A stretch of 64,000 nucleotides of DNA from Cafeteria roenbergensis (lineage: Eukaryota > Sar > Bigyra > Bicosoecida > Cafeteriaceae), in contig VLTN01000003.1 of assembly GCA_008330645.1 (NCBI GenBank), forward strand, positions 372,001 to 436,000, in the 5' to 3' direction. Of the stretch, positions 1 to 64,000 are shown piece after piece; the stretch's first letter is position 1, and every line of letters begins with the position of its first letter. Position numbers and translations under genes: made by a program. The notes beneath the pieces are model-generated. The model saw nothing but the letters and a program-made list of their open reading frames with translations. It was not told where the DNA came from and did not search any database.

Positions 1-1845
1 CGCCTCCCGGCGCCTGCAGCAGGCCGCGACCAGGCCCTGTCCGCGGCGGCACTGCGCCACCGCCGCGTGCCCCAACACGGCCGCAGCCAGCACCGCCATC
101 ACGCACGCCGACCAGGCCATGGCGAGCGCGAAGAAGGAGTCCACCGTGAACTGGGCCTGGAACCCGGCGGCGCGGAACAGGCTCAGGAAGGCGAACCACG
201 TCAGCCCCCAGAGAGCCAGCAGCCACAGCCTGTTGGAGCTGGCCACGCGGAAGGCCGGCCGGAAGCTCTGCCGCAGGGCCCAGAGGAGCATCACGACGAG
301 GAGGACGATGGACTGGGCAAGCGGGGAAGGCCTAGCGAGGGCGTAGACTAGCGCCAGGAGAGTGGTGGTCGCCGCCCACTGCGCGCGCATGAAGGCTGGC
401 GACAGAGCGGTCACCCTGCAGCAGCACACGCCCCCGCAGGTGAGCGCTCCAGCGAGACCGCCGCCCCGCCCAACCGCGTCGGGCCCCCCGTCGATGTCGC
501 CGCAGATGACCCCCGCCGCGCCACCGGGCCCGACGAAGGAGCTCATGGTCCACAGGCCGTCCCTTCGCCAAGCGTACCCGATTGCGTGCTCGTAGGCAGC
601 CTCGCGCCATCGGAGGAAGCGCTCGTGCGCGGCAGAGCCGGCCAGCGGGGGCACGGCCCGGCGCGCAGACCACGCCAGCGCGGCAGTCGGCCCCAGCAGA
701 GCGATGAGGAGAGCGGGCGCGCACAGGGCTGCGAGCAGCGTGTGTCGCAGGTCCTCCGCGTCGAAGCACGGCCACGACGGGTCGGGACCCCAGCGCAGGG
801 CGCCTCCGAAGTCGGGGTTGCTCTCGCAGGCTGCGGAACGCTCGGCCAAGGCGTGGGTGGCGGGCGCGAGAACGGAAGCAGCGTGGTCGGGGCGGCGTGG
901 TCGAGGCGGCGTGGTCGGGGCGGCGTGGTCGAGGCGGCGTAGTCGGGGCGGCGGGCGGCGGGCGGCGGGCGGCGGGCGGCGGGCGGCGGGCGGCGGGCGG
1001 CGGGCGGCGCTGCAGACGCCTGAGGCGGCACACGCCTGAGGCGGCGGGTGAGGGGTGCAGCTCACTGTACACTCGCAGCAGCGCCAGCTGCGCTGGCAGC
1101 GACAGGAGGATGGAGGCCGCAAGGCCGGCGTCCAGAAGCCACGCGCGGCCGCAGCGCACGTCCCGTGGACAGCAGAAACGCGCAACTGTGCGACGCAGCG
1201 CAACAACCGCCGCGAGCGCGGGCACCAGCGCGGCCCAGGCAATGGGGTGCGCCCAAGCGCCGGTCGGCTCGCCCCAGAGGCTGATGTAGCGCTGGGCGGA
1301 GCCAACAGAGAGCCCCACGCCCGCCTCGCGCTCGGCGAGGTACTGCAGCATGAAGCTGTCGGCGTTGAACACCAGGGTGAAGCTGCGCAGCGGGGGGCGA
1401 GAGGGGAGAAGCCCGGAGCGATCGCTTGTCGTTGGCAGCGGCCATCGCCGCTTCTTGGCAAGTGCCCGGAACGGAGCCTCCCCCGCCGAGTCCCTGCTGC
1501 GCGCATTGCACGGTGCACTGCGAGCGGGGGCCCATCCGCGGCGCTTGAGCGGGGCTGCCGGGTCGCTGCGCGCGGGCAATTGCAGCGGCTGTCCCCGACT
1601 GACCTTGACCACACCTGCCAACGAGACGGCCAGGGCCAGGCCACCGACATGGCCCACATGAGGGCCAGAACCTGGAAAAACGCCACGACGGTGAGGGCCT
1701 TTTCCCACCAGAAGAGCGACGGGTCGCGCACGCGCGGGCAGCAACGCACGCAGCAGGCCGAGGCCTTGCAGCCCCGGAGCGGTTGCCGCTTGCGCGGCAA
1801 TTCCGCCTCGAAGGGCCTGGCCGAAGCCGCGCTTGCCTCGCCCAT
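1..1845 (-). CDS. TRP-like multi-pass membrane protein, C-terminus off left edge
   Basis: Three exons join in phase: 1604..1845, 1066..1382 and 1..830, with introns 1383..1603 (donor GTCAGT) and 831..1065 (donor GTGAGC). This gives at least 463 residues, open at the left edge. The protein alternates hydrophobic helices with short loops: WWEKALTVVAFFQVLALMW near residue 45, an FNAD segment near 90, helices near 130 and 165, then a Cys-containing loop (YTCESNPDF) and further helices. The pattern of KALTVV..FQ, WPWPSRW, FNAD and a later Cys loop resembles the TRP-like C-terminal membrane module of large protist surface proteins that usually carry Cys-rich (GCC2/GCC3, EGF) ectodomains; that match is from memory. 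The ATG at 1845 is the first in-frame Met, but the frame stays open upstream to about 2035, so a 5' exon could be missing. Substrate or ligand unknown. Confidence 0.6.
   Translation of the reverse strand, partial: MGEASAASARPFEAELPRKRQPLRGCKASACCVRCCPRVRDPSLFWWEKALTVVAFFQVLALMWAMSVAWPWPSRWQVWSRSVGDSRCNCPRAATRQPRSSAADGPPLAVHRAMRAAGTRRGRLRSGHLPRSGDGRCQRQAIAPGFSPLAPRCAASPWCSTPTASCCSTSPSARRAWGSLLAPPSATSASGASRPALGRTPLPGPRWCPRSRRLLRCVAQLRVSAVHGTCAAAARGFWTPALRPPSSCRCQRSWRCCECTVSCTPHPPPQACAASGVCSAARRPPPAARRPPPAARRPPPRLRRLDHAAPTTPPRPRRPDHAASVLAPATHALAERSAACESNPDFGGALRWGPDPSWPCFDAEDLRHTLLAALCAPALLIALLGPTAALAWSARRAVPPLAGSAAHERFLRWREAAYEHAIGYAWRRDGLWTMSSFVGPGGAAGVICGDIDGGPDAVGRGGGLAGALTCGGVCCCRVTALSPAFMRAQWAATTTLLALVYALARPSPLAQSIVLLVVMLLWALRQSFRPAFRVASSNRLWLLALWGLTWFAFLSLFRAAGFQAQFTVDSFFALAMAWSACVMAVLAAAVLGHAAVAQCRRGQGLVAACCRRREA
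883..952. repeat. 14-bp tandem repeat inside intron
   Basis: Five copies of a 14-mer, GTGGTCGGGGCGGC alternating with GTGGTCGAGGCGGC, lie within the second intron of the left-edge membrane protein gene. The last copy has GTAGTC. Confidence 0.9.
953..1008. repeat. GGGCGGC heptamer array (8 copies) in intron
   Basis: Eight perfect 7-bp units follow directly on the 14-mer array in the same intron. The plus strand carries evenly spaced GGG runs able to form a G-quadruplex; the pre-mRNA of the gene is the C-rich strand. In a naive translation the array encodes a spurious Ala-Arg-Pro repeat. Confidence 0.95.
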
Positions 1846-2184
1846 GGCCAGCGTGCTGCTCGCGGGCAGTAGCTTGGCGTCGCCAGTCGCCTGCCAAGCC
1901 CGCCTTGTGGCTTCAGGCGCTCGCGGAAGCACTCCGACCAGCGAGGCGGTCTGGCAAGCAGAGCCGGATGGGCCGCGGTCTGCAGTCGCGCGTCGGAGCG
2001 CGGCACGAGCGGGGAACGATGCAGCCAATCGACCCTACTGCCACCGTGGGCGCTGCATGGACGTTCGGAGCGGTCGTGTGGACGCAGCGGGCCGGATTGC
2101 AGCGCTGACGCATCGGCTAGGCCTGCAGCCAGCGAGCAGCAGGGTGCACATCCGCTGCGCGCGTTGGGTGCGGTGCCGTTGCAC
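1846..2184. other. Intergenic, tandem minus-strand genes
   Basis: Gap between the start of the left-edge membrane protein gene and the stop of the CENP-X-like gene. It should hold the 5' leader of the former. An additional 5' exon of the membrane protein cannot be excluded. No repeat or RNA gene seen. Confidence 0.5.
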
Positions 2185-2982
2185 TCAAAAAGTCAAGTCG
2201 TTGCCCGCCCGAGCTGCTGCTGCCATGACGACAGCGGGGGGCACCCCATCGCCCGAGGCTGCCGCCGCAGCCGCATCCCCTTCCTCTGGCGCCCGCTCGT
2301 GCACTGCAACCGCAGCCGCCATCGCGGCCGCGTCGATCCGGGCCTGCGCCGCCATGGCCAAAAGCCGACCTTGAAGGGCCTCCGACGCAGGCGTCAGCTC
2401 CTCGTCCCCCGCCCGAAGCAACGTGGCCTTGACCGCCGCGGCGAGCACCGCTTCGCCCGACACCCGGGCCCTGCGGAAGCGGCGACGCCAGCAGCGCGAC
2501 TCCCACAGCGCCGGTGTTGCGCTGGAAGCACCGCCAATCGCTCCGCCGCGCTCCTGCTCTGTGCGGAGTGCTCTGGTCGAGCCTGGCGGCAGGCCTCCGC
2601 AGAGCTGCGTCGCGAGCCGTACACTCACCTTGCGGGCACTGCCGACGGCGGGGCAACCCGAGATATGAACCAGGCGGCGCCAGCAGATGCCCCGCACCGG
2701 GCAGCATGGGCAAGCCCCCTCCTGGCACTGCGCGGGCAGAGGCACAGGCGGCGTGGACTCGCGGAAGCTGCGGAGTCGGTCGCTACCCCGTGTTGCCGGG
2801 CCTGACCTCAAAGATGGGAGCAAGCAGCAGAAGGTTCGGGTGGGCACACATCGCGCTCACCCAATGGCTGCTCCGTCGGCTGCGCCGGAGGCCACAGCGG
2901 CGCGCCTGCCGCCGGACTGAGCCTCGAGAATTTCGGCGTCGCCTTCAAGCGCCTCTTCGAGCGAGGCCGGCAGGTCCTCCAT
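2185..2982 (-). CDS. Small protein, possible CENP-X/MHF2-like histone fold
   Basis: First exon 2861..2982 begins MEDLPASLEEALEG and ends at a GTGAGC donor in phase 2. The last exon 2185..2470 follows the acceptor TTCCGCAG in the matching phase. An optional middle exon 2629..2727, with good CGCAG and GTGAGT borders, also keeps phase. The product is 135 residues without it and 168 with it. The last exon encodes two predicted helices (GEAVLAAAVKATLL, then LTPASEALQGRLLAMAAQA) and ends in NDLTF. Human CENP-X (81 residues) has the same order: a helix, a KVSGDALQ-type loop-helix, then a C-terminal stretch ending LLLDF. If correct, the protein would pair with CENP-S in Fanconi and kinetochore complexes. 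The similarity is short and Ala-rich, so the gene is more certain than the function. Confidence 0.35.
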
Positions 2983-3369
2983 CACCACCGGCGCGGCGGG
3001 AAGCTCGGGACGGGAGGTTTGCGCCGGGAAAGCGTCTCGGGAGTGGGGTTGGCGCCGTGTGGATTGTGTGGCGGCGCGTTTGCAGTCGCCGGCGCGTGGA
3101 GCAGAGCCGCAGTCCCGCAGCGTCCACGTCGTTGGCGTTCAGGCTCCCGCCGGCCCCTCCGCAGAACGACCGGCGGGCGCTTCTGATGGGCGTGGCACGA
3201 CCTCTCATCGACCTTGGGCCAGCCCGGCCCACACACACACACACGAAGCGGCAGGCCGCGCGGGCCTGGGCAGGGCCGAGGCCCGCGCAGCCGCCGAATG
3301 CACTGCAAGCGGACGCCCTCGCTGCGCGCCGAGCGCGGCTGGCTGGCCCGCCAGCGGGCGCCGTTGTCT
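2983..3369. other. Intergenic with (CA)n tract
   Basis: Separates the SmD3 stop from the start of the CENP-X-like gene, both on the minus strand. A CA dinucleotide tract at 3230..3244 reads TG on the sense strand, about 130 nt past the SmD3 stop. Nothing else recognised. Confidence 0.6.
3230..3244. repeat. (CA)n microsatellite
   Basis: Fifteen bases of alternating CA on the plus strand, reading as TG in the direction of the flanking minus-strand genes. Confidence 0.9.
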
Positions 3370-3669
3370 TCACGCAGCGCCCCCGCTGCGGCGGGCCTTG
3401 GCCGCCTCTGCCAGCTTCTTGAACATGGGGGCAGACTGGAGAATGTCCGGCAGCAAGGCAAGCCGGACTTGGGTGCCGCGCAGGAAGACGTTCTCCATGC
3501 GCGTGCGCCGGCCGTCCCGCGCGGTGAAGACCACGTTGCGCATCTGGCAGTTCATGGCCGAGTCACTCTCCACCAGCACGCCGCGGTACAGTTCGCCGTT
3601 CTTGAGCTCCAGCGTCACCGGGTGACCCTGCGCCTCATGCAGCAGCTTCACGGGCACGCCGCCGTCCAT
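3370..3669 (-). CDS. SNRPD3: Small nuclear ribonucleoprotein Sm D3
   Basis: A 99-residue, single-exon Sm-fold protein. SmD3 is one of seven proteins forming the ring around the Sm site of U1, U2, U4 and U5 snRNAs in the nucleus. It starts MDGGVPVKLLHEAQGH, matching the family opening (GVPIKVLHEAEGH). The Sm1 motif (LELKNGELYRGVL, NCQM near residue 40) and the Sm2 motif (FLRGTQVRLALLP near 62-75) are intact. The start is the Met just before GGVPVK; the longer open frame upstream is unlike the family. Human SmD3 ends in an Arg-Gly tail that is methylated for SMN assembly; here the tail is only a short KARRSGGAA. It shares a 232-bp divergent promoter with CIAPIN1. Confidence 0.95.
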   Translation of the reverse strand: MDGGVPVKLLHEAQGHPVTLELKNGELYRGVLVESDSAMNCQMRNVVFTARDGRRTRMENVFLRGTQVRLALLPDILQSAPMFKKLAEAAKARRSGGAA

Positions 3670-3901
3670 TGCGCGCGCTGGTCGGGGCGAGAGGGCGGTG
3701 GGAGCCTCGGGAGCGCCGTGGGTCCTGCGCTGGGACTCCTGGAGCGGGGCGGGCGGGCCGGCCTGCGGCGCTGTGGCCGAGCCTGGCCCGCCGCGGGGCG
3801 CTCGCAGGCTCGACCGGCAGAGGCGCTCCATTCCGAGCCGCGAGCGCAAGCCGCCACTCGAGCGCCCGGCTCCCCGCGGCCCGACGGAGCAACCCACCCT
3901 G
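3670..3901. promoter_or_regulatory. Divergent promoter region SmD3/CIAPIN1
   Basis: Only 232 bp separate the two start codons, so both promoters and 5' leaders must lie here. No TATA-like element seen. Confidence 0.6.
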
Positions 3902-5082
3902 ATGGCAGGCCTCCCCGCCCTCCCGTCTTACTTCCTGCCTGCGCCCGTGGGCGCCAACGTGCTCCTCATCGGAGACGCGGCCATCGCTGACTCTGAAGTT
4001 CTTCCCCTCCTCCAGAGCGGCGCCGTGCTGCAGTACGTCCGCCTCCCCTGGGGCCACTCTGAGGGTGAGGTGCTCTTTCCTGCCTGCTGCCGGCCGGCCG
4101 GGGCACGCAGCGGCGAGGCCGCGCGCCGGCGCGCCGATTTCCGTCAGCATGACGGGGCACGTGGTGGGTTGCCGCTGCACGCCTTTCCGCTCCAGCAAGC
4201 CCTCGCAATGCAGCACCCCTCCCCCGCCCCTGCTCCCTGGCCCGTTTCTCCCGCGCAGTGCTTCGCTCGCGGCCCGCCGCGTCCGTGGACGAGGTCCGGG
4301 TGCTTGCCCTTGGGGGCGAGGGCTCGGCGGCGCTGCGCATGGCGGCCGACTCGGTGGACGCCATCGCCGCGTGCCTCAAGCCGGGCGCCACGTTCACCGC
4401 GTGCGTCGTGGGCGTGGCCTCGAGCGCCGACCTGGAGGCCCTTCGCCTCAAGGCAGTCATCGGGGGCCTGGCGCGGCCCACCGCGGCACAACGCGTCGCA
4501 GCGGCAGGGCTTGGCAACAGCGTCTCGCTGCAGGTTTCCAAGCCCGAGGCAGCTGCGGCTCCGGCCCCCGTGAAGCTGCTCCGGCGCAAGCGCGCGCCCC
4601 AGGCCGCGCCGGCCCCGCAGCCCGCTGCGGACGCATGGTCGGCTGCCCTCTCCACCGGCCCCTCGTCCGCCGCTGCAGCTCCGACCATCGACGAGAGCGC
4701 TCTCCTGGAGGGCGACGAAGCAGGGGAGGCCCCCTCCGCGGGGTGCTCCACGAAGCCCCGCGCCTGCAAGAACTGCAGCTGCGGTCGCGCTGAGCTCGAG
4801 GCCGCGCAGGAGACGAAGACAGACGAAACCGCCGCTCCGCCCGCCTCTGCAACGGCAGCAGGCGCCGCCGCGGCCGCCACCGGCTCGCCCGCCCCTGCAG
4901 CACAGGCCACGGACGCTGCTGCCTTCACCTCCGCCTGCGGCAACTGCAGCAAGGGGGACGCCTTCCGCTGCGCCGGCTGCCCCCACCGCGGCAAGCCTGC
5001 CTTCAAGTCCGGAATGGGCAGCGCCCTCCTCATCGACCTGGGGGCTGGAAACGCTCTGGAGGAGGGTGTTGAGGTCGAGTGA
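3902..5082 (+). CDS. CIAPIN1: Anamorsin, cytosolic Fe-S assembly electron carrier
   Basis: Exon 1 3902..4064 and exon 2 4259..5082 join through a 194-bp GTGAGG...GCAG intron in phase 1, giving 328 residues. CIAPIN1/Dre2 takes electrons from the diflavin reductase Ndor1/Tah18 and feeds the cytosolic iron-sulfur assembly machinery. The N-terminal half is a degenerate methyltransferase-like fold ([21 protein letters not shown] in exon 1, then [10 protein letters not shown]). A Pro/Ala linker leads to both cluster motifs: CKNCSCGR near residue 232 with an upstream Cys, and [21 protein letters not shown] near 286, the diagnostic C-x2-C-x7-C-x2-C. The length is near the usual 310. The gene converges with PSF1. 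Confidence 0.95.
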
Positions 5083-5452
5083 CCCGCCCCCCCAGTGGTG
5101 CGGCGGCTTGGCGAAGCCGCTGCGCTCCACAAGGCGTGCTGGCCCCCACAGGCGAACGCGCGACCCCGACCGGCTGCGACCGGCTGCCGCCGCCGCCGCC
5201 ACTGCTGCTGCTGCTCTTTGCGTGTCGGGTTTACAGACAGCATGCTGTCGTGATGGCCTCCTGATTGCGCGGCGCAACTGCTCTCCAACCTCTGCGCACG
5301 TTCCTTCGCCGCCACTGCCTCGAACACGAACGAACACGCACGCGGCCACACGCAAGAACACGCACTCGATACCCCATGTGAAGCTGGCCCCATCGCCCAA
5401 GGGCAGCCGCCGCGCTCGCCCGGCTGCGGAGACGCGGCCTGTCGCCCGACGC
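5083..5452. other. Convergent 3' intergenic region CIAPIN1/PSF1
   Basis: Holds the 3' ends of two converging genes. CIAPIN1 has TTTGCGTGTC at 5217..5226; PSF1 has TTGCGTGTG on the minus strand at 5347..5355. A GCC/CTG-rich tract lies near 5190..5215. No gene seen. Confidence 0.6.
5347..5355 (-). terminator. Candidate 3'-end element TTGCGTGTG (PSF1)
   Basis: Exact 9-mer in sense orientation about 100 nt past the PSF1 stop codon. The same word follows the stops of Lon, NDK/AK and B12D in this window. A GU-rich polyadenylation element is inferred. Confidence 0.4.
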
Positions 5453-6435
5453 TCAGGCGTCCGCGTCCACCTCCTCAAGCGCGCCCCTCCTCACAAGGGC
5501 CTCTGCGTCCGAACGCCGAAGCAGCAGCGTGGTGCCGGGCTGCATGTTCACGGCCTGCCCGGAGGCCAGCACCACCTCCCCGATGGCTCGGCGAACCCGC
5601 ACCATCACGTGAAGCTGCCGCGGCGGCTGCACGTCCGCCGTCACGTCCAGGTCCACCGATCGCATGTACTCGGCCAGCGCGTCGCCGTAGGCCTTGGAGT
5701 AGTCCTCCTCCTTCCGGCTGAGCCTCGACGACCAGCGCGCGGGAAGCACCGCGCCGTACTCCCAGCGGAGAGTCTCCACGCGGACCAGGCGCTCGTGGCT
5801 GTGAGCAGGGGCGGGGCAAGGGGGGGTCGCGCGCGCGGGTTTGGGGGGCGGGCGCAGGGGCGGGAGGGCGAGCGCGCGTGTCTGGGCGGAGGGGGGGGTA
5901 GGGCCCGGGGAATACGCACAGCCGCGCTGCGCTCTGCGCTGCTCACGTGTACGCGATGAGGCACCGCTTGATGCGCATGGCCGTCGTGTGCAGGCTGACC
6001 AGCCCGCAGAGCTTCGGAACTGTCGGCTTCCCATCGGCCTCTCTGCGCCATGGGAACAGGCCGAGGGGCAACAAGAGACCGCACAGCTGGGGCGCATTGC
6101 AGCTCGCCAAACGCATGGCTTCCTCACAAGCCACGGGCTCGCAGGACGCGGGCCAGCAGGGGCGCACCTGCTGCTGTCGTCGATCTCCTTGTTGATAGCC
6201 CGAAGTTCCTGCAAGCAGCGCTTGACTCCCTCATCCTGCAGGCCAACGTTGACGGACAAAGCAATTAAAAAAAACAGAGGCCGCGTGGCGTGCAAGGCCG
6301 CCTCGAGGTGCCCCCTCCTGGTTCACAAGGGCCAACGCTCACGTTGTAAGCGGGCAACGTTTCCGTCGCGTATAGCTCGCGGACGAGGTCGCGCGCAGCG
6401 GACCCAAACACAGAAGACGCGGGAGTCGCAGCCAT
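5453..6435 (-). CDS. GINS1: GINS complex subunit PSF1
   Basis: Four exons, 6343..6435, 6168..6235, 5947..6042 and 5453..5798, join in phase to give 200 residues; human PSF1 has 196. PSF1 is part of the CMG helicase (Cdc45-MCM-GINS) that unwinds DNA at replication forks. Exon 1 encodes MAATPASSVFGSAARDLVRE through LPAYN, the conserved first helix and turn. Exon 2 carries DEGVKRCLQELRAINKEIDD. The hallmark block near residues 85-105 is ETLRWEYGAVLPA (human ALRWEYGSVLP), followed by EYMRS and PPRQLHVMVRV, then the small C-terminal beta domain ending ALVRRGALEEV. Introns are 107, 125 and 148 bp; the second has the less common donor GTGCGC. The gene has the highest intron density here. Confidence 0.95.
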
Positions 6436-6815
6436 GGTACTCCCCCCGACCCGGCGTCCCACCAACGGGTTGCGGGTGGGCGTTTGCTCGCATGCGCAAT
6501 CGGTTCGGCGCCTGCATTTTGAACTGCTCTGCCAGGCTGTCATGGCAGGCTGAGCAACTGATGGCAGCACGGCCGCCTCAGCCGCGGGGCCGGCCCCAGC
6601 CACCGCGCTTGCAGAGGCCCGGAATGCTCTGCGCGGGCTCGCGCCAGCAATCGACTACTGGGTGGTCGCAGGCATCGGCCCGCTTGCACGTCCCGCAATT
6701 GCGAAACCTTCCGGGATACGTGCCGTCGCAGGCACGTCCGAAGCCGGCCCGACGGTGGCCCGCGGCTGGGGCAGGCAGCCTTGCCGCCCGCTCCCCGCTC
6801 GTCTCGGCGCCGGCG
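6436..6815. other. Intergenic, tandem minus-strand genes
   Basis: Lies between the fucosyltransferase-like stop and the PSF1 start. No repeat, RNA gene or convincing ORF seen. Confidence 0.5.
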
Positions 6816-8615
6816 TCAAGCGGCGGGAGGGGCGACGCTGCACGCGGTGGCCCACAACTCCCACGACTGCAGTCCGAGGCGCGCTGTGTCGGCCGCGTGG
6901 GTCCGCCCCAGGCAAACACCCCAAGCGACGTCGGGCGTCCCGGGGTGCCCGGGCAGCGCCAGCGCAGCGCGAAGCGACGACGGGGTCCAGCCGGAGGCGT
7001 CGCCGACGTGGCCCAGCCGCAGCTCTGGCATCAAGACTCGCCTGTGCGCCGTGAGCGAAGCGGCCCGGGTCGGGGCCCACAGCGGCGACGCAAGCAGGGA
7101 CAGGTCGTGGGGCCTGCCCCCAAATGCGCCGGTGCCCGCCAACACGACCCCGCCTGCCAGGGCCAGCCAGCGCGACGCAGGAGCCCCGCGTGCTGTGCCT
7201 GCCTCCGCAAAAAAACTGCTTCCGAACCCGCCTGCGCCCCCGGCGCCTGCCATCGCCGCCGCCCACCACTCCGCCAAGGCTCGCTGCGCGCCCGCCGGGT
7301 CACCGCGATCGAGCGACCCGTCCCCGCCGCGGCCGTCGCTGTCCGCGCGCGTGGCAGCCGCTCCCTGCGTGCTGCAACGGGCGTCAATGCTGCCGCTGCA
7401 AATCGCGCGTTTCACAAGCGGCCACAGCTGGTCTGCGGTGGCGACGCCGCAGTCGCCTGACAGCGCGCCCAGCTCACCCCTTGCGCTCGAGGCTGCTGTG
7501 CGGGCCCCCTCTTCGCTGTTGCTCAGCACCAGCACACCGCACGGCAGCTTGCGGCGACGCGACTCGGGCACAGCCAGCACAGCAAGGCGAGCAGCAAGCC
7601 TTCCGACCTGGCCGGCCGGCGCTGCCTCTGCGAAGGACACTGCTCCGCCGGCGGTCACCGTCCACCGCCCCTGAGCCGGGTCGGGCTCGCACACGGCGCC
7701 TGGGCACGGGTCGCTGCCTGGCACGGGCAGGGCGGCTGCTGGGTCGCTGAGCGACACGGCGTCCAACCGGGTTGTCACGGGGTAGTCGAACGAAGAGTCG
7801 TCTACGCGCGCCATTGCCACAGCCAATCCGTGGACAACTGGGGGCGCGCTGCTCGACGCCAGCCGCCTCGCAAGCTGCCCGCCCTTCCCAGTCGCCAGCA
7901 CCGACGCTGCCAGCTTCACCCCGGGGCGCACCAGCGGCCACACCACGCGCCGGTAGGCCCATCGCATGAGCCGCTCCTCCTCCGCCCTGGTCAGCCATGT
8001 CAGGAAGTTGGTGGACTCCCCAGCGAGGACGACAGCGTCTGCCGCGAACCGGCAGCCCGGCTGCCGGCCGACCAGCCAGCAAGACTCTCCAGGCTGGTGC
8101 TGCAACAGCCGATGCCACGTGCTGTGGGTCAGCCAGGTCGACGAGCGAACCGACGCGTTGGCGGGCGCCGCCAGCATCCACCGGGAGGCGGAGCCGCGAC
8201 GCGCCAGCTCGCGAGGCGAGACATGGCAAGAGCCGGAGGCCTTCCTGCACCGTGTCAGCCACGGTGTGCCAGCATAGCGCCACAGAGGCGACTTGCGACC
8301 CGCGGGCCACGAGGGCAACTCCACGAACAGGTCCTCCCACGTCCCTCCTTGCTCCGCTGACGCGTGCCAGTCGACCAGCAGGTCTCTTCCCGACGCCCTT
8401 GCCAGCCACAGAGATCGAGACAGCGTCCGCAAGCGGTTGCCAAGCCCGTGCGCCGCCAGAGACACCACGATGACGCGAGGCTCCCCCGTCGTCTCCGGGG
8501 GGCTCGCAAACACTGAGTGTGAGCCGGCAAGCTCCACTCGCGCAACGCAGCTACGGATGGCTGTGAGCGCCGCGGCTGCCACGGCTAATGCCCTCGGGAT
8601 TGCGCCATGGCGCAT
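6816..8615 (-). CDS. Secretory-pathway fucosyltransferase-like glycosyltransferase
   Basis: A 599-residue, single-exon protein. The Met at 8615 is chosen because it opens a signal peptide or membrane anchor (RALAVAAAALTAI near residues 8-20); the frame upstream reads through TG repeats. Residues 47-85 contain RVIVVSLAAHGLGNRLRTL and then GRDLLVDWHAS. The GxGNRL motif followed by a helix and a G-R-x-L-x-V-x-W strand is typical of GDP-fucose-type transferases (NodZ/GT23, GT11 and O-fucosyltransferase relatives). The rest is Ser/Ala-rich with scattered Cys (CRKASGSC, DPCPGAVC) that fit a lumenal protein. A second GDP-sugar motif could not be assigned with certainty, so family and acceptor remain open. 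Confidence 0.55.
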   Translation of the reverse strand: MRHGAIPRALAVAAAALTAIRSCVARVELAGSHSVFASPPETTGEPRVIVVSLAAHGLGNRLRTLSRSLWLARASGRDLLVDWHASAEQGGTWEDLFVELPSWPAGRKSPLWRYAGTPWLTRCRKASGSCHVSPRELARRGSASRWMLAAPANASVRSSTWLTHSTWHRLLQHQPGESCWLVGRQPGCRFAADAVVLAGESTNFLTWLTRAEEERLMRWAYRRVVWPLVRPGVKLAASVLATGKGGQLARRLASSSAPPVVHGLAVAMARVDDSSFDYPVTTRLDAVSLSDPAAALPVPGSDPCPGAVCEPDPAQGRWTVTAGGAVSFAEAAPAGQVGRLAARLAVLAVPESRRRKLPCGVLVLSNSEEGARTAASSARGELGALSGDCGVATADQLWPLVKRAICSGSIDARCSTQGAAATRADSDGRGGDGSLDRGDPAGAQRALAEWWAAAMAGAGGAGGFGSSFFAEAGTARGAPASRWLALAGGVVLAGTGAFGGRPHDLSLLASPLWAPTRAASLTAHRRVLMPELRLGHVGDASGWTPSSLRAALALPGHPGTPDVAWGVCLGRTHAADTARLGLQSWELWATACSVAPPAA

Positions 8616-9139
8616 GGTGTGCGGGCCCGCGCGAGCCGGCCGCGGTGTTTGATGGACGCTGAATATGTCGGCCTCCGCAACAAGCCGCCGGAAATGGCAA
8701 CGCGCAGCCAAAAAACACCGGCTCTGGGCGAGGACGAGATGCGCTCGGTCGGCGCTCCTTCTCGGCTTGGCCAGCAGCGCGCGCCCCTGCAGTTGGTCAA
8801 GGCACGAGGCGAGGACCGGCAGGCAAAATTTTGTGTGCGCACAAGCTACACACACGCACACACTCACTCACGAACACTCCCAAACACATCCGCTTGGAAA
8901 CCCGAGGCTGCCGCACTCGCCCTGGCAGCAAACTCTCGCGCACCAAACGCCTGGCCTGCACCGGGAAGCCTTGCGTGGCCAAACATCGGTTCGAGGCGGC
9001 AACGCCAGGCTTGGTGCGAAAAGGAGGCGTGACAGTCCCCGGCCGCGCAGCTGGAGACGCGACGCGTCGAGGCTTGCTTTCGGGAGCAGGGAGCGGCTCG
9101 CTGAAGCCAGAGTCAAGGGGCACGCCCCAGCTGGGGCGC
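8616..9139. other. Intergenic with CA/TG-rich tract
   Basis: Between the BRAP-like stop and the fucosyltransferase-like start, both minus strand. An imperfect CA tract at 8848..8875 reads as TG on the sense strand, including GTGCGTGTG, about 270 nt past the BRAP stop. No gene seen. Confidence 0.6.
8848..8875. repeat. Imperfect (CA)n tract
   Basis: CA-dominated low-complexity stretch, TG on the strand of the flanking genes. Confidence 0.8.
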
Positions 9140-11530
9140 TCAGTCGCAGGCCGGGGCCGGCGGGGGAGCGGCCGCCGCCGGCTGGGCCGCCGGCGCTGCT
9201 GCGGCGGGGGCTGCGGGGGGCTCGTCTCCTGGGGGCGGCGCCCCCGACGCTGCAGGCGCCGCTTCCATGCGCGCCTTGCGAGCGCGCTCCATGACGACTT
9301 TCGCCTTTTGCCTGGCCCGCGGGGCGGCCGCGACTCGCTTGGCTGCCTTGCGCTTCGACGCCCTGCTGCGGTCCGGCTCGGCCCCCGCGACGCCCGAGGT
9401 CACCAGCACGGCGGCCCCCCGCAGCTCGTCCGCGTCGGCGCTCCGCTGCACCTTGGACTGCGCGTCCAGATAGAACATCATGTCTCGTGCCTGTGCCTCC
9501 ATCTCCGCCGCGCGGGCCTCCGCTCGCGCGACCGCCTCGCGCGAGGCCTCTCGCTGACGCTCCACCTGCGCCTTCCACTTGTGCTGGTCGGCGGTCAGCT
9601 GCGCGCACAGCTCTCGCAGGTACACGCTCTCCTTCTCGACCTCCTCCAGCCGGGCCGACGTGGCGGTGGTCAGCCGCGTGCGCAGCTGGTCGGCCGACGC
9701 CCTGGCCTCGGCCTCCTGCCTCGCAGCGCGCTCGGCCTCCAGCTCCGCAAGCAGCTGCGCTTCCCGCTCCGCGGCGGCCTCCTCCGCCTCGCGCCGGCGG
9801 CCCTCGAACCACTGCCGCTGCGCCTCCAGCTGGGAGGTCAGTAGGATGCCGTACTCCACCGCAAGCGCCTCCCGCTTCTCATCCAGCGCCCCGCGCACCG
9901 TGGAGTCCGTGTCCGGGGCCCTGTGCGGCCTGCTCATCCCCGGCTGCCGGGCGCCCGCGGCGCTGGCGCCCAAAGCCGCGGACTCGCCCGCGCCCGCCTC
10001 GTCCGCCGCGCCCGATGACTCCACGAGCTTTCCGTCTGTCGTGTTCTCCAGCAGCCTGTGGACGTAGCCGTCGCCCGCGTAGTCCCACACGCGCTGCGTC
10101 GCCAGCTCCACGGCGTACGTGTGCCCCGTCTCCTCAAAGTGCTCGAGCCCGTGGAGCGACTCGTAGCGCCCGCACCCCACATGGCCGCACACCAGACACA
10201 TCCAGAGCCCCGTCGCGCAGTCGCAGCGCTCGCAGCGCGTGGCCTCCTGCCCGTCCTCGCCGAGAAAGTGGCGGCACACGGGGCAGGACATGCCGGCCCA
10301 GGACCGGAGGCAGTCCGCGTGGAAGGAGTGGTTGCACAGCGTGGTCAGCAGCCCAGAGGCGGAGGAGTCTAGCCGGTCCAGGCACACGGGGCAGGAGGGA
10401 ATCTCGGTGCCGCCGCAGCCGGGGGACGGGGAAGCCGCGCTCCCGCCGCTGCCGCCGCCCTCCGAGCCCTCTGCGTCGTCCCCGTCCTCGCCGTCGGGCG
10501 CGTCGGAATCGGCGCCAGCGTCGGCTTCGCCGTCGGAATCGGCGCCAGCATCGGCGTCGGCTTCGGCGTCGGAATCGGCGCCAGCGTCGGCGTCGTCCGT
10601 TGCACCGCCCAGGCCGACTGCCCCGCAAACGGCGCCCGTCCCCTCTCGAGCCACCGGAGTGATGGTCATGCATGCCGACGCGAAACCCAGCTCAGATGCC
10701 CCGAAGGCCAAGTCGAGCCCGCCCCCCCCCTGCGCCAGCCCCTCCTCCTCGGCAGGCTGCCACGTGGGCGAGGAGGTTGGGAGGCGCCCGTCGTCACCGG
10801 CCTCGTCTCGGCTGCTCCCCTCCGCAGCCCCGCCTGTCCCGGCGGCTCCCGCCACCCAAACGCTGGGGCCCTCACTGGCAACGCTGTCGGCCGCAGCCCC
10901 AGCCGTTGCGTCCTCGGGGGCGCCTTCCCCCGCCGCGCCGCCGCCGCCGCCGCCGCCGCCGCTGCCGCTCGCCGCCGGGGGCTCGATGTGCACGCTCTTG
11001 ACGTACACAAGGGCGCAACGCTGCGTCTCGAAGGCGTTGAAGGCGCGGCCGTCGTGCTCGCGGAAGCAGGCATCGGCGTCCTCCTGCCGCCTAAACAGCA
11101 TCAGGACCATGTACCGACCAGGCTTGGAATCCCGCACCACCCTCATGTGCGCCAGGAGGGAGTGGAACGGCGAGATGAAGCTGCAAAACTCCGTCACGAG
11201 CAGACGGCCCGGCACTGCAATCGCGCACAGCATCGGGGACGGGCCAGCTGCCGCGCCGTCCTTGACAGCGCGGAGCTCCTTGAGTGCGGTTGACTGCCGG
11301 AAGACGCGCACCCGTCCCATTGTCGCAGAGTTTGCCGGAACGCCGACGCTGAACGAGCTTTCGACAACGGCCGACCGGCCGTCGGTGGCCGCCGAGCTGT
11401 CCCCGGCCTGCTCAGCGCTGTCCCCGCCGGTTTGATGCGCGACAGGAACACTGGGGGAGGAAGGGGTCGTCGGTGCAAGCTCGGAAGGGGCCGCCGTGGC
11501 CGACGCGATGCGAATGGAAAATGTTGACAT
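9140..11530 (-). CDS. BRAP: BRAP/IMP-like RING and ZnF-UBP E3 ubiquitin ligase
   Basis: A 796-residue, single-exon protein. The family ubiquitinates targets and, in animals, dampens Ras-MAPK signalling. Domain order matches BRAP: a BRAP2-type RRM-like domain near residues 50-175 (FSVGVPANSATMGRVRVFRQ, then MVLMLFRRQEDADACF); a RING near 370-410 with CPVCLDRL, CNHSFHADCL and CPVCR; a ZnF-UBP near 420-500 (RCERCDCATGLWMCLVCGHV); and a long C-terminal coiled coil (about 560-690, Glu/Ala/Arg-rich). Before the RING sits an acidic repeat of Asp-Ala-Gly-Ala-Asp-Ser type units. The Met at 11530 (MSTFSIRIAS) is the best start; it leaves 235 bp to the divergent SAS6L gene. Pathway targets cannot be inferred here. 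Confidence 0.9.
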   Translation of the reverse strand: MSTFSIRIASATAAPSELAPTTPSSPSVPVAHQTGGDSAEQAGDSSAATDGRSAVVESSFSVGVPANSATMGRVRVFRQSTALKELRAVKDGAAAGPSPMLCAIAVPGRLLVTEFCSFISPFHSLLAHMRVVRDSKPGRYMVLMLFRRQEDADACFREHDGRAFNAFETQRCALVYVKSVHIEPPAASGSGGGGGGGGAAGEGAPEDATAGAAADSVASEGPSVWVAGAAGTGGAAEGSSRDEAGDDGRLPTSSPTWQPAEEEGLAQGGGGLDLAFGASELGFASACMTITPVAREGTGAVCGAVGLGGATDDADAGADSDAEADADAGADSDGEADAGADSDAPDGEDGDDAEGSEGGGSGGSAASPSPGCGGTEIPSCPVCLDRLDSSASGLLTTLCNHSFHADCLRSWAGMSCPVCRHFLGEDGQEATRCERCDCATGLWMCLVCGHVGCGRYESLHGLEHFEETGHTYAVELATQRVWDYAGDGYVHRLLENTTDGKLVESSGAADEAGAGESAALGASAAGARQPGMSRPHRAPDTDSTVRGALDEKREALAVEYGILLTSQLEAQRQWFEGRRREAEEAAAEREAQLLAELEAERAARQEAEARASADQLRTRLTTATSARLEEVEKESVYLRELCAQLTADQHKWKAQVERQREASREAVARAEARAAEMEAQARDMMFYLDAQSKVQRSADADELRGAAVLVTSGVAGAEPDRSRASKRKAAKRVAAAPRARQKAKVVMERARKARMEAAPAASGAPPPGDEPPAAPAAAAPAAQPAAAAPPPAPACD

Positions 11531-11765
11531 GCTGCCAAGCGCAATTGCAGCCGAAGGTGATCGGAGGTCGTGCGTATCCGGCCCCCGGCCACAGGCACGC
11601 GCGCCCCACGGACCGCGACGCAACGCCTGCCCTTGTGCGCTTCCTGCCCGCCGCTCGAGTGGGGGCGAACGCGCCCGCCTGCAACCTCCGCCGGCCGGCA
11701 GAGCTCCCTGGTTTGCTTTTTGCGCCGAGCGTGCGCACTGCTGGCGCGCAGCAGCAGCAGCAGCA
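11531..11765. promoter_or_regulatory. Divergent promoter region BRAP/SAS6L
   Basis: 235 bp between opposed start codons. Ends with a CAG repeat just before the SAS6L ATG (11749..11766). Confidence 0.6.
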
Positions 11766-12704
11766 ATGGCAGCGTCCGCGGCCGCATCTGGCTACGACGG
11801 GGCCGCCAGCCTCGCCTCGCTCGACCCCAGCCTGCGAGAGGACTTCCGGCCGGTGTTCGATCGCGAGGTGCCCATCGAGCGGCGCCTGCAGACCGACGAC
11901 AGCACCGTCGAGGAGATGGGCACGCTCGAGGCGCTGCATGTCAAGGTGCTCGTGCAAGGGGACGAGGCGTCTCCCTCGGCCGTGAGGATGGAGCTTACCA
12001 GGTGAGCCAGGTCTGCCCCTGGTCGATGCGAGGCTCGGCGAGACGCCCGCGAGGCGCGCGCGCGCGCGCTTGCCGCAGCCGTTGCCGTCCGTGCGCGACC
12101 GCTCTCTAGCCTGCTGCCCCGGGCGCTGAGGCCGCGCCTCTCCCACCGCCCCGCGCAGCGAGACGGACTTGTTCTTCCATCATACGCACACGGTCACGGC
12201 GGGCGACTTCCCTGCCATCTTGGAGGAGCAGAAACTGTGAGGCCTGCCGCGTGCGGATTGCCGTCGCGCCCCGCCTGCGTCGCCGCCTGCTGGCAAGCTG
12301 CGATGCTCCCTGCGCGTGCGTGTGGCGTCGCGACTCGCAGGATGATCGACTTTTCCGAGTACGCCAACGTGCTTTGCCGCGTCCTCAACCAGACGATCAA
12401 GGACCCGCACACGTATCTGGCCGTGTTTGTCATGCACCGCGAGGGCCACGCCCGCATGGACATCATCGAGAACGTTGCCTTCCGCTTCATCGAGCTCATC
12501 TCCTGCGACTTTGCGCGCACCAGCGAGGATGTGACGCGCCAGCACATCGCCTACAGGTACAACTCCCTCAAGAGCCGCTTGGCAATGATGCAGGCGCGCC
12601 TGCAGGACGTGCAGAAGTTGGTGCAGGCGAAGAACCCGTCGCTGCTCGTGCAGATCCAGAAGCAGACGGGCACAAGCAGCCTGGGAGCGTCCGGGCGGTT
12701 CTGA
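11766..12704 (+). CDS. SAS6L: SAS6-like protein (SAS6L), basal body/axoneme base
   Basis: Exons 11766..12001, 12159..12236 and 12341..12704 join in phase 2 at both introns (157 and 104 bp) to give 225 residues. The product is the N-terminal globular domain of SAS-6, the cartwheel protein that sets centriole ninefold symmetry. Matching blocks are SETDLFFHHTHTVTAGDFP (human DDTDPFFLYNLVISEEDF), EEQKLMIDFSEYANVLCRVL (QQGLLVDFLAF), then FVMHREGHARMDIIENVAFR and FRFIELISCDFARTSEDVTR. Only a short helix follows (SLKSRLAMMQARLQDVQKL); the long SAS-6 coiled coil is missing. That is the hallmark of the paralogue SAS6L, described at the base of flagella and the apicomplexan conoid. A truncated true SAS-6 is the alternative. 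Confidence 0.8.
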
Positions 12705-13049
12705 GCGTCCGGCAAGGCGCTTCGGCCAGCGCGCCAAGCTGGCCTCCCGTTGATTCGCACCGCCCCAACTCGGGCAGCGCCGTCCTCCCCCGCTCCCCCA
12801 GGAAACGGCCGCGCCGCGCCTGCTCTTGCAGCGTGCCGGGCTGCTTTCGCCGCTCGCTTCGTCGCGCCAGTGTGTGTTCTTGCTCTTCATCTTGCTCTGC
12901 GTGCAACCTCCGTTGTCAAGCGCCTCGCGAGCTGGCCCCCCATACCCGCGCGAGTGGCACAACCGCGCGTGCTGGCCAGCAGCGCTGCAGACGTGCACGT
13001 ACGCGCCGTACGCACGCAGCCCACGCGCGCACGATGGCTGCCGGACCGC
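12705..13049. other. Convergent intergenic region SAS6L/GBP
   Basis: 3' ends of SAS6L (plus) and the GBP-like gene (minus). TGTGTGTTC occurs near 12870 on the plus strand. No gene or repeat array seen. Confidence 0.5.
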
Positions 13050-15296
13050 TCACATCACTGCGCAGCAGCCGCCTGCCTGCTGCCCGGAGCTGATTGCCTC
13101 GGCGTCTGAGGGCGCCCCGAAGCGAGGCGCTCCCGGCCTCTGCAGGGGCGGCTTGGCCAGCGCATCGGGTCCCCCGCTTGCGGCCTTGCCGCTGGGAGAC
13201 AGCGCGTCGTGGCCAGGCCGCGCTGCCGCCGGCCCAGCGCCAGGGCCCGCGCCGGCTCTCTCCGCAGCCGGCCTGCTCTCTGCGGCGCGCAGTGCGGTCT
13301 CCGCGGCCTCACGGGCGGCGTTTGCCTCGTCGGCGGCAGCGGCTGCCGCTTGCCTGCGCGCGCGCTCCTGGAAAACGGCCTTTTCGGCCGCTGCGGCCCG
13401 CGCCTCCGCGTCCTCTGCCGCGTCGCGCGCCGCCGCCGTCTCGCGCCTTGCTGCCGTCGCTCCCGCGGCGCGCGCCTCAGCCTCTGCCTTGGCCGTCACC
13501 GCTGCGGCCTGGGCCTTGTCCCGCGCCGCCTCCGCCTCCTCCCTCGCAGCGCGCACCGCAACCACCTCCTCCTCTGCGCGGCGGGCAGCCGCCTGCCCTG
13601 CCTCCGCTTGCCGCCGGAGCTCCGCCCGCTCCGCCTCCGCGATGCTCTCCCGGGTTGACGCGGCCACGGCCGCCGCCTCCACGGCCAGCCCGCGCCAAAA
13701 CGCAGCAGCCTCTGCCCATACCACGGCGGCTGGGCCTCGGGACCGCTCCGCGTACGCCGCTGCGAAAGCGTCGCTCTCCGCCCTGCCCAGCGGCGGCGGC
13801 AGAGCGGCCGCCGGCGCCGCGCCCCCCTCGCCTCGCCGCCCCCCGGCCGCCGCCTCCTCCGCCGCGTCTCGCATCGCACGCAGCACAGGGTCCACGTGGT
13901 CGCGTCGCAGCGACGAGAGGAGGGCCCGGCAGTGCGAGCCCGCCGCCTCCGCGTTGGCCTCCCGGAGGCGGCTTGCGGCCTTGCCCACTTCGCCCTTGAG
14001 CTCTGCCAGCGGGGCCTCCGCCGCGTCTTTGCCGCCCACGGCGCGGGCCTCGAACGCTGCCTTGGCGCTGGCCAGCAGGCCCTCGCACGCGCTCTGCTCG
14101 CGCTCGTCCGAGAGGGGTACGGTGGCCAGCGCGGCGTCGAGGGCCCGGCGGAGGGCGGCTCTGCCGTCGTCGAGCGCGCGGCGGCACTCCTCCTGCGTGA
14201 CGGCGCCCCACGCGCTGCCCACCGACGGCACCCCGCCGTCGTTGACCGCAGCAACGTACGACCTCGCGAGGCCTCCGAGCATGCGGCCTGTGACGCGCGT
14301 GCCGTGAAGCGTCTTGGCCGCCATGATGGGCCCTGAGAGCAGCTTGCGCACCAGCTCGTCGTGGCCCTCCAGAAACCCGCGGCGCAGCTCGTCGTCGCCG
14401 AGCTCGGGGAGCCGCTGGAGATCGTCCTCGTCCTCCACCGGCAGCATCAGTGCGTGGCAGTCCCGGCGGCGGAAGAAGGTGGTGATTGCACGGCGCACCC
14501 GGTTGCGCCGCAGAGAGTCGCCGTCCAGGGCCCCGTCGTCGGCCAGGCGCTGCTCCATGTAGTCGCGGGGGGTGAGCTCCTGTCCGTCCGAGTCGACGAG
14601 CAGCAGGTGAAAGTCCCGGAGCACCCAGACGAAGGACGGAAACAGGCTGGCGAGGTCGTCAGCGCTCGACGCTGCGCCCTCGCCGGGGTTGCCGCCGCTG
14701 GCGGCGGGTCCGGCGGCGCCGTCGGAGCTCGTTTGGATGTGCCTGCTCATGTTGGCAACGAAGGACAAGGAAGCGATTGCGTCGTTGTTCACGACGCCGC
14801 TCGAGTTGTACACCAGCACCGCAGAGAGCAGCGTCGCCAGTGCGAACACGCGGGCATCGTACGACTCCTCCCTATCTGTCGAGCCAAACCCCTCGGTGTC
14901 CAGCACAAGCACCGCCACGTCGGTGCCGTCGGGCAGCTTGGCCATCACCGGCTCGCTGTACATCCAGATTCCCTGCGTGCAGCTCTCCACAGTGCTCCCG
15001 ACGGTGAATGACCCCGGCGCCGGCGCCCTCTCCGGCGCCGCCGCCCCTTCCCCAGCCAGCTCAGCGGCTATGGCCGGCGCGCGGCGCAAGAACGAGTTCA
15101 TAAGATAGCTCTTCCCCGTCCGCGCCTTGCCGCACACCGCGATGGGCACAACGGGGACCGTGATGGCGTCAAGAACGGACATGGCCTCGTCGCCGATGCG
15201 GAACCCGTCGCCGTCCTTCTGGGGCATGATGAACGGGAGCGGGCGACCGCCCGGCGCAGAGGCGGACGCCATCGCGCGATCGGCCTCGCTGCTCAA
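13050..15296 (-). CDS. Guanylate-binding protein-like large GTPase with CaaX box
   Basis: A 748-residue, single-exon dynamin-superfamily GTPase of the GBP type. The G1 P-loop GKARTGKS is at residues 56-63, the G3 motif DTEGFG at 133-138 (human GBP1 DTEGLG), and the GBP-specific G4 VWVLRD at 223-228. An Ala/Arg/Glu-rich helical region with strong coiled-coil character fills about 400-715. The C-terminus is CCAVM; the last four, C-A-V-M, form a CaaX prenylation site as in human GBP1, 2 and 5, so the protein is probably membrane-attached. Vertebrate GBPs polymerise on membranes in cell-autonomous defence; in protists and plants roles are less defined. The first Met of the frame is used; a Met eight codons later is possible. 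Confidence 0.88.
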   Translation of the reverse strand: MSSEADRAMASASAPGGRPLPFIMPQKDGDGFRIGDEAMSVLDAITVPVVPIAVCGKARTGKSYLMNSFLRRAPAIAAELAGEGAAAPERAPAPGSFTVGSTVESCTQGIWMYSEPVMAKLPDGTDVAVLVLDTEGFGSTDREESYDARVFALATLLSAVLVYNSSGVVNNDAIASLSFVANMSRHIQTSSDGAAGPAASGGNPGEGAASSADDLASLFPSFVWVLRDFHLLLVDSDGQELTPRDYMEQRLADDGALDGDSLRRNRVRRAITTFFRRRDCHALMLPVEDEDDLQRLPELGDDELRRGFLEGHDELVRKLLSGPIMAAKTLHGTRVTGRMLGGLARSYVAAVNDGGVPSVGSAWGAVTQEECRRALDDGRAALRRALDAALATVPLSDEREQSACEGLLASAKAAFEARAVGGKDAAEAPLAELKGEVGKAASRLREANAEAAGSHCRALLSSLRRDHVDPVLRAMRDAAEEAAAGGRRGEGGAAPAAALPPPLGRAESDAFAAAYAERSRGPAAVVWAEAAAFWRGLAVEAAAVAASTRESIAEAERAELRRQAEAGQAAARRAEEEVVAVRAAREEAEAARDKAQAAAVTAKAEAEARAAGATAARRETAAARDAAEDAEARAAAAEKAVFQERARRQAAAAAADEANAAREAAETALRAAESRPAAERAGAGPGAGPAAARPGHDALSPSGKAASGGPDALAKPPLQRPGAPRFGAPSDAEAISSGQQAGGCCAVM

Positions 15297-15764
15297 GGCA
15301 GGTCAGAGAGCGCCCGAGTCCCGGCTCTCCTGGCTGCGCGCGCCAGCCGACTGCAGTCCCGCAGGGTGCAGCTGGGGTGGGGGGGGAGAGAGGTGTCCAA
15401 GCGCGCTTGTGAGCGTCGGGGCCAGGCTCCGCGACCGACGACAACTTTTCTGAGGGCGTTGTTGCTGCTCTGCAGGGGTTTCTGCAACCGCCGGCCGGAC
15501 CGCGCGCGCTGCTGGCCCTCCGTGGCCGAAGCCGGTCGGGGCGACTCGCAGGTGGGCGCGGACCCGGCTTTTGCCAGAGTCGGGCGGAGTGGAGCAACCG
15601 GTGTGCAGCGCCACAAGGAACTCGGCCGAGCACGCGCTCTTGCCCGACCCACGCGCGCGCCAGACTCTGACAAGCACGCATCCACCAACGCAAAATGACA
15701 CAAGCACTGAACGGGGACCCAAACGCATTTGCCTTGCTTCTTCTCAGGACGCCGCGCCGCGCGA
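15297..15764. other. Intergenic, tandem minus-strand genes
   Basis: Between the ferlin stop and the GBP-like start. No repeat or RNA gene seen. Confidence 0.5.
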
Positions 15765-18700
15765 CTACGCACTACCCGTAGCCGAGAATGCAGCAATCGC
15801 AGCGATGACCGCGACGGCGGCGATCGCGATGAGCCACCAGTAGCGCCGCCACCAGGGCAGCTGGTCTGGGATGACCGGGTTCCTGAGGTAGGGGTCCCGA
15901 TTCGGCTCCTCGCGGCCCAGGCCGACTGGCGTGATCTCTGCGTCCTGCCATGGCACCATGGTGGCCTCGATCACAAGCTTGCCGTTCGCGCCGTACGGGC
16001 CAGGCACACCCTTGAGCGGAACCTCGCACTTCTCCACGGCCTTGGTGGTGAGCGCCTCGGCCGCCTCCCTGATGAGTGGGCCCAGCTCCAGCACGGTCTC
16101 GCTGAGAACGCGCTCGGGCATGTAAAAGGGGCGCTCCTCGTACGCGCGCAGCCGCAGCCTCGGAGCCACCATGAATGGCTCGGCCGCCGACACCGGAGCC
16201 GAGAGCGAGAACTTCATCCGCCAGTTGAGCTCCAGAATGCTCTTGTCGTCGCCGACGCCGACCATGCCCGGATGCGTCTCCGTCTGCTGCGCGACCTCGA
16301 ACGCGTCCGCCGGCATCCAGTCCCACACCGACTCCTCGACCTCCTCCGCAGCCGGCTGCAGGACCTCGCCAGTGACGTACACCGGGACGCGCTGAGAGCG
16401 GCCGCGCTGACGGATGGACCAGACGACGACGCGAAGCTCGAACTTCTGGTGGCCGTCCGACAGCGCCTGGATGAGCGGGTGGGCGCGGATCATCTCCCCC
16501 CAGGGCGTGAGGGACACGGCCATCGTAATGGAGCCGCGGCTCAGCGGGGCCGCCACGCCCGAGGACACGGCCTGCTTGGCGCGCGCGTGCGGGCCGAGCA
16601 CGATGGAGGTGGCGTCGGTGGACGCGCCGTCCCTGGGAAGGAAGTCGGTGCCCTTGCCCACCGCCGAGACGTCGGCGGCCTTGTCGGCGAGGAGCTCTGC
16701 CCTGCGGATCATGGCGTCCTCCTCGTTGGTGAACATGGCGTCGCGGGCCGCGCCGGGCGGGAGAAGCTGCCTCGTCTCCATGGGGGCGTGGCGAGAAGCC
16801 AGCATCTGGCGCCAGGGGAGGCAGCGCCAGCGGCGCTCCAAGTCGATGTGGGTGGAGCCCAGCACGACGCCGCGCTCCACGCCGGTGGCAATGCCGCCAG
16901 CGGCCGGGCGCATCACGTCCACGACGAGCTCGCAGCGGCCCGGGATCCAGGCCTCCAAGGAGAGCGCTACGCCAAAGCTGGGGTTCGCCGTCAGGCGCAG
17001 CGAGCCGGCGCCACCCACGCTCTGGTAGGCAATGAAGTGGCCGTCGCGCTCCCCGCGGCCCGGCCCCAGGATCCGGGCTCTGATGTAGGGCCGCGTGGAG
17101 CTCCCGTTCTCGGCCGTGATGCCGTCGCCTCGCTGCACGAGAACTTGCACGTGGACGTGCTGGTACGCCGCTGTGGCGTGCAGAGCCATGGGCGGAACCA
17201 TGACGGAGCGCACGAGCGCCAGGGGGTCCACGGGGGCCATGCAGTCGAACGGAGGGGGCTTGAACTGAGGGAGGGGCTTGGTGATGGAGAGAGGCCGCGT
17301 GCCGCCCGCCTGCACCGCGGAGAGGAGCCACGGGGCGCGCGCGAGCAGCTTCCCGACCCGGGCCTCGTTGCCCGGCAGCCAGATGTCGAGCGGGTGGGAG
17401 GCGTCGTACGCGTCGGGGAGCGCGCGGGCCTTGGCCGAGGCGCTGCCCACGACCTGAAGCTCCTTGGCCGCGGCGGACAGCGGCTCGACCGGCCCGGTTG
17501 GGCTCCGAACGACGAGCGTGTTCTTCGACAGGTTTTCGATGGCCGCGTCCACGCACTGGGTCACCCACACGGCCATGCTCCTGGCCCGAGCGGTGGCGGT
17601 GCTGCCCGACGCGTCGACCGGAGGGAACGCCTCCATAGCCTGCTTCGCACCGACGCTGGCCGCGAGCCGCCCTAGCACGTTGCGGGCGCGCCGAGCGCAG
17701 TCGGCAGCGTCGCGCTCAGCGAGCTCCAGGTCGATGCCTGCACGCTCCTCGGTCGCAAGGGCCGCGTCGAGCACGAGGCCGGCCCTGTGTTTGGCGTCTG
17801 CGCTCCGCTTGCGCGCGAGGACCTCCGCCTTGCGGGCTCTCATGGCGGCTTGCGAGGCGCGCTTGGCGCGGTCCTGCAGCCGCTCAACGACCAGAACGTG
17901 GCCGACGGAGTCCTCCGCGAGCTCGATGGCGGCGCGGACCATGGCCTCGGCGCGCTGGAACTGCTCCCCGCGCCGGACCAAGGCGGCAAAGTGGCTCTTC
18001 GACTCCGCGGCCGCGGCGCCGACGGCCAGCTCGAGGCCGTACTTTGCAGGGATGGTGTTGCCGTCGTCGGTGGAGAGCGTCATTGCAGAGCCGGCCGACG
18101 TGGACCCAGCGAGCTGCTGCTGCTCCACTTCGGCGCTGGTCCGGTGGGCGCCCTGCAGCGCAGTAGCTGCAAGCGACACGGTGCGGCGCACGTGGGCGTC
18201 CACAGCGTCGAGCATCGCCGCGACAACCGGCGCCGAGTCGAGGTCGTACAGGGTGTCCTCCAGCACGTCAAGGGGGCGCTGCAGGTCCGAGGAGGGAGAG
18301 AGCATAAGGCGGGAGTGAAACTCTCCCATCGTGGCCCAGCGCATCGAGACGTTGGGATCAAGCTCGCCCTCGCTCGAAAACGGCGCCACGATGATCCCGC
18401 CGGCGCCAGTCGCCGCGGTGGAGGCCCGGAACTCTTCCGACGTCACCATTTCTGGATCGCCGCCCTCCTCCGCAAGCCGGTCGTCGCGCGCCGCGGCTGC
18501 GGCGGACTTGCCGTCCCGTCCGGCCGTCTTGCGCGCCTTGATGCGCGCTCGCAGCGACGAGACGCGGTCCTGCAAGAGAGCCGCGGAGGCGGCGTTGTAG
18601 CTGAGGATGCTCGCTGGAGCAAGCATCGCGGAGCCGCGCACGAGCTGGTCGGCAATGGCCCACACGGAAGGCACCGAGGGCATCCACAGGCGCATCACCG

Positions 18701-21700
18701 TGTAGCCGTCCTGCATCCAGCGGACCCGCTCGAGAGATCGCGCGTAGCGGTCGTACACGGCCTGCGTTGTGTCCACCCGGAACCATGGCAGCTGGGCCTG
18801 CAGGCGGTTGTGCAAGGTGCGGGCGTCGGGCACCCCCCGGACCCTGATCCTGCCCACCGCGGGGGCGTCAAGGCCCTTGTCCGCGCCTGTGGTGTCCTGC
18901 CCGCGGGCGGCAACGATGGCCAAGGCCCTGGCCTTGTCCTCCGGGGAGAGGCGCGAGCGCGTGATGCCGACCCACAGGAGGGCCGCCAGGGGCGGGTTGA
19001 GCCAGGCAAGGTCCTCGAACTCCGCGCGGAGCTTCACCTCGTGGCGGGTCCCGTCGCCGCCGTCCTGCGTGCGCAGCCGGTACGTGCGAAGCAGCCTCAC
19101 GAGGTCCCACCCCTGCCCGCCCGACGACCCGGCGCCCTCGTCGGCAGTCTCCGCGATGGAGCCCGGACCCGCACCCGCCTCGGGGGAGATGTTCGCCGCA
19201 ACGCTGGCCATTTGCCTTGCCTGCTGGCGCTGCACGCTGCTGCCCAGCCCCGCCGCTGCCATCTCCGAGTCCACCACGCGCTCCCGGCGGATCCGCTCGA
19301 CTGCGGCAGCGGCGGCGCCGTTGTCGCCCTGGTCCATGCGATGCTCCTCGAGGGCGTCTTCCGCGTGCGTGGCGGTGGGCTGCGTGAAGAGCACGTCGTC
19401 GACGATGTCCGAGTACTTGCCCGCCTCGATGGCGTCCAGGTCCTTGCGGAGCGCCTCGACGTCGGCAGCTGACGACCCGCCGGTGCTCTCGAGCTTCACG
19501 AGCTGGTCGGCGGCCGCCTGCAGCGTGCGCTGGGCCAGCAGTCGCTCCACCGCATCCGACCACAGGTAGGGCACGCTCGGCCGGTCCTCGAGCCAGCGCC
19601 ACACAGCCGCGGGCGTCACTGCCTCGCCGATGGGCAACCCGAGCGAACGGGAGCCAGTCGCGCGCACGGCCAGGCGCTGGCCGCCGAGCAGCTCCGACGC
19701 GTAGGTCACGTTGAGGTTTTCAATCTCGTCCGGGCCGGGGGTGGGATGCCCGCCCTCGCCGTCCGCACTCGCGGGCAAACCGGGGGGCAGCGGCACGTTG
19801 ACGCTGGACTGCACCGGAACGTCATCTGCCTTCAAGGCGGACCCCGCCTTGCGGCCGAGAACCTGCCTGACGTCGCCCAGCGCCTTGGACACGCGGCTTT
19901 GCGCGTTCGGGGTGGTCATCGGCACGGCGTCGTCCACGTCGTCAATGTCAAAAGGACCGGGGGGCAGCGCAGGGGGCGTGGGAACGAGTACAGCACCGCC
20001 TGGGATGCCAGCGCTCACTCCTCCGGCGGCGGCGGCAGCGACGGAGGTCGCAGCCTCGGCATCGCCAGGGCCGGCCGCCTGGACGACAAAGTCTTCGTCA
20101 AACTGGTCGTCCGCTCCGGGCCCAATCCCGCCCGCCGGCAGCCTGCGACCAACGGCCACGGCAGCGTTGGCGGCGAGCGAGGAGCGCATCGCAACCGCCA
20201 CGGCCTTGGTTGCCGTCCAGCCCGAGTCCACAGCCGTGCCGCCGGCAAGCTCGCCGAACGTTTTGACCGCCTCCGCGTGCTTCTTGCCCCGACGGGCGGT
20301 GCGCGGTGTGGCCAGCTCAGGAGCGTGCTCGCTGAAATCGAGTACGGGAGGCTTGCGCGAGGGCACAATGGGCGCGGGCGGCTCCACCGCCAGGTTCACG
20401 CCCTCCTTGCGGTCCGTTGCGCTGGCGGTGACCACGCCGCCAAGTCCGCTGTCAGAGCCCCCCGCCCCAGCGGCGGACGCGGCGGCCGCCCCGCCCCCGA
20501 CGCCTGCAGCGGACGCGCCAGCGCTAGCGCCCCCTGCGCCGTCGGTCCCCGGCTCGTCCGCCGACGAAACGTCGCCGGCCTGAGCCTCCACCACTGGCGC
20601 CATGGGCAGCATCGTGAGGCCGACGAGCACCCAGCTGCGCTTGTCCCCGGCCTTGATGCTGGGAGTCCGGGCCCCCGCCTCGCTGGCTGCGGCGCGCTGC
20701 TCCGACTGGGCAACAAACCTCACGTGCTCGGGCGCCGGAGAGTCCTCCGTGACGAAGGCCTGCAGGCCTGTCAGGGCCGCGCCCGGCTCCTCCTCGTTCG
20801 CCGCGATGACCGAGTCAGGGGCGCTGGTGCTGACACCCACCTTTTCGGGAACGTACTCGCGATACACGTACACAGTGGCATCGGGGCAATAGCCAGGGGT
20901 TGCCGGGAGCCACACCGGCTCGGCATCGGCGAGCGCCTGGCTCAGCATGCGCTTGGCGGCCCACGCCACCGCCTCCATCTCAGCGGCTCTTTGGTGTGCC
21001 GTCTTCTTGGTTGCCTCGTGCCGCGCTGACACGGCCTCGGCCTGCCTCTTCATGGTAGCGGCAGCGTCGAACTCGTCCTCCTCAGCCAGGCGGAGGGGCC
21101 CAATGCGCAGAGTGTGGTGCTCCAGCGGGTCGATCACCTCGCGCAGCGTGCCTTCGTCCAGCTTGGGGACCGCGGGCAGGTCCGAGGTGCGTCTGCTCGC
21201 GGCGCGGGTCGCGGCGGCGGCGGCGGGGTCGAGGTCCTTGAGAACGGACACGCCAATGCGCGGGCGGCGAACGAGCCCGAGGCCCCACAACGCCTCCGCC
21301 AAAGCAAGGCGTGGGCCGCAGAGGAGCGGCACACCCTGGATGCCGCGCACGAAGCGAAGCAGCGCAACGTTCGGAACAACGCCCGAGCCGACGGACAAGT
21401 GCAAGTTGAACTGCGGAGACGATCGCATCAGGTTTGCCCGCTCAGGCTCGATGTCATCGCCGTCGAACTCCTCGGGCTGCGACCCAGCCGTGGCCCCCGC
21501 GCCAGTGTCGTCGGCGGTCTTTTTCGCATCGGCAAGCTCCTCTGCAGTCTTGTCAGGGTTGGCCCCGGCCTTGCTCTTGCGAGCGGGCTGCTTGCTCGCC
21601 CCAACTGCGGGCCCTCCCCCCAGCGACGGGTCGGTGTCAAGGTCGTGGCCTTCCAGCCCAGCAGCACCCGCCGCGCCGCCATCGTCGCCATCGTCCTCCT

Positions 21701-24700
21701 CCTCCTCCTCCTCCTCAAAGTCGTCGTCGTCATCGTCGTCTCCGCCTGCAGCCGCACCCTTTGCGCCCCTGGAGCCCTTCGAGAGCTGCTCGGTCCGCGG
21801 GATCGTGACGGAGCCCTCCACAGCGAAGGTCCGGACTCGGCGGGGGATCGGGCTCACGTCGTGGAGCACTGACGGGGCGCAAATGTACACCGGCATGGTG
21901 ACGCCAGAGCCGGAGGGGGGAGCGCTTGCCCGGCCTGGCCTGGCCGGCTCGATTTGTGGCAGAACGAGCGACCCTGCGAGACCTCTCACTTCCCGCTTGG
22001 CAGCTTCATACAGAAGCTCGCGGCGCCGCGACACGGCCTCCCATCGCTCCAGCAGCCCGGTGCGGCGGGACCCCTTCACGACGGGCTCGGGCTCGGGTTC
22101 GGGCTCCTCCTCCGGCTTGTCGTGCTCCGCCATCCACTGCCGGAGCCGCTCCTCCACGCGCCGAGCGGCTTCTTCGCGCTCTCGCCTTGCTTGCTCGGCA
22201 GCGTTGAGCGCAGCCTGCTCTGCCGCCCTGTCTCCTTCGGTGTCCTCCTCGGGCGGCAGCTCGTCTTCCGTGTCGAACGCCGGGTCCATGGCCTCGTCCT
22301 CAGTGTCCGTTGACTCTGCAAAGTAATAGTCGCGCTCTTGCTCGGCGGCCTCGCGGGCCACGAGCTCCCTCTCGGCCTGGAACGGGTCCTCGTCAGCCGC
22401 AGCTGCGGCCGCAGCAGAGGCGGCGCTTGCGACGGCGGCTGGCTTGGTGATGTCCACGCGGTCGCTGTCCTCGGAAGAAGGCTTCGGGCTCGCGAGCTGG
22501 TCTGCTGACCCCTGCCCAGTGGTCTGTGCCACGGAGCTTGATCCGCCGCTTGTCTGGGAATCGCCCTCTGCCCCTGGCCCCGCCGCACCGTGCTTGCCCT
22601 TGCCCTTGGCCTGGGGGATGCTGCTCGAGCGGCCGCCGAGCCCGTCGGACTGGCCGAAGCACGGGACCTGGTCCAGCGGCTGGGCCCCCGCCTTGATCCA
22701 CTCGGCTGGGTCAACCTGGGCCTTGATCCAGGCCCCGTTGCCGAGCGTCGCGGCCGCGAGGTCGGGCAGCTCGATCACGATGCGGTACCTCGGGGCGTCC
22801 GCGTCGTTGATGGTCGAGTGGTTCACGCGGGAGTGCACCAGCAGCGAGCGCAGCCCGAGGGCCGAAATGTCCAGGCGGTAGGGCCGCAGCATCGGAAGCC
22901 ACGGCTGAGCCTGCCGCGCCAGCCGGAGGGCTGTCGACTGCCTCAGCACCCCGCGGCGCTGCGCGTGGCCAAGCAGCCTCACGAATGTGGCCTTGCGAAT
23001 GTCGTCGGGGTTGGTCCCCTCGGTGGACTTCCAGCTGGGCATGGGCGAGTAGAGGGTCCCGGGGCGCGACGAGGCCGCCACAGCGTCGACCAGCAAGGCC
23101 TGCGCGTCGTGCCACTGCCGGGTGACTCGCCAGTCGTACGTCAGCCAGCACAGCAGCTCGCCTGCGTGCGGCTGCGCCATGCGACGGACGGACTGGACGG
23201 GAACGCCGTGCGCCGTGGTGGCGGTCAGGGGTGCCCAGCGGGGCTTGGACGACAAGATGACGTCCGAGGACCGCACCTCCGCCACGACGCGGATGTCGTC
23301 GGAGTCCACCGCGTCGGTGGACCCCATGACGACGCGCAGGCGAATGCCCGCCGGCAGGGGCACGAGCCGGTGCGCTTGCATGTCGGTGAGGCCCTGGTCC
23401 AGTGCGGCCCGGCGAATGGACACCGAGTGCAGGCGGGACTTGAGGCGGTCCACACGGGCGCGGAGCAGCTTCTCGCGGGCAGCCTCGAGCTCCTCGCCGC
23501 GAGTGAAGGCGGCCGCTTGTGCCTTGGCTGCCTTGGTCGCCTCGTCCTCGCTCACGTGGGAGGCTGCGCCCGAGGCTCCCGTCTCCACGTCGGAGCGCAA
23601 GCTGCGGGACACGGAGCCCCCCACGGCGCCGATAAGGGCTTCGAGGCCTCGCAGCTCCGCCTCGTGGTCCTCGCTCTGCTGGTGGGACTCGGCCACCTCG
23701 GGGGCGTCAGCGAAGCGGACCCCCTTGCTGCGGCCGCCCGACGACGCGGCGGACTTGGAGCCCGGCCCGGGACTGCGGAGACGCGCGCTAAGGTCGCCAG
23801 GGGGACCCGGGTCCTCGCCCTTGGACTCCTCCTCGGGGTCCCCAATCCCGTCCAGCCCGTGCTTTCCGCCCTTTCCCGAGGCGTCGCCCAGCCTGATGAC
23901 AAGCGGTGGCCGGGGGGCGCTCCTCGGCACGGGGTCGCCAACAGCGGCGTCGTCGGCGAGGCCGGAGTGGGCCGCACCCGCGCCAAGGGCAGCATCGTCC
24001 TTCGCTCCGCCCTGCGAGCCAGCGGCCGATGCCCCTGCCGCTGATGCGCCAGCGGCGGCCCCGCCCGGCTTGGCCGCACGCGCCTTTTCCGAGTTGGAGG
24101 CCACAACGGCCTTGGCCAGCTTGGAGAGCGCCCGGGCCTCGTCCGCCTGGCGGCTCTTGACTGCCAGGCGGAGCTCCGACTCGGACACGTCCAGCTGCTG
24201 CCGAAGGCGGCGCTCCTCGAGGACGAGGCGGCGGACGCGGCGCAGGATGCGCAGGAGCAGGCCAGAGACCGCCTCCGTGGGGATGAACACGGGGAGGAGG
24301 AAGGACGAGTACCACACTGGCGACGGGCCGATGGACGGCTCCGCCTGCGTGCGGACAGGGCGGGTGTGGTCCGAGAGCACCTCAACGAACATGCCCCCCT
24401 TGAGTGCCACCATGCGCTGCAGCTCCTCGGCCGCGGAGCGCGGGGCGCCGGCCTCGGCGCCGTCGCCGCCGGCCGCCGCGGCTGCTCCGGCGCCGCGCTG
24501 GCGCTTGCGAAACTGCCGAGCCGCGCGCTTCGCCTCGGCTGCGGAGATGGGCGTGGCAAAGCGCTCGGCGATGACCCGCGGCTGCACCGGCAGCCCCCTC
24601 GCCTGGTACACCACCACGGCAAGCTCCTGGAACTGGGAGTCGAGCACGGCCCGGGGGTCCCACTCGAACCGGGGGTCCGGCAGGCCGTCCGCAATGCCGA

Positions 24701-27672
24701 CGTCCGCGTCGAGCGTGGGCGAGCGGAGCGCGGCCTTGATGCGCTCCTCGCTCTTGCCGTCGGCCGCGAAGCTCTCCTGCACGTGCTTGATCTCCTGCGT
24801 CAGGAGGGTGCTCACCATGATGCGGTGCGCCTCCGTGGCCGGGTCGATCTGGGTGGGCCGCGGCATGCTTGGCAGAGCCACAGCTCCGGAGGTGGTGGTG
24901 ATGGAGGTCTTTTGCACGATGGCGATCTGGAGCTCGATGCGGCCGACGATGTCGTCGCTGGCCTCTGCCAGCGCGTCATCAAACGACACAGCCTCGGCCC
25001 CGGCGCCGGCGGACCCCGAACCCTGCCGCGCAGAGCCAGACTCCGAGGCAGCGTTGGCAACGGCGTGCTGCGACGCCGCAGCTTGCAGCCTTGCCCGCCA
25101 CGCCCTGATCTGCCGGTCGCGCGAGGGCCGCACCGGGCGGTGGAGGTCCACCCACAAGGGCAGGATTCTCGGCGCCGTGGAGGGATTTTCGTCCACCGGG
25201 CGGCAGATGTCGCGCGCCGGGATGCGCGCGAAGCCCACGTGGCGGCGGCCGTGGGGGAAGCTGTGGGCGTAGACGTTGACGAGCACGTCGGGCACCTGGT
25301 CCTGGATGAAGCTCTGGCCGCCAGCTGCGGCGAGCGCTCGAGCCGCGGACGCCTCCGCCATCCCGTCGCCCTTGTCCCCGACCCCAGCGTCGTCGTTCGC
25401 GCCCAGGAGCATTGGGGTGAGGTCGCGGGTGATGAGCGTGTGGTCGGGAAGGGCGTCGTACGGGTCCTCGGCGTTCTCGGCGTCCTCGCTCCGCTTGATG
25501 CGAGCGGCGAGCTCTCGGTCGGCCTCTGCCCCTGCCCGCCAGTCGACGGGCCCAGACGCTGCGGCAGCGGCCGCGGTGTCCGAGGCGCTGAGAATCGCGG
25601 AGCTGGCGCGCGCGCCGAACTCGGGGCCCATCACGTCCTGGTCAGCCTCCGAGGGCGGGATGGGGACGATGGTCGGCCCAAAGTCATCCGTGGGCTCCTC
25701 CGCGTCGTCCACGATCTTCTTGAGGGCCTGGCGCGTCGAGGGGTCGAGCAGCATGACTCCTCGGACTTTCAAGTGCTTCTGCTTGCGAACGATTCGCTTC
25801 AGCTTGTTCAGAGTCTTGGCCGAAAAGTACTTGCTCAGCTGCTTCTCCAGCGACACCGGAAAGTCGCGGACCTCGCCGTCGGCGCCGAAGAGCAGACCGC
25901 CCACCAGCGTGTCGTGGATGTCGCGCAGGATGAGCTTCTTTCGAACGGCCTCCACTTCGCGCTCTGTGGCGCCCTCCCTGATGAACGCCTTGCCCTCGGC
26001 GCCCGGGAGGGTGGATGCCCCGGCAGCCGCTGCTGCAGCCTGCGACGCGTCGTCGGTCCGGAAGCCAATGCGAACCGCCATCATGCGCTTCCGAATCTTG
26101 TCGAGGCTCTCCGCGCGAGCCTGCTGCTGCATCTTGGTGAGCGGCTGGGTGAACCAGACGACGGGGCTGCCGTGCCGGTTGCGCTCTGCCGGGGGCGCGT
26201 AGGCTGTGACGTGGCGGAGAGGGCCAAAGGTGACTTCGACGCTCAGCGAGCCGAAGAGGCCCGGGTCGATGCCCTCCACGCGCAGCACGCGCAGAGGAAG
26301 GATGCTGACCACGGTCTCGGGGGACGGCGGCACGGGCCGGAGGGGCTCCACCTTGATGCTGGCGGTCGAGGCGCGGCGGGCCGAGAGCCCGATCAGGAGG
26401 CGGCCAAGGAAGGCAGAGGCGAGGGGCACACCCGGGTCGTGGAAGGGGTTGAGGAGCTCGCCGAACGTGTTGCCCGCCGTGGTGCCGGTGTCCAGGGGTG
26501 GGCCGTAAAGGTTCACCCAGTGGGGCGGCCGCGCCTCCCGGCTGATGTCGGTGAGCGACACCACGTGCGACGCGATCAGCTGGTCGGACCCGAACCCTCC
26601 GAGGGAGTGCCACAGCTCGATGGAGATGCGGTCGCTGTGGCCCACGTCGAACACAGGCAGGCGCAGGCTCGTCTGGAACGGGGGCGAGGAGGAGTGCCAC
26701 ACGGGCCGCGTCGCCACGGCGGTGGCGCCGAAGCGCAGAACCACAAAGGCGTTCATGTCGCCGCCGGTTCCGGACGAGCCGTAGCGCTCTCCGGGGCGCG
26801 CCAGGAACTCGCCGCGCACCACGTTGCACGTGACGTCGTACACTGGCGGAAGGACCTCGGGCGGCGCGGACTCGGGCATGTTCACGCTGCCGCCGCTGAT
26901 GCGGTCGGTGCCCGAGGCCGAGCCGGGCGCCATGAGCAGGGCTGCGGCGGCGTCGCCCGGGCGGAGCACGGTGATGGTGACCCGGACCAGGCCCGTGGGC
27001 CGGGGGTCCTCATCGTGCATGAGCGGAACCCACTCGTCCAGGATCTGGTTCGGGTACTCGGACTGGTCGGCTACGGCGCGGAGGCCGATGGCCGCGTACC
27101 CGATGCGGTCGTGGCGGGTGAAGATGTTGGCCGAGCGCACATCAAGGATGATCTGCGCGCGGTCGAACTGCGCCTGGGTGAGGAAGAGCTCGGAGAAAAT
27201 GTGGCTTTGGTTCCAGAGCACCCGGGACGACTCCCGCGACACGCCCGTTTTCCGGGTCTGGTCGTACACGGAAATTGTCGCATAAGGCGACGGGAGCTTG
27301 TCCTTCCCGCTGCGAAACGGCAGGGGCGATCATGCGGGGCGTGCAAAGGCAACAGGTTGCGGGAGCGCAGCGCGGCCCACCGGCAGCCTGCCCAGACGTC
27401 CAGCCGCCGCGCCGGCGCCGGCCGGCATGGCGCATGCACATCCGCAACACCGCGGGAAGGCCATGTGGCAGCCTGGCCGCCCCAATGGGCCGCCAACCGA
27501 GGGGCCCAGCCTCGCGAGAGCAGAGTGGCCAACAGTCAGCGCAGCAGGGGAGGCAAGGCCCGCCCGGCCGGCCTCGCAGCCAAAGCCATGCCATCCGCAC
27601 GACAGCGGCTCACGGAATGCGCAGGCTGACCGCCTCGAACAGATGCACCGTCACGCGGTAGGGGCTGGCCAT
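15765..27672 (-). CDS. Giant ferlin-family multi-C2 membrane protein
   Basis: Exon 1 27614..27672 (MASPYRVTVHLFEAVSLRIP) joins the 11.5-kb exon 2 15765..27309 across a 303-bp GTGAGC...GCAG intron in phase 2, giving 3867 residues. Ferlins are calcium- and lipid-binding tail-anchored proteins of membrane fusion and repair; human members are about 2000 residues. C2A plus the FerI-like segment spans about 1-140 (LPSPYATISVYDQTRKTGV, then EWVPLMHD and VTITVLRPGD). The next C2, about 175-345, has the ferlin signature HWVNLYGPP and LGRLLIGL. More diverged C2-like units follow. The last C2, about 3642-3807, has FELRVVVWS, QQTETHP and LELNWRMKFSL (family FNWRFvF). A transmembrane helix at about 3844-3863 leaves a short tail. 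Between are Ala/Lys/Glu-rich linkers and an acidic run of Asp then Glu near 1870-1895. Calcium-binding Asp residues are not obvious in many units. Confidence 0.85.
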
Positions 27673-28106
27673 CGATGCCCGCGAGGCGGCTCAGGCTCTG
27701 CCTGAAAAAGGTCCTCCGATCTCGGGCCGGTTTGGATCCTGGGCGCAGAGGGACGAGCCGATGGCAGGAAGCACAGGGACGAGCGCTGGCCCTCGCTCTG
27801 GGCTGAGGACTCCGAGCCGCGCAGTCCACGGGTGCGGCTGCGGCTGGTCAATCGCGGCAGCGACGGCAAGCAGAGCCGAGTGCTGCGGCCCGGCGCCGGC
27901 AGCAACTGCGGCCGCGCGCGAGCGCCACCCCGGCCAGCGAGCCGGAGCGAGCGCTCGCATTGTGTCTCTAGGCCGCGCACGCTTCGCCAGGCGCGCTTGA
28001 AGCCCGCCGAGAGCAAGCCCCCGCTCGGCCTGCCGAGGGGTCTTCACGTGCCGCCCGGTGTGTGCCGGCGCAAGAGAGCGGCGGGAGGGCGCCGGACTTG
28101 AGGGCG
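27673..28106. promoter_or_regulatory. Divergent promoter region ferlin/Obg
   Basis: 434 bp between opposed start codons. GC-rich, with no repeat or clear core-promoter element seen. Confidence 0.55.
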
Positions 28107-29878
28107 ATGCAAGCGACTGCGCTGCGCCGCACATTGCGGGTGGGCCTCGCCGCACGAGGCTGTGCCAAGCGGTGCGGGTCCGGGTTCACCGGCGGCGCGA
28201 CCACGGGAGGCTTCACTGATCGTGTGCGGGTTCAGGTCAGCGGCGGCCGCGGAGGCCTTGGCGTGGTGGCATTCGAGAGTGAGTGCGATCCCCGTGCTGG
28301 AAAGCGATGCCGCCCCGCGTGGTTCCCCGTTGCCGACGCGGCCTCGCCACGGCACGAGCTGCCCGCCGCGCTCCGCTCTGCGCTGCCCCCCATTCGCCGG
28401 TGCCCCCATCCCCCCCTCTTCTTGAGGCCTGCGCAGCCGTGGACGTTGGCAAGAAGAAGCCCTCTGGCGGCATGGGCGGAATCGGCGGGAACGTCGTGAT
28501 CCGCGCCACGGACTCTGTGAGCGAGCTGCGGTTCTCGCGATACGTGCTCCACGGCGCGGACGGGGGCGACGCCAGCGGCAACGGCAAGAACGGCCGCAGG
28601 GGGCGCGACAAGATCGTCAACGTCCCCTGCGGGACGGTCGTGAAGGAGGTCGAGCGCACGTTCCTGTTCGAGGACGAGCCCGATGAGCCCGAGGACGCTG
28701 ACATTGCCCTGTCAGCCGGCCTCACGCCTCAGGAGCGGGAGGAGCTGGGGCTGGCCCCTCCAGGAGGCGGCGCGGCCTCCGACGAGGACGGCGCTTCCCA
28801 GGGGCTGGTCCACCGCAAGCGCTCCGGTGAGCGCTTCAGAGAGCGCATCCGAGTTCTCGCCGACCTCGTGGATGACGGCCAGCGGCTCGTTGTGGCCCGT
28901 GGCGGCGCCCCGGGGCTCGGGAACCGGCACATGGGGCGGGAGCAAGCAAGCAGCGAGGAGACGCGGGCCCGCTCGCACATTGCTGGCTCGCCGGGGCAGA
29001 CGCGGTTTCTGGAGCTGGAGCTTCGAGCCCTCGCCGACGTCGGGCTGGTCGGCTTCCCCAACGCGGGCAAGAGCTCCCTCCTCCGAATCCTGTCCAAGGC
29101 CCGGCCCAAGGTGGCGTCGTACGCATTCACCACGCTGCAGCCAGTCATCGGCACGGCGCGCTTCGACGACGGCGCCGCGCTTCGGATCGCCGACATCCCA
29201 GGGCTCATCAGCGGGGCCCACGCAAACAGGGGTCTCGGCCACGAGTTCCTCCGCCACGTGCAGCGCACCAGCGTGCTGGTCTACGTGGTGGATGCGGCCG
29301 GCGCGAGGGCCTCGGCAATGAGAGACGCGTTTGCCCCCGAGCGCGCGGCGCGCATCGCCCGCCGCAGGGCCGAGCAAGCCGGCCTCTCTGAGCAGCTCGC
29401 CGCCATGCTGGAGGAACAGGCCTCCCTGGCTGCCCTGGGCTCGGGGGCGGACGGGCTACGGGCAGGCGCGGGTTCGTGGATCGCGTCGACCCCTCTGGCC
29501 GCAGCACACTCGCCTGCGGAGCGCGCCGTGGCGGACGCCGTCGCCTCGGAGGTGGACGCGGAGATGATCGCCGAGGGCTTGCTGGCCCCCCCCGCCGCAA
29601 CGTTTCCTCCCGCTGAGAAGGAGCCGACTGGCGCGAGCGACCCCGTGAGCGACCTCCGAGCCCTGCAGGCTGAGATTCAGGCCTACGACCCGGGAATGGC
29701 AGCGCGCCCTGCGCTGGTGGTTGCCAACAAGTGCGACCTTCCCGGCGCCGCGGAGGGCGTGGCGGCGCTGCGCCAGGCCACGTCGCTGCCGGTGATCGAG
29801 ACGTCCGCCCGCAACAACGCCGGCGGCGAGCTGCTGGCTCAGTCCCTGCGCTTCCTGGTGCGCCGCGGCCCGACCTGA
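28107..29878 (+). CDS. MTG2: Obg-family GTPase, probably mitochondrial (MTG2/GTPBP5 type)
   Basis: Exon 1 28107..28278 and exon 2 28437..29878 join in phase 1 across a 158-bp intron, giving 537 residues. Obg GTPases help mature the large ribosomal subunit. The N-terminus MQATALRRTLRVGLAARG is Arg-rich without acids, as in a mitochondrial presequence. The Gly-rich Obg fold follows (FTDRVRVQVSGGRGGLGVV; GGMGGIGGNVV; IVNVPCGTVVKE), interrupted near 140-195 by an acidic insertion not typical of bacterial Obg. The G domain has GFPNAGKSS (G1), YAFTTLQP (G2), DIPGLI (G3), NKCDL (G4) and ETSA (G5). An insertion of about 110 residues lies between G3 and G4. The start is the first Met that leaves a targeting-like leader. 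Confidence 0.93.
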
Positions 29879-30321
29879 GTGCCGTGCCTCGCCTGGCAGC
29901 ACGGGGGGCGCTTCGTGCGGGACGGGGCTTGGGGCAGGGGTTGTGCGCGCGTGGCTGTGGCCGCCTCAGCGTTCGCGCATGCGGCGGGGCTGCCGCGGCG
30001 GCTTGCAGAGGCACCGCCGCCGGGCGTGGGTGCGGAGCGAGCAAGTAGGTGCGTTGTGCTGCGCTGGGCTGTGCGGGAGAGGACGCTGGGCTGTGCGGGA
30101 GAGGACGCTGGGGGGTGCTTTCCCTGCGTCGTGTGGCGCGTGTATCGGCGACTGGCAACGAGGCCCCACGAATCTTGATCAGGCGTTGGGCGCTCCAGTG
30201 CGAGCGCCTTCACTCGCATGCGCCACGAAGCAGCGGCCCGCGCCCGCTCAGTGACGGCCAGTCCGCGCCTGCACCCTCTCGCTGCGCGACCAGGGCGCAC
30301 CCAGCGCTGCCTGGCGCTCGG
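29879..30321. other. Convergent intergenic region Obg/ankyrin gene
   Basis: 3' ends of two converging genes. Contains a two-copy 22-bp direct repeat (30063..30106). CGTGTGGCGCGTGTATCGG near 30130 is GU-rich in the Obg sense. No gene seen. Confidence 0.6.
30063..30106. repeat. 22-bp direct repeat, two perfect copies
   Basis: The unit GCTGGGCTGTGCGGGAGAGG plus AC occurs twice in tandem at 30063..30084 and 30085..30106, followed by a partial third start. Confidence 0.9.
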
Positions 30322-31385
30322 TCAGCCCCGCCCGCGGGAGGAGGCGGCAGGCCCGGCTGCTCGAGCCTCGTCGCCCGCAGCTGCAGCCGCGCTGCTGGAG
30401 GCCCCCTCGGAGGCCTCTGCGCTGTCAGCGGCCTCCTTCCCCGCCTGCTGCTCGCGGTGCTGTTGCAGCGCCTTGGTCGCCATGGCCCATGCCCCCTCGT
30501 CCACGAGCTTGAGTACGTCGAAGTGGCCGTACCAGTCGGCCAGCTCGGCGGCAGTGTGCGAGAGCTTGTTCTTGGCGTCGCGGGATGCCCCGCAGGCAAG
30601 CAGGAAAGCGGCAATGTCCGCCCTGTTGTGTTCCGCCGCGAACATGAGCGGCGTGTACTCGCTGTCGTCCATCACGTCGAGCGCTGGGGCTCCCCATCGC
30701 CGCACGATGCTCTTCACCACGTCAAGCGACGACCCGATGCAGGCCCAGTGCAACGGGCTGCGGCCCACAAGCTGCGAGGCAGGGCAGGCGAACCGGGGTC
30801 GCGGGTGCACTGGTGGCCGCGCGCCATCGCCCCCCTGGCGCGTCCCAGGCGCCGTGTCACTCTGCCGACGAAATCACGCGCTGGGCGATGCGCGCCGGGC
30901 GCTCACGTCGCGTGCAGTCACGTCGGCTCCGTTGTCGATCAGGAGCATGGTCGCGCCGTCCGCCCCGGCCTTGCACGCAATGTGGAGCGGTGTGAGCTTG
31001 CGCTCGGACTGCGGATGCGACATGAAGCGGCCCCAAAAGCAGCGCAGTCGTCGAAGCGAGGCCTGGGTGCGCGCTCAAGCCTGCGCCGGACCAGGGCATC
31101 CCAGCGCGGGCTCACCATGCTCGAGTTCACGTCCACGCCGAACTCCTCAATCAGAATGCGGACGAGCTCCGTCGCCTGCGGGTTGTCGCACGCCAGCATC
31201 AGTGGCGTATGATCGCGCCCGGTGTCCACAACACTGTTCAAGTCGAAGCCCTTGTGCCTCTCCATGAACTTGCGGAAGTCGTGGACATCGCCGTTGAGGC
31301 AGATGAACCGCAAATGCCGCAGCGTTGCGGGGTCTGCAGCGGGAGCAGCGGGCCGCCCCGGGGCGGCGGCTGCCGTGTCGGCCAT
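30322..31385 (-). CDS. Ankyrin-repeat protein
   Basis: Exons 31116..31385, 30907..31008 and 30322..30771 join in phase 0 at both introns (107 and 135 bp; donors GTGAGC) to give 273 residues. Repeats are clear: DHTPLMLACDNPQATELVRI near 58, LTPLHIACKAGADGATMLL near 95, GRSPLHWACIGSSLDVVKSI near 127 and YTPLMFAAEHNRADIAAFLL near 162, with a last degenerate one (SHTAAELADWYGHFDVLKLV). Each fits the TPLHxAA helix-turn-helix consensus. A Gln/Lys then Ala/Ser/Glu-rich tail follows. The middle exon encodes exactly one repeat, supporting the splice model. Ankyrin proteins of this size are generic binding scaffolds, and no partner can be assigned. Confidence 0.85.
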
Positions 31386-31841
31386 ACGCAGCAAACGCGC
31401 GGACAGAACAGCGGCCTCGCGAGGGTGCTTGCTGCAGTCGAGGGTCCCTGCAGCGCTCCTCGAGTGGCTGTGTTCCAGGCTTTGCACGGGCAACGGCTGC
31501 TGGCAGAGCCCGGCGCGCACAGCGCGCGCGGGGCGGCCACGAGAGCCCCAGACCAGAGTGCGGGCTGCGGGGGCACAACGGTGCCGCGGCGAGCCGGGTG
31601 AGGGGGTGTACGAAAGGTTCGATGGCGCGCAAGGGTGGTGATTGCTGACCTTGGCGGCCTCCCCCTCCCCGCGCGATGTGAGCGCCACTCATCCAATTCG
31701 CCGCGCTCGAGAGAGTCGCGTGTCCGAGTGCGCCCAGGCGCGCAAGGCGCTGGAATGTATGTGTCGCGCTCGCTGGTGGCAAGGCGGGATACGGGCTTGG
31801 CCCAAAAGGAATCTCCACTCACTCGGGCAACCCCCACGACT
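31386..31841. other. Intergenic, tandem minus-strand genes
   Basis: Between the SF1 helicase stop and the ankyrin gene start. No repeat, RNA gene or convincing ORF. Confidence 0.5.
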
Positions 31842-34800
31842 CTAGGCAGGCGGCACTGCCGCACACGAGGCGGCCGCTGCTGCGGCGGCACCGCTATAGG
31901 CAGGTACTCGGGTCTCCGTGGGCGGGGCGGCGTCGACAACCCCGTCAGCAACAACGGGGACCGTGTGAGACAAGTTCCAAAGGCCGCCCATCAGGGCTGC
32001 GGTGGCCACGACGCTTGACCACTCCTTGGACTGGAGCAAGATCCCCGGGTCGCCAACGAGCACGAGGAGGTCCCGGGCCCGACTGATGGCCACATTCGCA
32101 CGCCGGGGGTTCCTGAGGAACCCGACTTGGGACGCCTCTGACTGCCTGACGCGAACGCACCCGCTTGGCTCCTGCGCCGTGGACCCTGCTCGCACGGTGC
32201 TGACAAAGACGATGCTCTTTTCGTCGCCCTGGAACTTGTTCACTGTGGAGATGTTCATCGCGTCGACGAACTCCTTGCTCGCAAACCGGTGCATCACCTC
32301 CGTCATCTTCACCGCCTGCTTCCAGTAGGGGGTGCAGATTCCGAGGTGCTGCCCAGTGCACAGGCTTGTCAGGGACTGAGCAAGGCTCGCCGTCACGTTG
32401 CACTCAATGTCGTTGTATGTGGACGGCTCGTTCGGGTCCCGCTGGGTCACGCCTCGCACCGCAACGAAGATGACTCTGTTGTTTTCGCCAGCACGCGCCG
32501 TGGCAGCCACGGCCTTGCGAACGTGGTCCTCGAGTTCGGGGAAGCGGTGGAAGATGGCCTTGGCAACGTCTGCTCCACTCGCTCCGGTCAAATGGTGTGC
32601 CCCCAACGCGCGAAGCTTGTCTTGCAACAGCCCCTTCGCCGCGCGCCCTCGCTCGTAGCCAGACTTGTCAGTGGCCCCGCGAGCCGAAACAACGCGTCCG
32701 CCATAAAAGGCGTTGGACCACACAGACGTGATGGAGACGGGGGACCGGAAGGACCGAGTCAACAGCACACACCTCCGGTCGCCGTCGCGCCCCAGCTTCG
32801 CTGCTTCGGACCAGCGCTTCCTGGACTCCGCCAGCCCAGGACTGCGGCTGGCAAACAGCTCTGCGCGCCGGATATCGTCGTGGCGCGACGCGGGGTGCTC
32901 GCTGGGACCAAACCTCGCCTCGGCGAAGGCACGCTCGAGGAAGGGCCCAGAGCAAGTGCTCGGCTCCCCGGCGTCAACGATGTCGTACAGAGGCTGCAGG
33001 CTCTCGCTCACTCGAGCCTCCGCCTCTTCGGGTGGTGTGGCGGCGGCACGCTCACCGTCGCTGGAGTCCGACAGCTCCGATTCTGCCTCGTCGGCGCCGG
33101 AGTCAGCCGTCGCTGCCTCACGCGAGTCGTCGGAAGCTTTGCAGTCAGCATCTGCCAGAGCGGTTGCCCGCTCACGAAGGTCCCCAGCTAGCTTGCCGAC
33201 AGCCGCCAAGCGACGGCGGAACTTCTGTGCGTACGGAGTCGGGCCGCACACATCGCTAGGCCTGCACAGCTGTTCTGCAGCCGCTCGAACGGCCTTGTTG
33301 GCCGCCCACGCTGATGCCGACGTGCGTCCAGGAAAGCGCGCGCGCATATGCGCCGCCAGGACACTTTCCTTCAGTGCAATCGCCGCTCGCTGAGCGGGAG
33401 TCAAGGCTTTGGTCTTGCGGCGGACGGCCTTCTTCTTCGGTCCCGCATCGCCGTCCGGGCCCTGTGCCGCTGCTTCGCCCTCGTGAGGGTCGTTCCGCAC
33501 CGAGGCCACATACTCCTCCTCGGGAAGCACGGTCGAGCCAAGCATTCGCTCGAAGGTCGAAATTGCTCCCCCGCACCATTTGACGATGCCCGACGCAATG
33601 ACTGGGTTCAGCTGCTTGTGGTCCCCGCACAGCACGATAGTGGGCGCCACTGCGGTTTTGGGGGTGCGCACCGCAGTGTCTTGGCCGGTGAGGCGCAGCA
33701 TCGGCAGCACCTGTTGCCCGACACTTTCGACGAGGGGGTGCCCCACGGGTCCGTCGGGACCGAATCCAAACGGCAAGGTCCCAAACACACCTGCCGCCAC
33801 AGCTTCGGCGGTCAAGGATCCTGGCTTTGCGACGAAGTGCGAAGCTACCTTGAGGCTTCTGTTGTCGGATCCCGACCCGATGCCTGCCGAGAGCAGGCAC
33901 AGCAGCTCTGCTTCCGAGGGCGTGGACGCTTCGTCCACAATGACAAAATCAAACGGCGGTCCTTCTCGCGAAAACACCAGCCTGCTGGCGGTGTTCACTG
34001 TAGCCAGCACAACCTTGGCGTCGTGGAGCTGTCGAAACGTTGGTACCGATGGAATGCGGCCGCGCCCTGACCCCACCGTGGCTGCGACGTCAAGGATGAC
34101 ATCGATTTCTGCGTCACTGAGGCTCGAACGCATCTTGACCCTGTTCCGCTGGCTACTGAGCCACCGCAGCACAGCTCCCGGTGGGAAGTCGGGATTCGCC
34201 TTGAGCAGCCTGAGCAGCAGACCGTCGACGGAGCTGTTGGAGTGGCCAACGACGAGACACCGAATGTGCGGCGACTGCGTCACCTGCAGGATGAGCTCCA
34301 CAAGCGTTGCCGTCTTTCCCGTTCCAGGGGGGCCGCGAATGAGCCGCAGCCGTGGGCGAAGCAGGCAGCCTCCGATCGCAGCCTTCTGGTCGGTCGTGAG
34401 CTCCGTCTTGCTCAGCGACTTTCCGCCTGCCGCGCCAGAGTGGAATGCGCGCAGCGCAACGTCTTCTCCGGGCATGTAGCTTGAACCTGCCGCCCCAGCC
34501 CCAGTCTCAACGGGAGAAACCGCTGGCCCAGGAAACATGGCGGCGAGGAGAGGCGGCAGCCGATGCGTCTCCCCTGACACCGCCTTGTCCACAGCTTTCC
34601 CGTAGGTCCGGCCGAGCAGCACCTCGTACAGCATTCTTGTGAGCTGGTTTGACATGGAATCCGCAAGCAGGCAAGGGGTGGACCCAGGCCCACCGTCGAT
34701 CACGCGCTTGAGCCTGCCAACGTCGCCCGTGTCCAGGACCTTGAGAGTGATTTTTGATTTCGAGGAGCCCAATACCTGGCAACCAATCTTGTGCTCCGGG

Positions 34801-35840
34801 TTGAACAGGATGTCCGCTTGAAACGTGCGTTCGGCGCCCTCGAACGAGTCCATGTCAACTGGCATGAGGGTCAGCAGCTTGCCGGGCTCAAGCCTGTGCC
34901 GGTCGTGCTGGCGCTCGATCCACTGCTTGTGTTCCGGGGAATCGCCAACCACTTCGACAACGTCGGGTTCCACTGGGTGGGCCGACGCCTTGAGCCCGCT
35001 GCCAGTATCGAGGATCAGTTCATTGAACTGTGCCAGGCTTTCGAGGCGGTCCAACGTGCAGAGCTTCAACGCAAACTGCTCAGCCGCGACTGGCCAAGTG
35101 TGGCGGACCGGGCCTTTTGCGGGCAAGAAGGCTGGGATTGCTGGGCCAGCCAGCGCCCTAGCAGCGCCCACAATGCCCTCGATGGCGTCGAAAGCCGGAA
35201 ACGTCTGCTCCTTCCAGTGATCAAGCTTCAGCGCCTCCAGCAGTTCCACGTTTGGTGCATAGTGCTTCCCACTGCGCAGGGCTGTTGATGCTCGCTCGAG
35301 GAGCTTTTCGAAGCTGGATGATAAGGCTGGGGGCTTGAGAAACACGAGTGCGGCCTCGAAGCATTCTTCAGTCAAGGAGGGCGCGGAGCTGCGATGCAGG
35401 ACGGCCTGCTGATGCACGGTGTGAGACAGCGTCCAGAAAGGGCTGTCCTCGCGGCCACACATTTGGTGGCCAAGCTCGGTCGATGTGGCAGCGCCACTGT
35501 CGTGCTCGGAGGGCTTGAGGAACAGATCCAGATGGCAAAGAACAGCATGCGACGATCCAGATTTCGAAACGGTCGCGACGAACTTGAGCCGGGTGAGCCC
35601 GGCACCCCGGTCACCCCGGGCGGCACTGATGAGGGCTTCCCACTTGCCAGCCGGAGTCCGCCGGCATCGTGCCACCGTCACGGTGTCCTCGGACGGATGG
35701 GCGGCCACCGAGAGCACGTTCATGCCTTCCACGCCGCTCGCCGCTGAGAAGACGATCCTGAGTGCCCCCGGCATGCGCCCTGGCGTGACCAGGACGGGTT
35801 TCCCCGTCGACAGCAAAACTTGCTCGCGTCTGAAAGCCAT
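31842..35840 (-). CDS. SF1 (UPF1-like) helicase
   Basis: A single-exon protein of 1332 residues from MAFRREQVLL; a Met 13 codons upstream is possible. The helicase core runs from about residue 480 to 1300. Motif I is GPPGTGKT near 505, motif II VDEAS near 635, motif III GDHKQLNP near 745. Further on are RSFRSPVSI (IV), NISTVNKFQGDEKSIVFVS (V) and RRANVAISRARD (VI). This set is that of the SF1B UPF1/SMUBP2/DNA2-type group, ATP-driven 5'-3' translocases on RNA or DNA. The first 450 residues match nothing I recognise; no UPF1 CH zinc domain is visible, so it is not UPF1 itself. The insert between III and IV is long, acidic and Ser-rich (SDSSDGERAAATPPEEAEA). It is paired divergently with the dNK gene. 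Confidence 0.88.
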   Translation of the reverse strand: MAFRREQVLLSTGKPVLVTPGRMPGALRIVFSAASGVEGMNVLSVAAHPSEDTVTVARCRRTPAGKWEALISAARGDRGAGLTRLKFVATVSKSGSSHAVLCHLDLFLKPSEHDSGAATSTELGHQMCGREDSPFWTLSHTVHQQAVLHRSSAPSLTEECFEAALVFLKPPALSSSFEKLLERASTALRSGKHYAPNVELLEALKLDHWKEQTFPAFDAIEGIVGAARALAGPAIPAFLPAKGPVRHTWPVAAEQFALKLCTLDRLESLAQFNELILDTGSGLKASAHPVEPDVVEVVGDSPEHKQWIERQHDRHRLEPGKLLTLMPVDMDSFEGAERTFQADILFNPEHKIGCQVLGSSKSKITLKVLDTGDVGRLKRVIDGGPGSTPCLLADSMSNQLTRMLYEVLLGRTYGKAVDKAVSGETHRLPPLLAAMFPGPAVSPVETGAGAAGSSYMPGEDVALRAFHSGAAGGKSLSKTELTTDQKAAIGGCLLRPRLRLIRGPPGTGKTATLVELILQVTQSPHIRCLVVGHSNSSVDGLLLRLLKANPDFPPGAVLRWLSSQRNRVKMRSSLSDAEIDVILDVAATVGSGRGRIPSVPTFRQLHDAKVVLATVNTASRLVFSREGPPFDFVIVDEASTPSEAELLCLLSAGIGSGSDNRSLKVASHFVAKPGSLTAEAVAAGVFGTLPFGFGPDGPVGHPLVESVGQQVLPMLRLTGQDTAVRTPKTAVAPTIVLCGDHKQLNPVIASGIVKWCGGAISTFERMLGSTVLPEEEYVASVRNDPHEGEAAAQGPDGDAGPKKKAVRRKTKALTPAQRAAIALKESVLAAHMRARFPGRTSASAWAANKAVRAAAEQLCRPSDVCGPTPYAQKFRRRLAAVGKLAGDLRERATALADADCKASDDSREAATADSGADEAESELSDSSDGERAAATPPEEAEARVSESLQPLYDIVDAGEPSTCSGPFLERAFAEARFGPSEHPASRHDDIRRAELFASRSPGLAESRKRWSEAAKLGRDGDRRCVLLTRSFRSPVSITSVWSNAFYGGRVVSARGATDKSGYERGRAAKGLLQDKLRALGAHHLTGASGADVAKAIFHRFPELEDHVRKAVAATARAGENNRVIFVAVRGVTQRDPNEPSTYNDIECNVTASLAQSLTSLCTGQHLGICTPYWKQAVKMTEVMHRFASKEFVDAMNISTVNKFQGDEKSIVFVSTVRAGSTAQEPSGCVRVRQSEASQVGFLRNPRRANVAISRARDLLVLVGDPGILLQSKEWSSVVATAALMGGLWNLSHTVPVVADGVVDAAPPTETRVPAYSGAAAAAAASCAAVPPA

Positions 35841-36246
35841 GGCAGCGCGATGCCTCGAACACGCGGGAAAAACCAACACACGAAAATCTGGATTCCGATT
35901 GCACTTCCCCCGTGCGGGCAGAAGGGCTTCCGCGCCTCGGGCCGCGACACACTCGGGCCTCGCCGAGACTCAGCGCCAGAAAGCACGCCAAGCCAGGCTC
36001 GAGAGCGATGAAAGCGCAGCTGGTGGCCGCGCCGGGCGTCGCTTCGGAGGCCGCGAGAGTGGCTCGGCCCGCCGGCAGAGGCCCGTATCGATATTTTCAC
36101 CCACGCAAGCATATCAGCCGGCAGAGCAGCGCAGCGCCGCAAGTTTGAACCTTGGCGAGACGACGGCGCTGCTGCGCGCGCCGCCAGACCCCACCGCACG
36201 AGAGAGCAACCCGGCAACGTCGCACTGGGCTAGCCCACGCGTGAAC
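35841..36246. promoter_or_regulatory. Divergent promoter region helicase/dNK
   Basis: 406 bp between opposed start codons. Contains the AT-rich island CGATATTTTC at about 36089..36099, unusual against the local GC content. Confidence 0.5.
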
Positions 36247-37053
36247 ATGGCGTCCGCCTCGTCTGCTGCGGCGCCCGGTGCTGCTGAAGTCAAGTTTGAC
36301 CTCGGCGCGGCGGCTGTGCCAGGCACGTTCATCTCCATTGCCGGCTTGATCGGGGCCGGGAAGAGCACGCTGTGCGACGCCCTCAGCAAAAAGCTGGGGC
36401 TGCCTGCATACCACGAGGCTGTGGACTCGAATCCGTACCTCGGGAAGTTTTACGCCGACAAGAAGAGCTTCGCGTTCGGCTTGCAGGTGCATTTGCTGAC
36501 GGAACGCTTCTCGCAGCAGCAGCGCATCGTGTGGATGGAGCGCGGCGCTGTACAGGACCGCTCCATCTACGAAGACGCGGTGTTCGCCCGCATGCTCAAC
36601 GAGGCGGGGGACCTGACGGACCTCGACTACCGCACGTACACGCGGCTCTTCAGCCAGATGAGCCGCTTCATGTCGCGACCCACCGCGCTGGTGTATCTGG
36701 ACCTCTCGCCGGAGGAGAGCCTGGAGCGGATCCGCCTTCGCGCGCGCAGCGTTGAGTCGGGAATCACTCTGGAGTACTTGCAGGCGCTGCACCGCAACTA
36801 CGAGATCTTCCTGACCGAGGTGGCCCTGACAGTGCCGGTTATCCGCGTCAAGTACGACAAGTTCTACGACGTCGACGCCGTGGCCCGCGCAATCGTGGAG
36901 GAGCTGAGAGGCATCGGGAACATTCGCTCCGTCACGGTTGACGACCCGGACGCGCCAAACGCCTCGCAGGTGGCGGCCAAGGCCAAGGATGCCACCCCAG
37001 CCGACGACGCTGCGGCCGCTGGAGGCGCAAGTGCTGCGGAGCCCTCGGCGTAG
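36247..37053 (+). CDS. Deoxynucleoside kinase
   Basis: A 268-residue, single-exon protein. It phosphorylates salvaged deoxynucleosides to monophosphates. The P-loop GLIGAGKST is near residues 31-39, in FISIAGLIGAGKSTL. The catalytic and substrate region includes YHEAVDSNPYLGKFY, FALQ-like FGLQVHLLTERF and the conserved QDRSIYED near 105. The LID motif RIRLRARSVESGITLEYLQ is near 155-175. GLIGAGKST matches bacterial deoxyadenosine/deoxyguanosine kinases more than the mitochondrial TK2/dGK loop (EGNIASGKST), so a purine-leaning specificity is possible but not shown. The C-terminal 40 residues are Ala/Asp-rich and poorly structured. The ATG at 36247 is chosen because upstream codons have no family similarity. 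Confidence 0.92.
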   Translation: MASASSAAAPGAAEVKFDLGAAAVPGTFISIAGLIGAGKSTLCDALSKKLGLPAYHEAVDSNPYLGKFYADKKSFAFGLQVHLLTERFSQQQRIVWMERGAVQDRSIYEDAVFARMLNEAGDLTDLDYRTYTRLFSQMSRFMSRPTALVYLDLSPEESLERIRLRARSVESGITLEYLQALHRNYEIFLTEVALTVPVIRVKYDKFYDVDAVARAIVEELRGIGNIRSVTVDDPDAPNASQVAAKAKDATPADDAAAAGGASAAEPSA

Positions 37054-37326
37054 GTCTGCCTTGGGTCCGCGGCGGCGCGAGGCTTGCCCGCCGCCTTGGG
37101 TGGTGAGTCGCCTCCGCTACCTCGGCATCAGGCCCGCCCAGCCCTGCTTGTTCGTTCTCGTTCGCTGCCTGCCTGATCCTGCGTCGAAACCGACGCGGAC
37201 ATCCAGCACCAAGCCTGCCACACCCTCACGCACCCTTGGCAAAACACCCGCGGCCCACGCAGCGCGCCGCTCGCTCTGGGGGCTCTTCACGGCATTGGCC
37301 GGGCGGCCCACGCTCCGAAGGATGGC

Positions 37327-40300
37327 TCAGAGATAGGCGACCACCGACCCGTCGGAACACGCGGCCCACACGCACGGGGTGAGCGGGTGCGCGCAAACGT
37401 CGGCCACGGCGTCCGAGGGCCCCCGCAGCCTGGCCAGGGGCACGGCGGGCGCCCGCAGGTCGAACACGTAGGCAGAGGCATCAGCGCTCCCGGTGACGAC
37501 GAAGCGCCCGCACCGCGTGAGCGTGGCCCCGGCGCAGAGAGGGCCACCGAGCCTCTGGGACTGTCCCGCGAAGGCCGCGACGGGATCCGCGCACGGCGTT
37601 CGCAGGTCCCACGCAAGAAGCGGCGCCGCAGAGCCGGCAGAGCTCGATCCCATGGACGCAGTGAGTGCCAGGTCGCCGAACGCGCGGACCACGCGCGGCA
37701 CGGCAGCCTCGGGCAGGGCAAAGCCCCCGCTCGCCGCCGGCCCTCCGCCCGCCGCCAGGTCCACCGCGCAGACCGTCCCGTCGGACAGGCCGACCAGCAC
37801 TCCCGTCCCGTCTGGGCCCTGCTCGGTGTGGAGGCAAGTGGTGGCCCGGGCGGGGGGGCCGGCCAGCCTGCTCACACCGCGAGACGCGCCGCCGCCCGCC
37901 CCGCCAGCTGCTGCCCTCGCGTCGCCGGCAAGACCAAGGTCCGCTGCCAGGCGGCAGCGGGTGAGCCCGTCTCTGCCCTGCACGCCGTCGCATAGCCCGT
38001 TTTCCTCCACCGTCAGCTCGTACACCAGCAGCTCCCGCTTCGCTGCCACGCACATCACCCGGTCCGCGTGGCAGAACCCCACGCCGGAGGGGCTTTCCAC
38101 GCGAGCCGCGGAGCCGACGCCGCCCGAACCCGTGCTCGGCGCGCCGCCGGTTTCCGTTGGTGCGCCGCGCGCGCGCGAGCCGCCTCGGGACGACGGGGGT
38201 TTCTTCGCCGCGCCGCCCCCCGACGTGCCGACGGCGCCGCTGCGCCGTCGCAGGGTGAGCAAGGGGGCAGACCGGCCGGCCGCCCAGACGCACACCGGAC
38301 CAGCGGAGTGCACCGACGCGACCAGCGGGACGGAGGCCTGTCTGGCATCGCTCGCTGACCGCAGGCCGCTTCCGGCCTGGCGCTGCCGGAGCATGAGGGC
38401 GCCAGCTCGGTAGGACCTCCACGACGTTGCGAGGGCCAGGACGGCCCCGGACCCGCCGCCACCGGCCGACCGCGGCGCGCCCCTGTCCCCGGCCGCCCCC
38501 GCGGCGGCGCCTCCAGTCCCCGCCGCGGCGCTCGCGGTGCCGTGCGCGTCCGGCTCGCCGCGCACCACGCCCGCGCTTCCCGCCCCGCTGCCCCCCGGAG
38601 GCCACTTGGCCCCGCCCGGCGGCACTGCGGGCAGCGCCACGGTGGTCACCGCCCCGTCCCACCCGCCCAGAACGAGCACCCGGCCCTGCCTGTCGACGCA
38701 CGCCCTGCGAAGCGCCGAGGACGCCGCTCGCGCGCCCCCCGACACTGCTGCCCTCGTCCTGCCCGCGCCAGCAGCGGCGTCGCCGTCCAGCCAGTCGCGA
38801 AACCTCTCACTCCACCTGGACGGCGCCACCGGTTCCAGCGGACTGCCGGGCACCGCAGCGGCTCCAGCCCAGCCCGCGTCGGCCACCAGCGCCGCCGCCA
38901 CGGCCTCCGGGTCCCGCTTCGAGGCAACAGCGTTCGCGAGTGCCTGCGCCCGGGCCGTCGCCCGCTCGCCCGCAACGCGCGACGGTGCGGGCTTCGCCTT
39001 GCGTCCCGCCCCGAAGAGCGCGGTTCGGGGCGCGGTCCCCCCGTATCCTGACGACCGAATCCTCGAGCCATCGAACACGACCGCCGCGGATGGGCCGGCC
39101 GAGGATCGGGCTCCCGCCGGCCCCCTCCGGCTCTGCCTGCTTCGGGCCCGGAGGGGCGGGTCCGCTGCCCGGAGGCCCCGCACCAGCTGCTGGCTGGCCA
39201 GGTGGGCGGGCAGCGGAAGAGTGGGCGCGGCGCCTGCCAGGCACCCCTCAGCCAGCGCGCCAGGCCCTGCTCGCAGCGTCGACGCGATGGTCGCGGGAAC
39301 GGCCCGGGCGGGAGCCGCGCCCGCATGCAGCGGCCTGCCGCTGCCTCGTCGGCCGGGCGCGGCGTTGGCCCGACTTGTGGCAACTCTGTCGCCGCCGGCA
39401 GCTGCTCGGCCTGCGGCTGTAGCCTCCCGGACGCGCCGCGGGCTGGGAGTGAGCGGGCTGTGCGGCCGGCCGGCGGCCCCGCTGCCCTGCCCTGCAGCGC
39501 TTGAGAGGGGCGACCCCGAACCGGCACCGCGCGGTCCGCCTGCCCGACTGTCCCGACCTCCCAGCGCCGGCCCCGGCGCACTGGAGCGCGAGGCGGCAGC
39601 CCACTTGCCCCTGGGGCCAGTCGCCAGCCCGCCTGCGGCGGGGGCACCCCCAGAGAGGGTGCCAGCCCCCGGGCCCGCGCCGGCCTCCGGCTGCCCCAGG
39701 AGCCATGCCGGCAGAGCGCGGGTCGGCGAGCCGTCACCAGCCCCGGCCCACCCATGCGCTCCCGGCTCCACCCCAGGGCCACTGGTCACGCTCGCAGCGC
39801 TGTTCACGGCGCCTTCGTACCCGCCGTCGAGGCCGTCGTCCACGTCATCGAACGAGCCGTCGCCGTAGTCATCGCTGTCGTCCCCGTAGCCGCCAACGCC
39901 TCCGGCGCACGCTGCCGAGGCGTCATCCCCGCCCGGGTCCCTGGCACCGCCTCCGGCGCCTGCCCCGACGCGCCGCCCTGCCGCGTCGCCTCCAGCTTCC
40001 CGTTCCTCATGCGCGCCGCCCCGCAGCCAGCCGGACGACACCACGGACGCGGACCGACCCCAAACGCTCCACACACACGCGATGTCGCCGCGCACGCCGG
40101 CGCGGCCAAGGACAGGCGCCGGGTCCATGTCGTCCCCGGGCTGCGACCGCGACACCGTCACCACAGCCTCGCCTCTGGCAGTGGTCGCCACTCCAAGGGC
40201 GACGCTGGGCGCGACTGCCCACTTCGCCGAGCGCACACCGTCCCCGCCAGCTGCTGCGCCCGGCGCCACGGGCACAGGAAGCCGGGAGGCTAGGTCCAGC

Positions 40301-41665
40301 AGCACGATGCCGGCAGAGCTGCAGCACGCGAGCAGGCTGGGGCGCTGCTTAGCGGCAGGCGACGACACTGACTCCAGCCATGAGGGCACGAGCGACTCTG
40401 CGGCGCCCGCGTCGGAGGCGGCCGGGCCCGAGGCGGCTCCGGCGACGGCTTGGCCCGGCAGGTGCATCAGCGCCGTCACGGCGATCGAGCCGGCAGGATC
40501 GACCAGCACGCCGGCCGAGGGGGCGTGGTGGGCAGCTGGACGCACGCCCGCCGCGGCCCCAGCGGCTCCAGCGGCTGACAGGCTGGCTGTTTGCAGCAGC
40601 GGCACGGCCAGCCGAGCCACGACCGTGGCGCGAACGGCATAGCCGCCTTCGCCACGCCCACCAGCGGCTCCCGCGACCCATCCTAGCAGCACCTCCCCGG
40701 CCTGCGTGCCCATCGCCACGGCAGAGGAGCCAGTCCGAGCGCCTGACTGCTCGGGCAGCAGCGCCAGGCATCGCGGCGGCGAGGAGCCCAGCACGCCGGA
40801 GCTGGCCGCGACGCAGTCGTTCTGCACGTCCCACACTTCGAGGGCGCGGCGCGCAGTGCCGACGAGCGCGAGGCCTCTGTCGGCGTCAAGCAGAACAGCG
40901 CACAGTGCCGCCGACCAGGTCCGTTCCCACCGCGAGCGCGAGGCATCCCTGGCGGCCCACGCAGCCGCCTCCAGCTGGAAGTCTTCTGTGGACGCCCCTG
41001 AGGGCGGCGTTGTGGGCCGTGGCCCGGGAACTGGAGGGCGCTGCGGCGGCAGCACGGACAAGACGCCCGAGCCGCCCGAGCTGCCTGCCTTGGACACGTC
41101 GGCCACCGCGATCCTCCCGCCTCCGCACAGCAACGCGAGGGAGCCCATGGCGCAGAGACCGCCACTGGACGCCATGACGGGCACGTCCCGCGCGAGCACG
41201 GAAAGCTCAGCGTCGCCGCAGTCCCGCACCGAGAGCAACTCGCGCTCCGTGGCTGCAAGCGCCATGGCGCCGCCCGTTCGCAGCGGGCACAAGGCCCTTA
41301 TACGCCCCCTACAGGAGCCGGCCGTGGTCCATGCCCCCCCGGCAAGCGGCTGCGAGGAGGCCGGCAAACGGCAATTCATTGTGGCACGGTGTGGAGCGCT
41401 CGCAAGTCACGGACACGAAGCCGTGCTGGCCCACGCCATTCGTTGCAGCGCGCGGTGTGTGGTTTGTGCGGCTGTCCACGCGACGGCCGCGACGGGAGCG
41501 GGCGAGGGGCAACGGGCGTTGCGCGCGCTCTTGGGCGCGAGAGCTCACTCGAGCCAGGCACTCTGCTCGGCGGCCAGAATACGTTGCAATAATGACATCC
41601 TCCCCGGACACGGTCATGGCGGTGACATCCTTTCCGCACACGGCCTCGTCGCGGGTCCACTCCAT
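37327..41665 (-). CDS. Large WD40-repeat protein, WDR27-like
   Basis: Exon 1 41549..41665 (39 codons, MEWTRDEAVCGKDVTAMTVS) splices in phase 0 across a 198-bp intron to exon 2 37327..41349, giving 1379 residues. The junction restores a beta-propeller opening (DVIIATYSG ... RIRALCPLRTGGAMALAA). WD-like blades occupy roughly 1-420 (DRGLALVGTARRALEVWDVQ) and 1000-1379 (GVLVGLSDGTVCAVDL; GRFVVTGSADASAYVFDLRA; CVWAACSDGSVVAYL). Between is a Gly/Ala/Arg/Ser-rich linker of several hundred residues. The ending (CGRFVxxGSxDxxAYVxDLR, then a final blade) resembles WDR27 as I recall it; human WDR27 is shorter. WDR90-type centriolar proteins are the main alternative. No function can be assigned from sequence. 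Confidence 0.65.
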
Positions 41666-41764
41666 GCGCGGGCGCGAGTGGGCACCTGCACTCTGCGAGC
41701 TTGGCAGCCGGCGCCTGCGCGGGGCTCTGCCTCCGTGCGACCGTCGCTCGCCGCCGGCGCGGGG

Positions 41765-44101
41765 TCAAGCGAGGGCCTCCGCGGCTGCGGCTAGGCTCGC
41801 CATCGCCGCCCTCAGGCGCGGGGTGCGGCTGCCCTCCCGCTGGGCTGCGTCGCAGGCCCACCCTAGCGTCGCTGCCAGCTCGTGGGCGGTGCCCCCGCGC
41901 TTGCTGGCCAGCAGCGAGCAGACGTTGTCGCTTGTGGCCGTGCCCACCTGCACCGCGGCGTCCATGATCGAGCCGGCCACTTCCTCGTCGCCCACGCCGT
42001 CCGCTGCCCAGGCAAGGGGGTCCGCAGCGCTGGTCGACGCTGGGCCGGCGGCGCCGCGGAGACGCCTTGCCTCGGAGCGCACCACGGGCACCAGCTCCTC
42101 TGCCAGCGCACGCACCACCGCTCGGAGGCGTCCCTCCGGGGCAACGGCCGCGCCGTTTGTGACGCCCGCCGTGGCCGCAACAGCCACCAGCGAGCAGGTC
42201 ACCGACAGCTTCCGCAGCCGCGCGGCCGCCTGCTCGAGCGGGGAGAGAACCTCGCCCCCGAGGCCCGCGCGAGCCAGCCACGCTGCCACGCTCTCCGCCG
42301 CGTCGAGCTCCTGCTGGGTCGAGAACGCACCGCCCCCGCCGCCCGCTCCCCCCGTGCTGCGGAGCAACGGAGCGACGCTCGTCGTATTCGCGGGCCCGCC
42401 AAAGTGCGCCACGGCACCGCCCTCGAGCGTGGCCCCGTGCGTGGTCACGCAGTCAAGGACGATGGCGCGCCCGCGAAGGGCAGCCTGGAGGGCCTCTGCC
42501 GCCCCCATCCCGTTCTGGATCGCAATCACGACGGGCGGCGGCGCGCCGCGGTCAGCCGGCGAGGTGCAGCCGTCGCCGAGGGGCGGCCAGGGCCGCAAAA
42601 GCTCGGCTGCCATCCCAGCCGCGGAGCGCAGCTGCTCCGGGCAGTTGCGAACGGCGACAAGCGCCACGTCGGCCTGGCCGCGCCCGGCATCCGCCGCAGC
42701 CGAGGCGCCTGCGCCCGGAACGTGCTCGGCGGCGGACAGGCCCTCCCGCACTGGCACAAGGGTCACGGGCAGGGGGTGCTCTGCATGAGCGGCGCCAGTG
42801 GCGTTGCCGCTCGAGGCCGGGCGGTCGCCGGCACCGGCACTGCGCGCGCTGGAACCGCCAGCGGAAGCAGCAGCGGAAGCAGCAGCGGCAGCCAAGCGTG
42901 TGGCGAGGAGCCTCCCGATGGCGCCTGCGCCGACCACGGCGAATCGCTGGCTTGGAAGCTGGCGAGAGCCGCCCCCCTCCCCCGCCCCCGCAGACGCCGA
43001 GGCGCTCCCACCCCCGCCGTGCGAGCCGCGTGTCTCCGGCCAGTCAAGGCCCGCGCTGAGGGCGTCGTCCTCCTCCCAGGCCTTCCGAAACGCCGCTCTG
43101 GCCCGCGGCGCCATTGGCCTGCTCTCGGCGTCGGAGGGGAAGGACCCGTCCCTCACAGCGCTGGCAAAGGCCTCCGCGGCGGCCTGCGCCGCCGGAGCGA
43201 GCTGCGCGAAGCGCCTGGAAAAGCGCGGCGCCCTTGCGTGAGGCGGCGTGAGACCCAGCGCGTCGTGCAGGACAAGCACCTGCCCGCTGCAGCCCGGCCC
43301 CGCGCCGATGCCAATGGTGGCCACGCCCATGGCGCGCAGCCGCGCCGTGGCTGCCGCTGCAACCTCGTCGGGCACCATCTCCAGCACGACGGCGCGGGCG
43401 CCAGCGTTGGCAAGAGCGACCGCGTCAGCGACGACGGCACGCCCCCCCGCGCTGTCCTGGCCCTGCACGCGGAAGCCAGTCGCCGCGCCGGCGGTCTGTG
43501 GCAGCAGGCCCACGTGTCCGACCACGGGAATGCCGGCGCGCGAGAGCGCTCGAACCGTGCCAGCCAGGTAGTCGCCACCCCCCTCCAGCTTCACGGCGTC
43601 CGCGCCCCCCTCGGACATTAGCCGCGCGGCTGCGGTGAGCGCGTCAGATCGCTGGAGGTACGTCCCGAACGGCATGTCAGCCACGACGAGGCTCCGTCGC
43701 GCGCCCGCTCGAACCGCTCGAGTGTGGTGGACCATGGCGTCCAGCCCGACGCCCCGGGTCGACTCCATGCCCAGGCACACATTGGCCACGCTGTCGCCGA
43801 CAAGAAGCATGTCCACCGTGCCGTCGAGCAAGCTGGCCCACCCGGCGTCGTAGCACGTGAGCATAGTGACAGCTTCGGTCGCCAAGACCTTTCGCCGAAT
43901 GTCCGCAAAGGACATTTTCGGCTTTTGCGCGGACGCAGGGGCGGCCTGCCCAGCAGGCGGAGCGCCCGCGGTCGAATATACGTTGCGGGCCCTCGCGGGG
44001 GCGGGCGCGGAGCGTGCAGGTCGCAACTCTCGCGCGGTTGTCACCACCGCGCTGCGGGTCAGACCGCGACGCATTCCGGCAAGGGGCCGAGCCGGCCGCA
44101 T
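41765..44101 (-). CDS. Bifunctional PanB-PanE fusion (pantothenate synthesis)
   Basis: A 778-residue, single-exon fusion of ketopantoate hydroxymethyltransferase (PanB) and ketopantoate reductase (PanE), consecutive steps from ketoisovalerate to pantoate. The N-terminus (MRPARPLAGMRRGLTRSAVV) is Arg-rich and mitochondrial-like; an upstream Met at 44194 is possible. PanB, about 60-320: MSFADIRRKV, MLTCYDAGWASLLD, MLLVGDSVANVCLGM, DAVKLEGGG, PVVGHVGLLPQTAG, LEMVPDEV and IGIGAGPGCSGQVLV. PanE, about 345-778: Rossmann start FAVVGAGAIGRLLATRL, IAIQNGMG, RLRKLSVTCSLVAVAA with the candidate catalytic Lys, VTNGAA and a C-terminal TAHELAATLGW where E. coli has the TEID region. The Rossmann acidic residue is unclear because of an Ala/Ser-rich insertion. 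PanB-PanE fusions are known in coccidian apicomplexans. Confidence 0.9.
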   Translation of the reverse strand: MRPARPLAGMRRGLTRSAVVTTARELRPARSAPAPARARNVYSTAGAPPAGQAAPASAQKPKMSFADIRRKVLATEAVTMLTCYDAGWASLLDGTVDMLLVGDSVANVCLGMESTRGVGLDAMVHHTRAVRAGARRSLVVADMPFGTYLQRSDALTAAARLMSEGGADAVKLEGGGDYLAGTVRALSRAGIPVVGHVGLLPQTAGAATGFRVQGQDSAGGRAVVADAVALANAGARAVVLEMVPDEVAAAATARLRAMGVATIGIGAGPGCSGQVLVLHDALGLTPPHARAPRFSRRFAQLAPAAQAAAEAFASAVRDGSFPSDAESRPMAPRARAAFRKAWEEDDALSAGLDWPETRGSHGGGGSASASAGAGEGGGSRQLPSQRFAVVGAGAIGRLLATRLAAAAASAAASAGGSSARSAGAGDRPASSGNATGAAHAEHPLPVTLVPVREGLSAAEHVPGAGASAAADAGRGQADVALVAVRNCPEQLRSAAGMAAELLRPWPPLGDGCTSPADRGAPPPVVIAIQNGMGAAEALQAALRGRAIVLDCVTTHGATLEGGAVAHFGGPANTTSVAPLLRSTGGAGGGGGAFSTQQELDAAESVAAWLARAGLGGEVLSPLEQAAARLRKLSVTCSLVAVAATAGVTNGAAVAPEGRLRAVVRALAEELVPVVRSEARRLRGAAGPASTSAADPLAWAADGVGDEEVAGSIMDAAVQVGTATSDNVCSLLASKRGGTAHELAATLGWACDAAQREGSRTPRLRAAMASLAAAAEALA

Positions 44102-44595
44102 GGCCACAGGTGCCGCTGCTGTGCCCCCCGCAAACAGCCCGGGCGGGTGCCTCTCCCTGCCTCGCTGGCGCGCAAGTGTGGCGCGGGGGGACATGCTTGC
44201 TGACTTGCCGCGCAGCCCGCCAGCTCTGTTCGGCGCTCTGCTGACTCGGTTCGAGCCTCTTGCAAAGCTGACCGGGATCGGCCGGTCGGCAAGAGCAGCG
44301 CAGGCGCTTGCACGAGGCGTGTGGCGGCAAGCAAGGGTGCTGTTTTCACCTGGTTCTGGCGCTAGACCGACACAAATGCACCCCACAGCAGCTCCTCGTT
44401 CACCCGCACTGATGGCCGCTCTTCAATAAAAAGGTGTGTTGACTCAAGGTCGGGTACGGCAGGGCTCAAGCCGCATCGCGGGTCGGCCGGACACTGTGGG
44501 CCAGCCGACACGCGGCGCAGCGAGCGGGCGGGTGGAGCGGGAGCCACTGTGAGACGCAAAAGGCAACAGTCCAGGCAAGCACACCAAGACTGCGC
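44102..44595. other. Intergenic, tandem minus-strand genes
   Basis: Between the PABP stop and the PanB-PanE start. Minus-strand TTTTGCGTCTCAC lies about 40 nt past the PABP stop. An AATAAA at about 44426 is on the plus strand, away from any plus-strand gene. No gene seen. Confidence 0.5.
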
Positions 44596-46646
44596 TCACT
44601 GGGTGCCCTGCTCGAGGAGCTTCTGGGCGTCCGCGACGCTCTGCTTCAGGTCCGCCGGGGACTGCAGAAGGCCAAGAAGGTCGGACACGTCCAAGCCGTT
44701 GAGGAGCATGCCGGTGAGCTTGGGGGCGCGGGGGCGGTCGATGGCGGCAATGAGAGGGAAGAGGCGAGAGCCGATGGCGCGCTGGCGGTTGACCGGGTCC
44801 ATCTCGATAAGGGCGGCAGCCGACGGGAGAGCGTCGGCCGGGGCAGCAGCAGGGGCGGCCGCCGGCGCGGGGGCGCCTGCGGGGTGGGCGGCAGCCTGGC
44901 CGACCGGCAAGCTGGGGGCAGCGGCCTGAGCGGGGGCGGCCGGGCGGGGGACGGCGCCCTGGATCATGCCGTGCGCGGCGTAGCCAGCCGGCACGATGCC
45001 GTGGGCAGCGCCCGCGAAGTTGGGGTTGGGGCCGCGGCCCATGGCGTAGCCGACGGGCGGCTGCATCATGCTGCCGTACGCGCTGGCGAAGGGCGGCATG
45101 GCGCCATAGGCGGGGACGGCGCCGCGGAAGCCGGAGGGGGCGTTGTAGGTGGAGGCGAGCATCTGGGCGCGGCGGTTCTTGGGCTGCCACATGGCCACGT
45201 AGAGCGGCTTGCCGCTGAGCACCTGGCGGTTGGTCGCGTACATGGCCTTCTCGGCCTCGGCACGGGTGGCGAAGCACACGTAGCCGAAGAGCTGGCTGCG
45301 GCCCGAAGCGTCGCGGGACACGCGGGCGGAGGAGACGGTGCCGTGCGGGGCGAAGAACTCCTTGAGCGCCTCGTCGTTGACACGCTCGTCCAGGTTCTTC
45401 ACGAAGAGGTTGCGGCCCTCAACGGAGCGCAGGAACTCGGCCTTCTTCTTGTCGCTCTCCTTCTCGACCAGGCGCTGGCGCTCGGCCTTGGGCATGGCGC
45501 GGGCGGCCATCAGCGTGAGAGTGGCCGGGCCAGTGCTCTCGTCGCTGGCGTCGTGCTCCGGGTTGGCGACCTCCTTGCCGCTAAGCTCGGCCACGGCGCG
45601 CTTGGCGTCCTCGGACTTCTCGAAGTTGGCGAAGCAGAAGCCACGGCCCTTGCCCTCGCTGTCCGTGGGCACGAACAGGGAGTTGACGGGGCCCACCGTC
45701 TCCACGAGCTCGCGGATCTGGGCCTCGGTCCAGCACCGGGGGTACTGCTTGAGGTAGACGTTGGTCCACTTCTGCTCGGCCACGCGCTCGGCGCGAGACT
45801 TGAACGGCTCCACAGTCCAGGTGGAGCCCTCGTTCTCGGAGCCGTTGAGCTCCTCGATGGCGTTGGCAGCGGCCTCCGCGCTGTCGAACTGCACAAAGGC
45901 GTAGCCCTTGGAGTTGCCCTCACTGTCCACGGGCACCTTGCAGCTCACGATGGTGCCGAAGTACGAGGCGGCGTCGTCAACCTCCTTGGGGCTGGTCTTG
46001 GCGGACAGGTTCTTGATCACGATGTTGGCGCTGGTGTTGCGCGCGGCGCTGCGGCCACGAGTGGACCACATGATGCGGCACGGGCGGCCCTTGAACACGG
46101 TGTAGTTGAGGGTGTCCATGGCCTTCTGCGCGTCGTCCACGCTGTTGAAGTTCACGTACGCGTAGCCGCGGGACTTGCCGGTGGCCTGGTCGCGGCACAG
46201 GCGGAGGCTGGACACGAAGGCGGTGGCGTTGAAGGTCTCATAGAGGTCCTGCGCGGTCACGTCCACGTTGAGGTCGCCCACCCACAGGGCAGCGGTGCTC
46301 GGGGCAGCGGGGGCGGCAACACCACCGGCAGCGGCACCAGCCGAAGGTCCAACAGCGATGGTCTGCGCGGACAAAGGCGATTTCGCGGTCGGGCGAGGGC
46401 AAAGCGCGGGCTGAGGAGCGACGGGAAGGCGCGCAGCAGAATGAAAGCAACGATGTTCCATCGGTCCGCGTCCTTGACCGCCGCGGCCAGAGGCCCCGGC
46501 AAGCGCCATGACCGCGCACGCGGCGGCGACAACAGGTCGAGCGGCCACCGCGCCCCGTGGGGGGGAAGCTCCTCGGACCATGGGGCAGGCGCGGGGCGGG
46601 GAGCGAGGCAAAGTCCAGCGGATGACCAACTCACGGCAGCGGCCAT
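44596..46646 (-). CDS. PABPC1: Cytoplasmic poly(A)-binding protein
   Basis: Exon 1 46635..46646 holds only four codons (MAAA), then a 272-bp GTGAGT...GCGCAG intron, then exon 2 44596..46362; 592 residues. PABP binds mRNA poly(A) tails and links them to translation initiation and deadenylation. Four RRMs follow in order: ALWVGDLNVDVT/GYAYVNF (about 25-105), NIVIKNLS/GYAFVQF (112-190), NVYLKQYP/GFCFANF (205-300, with an insertion after KEVANPEHDASD) and NLFVKNLDERV/LFGYVCFA (325-405). A Pro/Ala/Gly/Met linker precedes the C-terminal MLLE domain (about 510-592), where the core reads KLTGMLLN instead of KITGMLLE. The acceptor in front of TIAVGP and the absence of a family-like start in the open frame support the tiny first exon. 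Confidence 0.93.
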
Positions 46647-47142
46647 CTTCTTCGGTGCGACTGCGACGAACGGCAACCAGCATCGACGGCGAGGGGCAGG
46701 TGTGGGCTTCGGCGCGGGTCTCGGAATCACGTCTGCAGCCAACCAGCGCGAGCGTGGCCGAGGGAGGGCCCAGCTGCGCGCGGGAGCGCGGCTGGCGGCT
46801 GGGCGGGAACGAAGGCCCGGAAAACTTCTGCCTCCGCTCGTTCCTTCGCAGGCGGCCCGCCCAGCTGGCGCGGCTGGCCTCCCCGCGCTGCCGGCCCTCG
46901 CGTGCCGCCGGACAGGGCAAGACTGGGGCTCGCTGGCGCGGGCACACACCCGCCCCAGCGAAGCTGCACGCGGCGGGAGCTCACCGAGCAAGAAGCGAGT
47001 CGAGTGGCTCGCCTCGTCACGCATCGCCTGCGGCTCTGCTGGGCAGAGCAACGGCAAGCAGCAGGCCAGGCCGCCGCCGCCGGCTCCGAGCAGCCCACGC
47101 TCGAGGGCCGAGGGCCGACGGCTCGGAAGGGCGCTGGGGGGC
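46647..47142. promoter_or_regulatory. Divergent promoter region PABP/DRC11
   Basis: 496 bp between opposed start codons, both of which sit on four-codon first exons. No core element recognised. Confidence 0.55.
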
Positions 47143-50100
47143 ATGTCCAACGCGTGAGGCTGAGGCGCAGCGCCGCGAGTGCTCTCGTGCGCCCACGGGG
47201 TCGCAGGTCGCGGCAGGGCAGGGGAGTGTGTGTGTGTTTGGGGGGGGGGGGGGGGGGGGAGGGCCGGGTCTGGGGCGCTTGCTGCCTGGCGTCGCTGGGC
47301 CACGCTTGCCCGCACTGTCGCGCGCTCGCGATGCTGGCGCCCCGCTCGCCCGCAGAACCTACGATGAGATATGGCAGTCAGCCATGGTCGCCCTGAACGA
47401 GCAGCTACACATCGAAAACCACGAGCTTGGGCTGCCCGAGGGCCACCCAGGCGTTCCCGTGAGCGGCCCGCACAGCATCGTGCGCAGCGCACTACGGGCG
47501 CGAACGGCTGGCATGCGCACCCAAACCAAGTTGGGGGTGGCTTTGCCGGAGCCGTCTGGCCTGGGGAGGAGCCACTGCCGCCTGGACTCGGGTCGCAGGG
47601 CAGCCGGCAGCGCGCACAACGGGCTTCTGCCACCCGGCCGCCCTCTCGGCGCGCCACAGCACCCAGCCAAGGACACCACGGCGTCTGCAGCGTGGTTACG
47701 AGCTGGTCGCTGCTACAGCGCCCGTCAAGCGCCCACCCGGTTGTGTTGATGGGCGTTGGGAAGGGGCGCGCGTTGTCAGCGACTTGCACTCGCCGCTCCT
47801 CCGCTGCTAGCCTTGACTGCCGAGCGCGCGCCCTTCGCCAAGCTCTCTCCCCCTGTGCCCCGCAGAGTGCCCAACCTACTATGGCGGAGGCCTACGTGCA
47901 TTACGCAGCGCTGTACGTCAAGTATGTTCAGATCCTGCGGCAGCTGGACACGGCGCACCGCGGCATGAAGCACCCGCAGAAGCGCGGCCTGGTCCGCCGC
48001 GTCATGGAGCTCGTCATGACTCGCGTCGTGCAGTTGAAGCACGAGCTTGTCAAGTGGAACCCCCCCAACCCTGGCCTTCCTAAGGACCGTCCCTTTCCCT
48101 GGGAGTGGGTGAACCTGGACTCCCTGCTGTACGACCTCAAGCTGCAGCCCGAGGCGCTGGACCTGCCCCTGCCGCGCTTCATGACGGAGGACCGCGCAAA
48201 GTTCCTCAAGCACCGCGACGACCGCATTCGCAGCCAGATCAAGCTCAAGCTGGGCGTGGAGCGCGTGCTGGTTGAGCTGGACGACGTTCTCTTCGACGAC
48301 GAGTCGCAACGCATGGACCCGGCCCAGGCCATCGCCATCCTGCGCCGCAACGAGCGTGGAAGGCAGGGCAGGCACCGCGCGCTGGCCGTGATGGCAATGC
48401 GTGCTCGCGGCGACGACGGCGGAGGGACCTCGGGCGGGGCAGCGGCTGGGGCCGGCGCTTCGTCGGGGGCAGGCGGCATCGGCATCGGTATCGGCTTTGA
48501 CGGCGAGGAGGGCGAGGCCCGCATGGACGAGGAGCTGGCCGCGGCGCTGATCCAGAAGGTGGTCCGCGGGTTCATCTCCCGCCGCAGGGCGGCCAAGGCG
48601 CGGGAGCAGGAGCTGGTGTTCGTGGGCATGCGGCCTGCGCCGCCGGGCAGGCTGGAGCAGCTCGAGGGTGCGGTTCGGGAGGCGGATGCGGTGCGCCGGG
48701 AGGAGCAGCGGCAGTTTGCCGAGGAGTACGCCCGGGCGCGCGTGGACCTCAAAGCCACGGTGAGGGAGGAGTCCGGCGCTGACATGCGCGAGGAGTGGAT
48801 GAAGGTGACGTCGTCGGTGGTGACCAAGCAGGTGATGGCGGGCGGGGCAAGCCTTGAGGAGCTGGCGTCGTCCGCGGAGCCGCTGGAGGTGCTGCACCGC
48901 CTGCTGGCAGCAGCGAGCGGGGCGGGGGGCGACGCACCCCCCGAGGAGGAGGACGGCGCGGGCGACAAGAAGAAGGGCGGCGGCGATAAGAAGAAGGGCG
49001 GCAAGGCCGCGGCGGACAAGAAGGGGGGCAAGAAGAAGGGCGGCGGCGACGAGGAGGAGGCCGAAGACCTGCCCATGCCCCTCACGGGGCCGAGCATCTA
49101 CTCGACAGAGCTGCTGGCAACGGTGGAGCAGTACGAGCGGGTGTGGGCGCACCGTGACGAGAGCGCCAACCCGCAGCAGCGCTACGACGAGGAGCTGGAG
49201 CGCGAGGCGGTGCGCGCCGTGGTGGAGACGGACGTCCGCCGAGAGGTGGAGGAGGCGCTCGTTGCGCAGCTCAAGAACTGGGCCAAGACGGTCGCGGCCG
49301 GCTCGAGCAAGAAGAAGAAGGGCGCCAAGAAGGGCAAGAAGGGCAAGAAGGGCGCCAAGGGCAAGAAGGGCAAGAAGCTCCCCGGCGAGAAGTTCTGCAA
49401 GGATATGGACGAGATGGACATGCTGTCCGCCCTGGCCGAAGCGCAGATCATCAACAGCCCGCGCGAGGGAGTGTCCGTGGCCGACTTCCAGGGAGAGTTT
49501 GACTTCCTGTCCACGGAGCGGGCGACGGCCAACTCGGCCGCGTACATGACCGACAAGCCCGACCCGCACTGGGTGCCAGGCGACCCGTGCTACCCGCAGA
49601 TCCGCCAGAACGTCACGGAGTACTGCGTCTACCCTCTGGGCTCCCGCGCCGTTCGCGAGGGCGTGGCCACGTACTGCGAGGAGCGCAAGCTCCCCGCCCT
49701 GCCCCGCTCCATCATGCTCTTTGGGCCCCCGGGCACCGGCAAGACCATGCTGGCGCAGGGCGTGGCGAACGACACGGGCGCCGTCTTCTTCAACCTCAGC
49801 CCCGGAAACACGGACGGCAAGTTCACCGAGAAGAGCGGTCCAGCCAAGCTCCTCCACATGGTCTTCACCCTCGCGCGGCACGAGGAGATCCAGCCCGCCG
49901 TCATCTACATCGACGAGTGCGAGCAGTTTTGCACCGCGGGCAAGGCCAAGGGCAAGGCGGAGGGCGGCGCCCGCTTCAAGAAGGACCTCCCGGCCTACAT
50001 CAAGTCGCTCGTGCCCGCCGACGGCGTCTGCGTCATCGGATGCAGCAGCCGCCCCTGGGACGGCGACGTGAAGACCGGCAAAGCCTTCCGCGCCGTGTTC

Positions 50101-50538
50101 CACCGCTTCCTCTACATCCCGCAGCCCGACTACTCCACCCGCCGCCGCGTGTGGCGCGACGCCGTGTTCCGCGCGCTGCGCGCTGGAGGTGCCACCATGC
50201 CCGTAGACTTTGACCTCTCCACCCTCTCGCACGTGAGCAACGGGTACACGGTCGGGAGCATTCTCAAGACCGTGCGGGCCACCCTGACGCCCCGCCGCGT
50301 GGAGCGAGTGCGGTCCGGCAAGCGGCCCCTTGTCGTGTCCGAGCTGCTCGGCGCCCTGTCCAAGTGTCCACGTGTGTACGGCGACTCCCTCGTGGGCGAC
50401 GACGGCGGCCTCGAGGGCTTCTCCCTCTTCGTGGACATGATCAGCGGCTACAAGGCAGCCCGGGCGGCCATCGCCGACGACGATGGCGGCGGTGCAAAGG
50501 GCGCCAAGGGCGCCAAGGGGGGGAAGAAGAAGAAGTGA
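47143..50538 (+). CDS. DRC11: Nexin-dynein regulatory complex subunit 11 (IQ and AAA domain)
   Basis: Exons 47143..47153 (MSNA), 47356..47458 and 47866..50538 join in phase (introns 202 and 407 bp) to give 928 residues; human IQCA1 has about 820. DRC11 is an axonemal N-DRC protein that ties dynein activity to outer-doublet linkage. The splice yields MSNATYDEIWQSAM, matching the human MSHATYNQMW opening, and then YVHYAALYVKYVQILRQLD. An IQ motif (ALIQKVVRGFISRRR) is near 263. The AAA domain has Walker A GPPGTGKT near 660, Walker B VIYIDECEQ near 720 and sensor-1 GCSSRPWDG. Three Lys/Gly-rich low-complexity stretches (near 400, near 525 and the C-terminus) are insertions relative to human. It is good evidence for a motile flagellum. 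Confidence 0.93.
47240..47259. repeat. Poly-G run (20) after short TG tract, in DRC11 intron 1
   Basis: Twenty consecutive G preceded by a (TG)n tract at about 47227..47236, within the first DRC11 intron. Run length is uncertain in any assembly. Confidence 0.9.
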
Positions 50539-50614
50539 CGTGCGTGGTTCGAGCTGGCCTCCGATGGGACGGGGAAACCGAAGGCGACCTGCGAAGCCGT
50601 GCATCTCTCTGCCC

Positions 50615-50629
50615 GTGTGTGTGTGTGTG
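50615..50629. repeat. (GT)n tract past the DRC11 stop
   Basis: Fifteen bases of alternating GT, 77 nt downstream of the DRC11 stop codon and in its sense orientation. Confidence 0.9.
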
Positions 50630-50896
50630 ATTGGCTTCGCCAGCCGTGCCTCCCGGCTGTTGAACTCGGAGCGCTTCTCCAGCAGGGCCGCCACGCGCAA
50701 GCACGCGCAGGAGCGCTGCCAGCGGCGAGGGCACGACTGTGCAGTGCAACTGTGCGTAGGGTCTTTGGTCCGGTGCTGGCGACGCGGACTGGTGCGGTCA
50801 CACGCGCAGGGCGGGGTTTGGGGGGAGGCGAGGCGTTCAGGCAGCACACGCACACAGAGGGAGGCAGGGCGGGGGGGGGGGCGAACCGCTCCGCCG

Positions 50897-50905
50897 CACA
50901 CGCAA
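50897..50905 (-). terminator. Candidate 3'-end element TTGCGTGTG (NDK-AK)
   Basis: Exact 9-mer, sense orientation, about 126 nt past the NDK-AK stop codon. Confidence 0.4.
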
Positions 50906-51030
50906 GACAGACTCGGCAAAATCGGCGTATGCCCAGCCCCCCCCCCCGTTCCTCCTCCTGCCCGGTGGCGCGGAATCGCATTGTCACGCCGGGGGAAAGG
51001 AGGGCGGGAGGGGGAGCAGACGCGCGGTTC

Positions 51031-54000
51031 TCACTCAAGGAAGGGCGCGGCAGCCTGGAACACCTCATCCGGCTTGGGTGTGGTGTCGACAACGCGGCTC
51101 TTGCCCATCGCCTCAAAGTAGGAGACGACGGGGAGCTTCTCCCGCTGGAATGCGCTCACGCTGCGCATCAGCGCGGCCTCCTCGCCCACGGTGGGGGTGC
51201 CGGCGATGCGCGCCTTGCGCTGGGCGAGGTGCGCGTCGAGGCAGACGCAGCCGCGCACGGGTCCGACCGCCTGGTCCAGGGCGAAAACCTGGTCATGCAC
51301 TGCCGGGAAGCCCTCTGAGGTGAGGCGCGGGAAACCGTCCAGGATGAAGCGGCCGGCCTTTGACCGGGAAATCGCCTCCTTGACGATGGCCACGGTGGCG
51401 TCCAGCGGGGAAGTGCGCTTCATGCTGAGAGCGCGGCGGACAGCACGGCCGCGGGGCGTCTCGTGGGCGGCCTCAGCCTCGAGGAGCTCGCGCACGCGGA
51501 GCGTGTGGTAGCCGAGCTCAAGTCCGGCGCGGGCTGAGAACTCGCCCCGGCCGCTGCCAGCCGCGCCGCAGAGGACCACGAGCTCGGGCTGGAAGAAGAC
51601 CCGCGTGGCCGCGTACACCTCGGAGCTTGGAGGCACTGCCGACACCGAGCGCAGCAGGCCGCGGGCCTTGTAGTCGGCCACGACGGGCATGCTCTGCTCC
51701 AGGAAGGTGTGGAAGCGCTTGACGATGGTGGCCTCGTTGTCGTCGGCGCGGCCGGAGGTCTTGCCGCGCGCCAGGAGGCGCTTACGCATCTCCGCCTCGG
51801 GGCAGTCGAAGAAGAGGACGGTCTGGGGCTGGCAGACGAGCCGCTCAAAGGCCTCCGCCTGGTCCCTGGAGCGCGGGAAGCCGTCGATGAGGAACTTGCG
51901 GCCTGGCGAGCGGCGGATCGCGCCGCGCAGCATCGCGACGGTGGTGTCGGGGGGCACGAGCAGGCCGTCCTTCATCAGCTCCTGCATCTCGCGGCCCACG
52001 GCCGAGCCGCTTGCGACTTCCGCTCGGAAGAGGTCGCCCATGGAGAGGTGCGTGAAGCCGAACTCCTCCTTCAGCTGGGCGCACTGGGTGCCCTTGCCGG
52101 AGCCGGGACCGCCCAGCACGAACACGACATTGGGCAAGAAGTGCGTGCGGGTCTCGGCGTACACCTCGTCTGGCGTGGCAGTGGCGTCCACGGCCATGAC
52201 AAGGCCGCTGCGCGCGTAGCGGTGCACGACGGGCATGCTCTGCTCCTGGAAGGTGTGGAAGCGCTTGACGATGGTGGCCTCGTTGTCGTCGGCGCGGCCG
52301 GAGGTCTTGCCGCGCTCGAGCAGCCGCTCGCGCATGGCCGCCTCGGGGCAGTCGAAGAAGAGCACGCCGGAGGGGAGGCCGAACGCCTCCTCAAAGCCCT
52401 CCGCCTGGTCCATGGCCCGGGGGAAGCCGTCGATGAGGAAGCGGGGCGCGCCTGCCGCCCGCATGGCCTCCTTGAGCAGGGCCAGCGTCGTGCTGACGGG
52501 CACGATGGAGCCAGCGACGATGTGGGCCTCGATCATGGCGCCGTCCTCGGAGCCGCGCGAGCGCTCGGCCCGCAGCAGGTCCCCCGCGGACAGGTGCACG
52601 AAGCCGAACTCCTCCACCAGGCGCGCGCACTGCGTGCCCTTGCCGGAGCCCGGCCCGCCCAGCACGAAGTAGATCTGCGGGAGGAGCACCTTCCGGAAGT
52701 CGGCGTAGGTGCGCTCGCGGGGCTGGTTGGTGTCCACGCGGGTCACCAGGGCCTGCTTGTCGTACATGTCGAGCACGCGGCGCGTCTTGTCGTTGAAGGA
52801 GGCCAGCTGGCGGTCGACCGAGGCCTGCGAGTGGTCGTTGCGCCCCGCGGTGTGCCTGCGAGCGCGCGCCCGGCTGCGGAGAACGTCGTCGGGCGCGTCG
52901 CAGTGGACCACCGCCATCGGGCGCCCGACGGCCTTCTCGAACAGAGTCGCCTGCTCCAGGGTGCGCGGGTAGCCGTCGAGCAGGAAGCGCCCCATGCCGG
53001 CCTTGTCGCGAGCGAGGCCGGCCTGCAGAACGCGCAGCGTCAGCTCGGCCGGGACGAGGTCGCCCCTGGCGAGCAGCTTGCCGACCTGCGCGCCCAGCTC
53101 CGTCCCCAGGGCGGCCTCGGCGCGGAGCAGCTCGCCCGTTGACACGTGCGTCCAGCCGAGGTCTGCGGCGGCTTGGGCGCAGAGGGAGGAGCGGCCGCTC
53201 GCCGGCCCGCCGAGGACGAAGATGACCTGGGGCTTGAAGTGCTCCTTCGTGGCCTCGAACACCTCGTCGGGCGTCTTGCCCTCCGTGTCCACGGAGCGCA
53301 CGACGCCCAGGCGGCGGTAGAAGTCGATGACGGGGCTCGACTGCTCCTTGAACACCGCGAAGCGGTGGCGGATGGCCTCCACCTTGTCGTCGGCCCGGCC
53401 GGACGTCTCGCCGCGCTTCACAAGCCGGGCCTCCAGCGTGGCCTCGAGCGCTGCAAAGTCCAGCACCATGGCGGGCTTGCCGACGGCCTTTTCGAACGCA
53501 AAGGCCTGGTCGAGAGCGCGCGGGTAGCCGTCCACGAGGAAGCGGCTGCTCCCGCTGTCGTCCATGGCCTTGCGAAGCAGCTGCAGCACCGTGGCCGTGC
53601 TCACAAGGCCCCCGGTGGACATGGTCGCCTGAAGCTCCTTCCCGAGCTCCGACTCGCTGGCCACCTCGGCGCGGAGGAGGTCGCCGGTGGAGAGGTGCGT
53701 GTAGCCGAACGCCTCGCTAAGGCGCGCGCACTGGGTGCCCTTGCCGGAGCCGGGAGCGCCCAGCACGAAGACGATGCGCCGCTTGGAGTCGCTCGCAGCC
53801 GTGGGCTCGGCGTAGCCGGCGCGGCCCACGTGCAGCTCGCTGCTCACCTCCACGACGGACGGCTGCGGGGACAGCGCGGCCGCAGCTCCTGCGCCGCTGG
53901 CCGCGGACCGAGCAGAGCCGCGCCCGCCACCACGGTCCTCGGCGTCCTTGGTCTCCTCGTCGTCTTGCTCCTCCACGACCACGCCGCGCCTCCCTGCGCG

Positions 54001-55656
54001 GTCGTGCGCTGGCCGGGGGGACGCCTTCTCGGCGCTCGTTCCCCGCCGCGGGTTGTGGTCCACGAGCCACTGGCCGAGCCAGCGGAGCGCCTCCAGCTTG
54101 TCCTCGGACGGCCTTGCCTTGGCCAGGGCGGTCATGCCCTGGACCAGCACCGAGCGGAGCGTCGCCGGCACGCTGTTGTTCTCCACCGGGTTGTACACCA
54201 TCGCAACCTGCCTGCGCTCCACGAAGGCCTTGGCCTCGTCGTCGCTGGGCAGCGTGTGGGGCGCAAAGTCCGGGAAGTAGAAGCGGATCTCGCGAGCGGC
54301 AGAGCCGGGCGCGTCAGAGCCGTGGGTCGCGTTGCGGGTCCCGTCGATGCCGAAACGGGCCCGGAGGCTGCTCGGGGCGTCGGTGCGGGCCTTGAAGGTG
54401 TTGGTCGGGCCCATGAGTGCGCGCCATGCCTTGATGGCACCGGGCTTGGCGAGCACCATGGCGATGACGGGCCCGCTTGCGATGTAGGACGTGAGGCGCT
54501 CGAAGAAGAACTTGCCGCGGTGTTCCTCGTAAAAGGACTCCACCTGCTCCTTGCTGAGCCTGGCGCGGCGCTGGGCAGCGATGGTGAAGCCGTGGGCGCG
54601 AATCTCTCGCATGATGTCCGCGCGGTGCTCATCGGCCGTGCCTGGCTTGATCACCGCGAGAGTGTGCTCCACGGGCAGAGGGCCCTCGAACACGGCGTCG
54701 ATTGCCCGCGCGGCGTCGACGGCGCTCCTGGGGGCCAAGGCCGCGAGCCCATCGCCGTCGTCGGCGCCCGGGCTGAAGACGGCGTTGATAGAGGCCGGGG
54801 CCTTGTCCTTGGCAGTGGCCTTGCCCTCGCGGGGCCCCACCATCAGGTAGAGCTGCAGGGCCGCGCAGCTCCGCTCGAGCACCAGGCAGACGCACTCGCC
54901 TCCCTGGGCCGCCGCAGCAGCGCCCTCGGCGGCGCCGTCACAGAGCATGGCCGCCTGGTCCGCGGTGAGGGCGCGCTGCTTGCGGGCGATGCACACAAAC
55001 TCCCGCTGCTCCAGCTGGGCAGTCACCTCGGCCTCGTGCTCGGCCGCACCGGGCAAGAGCACCAGCATCGTGCGCTCCCAGCGCGGCTTCTGAGGGAAGA
55101 AGAACTCCTCCTCGCGCAGAGCACTAAAGGGGGAGTCGGACCCGTGCGTGGCGTTGAACGAGCCGTCCGTGCCGAAGAGCGCGCGCAGGCCCCACTGCGA
55201 CTCGTCCAGCGGGTGGGCCGCGGCAGCCTCCTCGCGGGCCTTGATCGAGTTGGTGGGGCCCATCAGGGCGCGCCAGCCCTTGATGGCCATCTCGCGCTCC
55301 AGCACGAGGGAGACGATGGGCCCGCTGGTCATGAAATCCGTCAGCTTCTCGAAGAATGGCTTGCCCCGGTGCTCCGCGTAGAAGCCCTCGGCTTGCGCCT
55401 TGGTCAGCCTGCGCGTCACTTGCTTGGCGATGCGGAAGCCCGCGCCCTCGATGCGCTTGAGGATTTCCGCCGCCTTGTCCGGTGCACGCTCCACCGAGGT
55501 CTCCACCCAGCGCTCCACGGTGCCGTCCTCCGTCTCCTCCTCCACCTTTTTCATGACCTTCTCCATCCAGGGCCGCCCGCACGCGTCGGGCTTGATCAAG
55601 GCGAGCGTGCGCTCGAGGGGCGCGGTTGCGGCCGTTGCGGCAGCGGCGTCGGCCAT
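51031..55656 (-). CDS. Multi-domain NDK/adenylate kinase fusion (3 NDK + DPY30 + 5 AK)
   Basis: A 1541-residue, single-exon protein from MADAAAATAATAPLERTLAL. NDK units interconvert NTPs and NDPs; AK units run 2 ADP = ATP + AMP. NDK-A (about 15-185) has LALIKPDACGRP, MGPTNSIKAR and the catalytic His in NATHGSDS near 170. A second unit (about 195-305) keeps only the fold start and lacks the His motif. NDK-C (about 335-455) has LAVIKPG, MGPTNTFKAR and NATHGSDA near 444. A DPY30-like docking motif (LVQGMTALAKARPSEDKLEA, about 492-527) follows. Five AK units come next, about 185 residues apart: P-loops GAPGSGKGT, GGPASGRSS (degenerate), GGPGSGKGT, GGPGSGKGT and GAAGSGRGE (degenerate). Intact units keep STGDLLR-type, DGYPR/DGFPR and GRADD motifs. 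An axonemal energy role is likely by analogy with NME5 and sea-urchin flagellar AK. A Met at 55815 would add a presequence-like leader. Confidence 0.92.
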   Translation of the reverse strand: MADAAAATAATAPLERTLALIKPDACGRPWMEKVMKKVEEETEDGTVERWVETSVERAPDKAAEILKRIEGAGFRIAKQVTRRLTKAQAEGFYAEHRGKPFFEKLTDFMTSGPIVSLVLEREMAIKGWRALMGPTNSIKAREEAAAAHPLDESQWGLRALFGTDGSFNATHGSDSPFSALREEEFFFPQKPRWERTMLVLLPGAAEHEAEVTAQLEQREFVCIARKQRALTADQAAMLCDGAAEGAAAAAQGGECVCLVLERSCAALQLYLMVGPREGKATAKDKAPASINAVFSPGADDGDGLAALAPRSAVDAARAIDAVFEGPLPVEHTLAVIKPGTADEHRADIMREIRAHGFTIAAQRRARLSKEQVESFYEEHRGKFFFERLTSYIASGPVIAMVLAKPGAIKAWRALMGPTNTFKARTDAPSSLRARFGIDGTRNATHGSDAPGSAAREIRFYFPDFAPHTLPSDDEAKAFVERRQVAMVYNPVENNSVPATLRSVLVQGMTALAKARPSEDKLEALRWLGQWLVDHNPRRGTSAEKASPRPAHDRAGRRGVVVEEQDDEETKDAEDRGGGRGSARSAASGAGAAAALSPQPSVVEVSSELHVGRAGYAEPTAASDSKRRIVFVLGAPGSGKGTQCARLSEAFGYTHLSTGDLLRAEVASESELGKELQATMSTGGLVSTATVLQLLRKAMDDSGSSRFLVDGYPRALDQAFAFEKAVGKPAMVLDFAALEATLEARLVKRGETSGRADDKVEAIRHRFAVFKEQSSPVIDFYRRLGVVRSVDTEGKTPDEVFEATKEHFKPQVIFVLGGPASGRSSLCAQAAADLGWTHVSTGELLRAEAALGTELGAQVGKLLARGDLVPAELTLRVLQAGLARDKAGMGRFLLDGYPRTLEQATLFEKAVGRPMAVVHCDAPDDVLRSRARARRHTAGRNDHSQASVDRQLASFNDKTRRVLDMYDKQALVTRVDTNQPRERTYADFRKVLLPQIYFVLGGPGSGKGTQCARLVEEFGFVHLSAGDLLRAERSRGSEDGAMIEAHIVAGSIVPVSTTLALLKEAMRAAGAPRFLIDGFPRAMDQAEGFEEAFGLPSGVLFFDCPEAAMRERLLERGKTSGRADDNEATIVKRFHTFQEQSMPVVHRYARSGLVMAVDATATPDEVYAETRTHFLPNVVFVLGGPGSGKGTQCAQLKEEFGFTHLSMGDLFRAEVASGSAVGREMQELMKDGLLVPPDTTVAMLRGAIRRSPGRKFLIDGFPRSRDQAEAFERLVCQPQTVLFFDCPEAEMRKRLLARGKTSGRADDNEATIVKRFHTFLEQSMPVVADYKARGLLRSVSAVPPSSEVYAATRVFFQPELVVLCGAAGSGRGEFSARAGLELGYHTLRVRELLEAEAAHETPRGRAVRRALSMKRTSPLDATVAIVKEAISRSKAGRFILDGFPRLTSEGFPAVHDQVFALDQAVGPVRGCVCLDAHLAQRKARIAGTPTVGEEAALMRSVSAFQREKLPVVSYFEAMGKSRVVDTTPKPDEVFQAAAPFLE
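51679..51769. repeat. 91-bp intragenic repeat, copy in AK unit 4
   Basis: Matches 52225..52315 at 90 of 91 bases by direct reading. Encodes GKTSGRADDNEATIVKRFHT and the following EQSMPVV of adenylate kinase unit 4. Confidence 0.85.
52225..52315. repeat. 91-bp intragenic repeat, copy in AK unit 3
   Basis: Partner of 51679..51769, offset by 546 bp (182 codons), one mismatch (Leu/Gln codon in FHTFLEQ versus FHTFQEQ). Confidence 0.85.
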
Positions 55657-56226
55657 GCTGGGAAGCCGGAGGCACCGGGCTTCGGTCAACTTCGTGCAGC
55701 CTCGGCGCGGGGCAAGGACGACGAGCTCCTCGCTGGGGCAGCAGGCTGCCGCGCAGGTGGGGCGGGCGCACGCGCGCAGCAGCGCGCGGCAGAGCGGCCG
55801 CCGCGCAACGAGCATGGAGGGTTTGCGCAACGCGGCAGAGCCGGCGCTCGCCACCGACGCGAATGGCCAGCGAGAGAGGGCATTCCCACGCGCCTCGCCT
55901 GCAGCGCCCACGAGCGCGCGCGGCTTGCTGTCCAAGGCGCCAAAACGCGCGATCGACCGGTGGGCGGCTACCCGCAAATATTTTTTTTTCGCCCCCTTTC
56001 CCGCTGCCCTTCCGCCCAGCCACTCTGAGACCATGCCGGCGGCAGCAAAACAAACGGCGGGAGTGTGCGACCAGGACACCGCTGCGGCGCCTACGGCCCG
56101 CAACAAGCATAGGCTGCACGGCTCTCTCTTTTCGACCCGTGGGGCGCAGCACCGACGCAGGCTCACACGCAACCACTGACTCGCACTCCGCCCGCAACGC
56201 CTGCTCCTGCCGGGGGATCGAACCGC
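55657..56226. other. Intergenic, tandem minus-strand genes
   Basis: Between the Lon stop and the NDK-AK start. It should hold the NDK-AK promoter; an AT-rich island (AAATA followed by nine T, 55976..55989) stands out. The Lon 3' 9-mer is at 56164..56172. No gene seen. Confidence 0.55.
56164..56172 (-). terminator. Candidate 3'-end element TTGCGTGTG (Lon)
   Basis: Exact 9-mer, sense orientation, about 55 nt past the Lon stop codon. Confidence 0.4.
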
Positions 56227-59200
56227 TCACGCACGCGCATCGGCCGTGCCTTGCGCCTCCCGCGCAGCAGCGAGTTGCGCCGCCATGGCCTCGGGCCTCG
56301 CCCCGAAGGCAACCTCGAAGACGTCGGCGTACTCGCTCGCGAAGTTGATGTCAAGGCCCGCCACGGCGTGGTCAGGGAGCTCCTCCACGTCCTTGCGGTT
56401 GTTCTCGGGGAGCACGAGGCAGGTGACGCCTGCGCGGCGCGCTGCCATGACCTTCTCGCGGATCCCGCCGACGGGAAGCACCTTGCCGGTGAGGCTAATC
56501 TCGCCGGTCATGGCCAGGTCCGCGCGCGCCGGGCGGTCCATGGCAAGCGACAGCATGGCCGTGACCATGGTGCAGCCAGCGCTGGGGCCGTCCTTGGGGG
56601 TGGCGCCCTCTGGTACGTGCAGGTGCAGGGAGGCAGAGTCCAGGAGGTGGCAGTGCGGGTCGACGCGGCGCATGAACGCGCGGGCAAACGATTGGCCGAT
56701 GCGCGCCGACTCCTGCATCACGTCGCCCATCTTGCCCGTGAGGAGCATCGTAGGGTTGCCGCCGCCGGCCTTGAAGCGCCGAGGCTTGCCGCCGCTGTCG
56801 CCGCCATCGGCGACCGCCGCGTCCGCGTCCGTCTCCATCTCCATCAGCCCGGCATCCGGGGAGGTCACCTCAATGTAGAGCGCTGCGCCGCCCATGCTGG
56901 TGTACGCCAGGCCCATGATGACGCCCGGGGGCGACTGCGGGTAGAGCCGGTCGGAGGTGAACACGGGCTTGCCCACGTAGTCCTTGAGCTTGTCCGAGTC
57001 GATGGTCCAGTCAACGTCGTGCAGTCCCGGGATGCTGGGGGGCAGCTGCGCCGCGAGGGCGTCCTCCTCTTCGCGGCGGCGGCGGAGGGCCTCGGCGGCG
57101 GCCTTGTCCTTCTCCTCCTCAGTCATGGTCGCCGAGGAGGCGGCGGCGGCGGCGCCGCTGCCGGGTGCTGCCCCTGCGGCCGGGGCAGCGCCGTCTGACT
57201 TGCCGGCAGCAGCCGCCTCCTCGTCCACAGAGTCCTTGATCGCGCGGGCAATGTCGTCGGTCGAGCCGGAGTGCACCGAGGCCTCGTCGGCGGCAGCGGC
57301 GGCGCCGTCCTGCGCCTTCTTGGTCCTGAGCTCGTCGATGGCCTTCTCGCGCGCCTGCACGATGCGAAGGGCTGCCTTGCGGAAGATCTTGTTCACGTGC
57401 TTCTCAAGGTTGCGCACGCCGCTCTCGCGGCAGTACCAGCGGATCAGGGTCTTGATGGCGTCGTCGGTGAGCGTGAGGGACTCGGGGACGGCGCCCGCGA
57501 CGGTGGTGTCGCTGCCGCTCAGGCCGTTCTCCTTGCGGGCCTTGGGCTCGAGGTAGCGCTTGGTGATCTCCAGCTTCTCGTCCGCGTCGTACCCGCTGAG
57601 GTCGATGACCTCCATCCGGTCGCGAAGGGGCCCGGGGATGGTGTCCATGACGTTGGCAGTGCAGAGGAAGAGCACCTTGGAGGCGTCGATCGGCGTGTCG
57701 AGGTAGTGGTCCATGAAGGCCTCGTTCTGGTTGGGGTCCAGCATCTCCAGCAGCGCCGAGGCGGGGTCGCCGCGGTGGCCGCCCTGGCCCATTTTGTCCA
57801 CTTCGTCGATGAGCACGAGGGGGTTGCTGACCTTGGTGAGCTTGAGGCACTGGATGAGCTTGCCGGGCATGGCACCCACGTAGGTGCGGCGGTGCCCCTT
57901 GATCTCGGCCACGTCCGAGAGGCCGCCAACGCTGAACCGGTAGAACTTGCGCCCAAGCGCGCGGGCAATGGACTGCCCGATTGAGGTCTTTCCCACGCCG
58001 GGCGGGCCCACGAGGCAGAGGATCTTTCCCTTGATGGAGCCGGTGAGCTTGGACACTGCGATGAACTCGAGGATGCGGTCCTTGACGTCTCGCATGCCGT
58101 AGTGGTCTTCGTCCAGGACGCGGACGGCGTGGCCCAGGTCAAAGGTGTCGTCTGAGAAGACGCCCCACGGGAGGGAGGTGAGCCAGTCGAGGTAGTTGCG
58201 GGTCATGTTAAACTCGCTCGAGTTGCGCTCCAGCACCCGCAGCTTGTCCAGCTCCTCCTCGAACACCCCCTTGGCCGTCTCCGGCATGCGGAGCTCTTTG
58301 GCGCGGTCCTCGAACTTGGAGATGAGAGTGTCCTTGTCGTCCTTCTCGATGCCGAGCTCCTTCTTGATGGTCTTGAGCTGCTCGGTGAGGAGGTACTTTC
58401 GCTGGCTCTCCTTCATGCTCTCGTCCACGCGGGACTGAATCTTGGCCTGCAGCTTGGACACCTCGAGCTCCTTGCGCATCATCTGCAGGGCGAGCTGGAG
58501 CCGCTCTTCGAGGCTCTCCGCCTCCACCACGCGCTGCACCTCCTCTGCGTCGGCGGTGGTGGCGCTGGCGGCAAAGTCGGCAAGCCTGAAGGCGTCGTGG
58601 ACCTCCACACGCTCCGTGAAGTACGTCATCTGCTCCTTGAACATGGGGTTGGTGCGAACGAGCTCGCGGATGGCCGTGACAATCTCGTTGGTCAGGGCCT
58701 TGACCATGTCCGAGCGCAGCTGCGAGCGGTCCTGGTCGAAGTGCTCCACGCCCACAACGGGGGGCATGTCAGTGGTGAGCACCTCGTTGGCCCGGATGCG
58801 GCGGTGGGCCATGAACCACGCGACGGCGCCCCCCTCCGGAGTCTGCGCGAAGGTCTGCATCGAGGCCAGCGTTCCCATCTCGCTCAGGTCCTCGGGGCTG
58901 CGCGCCACCGTGGACAGCTGGCCGGAGGGCGCCTCGACGGCCGACTTCTCCAGAAACAGCCCCACATAGGACGGGGCGCCTTTCTTGCTTGCCTCGTGGA
59001 GCTTCTTCAGAGCTGCAACAAGCGTCGCGTCCGACGTGTACATTTGAGTCAAGAACCACGGCATGACGGGCTTGCGCACAGGCAGGGCGAGCACCTGAGG
59101 CACCTTGGGGGCCTGCTCTCCCACCCCCGCGCGCATCACGGCCGTGGGACGCCCGGGCACGAGCGAGGAGCCGTCGTCGTCGCCGCTGCCCTTGCCGCCG

Positions 59201-59948
59201 CCGGAAGGGGCGTCTCCGGGCGGCGAGGAGGCCGCGCCGTCCTGCGGGCGAGAAGGACACAGAGAGGGGTCAGCAGCGCGGGAGGTCGTTGGCGAGAGGT
59301 GTGCGGTGCGGGCGGGTGCGGCCACGGCGCCTGGCGTGGGTCAATGCCCGCGCGCTGGCGATGGCGCCGCAGGCCACACACACACACACACGGCTTGCCC
59401 CGACACGGGGAGCCGCCCACCCCCAGCAGCCACAAGGGGCGGCGCTCGGTCGCCCGGGCGGCGGAGTCGTGTCGACAGCGCGGCCAGGGCTTGAGCCCAG
59501 GCCGAGGTGAGCGGCCAGGGGAAACGCAATTGCCACGCGTCGGCTGGCTTGGGCCGAAGGCCGCGCCCTGCCTGCGCAAGGCTCGGCTCCCGCTCCCGCA
59601 CGCGCAACTCCCCGAAGCCTCCAGCGAACCGCGTTCGCCATCGCGCCGAGGGCGTCGTCGGCACCGCCGCTGGCCCCTTGCAAGCGCAACCGCGTTCGCT
59701 GGCGAACTTGCTCTCACGTCACTTGCTCCTCCGGCGCCGCCCACCCCGCCAGCCCCGGCGGGTGAATCGTCCCCGGGAGCCGCAGGCGGTGCGGAACCGC
59801 CGTCCCCCGCTCCGCTGCCGCCGGCCCACACGAGCTGCGTCCCGAACGGGGCCGCCTGCCACCGCTGACCGGGCAAGCGCAGCGCGGACCGCGCACGCAA
59901 GGCCATCGCCCCCAGGCGGGAGCTGCTGATTCGAGTGGCGGCTGCCAT
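56227..59948 (-). CDS. LONP1: Mitochondrial Lon protease
   Basis: Exon 1 59718..59948 (77 codons) joins exon 2 56227..59241 in phase 0 across a 475-bp intron (donor GTGAGA, acceptor CCTTCTCGCCCGCAG), giving 1081 residues. Lon degrades misfolded matrix proteins and binds mtDNA. Exon 1 gives [20 protein letters not shown], an Arg/Ser-rich presequence. The N-domain ([20 protein letters not shown]) and coiled coil lead to the AAA module, with Walker [10 protein letters not shown] near 487, Walker [14 protein letters not shown] near 560 and arginine finger region LRDRMEVI. The protease domain has the catalytic Ser at 964 ([11 protein letters not shown]) and Lys at 1007 (VGGIREK). An acidic/Ala-rich insertion near 725-800 separates the AAA lid and the protease, longer than in human LONP1. 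Divergent to PRIM1. Confidence 0.96.
59375..59391. repeat. (CA)n microsatellite in Lon intron
   Basis: Seventeen bases of alternating CA on the plus strand; TG on the Lon sense strand. Confidence 0.9.
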
Positions 59949-60373
59949 GAGACGACGCGGTTCCAAGCCTCTGTTTGCTCGACGGGCTCGCTGCAGCCGC
60001 ACAACCGTGCGCCGGCGGGGCCGAGGTCGCGCCCGCGTCAATATTTCTGGCGCGCGCCCTCGGGTCAGTCTCCAACTGGGCTCTGCATTCGTGGAGGGTT
60101 AGGTCCACTGCTCGCGGCTGCAGTTCCAGCAGGCGCACCCCATGGCAGCCTCCTCGAGCTCCGCAGCCCGGGCCGCTGCGGCGGATGGGGCCGAGCTTCG
60201 TGAGACTGCCCGCTGCGGGCGCGGGGTGGCGCGGCCACGCTCTCGTCCTCGCCGGGTGACGGCGCCAGCTCGCGGACTTGCCAAAATTTGAACGAGCTGC
60301 CGGCCCCCGCCGCGCGCGCCACAGCCCCCACCGCTCGGCGCGGCCCTCGGCGGGGATTGTGTGCTGCCGTGTT
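59949..60373. promoter_or_regulatory. Divergent promoter region Lon/PRIM1
   Basis: 425 bp between opposed start codons if the tentative PRIM1 start is right. Contains the AT-rich CAATATTTC at about 60039..60047, 90 nt from the Lon start. Confidence 0.45.
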
Positions 60374-62103
60374 ATGGAGCGCCTGGTGGGAGCGGCGATG
60401 CCTCTCCTCGGCCGGCGGCCGCACCGCCCTGCCCTGGCGCGAGCTCGCCCCGGCGCGAGCCCCGGCCTTGCCCGCCGCCTCCCTCGCAACGCGGCGGCGG
60501 CCTGTTGCAGCCAGCGACCAGTGCGCCGCTTCGGCTGACTTGTGCCGCTTCGCTTCGCTCGCAGATAGCAGGCGCCGCCCGCGAGAAGAGGGCCGCGTCG
60601 GCTCGGCCGACCCCGCGTCCGCTGGCAGCGGCAAGCGGGCCTTGGTCGACGACGCTGTGACGTTTTCAACGGATCTGCTGCGCGTGTACTACGGTGAGGC
60701 TGCGCGCGTGCGTTCGTGTGACGTGGGAGTCGCTGCTTGGACTCGTGGGCCCGCTCGAAGCAGCAGTTGTGTTTTGCCCCGCTCACGCGCCGTCCCCGCC
60801 CGCCGCAGCCCGCTTCTTCCCGTACCGCCCCTTCTACCGGTGGCTGTCGTACTCCCAGGACCCGTCCATGGACCTTCCCATGGCCCAGAAAGGTTTCATG
60901 GCCCGCCGCGAGTTCTCCTTCACGATCGAGAACGACATCTACATCCGGTACCTGTCCTTCGGCTCCGAGGCAGAGCTGGTCAAGGGCATCCAAAGCCGCC
61001 AGCCGCACAAGATCGACATCGGCGCGGTGTTCACGCACCCCCCCTGCAACAAGGAGTCCACCAAGAAGGGGTCCTTCCTCCCGGTCGAGCGCGAGCTCAT
61101 CTTCGATATCGATTTGACCGACTACGACGAGATCCGGACCTGCTGCTCCGGGGCCGGCATCTGCCACCGCTGCTGGCCATACATGACCGTGGCCATCCGT
61201 GTGATCGACCGCGGCCTCAGGGAGGACTTTGGCTTCAAGCACATCTTCTGGGTGTACTCCGGCCGACGTGGAGTGCATTGCTGGGTGTGCGACCGCTCCG
61301 CCCGCGCCCTGGGCAACGACGGCCGCTCTGCAATCGTGGAGTACTTCAGCGCGATCAATGGCACGATGGAGAAGAACGCGGCGGACCTTGTGCCGCTCAC
61401 AGTGCCGCTCCACCCCTCGCTCAAGCGCGCCCTGGGCGATCTCGAGACGATGTTCATCGAGAACATCATCCCAGAGTCGGGGCAGGGCCTCCTGGCGGAC
61501 GGGCAAACGGAGCGCTGGGAGAGCGTGCTGGCGTTCGTGCCGGACGTCGGGGACCTGAAGGAGACGGTGCGCGTCGCGTGGGCCGCCCCCGGCGTGACCG
61601 CGTCGCAGCGCTGGGTGCAGCTCCAGTCTGCGGTCGCCCACACGCGAAGCGGGCTCAAGCAGGTGCACTTCCGCGAGCGGACTGCGCTCGCCAAGGCCAT
61701 CCCGACCATCGTCCTCGCATTTACGTACCCCCGCATCGACGTGAACGTGACCAAGGGGATCAACCATTTGCTCAAGTCCCCCTTCTGCGTGCACCCGAAA
61801 ACGGGCCGAGTGTGCGTCCCCATCGTCGCGGAGGACTGCGAGAGCTTCGACCCCATGCAGGTGCCCACCATCCCGAGGCTGGTGGCGGAGTTTGACGCGT
61901 TCCGCGAAGCGGGCGGCGACGACGGCGCAGCGGCGGCGGCAGAGTCCGGCTCCGCCGCCCCCGCCGAGCTCTGGCGCCAGACTTCGTTGGGCGACTACAT
62001 GACCAAGTGGGAGAGGGGCTTCCTCCGCCCCCTCGAGCGCGACATCGCGGCCACGATGAGGCGCCGCGCAGAGCGCGCTGCTGCCGTGACGGGGGACTGG
62101 TGA
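60374..62103 (+). CDS. PRIM1: DNA primase small (catalytic) subunit
   Basis: The body is firm: exon 60636..60693 splices in phase 1 across a 115-bp intron to 60809..62103, producing STDLLRVYYARFFPYRPFYR (human LLKLYYRRLFPYSQYYRW). The long second coding exon has the catalytic acidic motif FDIDLTDYDEIR, the zinc motif CCSGAGICHRCW, SGRRGVHCWVCD and RIDVNVTKGINHLLKSPFCV. It makes RNA primers for lagging- and leading-strand starts with Pol alpha. The 5' end is tentative: no ATG lies in the open frame upstream of exon 60636, so a four-codon exon 60374..60385 (MERL, donor GTGGGA) is proposed, giving 454 residues against 420 in human. An acidic-Ala insertion near 395-410 precedes the C-terminal helix. 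Confidence 0.9.
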
Positions 62104-62540
62104 TCGCCGGTCGCGGACTGCGTTGCGCCGAGCTCGCTGCGTGTTGCCCGGAATCATGCGTGTGTATGAATGGGCGCGGCCCGAGAACGGATCCACCAAA
62201 TGCAACGTCCGACGCGCTCTGCGAGCGTGACCGCACGGCTGACGGCCGCGAGACTGCTGCCTCACGCGCGACTGACCTGCGGCGCGACGACGCGCCGCTC
62301 TGGCGACGCCGTCGCCCGGCGCTCGCTGCGCGACGGCGACGCGCCGCGTTGCCTCCCCGCGGCCGGCCGCCCGGCCCGCCACAGCGCTCTTGCGCGGGCG
62401 GCCGTGGAGCAGGGCCAGCTGCCGGCCAGTGGCGGCAGGCCCGCTCTGCTGCGCCGGCTCTGTTGGCCGGGCCGCCGAGAGCTGTGTGCCCGCCGAAGCA
62501 CTCCTCGCTCCCTCAGCAGCAAGCGACAAAGCCCTCAGCA
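62104..62540. other. Intergenic, tandem plus-strand genes
   Basis: PRIM1 3' end and the promoter of the B12D-like gene. ATGCGTGTG at 62156..62164 follows the PRIM1 stop by about 53 nt. No gene seen. Confidence 0.55.
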
Positions 62541-63195
62541 ATGGCCGCCCGCCGCACCATCAACTTCAACGCCAAGCGGATGTACGACGTCGCAGGTGAG
62601 CACGGCGCCAGCGTGCGAGGGCGCGCGCCGCGCGGGTGGGTCGGACCACGGTCGTAGTCAGTTCGTCACGTCCGCACGCGACCCGCCCCCGCCCCCGCCC
62701 CCCCACACCCCCGCTGCCCCGCAGGCCTCCCTGTTATCGCCTGCACTACCTTCGCCGCGTCCATGGCGGCCTACTCTGGGGTGAGAATCGCGCGGCAAGG
62801 CCTCAATCCGGCTGCCCATCACCGGACCATCCGTGATGTGATCATGATTTCGTTCTGACCAGCCCCCGAACAAAAAACCGGTCAGCTGCGACTCACGGAA
62901 CCTTCCGGCCCCAATCGCGCCCAACATCAGCACCCCCCCCTCCTCCCCCGCTTCGGCCTGCCTCCTTCTGCAGGTCCGGTGCTTCATGTCCAACCCGGAC
63001 GTGCGCAGCCGCAAGAACCTCCACGACCCCGTCCCGGGGGAGGACACCGCCAAGGCGGGCGCCGAGTGGCGCAAGCAGCACCACGCTCGCAACATCGGCA
63101 ACGAGGCCGGGAACGTGTCCATGTTCTCCGCCTTTGGCTTCAAGCGCATCGCCGCTGAGGACGAGTACTTCCCGTCCTCGCCAAGCCGGGCGTGA
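62541..63195 (+). CDS. B12D/NDUFA4-like small mitochondrial membrane protein
   Basis: Exons 62541..62595, 62725..62780 and 62974..63195 join in phases 1 and 0 (introns 129 and 193 bp) to give 110 residues. The first two exons encode MAARRTINFNAKRMYDVAGL and a single membrane helix, PVIACTTFAASMAAYSG. After the helix comes VRCFMSNPDVRSRKNLHDP. A short N-tail, one helix and then an R-x-L/F-x-NPDV-x-x-x-KN block is the NDUFA4 (MLRQ)/B12D pattern; human NDUFA4 reads LRLALFNPDVCWDRNNPEP. Those proteins sit in the inner mitochondrial membrane with respiratory complexes I/IV. The C-terminus (HARNIGNEAGNVSMFSAFGF) is longer than NDUFA4 and unassigned. Confidence 0.75.
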
Positions 63196-63790
63196 GCGTC
63201 GCGCGACCGTCGACAGCCGGCGCTGCGTTTGCCTGCGGCGTGCGCGACCTTCCCACCTCCCCTTCTCGGCTCAGTTGCGTGTGAGAGACTGCTTCCCGCT
63301 GCCTCTCGAAACTTTGCCTATTGTGACCTCCAGGCGCCGCGCCAGGCCTCGACGCCGCACACGGACCCGTCGCGCTTGCATCCGCACACTCGTCGCTCCG
63401 CACTCGACACGCTCTCCTGCCGGGCCGTTTCAGCGACCGCCACCCGCGCGCAGCGGGCCCACAGCCGTGGTGCTCCCTCCCAGCCGCGCTCAAGCCGGCC
63501 ACGGGGGGTGGCTCCGGGGCGGGCCGACCGGGCCGGCCGCTGGAACGCGAGCGCGAGAGCGCAGCGCGAGCCCAGTCTTGCGAGCCGCACTGGCCGGCAG
63601 AGCAGAGAGCAAGCCGTTTTCGGGAGAGAGGTGCAGTTGTGCTTGCGCGCCGCGGCGCCAGCCACCACGGGAGGCCGCGCTCGCAGGGCCCGTCGGCAGC
63701 AGCGCCCGCGGCAGTCGCCCGCGCGCGCCCATAGCCAGAGCGGGCGCACGGAGTGCCGTCAACGCCGCGCCAGATCGCGCCCGGGAGACA
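63196..63790. other. Intergenic, tandem plus-strand genes
   Basis: B12D-like 3' end (9-mer at 63275..63283) and presumed promoter of the right-edge gene. Open frames here look like GC-rich noise. Confidence 0.5.
63275..63283 (+). terminator. Candidate 3'-end element TTGCGTGTG (B12D-like)
   Basis: Exact 9-mer, sense orientation, 80 nt past the B12D-like stop codon. Confidence 0.4.
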
Positions 63791-64000
63791 TGTCAGCGGC
63801 TTTGCGCCACCATCGCTCGGCCGACGCCGCGCAGGCGCCAGCAGCCGGCCCGCCGCGCTGGGGGGCTGGCAGCAGCGGCCCTCCGCCCCCCGACGCGTCC
63901 TCCCGCCTCCCGCGCGGGGTGGCCCTGGAAGACCTGCCCCTTCCCGGTGCCGCGGCCTGCGTGGACTTGACGGGCGCGCACATTCACGACGCCGGCAAGG
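63791..64000 (+). CDS. N-terminus of an unidentified gene, cut by right edge
   Basis: From the ATG at 63791 the frame is open for 70 codons to the window end: MSAALRHHRSADAAQAPAAG, then a Pro/Gly/Ser-rich stretch, then LEDLPLPGAAACVDLTGAHI and HDAGK. The last part (a strand with Leu/Val-Asp-Leu-Thr, then an I-x-D-x-G turn) could be the first leucine-rich repeat of an RNI-type protein, but that is a weak guess from about 25 residues. A competing open frame exists on the other strand and looks less protein-like. Confidence 0.35.

Follow-up and report, generated by a model that had tools for sequence, protein, structure and literature searches.

In Cafeteria roenbergensis, a single gene encodes one chain in which three NDK units are followed by a Dpy-30 motif and then by five units of the adenylate kinase type (AK). 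The gene lies on contig VLTN01000003.1 within the window, the whole stretch of 64,000 nucleotides (positions 372,001 to 436,000) that was analyzed. By analogy with known spoke kinases, the product is probably an enlarged NME5-like (RSP23-type) axonemal protein that would serve as a spoke-docked ATP-regeneration module.

The gene and its surroundings

On the minus strand, an uninterrupted open reading frame of 1667 aa spans positions 51031-56034, with a third-position GC of 0.91. The plus-strand frame starting at 51031 contains stops. The G+C content of the window is 70.7%, with long open frames, and the published value for Cafeteria is 70-71% (PMC6972860); similar values also occur in other protists. 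Codon-frame scoring used Lon, DRC11 and a poly(A)-binding-type protein, all encoded in the window, for training. It gave values near zero over residues 1-120 (0.04 to 0.23 per 40-codon bin), values of 0.52 to 1.95 in all bins from there to the stop, linker included, and negative values in the other two frames of the ORF. Because the coding signal begins near residue 121, Met127 (base 55656) is the better start, as had been proposed in an earlier note on this DNA. The likely coding sequence is 51031..55656 on the minus strand; it comprises residues 127-1667 of the frame (1541 aa) and the stop codon. The note had also taken the gene to be one single open frame, and the lack of any stop and the positive frame signal from residue 121 agree with this.

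On the sequence evidence, the repeated units are old and diverged rather than assembly copies. The closest pair, AK3 and AK4, is 61.6% identical in amino acids and 69.4% identical in DNA, which is the highest DNA identity among 13 aligned unit pairs, and NDK1 and NDK3 are 56% identical as an aligned pair. With no recent DNA copies among the units, an artefactual duplication or the assembly collapse that had been considered earlier is unlikely.

The fusion gene is convergent with a DRC11 gene (47371-50538, plus strand), whose ORF matches solved structures, among them a chain annotated as dynein regulatory complex protein 11 (8.6e-86) and an AAA ATPase chain of entry 8glv (1.5e-101). A Lon protease gene (56227-59136, minus strand) lies upstream on the strand of the fusion gene. 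A ciliated host had been argued from SAS6L and DRC11 in the window. The adjacent DRC11 gene supports this, while a Pfam scan that covered 31 of the window's 97 ORFs of at least 150 aa did not find SAS6L. This part of the support is unconfirmed but not refuted, because such a scan could overlook a gene that is spliced or shorter.

A second nucleotide-kinase gene, encoding a deoxynucleoside kinase (35629-37053, plus strand; Pfam dNK, 2.3e-49), lies about 14 kb from the fusion gene. Two pantothenate-pathway steps are joined in one ORF (41765-44194, minus strand), which contains PanB (ketopantoate hydroxymethyltransferase, 1.2e-88) and PanE/ApbA (ketopantoate reductase, two Pfam models). A guanylate-binding-protein-type GTPase is encoded at 13050-15272 (minus strand; GBP N 6.2e-52, GBP C 6.6e-15), here in a protist. 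In an open frame of 3751 aa (15765-27020, minus strand), a C2 domain near the start is the only domain recognized, and a large ORF at 37327-41379 (minus strand) gives weak WD40-type matches only. The ORF at 6816-8615 (minus strand) weakly matches the Pfam luciferase catalytic domain PF10285 (E 5.5e-4, below the cut-off), which represents dinoflagellate luciferase.

Intact and degenerate units

Pfam searches with the whole protein and with single slices returned the domain count and order that had been read from the letters alone, and the motifs quoted at that time are present at residues 294, 568, 759, 942, 1126, 1308 and 1490. In the whole-protein search, ADK matched in five stretches (5.8e-174) and NDK in four (2.7e-82), with NDK1 split in two by its own insert. 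All features of the chain are on the minus strand. The Dpy-30 motif (54043..54159) was placed by a Pfam slice match and by alignment with RSP23. It scored just under the cut-off of 22 in the whole protein (5.1e-4, 20.1 bits) and above it as a slice (8.5e-6, 25.8 bits), and its region gives weak alignments to NME5 chains (0.2-0.9) and to one chain of DPY30 (5.8e-4). A low-complexity linker that matches no family (53788..54042) leads from this motif to AK1. No IQ motif was found in the fusion protein with one simple pattern; Chlamydomonas RSP23 carries IQ motifs.

All 11 tested catalytic residues are present in both NDK1, which is of the NME5 type (55087..55623; Pfam NDK 2.7e-39), and NDK3, which is of the NME5/RSP23 type (54262..54675; 2.2e-42). 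These include the nine residues described as crucial, two of which are reported to be lost in human NME5 (PMC7024210). Strand 1 and helix 1 of NDK1 are separated by a charged insert (about 30 residues, 55480..55569) that NDK3 lacks in the alignment, and the Kpn loop of NDK1 exceeds that of most compared prokaryote NDKs by 12 residues. The distance from T94 to R105 is 23 in NDK1 and 14 in NDK3, compared with 11 in 73/83 prokaryote and viral NDK loci (14 in three of them and no motif match in seven), and NDK3 shows the three-residue Kpn-loop insertion of NME5-like/RSP23 proteins. The two insertions of NDK1 could interfere with the oligomer on which activity depends. An unspliced intron was considered for the NDK1 insert and found no support: in a scan of 225 bases for GT[AG]...[CT]AG only, the sole in-frame GT-AG pair would remove residues that align with NDK3.

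NDK2 (54685..55080) retains none of the 11 tested catalytic residues, and its slice scores 16.6 bits in Pfam (NDK, E 0.0073), below the cut-off of 27. Its hhalign probability against NDK1/NDK3 is 67. With a local HMM of 21 NDKs, NDK1 and NDK3 included, it reached 26.3 bits, a score attained by 0/3917 scored shuffles (5000 made; best 6.8). With E up to 5, the sequence found only three PDB chains, two of NME7 and one of NME5, and these weakly (0.51-0.64). An AF2 model from an alignment of 23 relatives has the NDK fold (pLDDT 86.9), partly dictated by the relatives used, and its best PDB matches, among the first 50 of 946, are NDKs, NME5 and RSP23 being in the top five. The model from NDK2 alone was uninformative (pLDDT 41.5). 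NDK2 is best regarded as a real but decayed NDK that is still recognizable.

In each AK unit, 12 residues with known roles were tested, in human AK1 numbering. AK1 (53233..53787; Pfam ADK 3.1e-44) keeps 12/12 and is nearest to AK isozyme 1, with 196.3 bits for TIGR01360 (AK isozyme 1; cut-off 284.1) and 169.6 for TIGR01359. Its best PDB chains are AK1 (177 bits vs. 138 for Ura6). AK4 (51592..52137; 4e-44) keeps 11/12, with T39 changed to Met, and stands between the two families, below both cut-offs (UMP-CMP 196.6, AK isozyme 1 193.9), with AK1 as the best PDB chain (181 bits vs. 173). AK3 (52138..52683; 1.4e-41) also keeps 11/12, with T39 changed to Ala, and passes the cut-off of TIGR01359 (UMP-CMP kinase, NCBIfam; 218.6 bits, cut-off 207.6). 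Its best PDB chain is the yeast uridylate kinase Ura6 (1uky, 185 bits vs. 173 for the best AK1), and its combination of Ala at the Thr39 position and a conserved Gln101 is also that of Ura6. Yeast Ura6 is reported to phosphorylate AMP, CMP and UMP and not GMP (PMC13397275), and the sequence of AK3 suggests a specificity broader than AMP, with CMP and UMP as well.

The AK trees, from which human AK5 was left out, agree less well. With 13 rows, AK3 falls outside a group with 99/97 support that holds three UMP-CMP kinases and one further row (L084). With 10 rows, it stands beside the three UMP-CMP kinases (70/89), and its placement with AK4 or with AK1 and AK4 is not rejected (p-AU 0.417 and 0.426). 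The trees hold too little signal to tell an internal duplication from two sources of the five units. They also do not place AK1 in or outside the AK1/AK5 group to which the ADK of Nme5-like proteins belongs; its best family score, for AK isozyme 1, is under the cut-off.

AK2 (52684..53232; Pfam ADK 1.4e-30) is a probable pseudokinase that keeps 9/12 tested residues, with Arg in place of the P-loop Lys, Gln in place of R149 and His in place of D141. AK5 (51034..51591; 5.2e-12) appears to be a pseudokinase as well, with 3/12 residues kept, a shortened lid and the changes K21R, R44E, R132I, R138V and R149S, among others. The phosphate-binding set is kept in AK1, AK3 and AK4, and key residues are lost in AK2 and AK5. 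The units judged inactive in the earlier note therefore also look dead in the residue table. Its five AKs hold as a count of ADK-type folds but not as plain AMP-type enzymes throughout, since AK3 passes the UMP-CMP cut-off and AK4 has Met39. They are therefore better described as two probable pseudokinases and three NMP kinases that are probably active but perhaps not AMP-specific in every case.

Relatives of the fusion

In an NDK tree of 21 rows (NDK2 left out, the NME5 row of 109 aa only, and no row for NME8 or NME6), NDK1, NDK3, RSP23 and NME5 form one clade with support of 95/93, separate from NME7 and from 12 prokaryote NDKs. NDK3 and the Dpy-30 motif together align with RSP23 residues 4-199, along both domains (5.3e-51). 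The link to NME5 suggested earlier is supported by the clade and by this alignment. RSP23/NME5, a protein of the radial spoke neck, shares with the fusion the order of NDK followed by Dpy-30 as well as the clade of NDK1 and NDK3; to our knowledge, RSP23 and NME5 have no AK units. Tandem NDK units, some of them degenerate, are also known from NME8 (thioredoxin and three NDK) and NME7 (DM10 and two NDK). The whole-protein Pfam scan, which returned 25 families, found neither a thioredoxin domain (NME8 feature) nor a DM10 domain (NME7 feature) in the fusion, and the NDK branches of NME7 exclude NDK1 and NDK3 in the tree.

Dpy-30 motifs of mouse Rsph23 (NME5), Rsph2 and Rsph4a are described as wrapping the Rsph3b helix (PMC10774353). 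In mammalian spokes, RIIa or DPY30 domains tether AK8 to the RS1/RS2 neck and AK7/AK9 to RS3; these AKs, which contribute ten catalytic AK domains to each 96 nm, are presented as a system for ATP regeneration (PMC11779644). Several Tetrahymena AKs are reported to depend on particular spokes (PMC12399478). A sea urchin flagellar AK has triplicated domains (cited in PMC2680645), and the flagellar AK and NDK genes listed for Phytophthora infestans carry separate gene numbers (PMC3471859). Vertebrate NME5 is described as NDK plus Dpy-30 without NDPK activity, and its loss in humans leads to ciliary disease (PMC13256974, PMC2777172); adenylate kinase is unmentioned in the main text of both papers. 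AK9, AK8 and the sea urchin AK resemble the fusion in having several AK units per chain (four, two and three, respectively). In AK7/AK9, the docking DPY30 domain is C-terminal, whereas in the fusion Dpy-30 precedes the AK units. We know of no NDK units in AK9, AK8, AK7 or the sea urchin flagellar AK.

The closest published architecture is Nme5-like, with NDK, Dpy-30 and a C-terminal ADK, which is described in basal members of three supergroups and is proposed to be an ancestral fusion that was later split into NME5 and AK5 (PMC7024210). The Nme5-like protein of the red alga Chondrus crispus is reported to have NDPK activity with ATP, dATP and GTP as donors (273, 184 and 225 U/mg), undetected with dGTP, and to be multimeric, DNA-binding and both nuclear and cytoplasmic in transfected human cells (PMC7024210). 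The Cafeteria protein is alike in the order of NDK, Dpy-30 and ADK, in the nine crucial residues and in the Kpn-loop insertion of NDK3, and it shows the ancestral-type feature, with five ADK units C-terminal to Dpy-30 in the same chain. However, the Chondrus protein as described has one NDK and one ADK, compared with three and five here, dead copies and a Ura6-like AK3 among them.

The novelty is therefore smaller than was first thought, because the core NDK-Dpy-30-ADK fusion has already been described (PMC7024210). As far as searched, what is new is the expansion to three plus five units, the presence of both live and dead copies and a possible pyrimidine-capable site. No description of several NDK and several ADK units with Dpy-30 in one chain was found in the open-access literature searched, although such a chain may be among the 37 Nme types of PMC7024210. 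The sequence collections searched were viral, genome and plasmid ones, without eukaryote genomes as such. In viral contigs, the fusion protein as a query found no such architecture, the NDK alignment found three loci and the AK alignment none. From prokaryote genome contigs, the best 80 of 546 loci confirmed with the NDK alignment were taken, and the searched ADK motif was present in the NDK frame or the rest of the fetched locus in 0/83 cases (these 80 and the three viral loci). Among plasmids, 0/280 matching records cover 80% of the query.

Possible role in the axoneme

If the fusion is an axonemal protein, its Dpy-30 motif would pair with a partner and dock on the long helix of RSP3, or on CFAP91 in RS3, a step that we infer from NME5/RSP23 and AK7/AK9. 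Docking would put the catalytic units beside dynein, regularly spaced along the axoneme. From the residues kept, AK1, AK3 and AK4 would convert 2 ADP to ATP and AMP, and AK3, perhaps also AK4, may accept CMP/UMP. Using the His of NATHGSD, NDK1 and NDK3 would exchange phosphate between NTP and NDP, which would link GTP/UTP/CTP to the ATP pool. NDK2, AK2 and AK5 may be structural or interaction modules. One chain could then do the work of NME5 and AK8, or AK7/AK9, which are separate spoke subunits in mammals.

The clade of NDK1 and NDK3 with RSP23/NME5 and the DRC11 neighbor count for this axonemal reading. So do the continuous coding frame, the alignment of NDK3 and Dpy-30 with RSP23, the nine crucial residues, the docking of NME5 and of several AKs on spokes in other organisms, and the NDPK activity of the Chondrus fusion. 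The inactivity of human NME5, the lack of an IQ motif, the sub-cut-off Dpy-30 score in the whole protein and the insertions of NDK1 count against it. The only characterized fusion of this kind is that of Chondrus; red algae are a group without flagella, and in human cells the protein was nuclear and cytoplasmic, so the architecture alone does not prove a flagellar site. It is unlikely that the protein is instead a soluble (cytosolic or nuclear) nucleotide-pool enzyme that holds the NMP-to-NDP-to-NTP steps together and uses Dpy-30 for oligomerization only. The reported properties of the Chondrus protein (active, multimeric, nuclear/cytoplasmic and DNA-binding; PMC7024210) fit such an enzyme, as do the apparent capability of AK3 for pyrimidine NMPs and the deoxynucleoside kinase gene 14 kb away, but NDK1 and NDK3 cluster with axonemal NME5/RSP23, and the host has DRC11.

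It is still less probable that the chain is mainly a structural spoke scaffold, in which the kinase folds are mostly kept for shape with little catalysis. By their residues, 3/8 units are dead or probably dead, and human NME5 shows that a protein without NDPK activity can still cause ciliary disease when lost (PMC13256974, PMC2777172); however, 5/8 units have full tested catalytic sets, except for the NMP-base residue in AK3 and AK4, which is unexpected for a pure scaffold. Very improbable is the idea that NDK-NDK-NDK-Dpy-30 and AK x5 are two genes with frames joined by chance at the linker, or that a cryptic intron is present. After the start, the frame signal does reach its minimum in the low-complexity linker (residues 665-749), with 0.52 and 0.62 in the bins for 665-720, but there it is still positive, as it is throughout, with no stop and with negative scores in the other two frames, and published proteins share the order of NDK, Dpy-30 and ADK (PMC7024210).

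The spoke-docked ATP-regeneration module might even be an NMP-to-NTP relay, with AMP-type and Ura6-like sites, two NDP kinase sites and the dead units as spacers, although this is a doubtful extension. If true, one subunit would stand in for RSP23/NME5 and for the spoke adenylate kinases, and nucleotide recycling inside the flagellum would extend from adenine to pyrimidine nucleotides. In mammals, NME5 and separate AKs are described within the same spoke structure (PMC11779644, PMC10774353). Whether the NDPK activity of the Nme5-like protein comes from its NDK or its ADK part is left open in PMC7024210, and this can be addressed here by expressing the live and dead units of the fusion apart. 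With both enzyme types in one chain, and with some units intact and others erased, the gene offers a natural experiment, which points to a common site for the two activities and allows one to ask which of the units must work.
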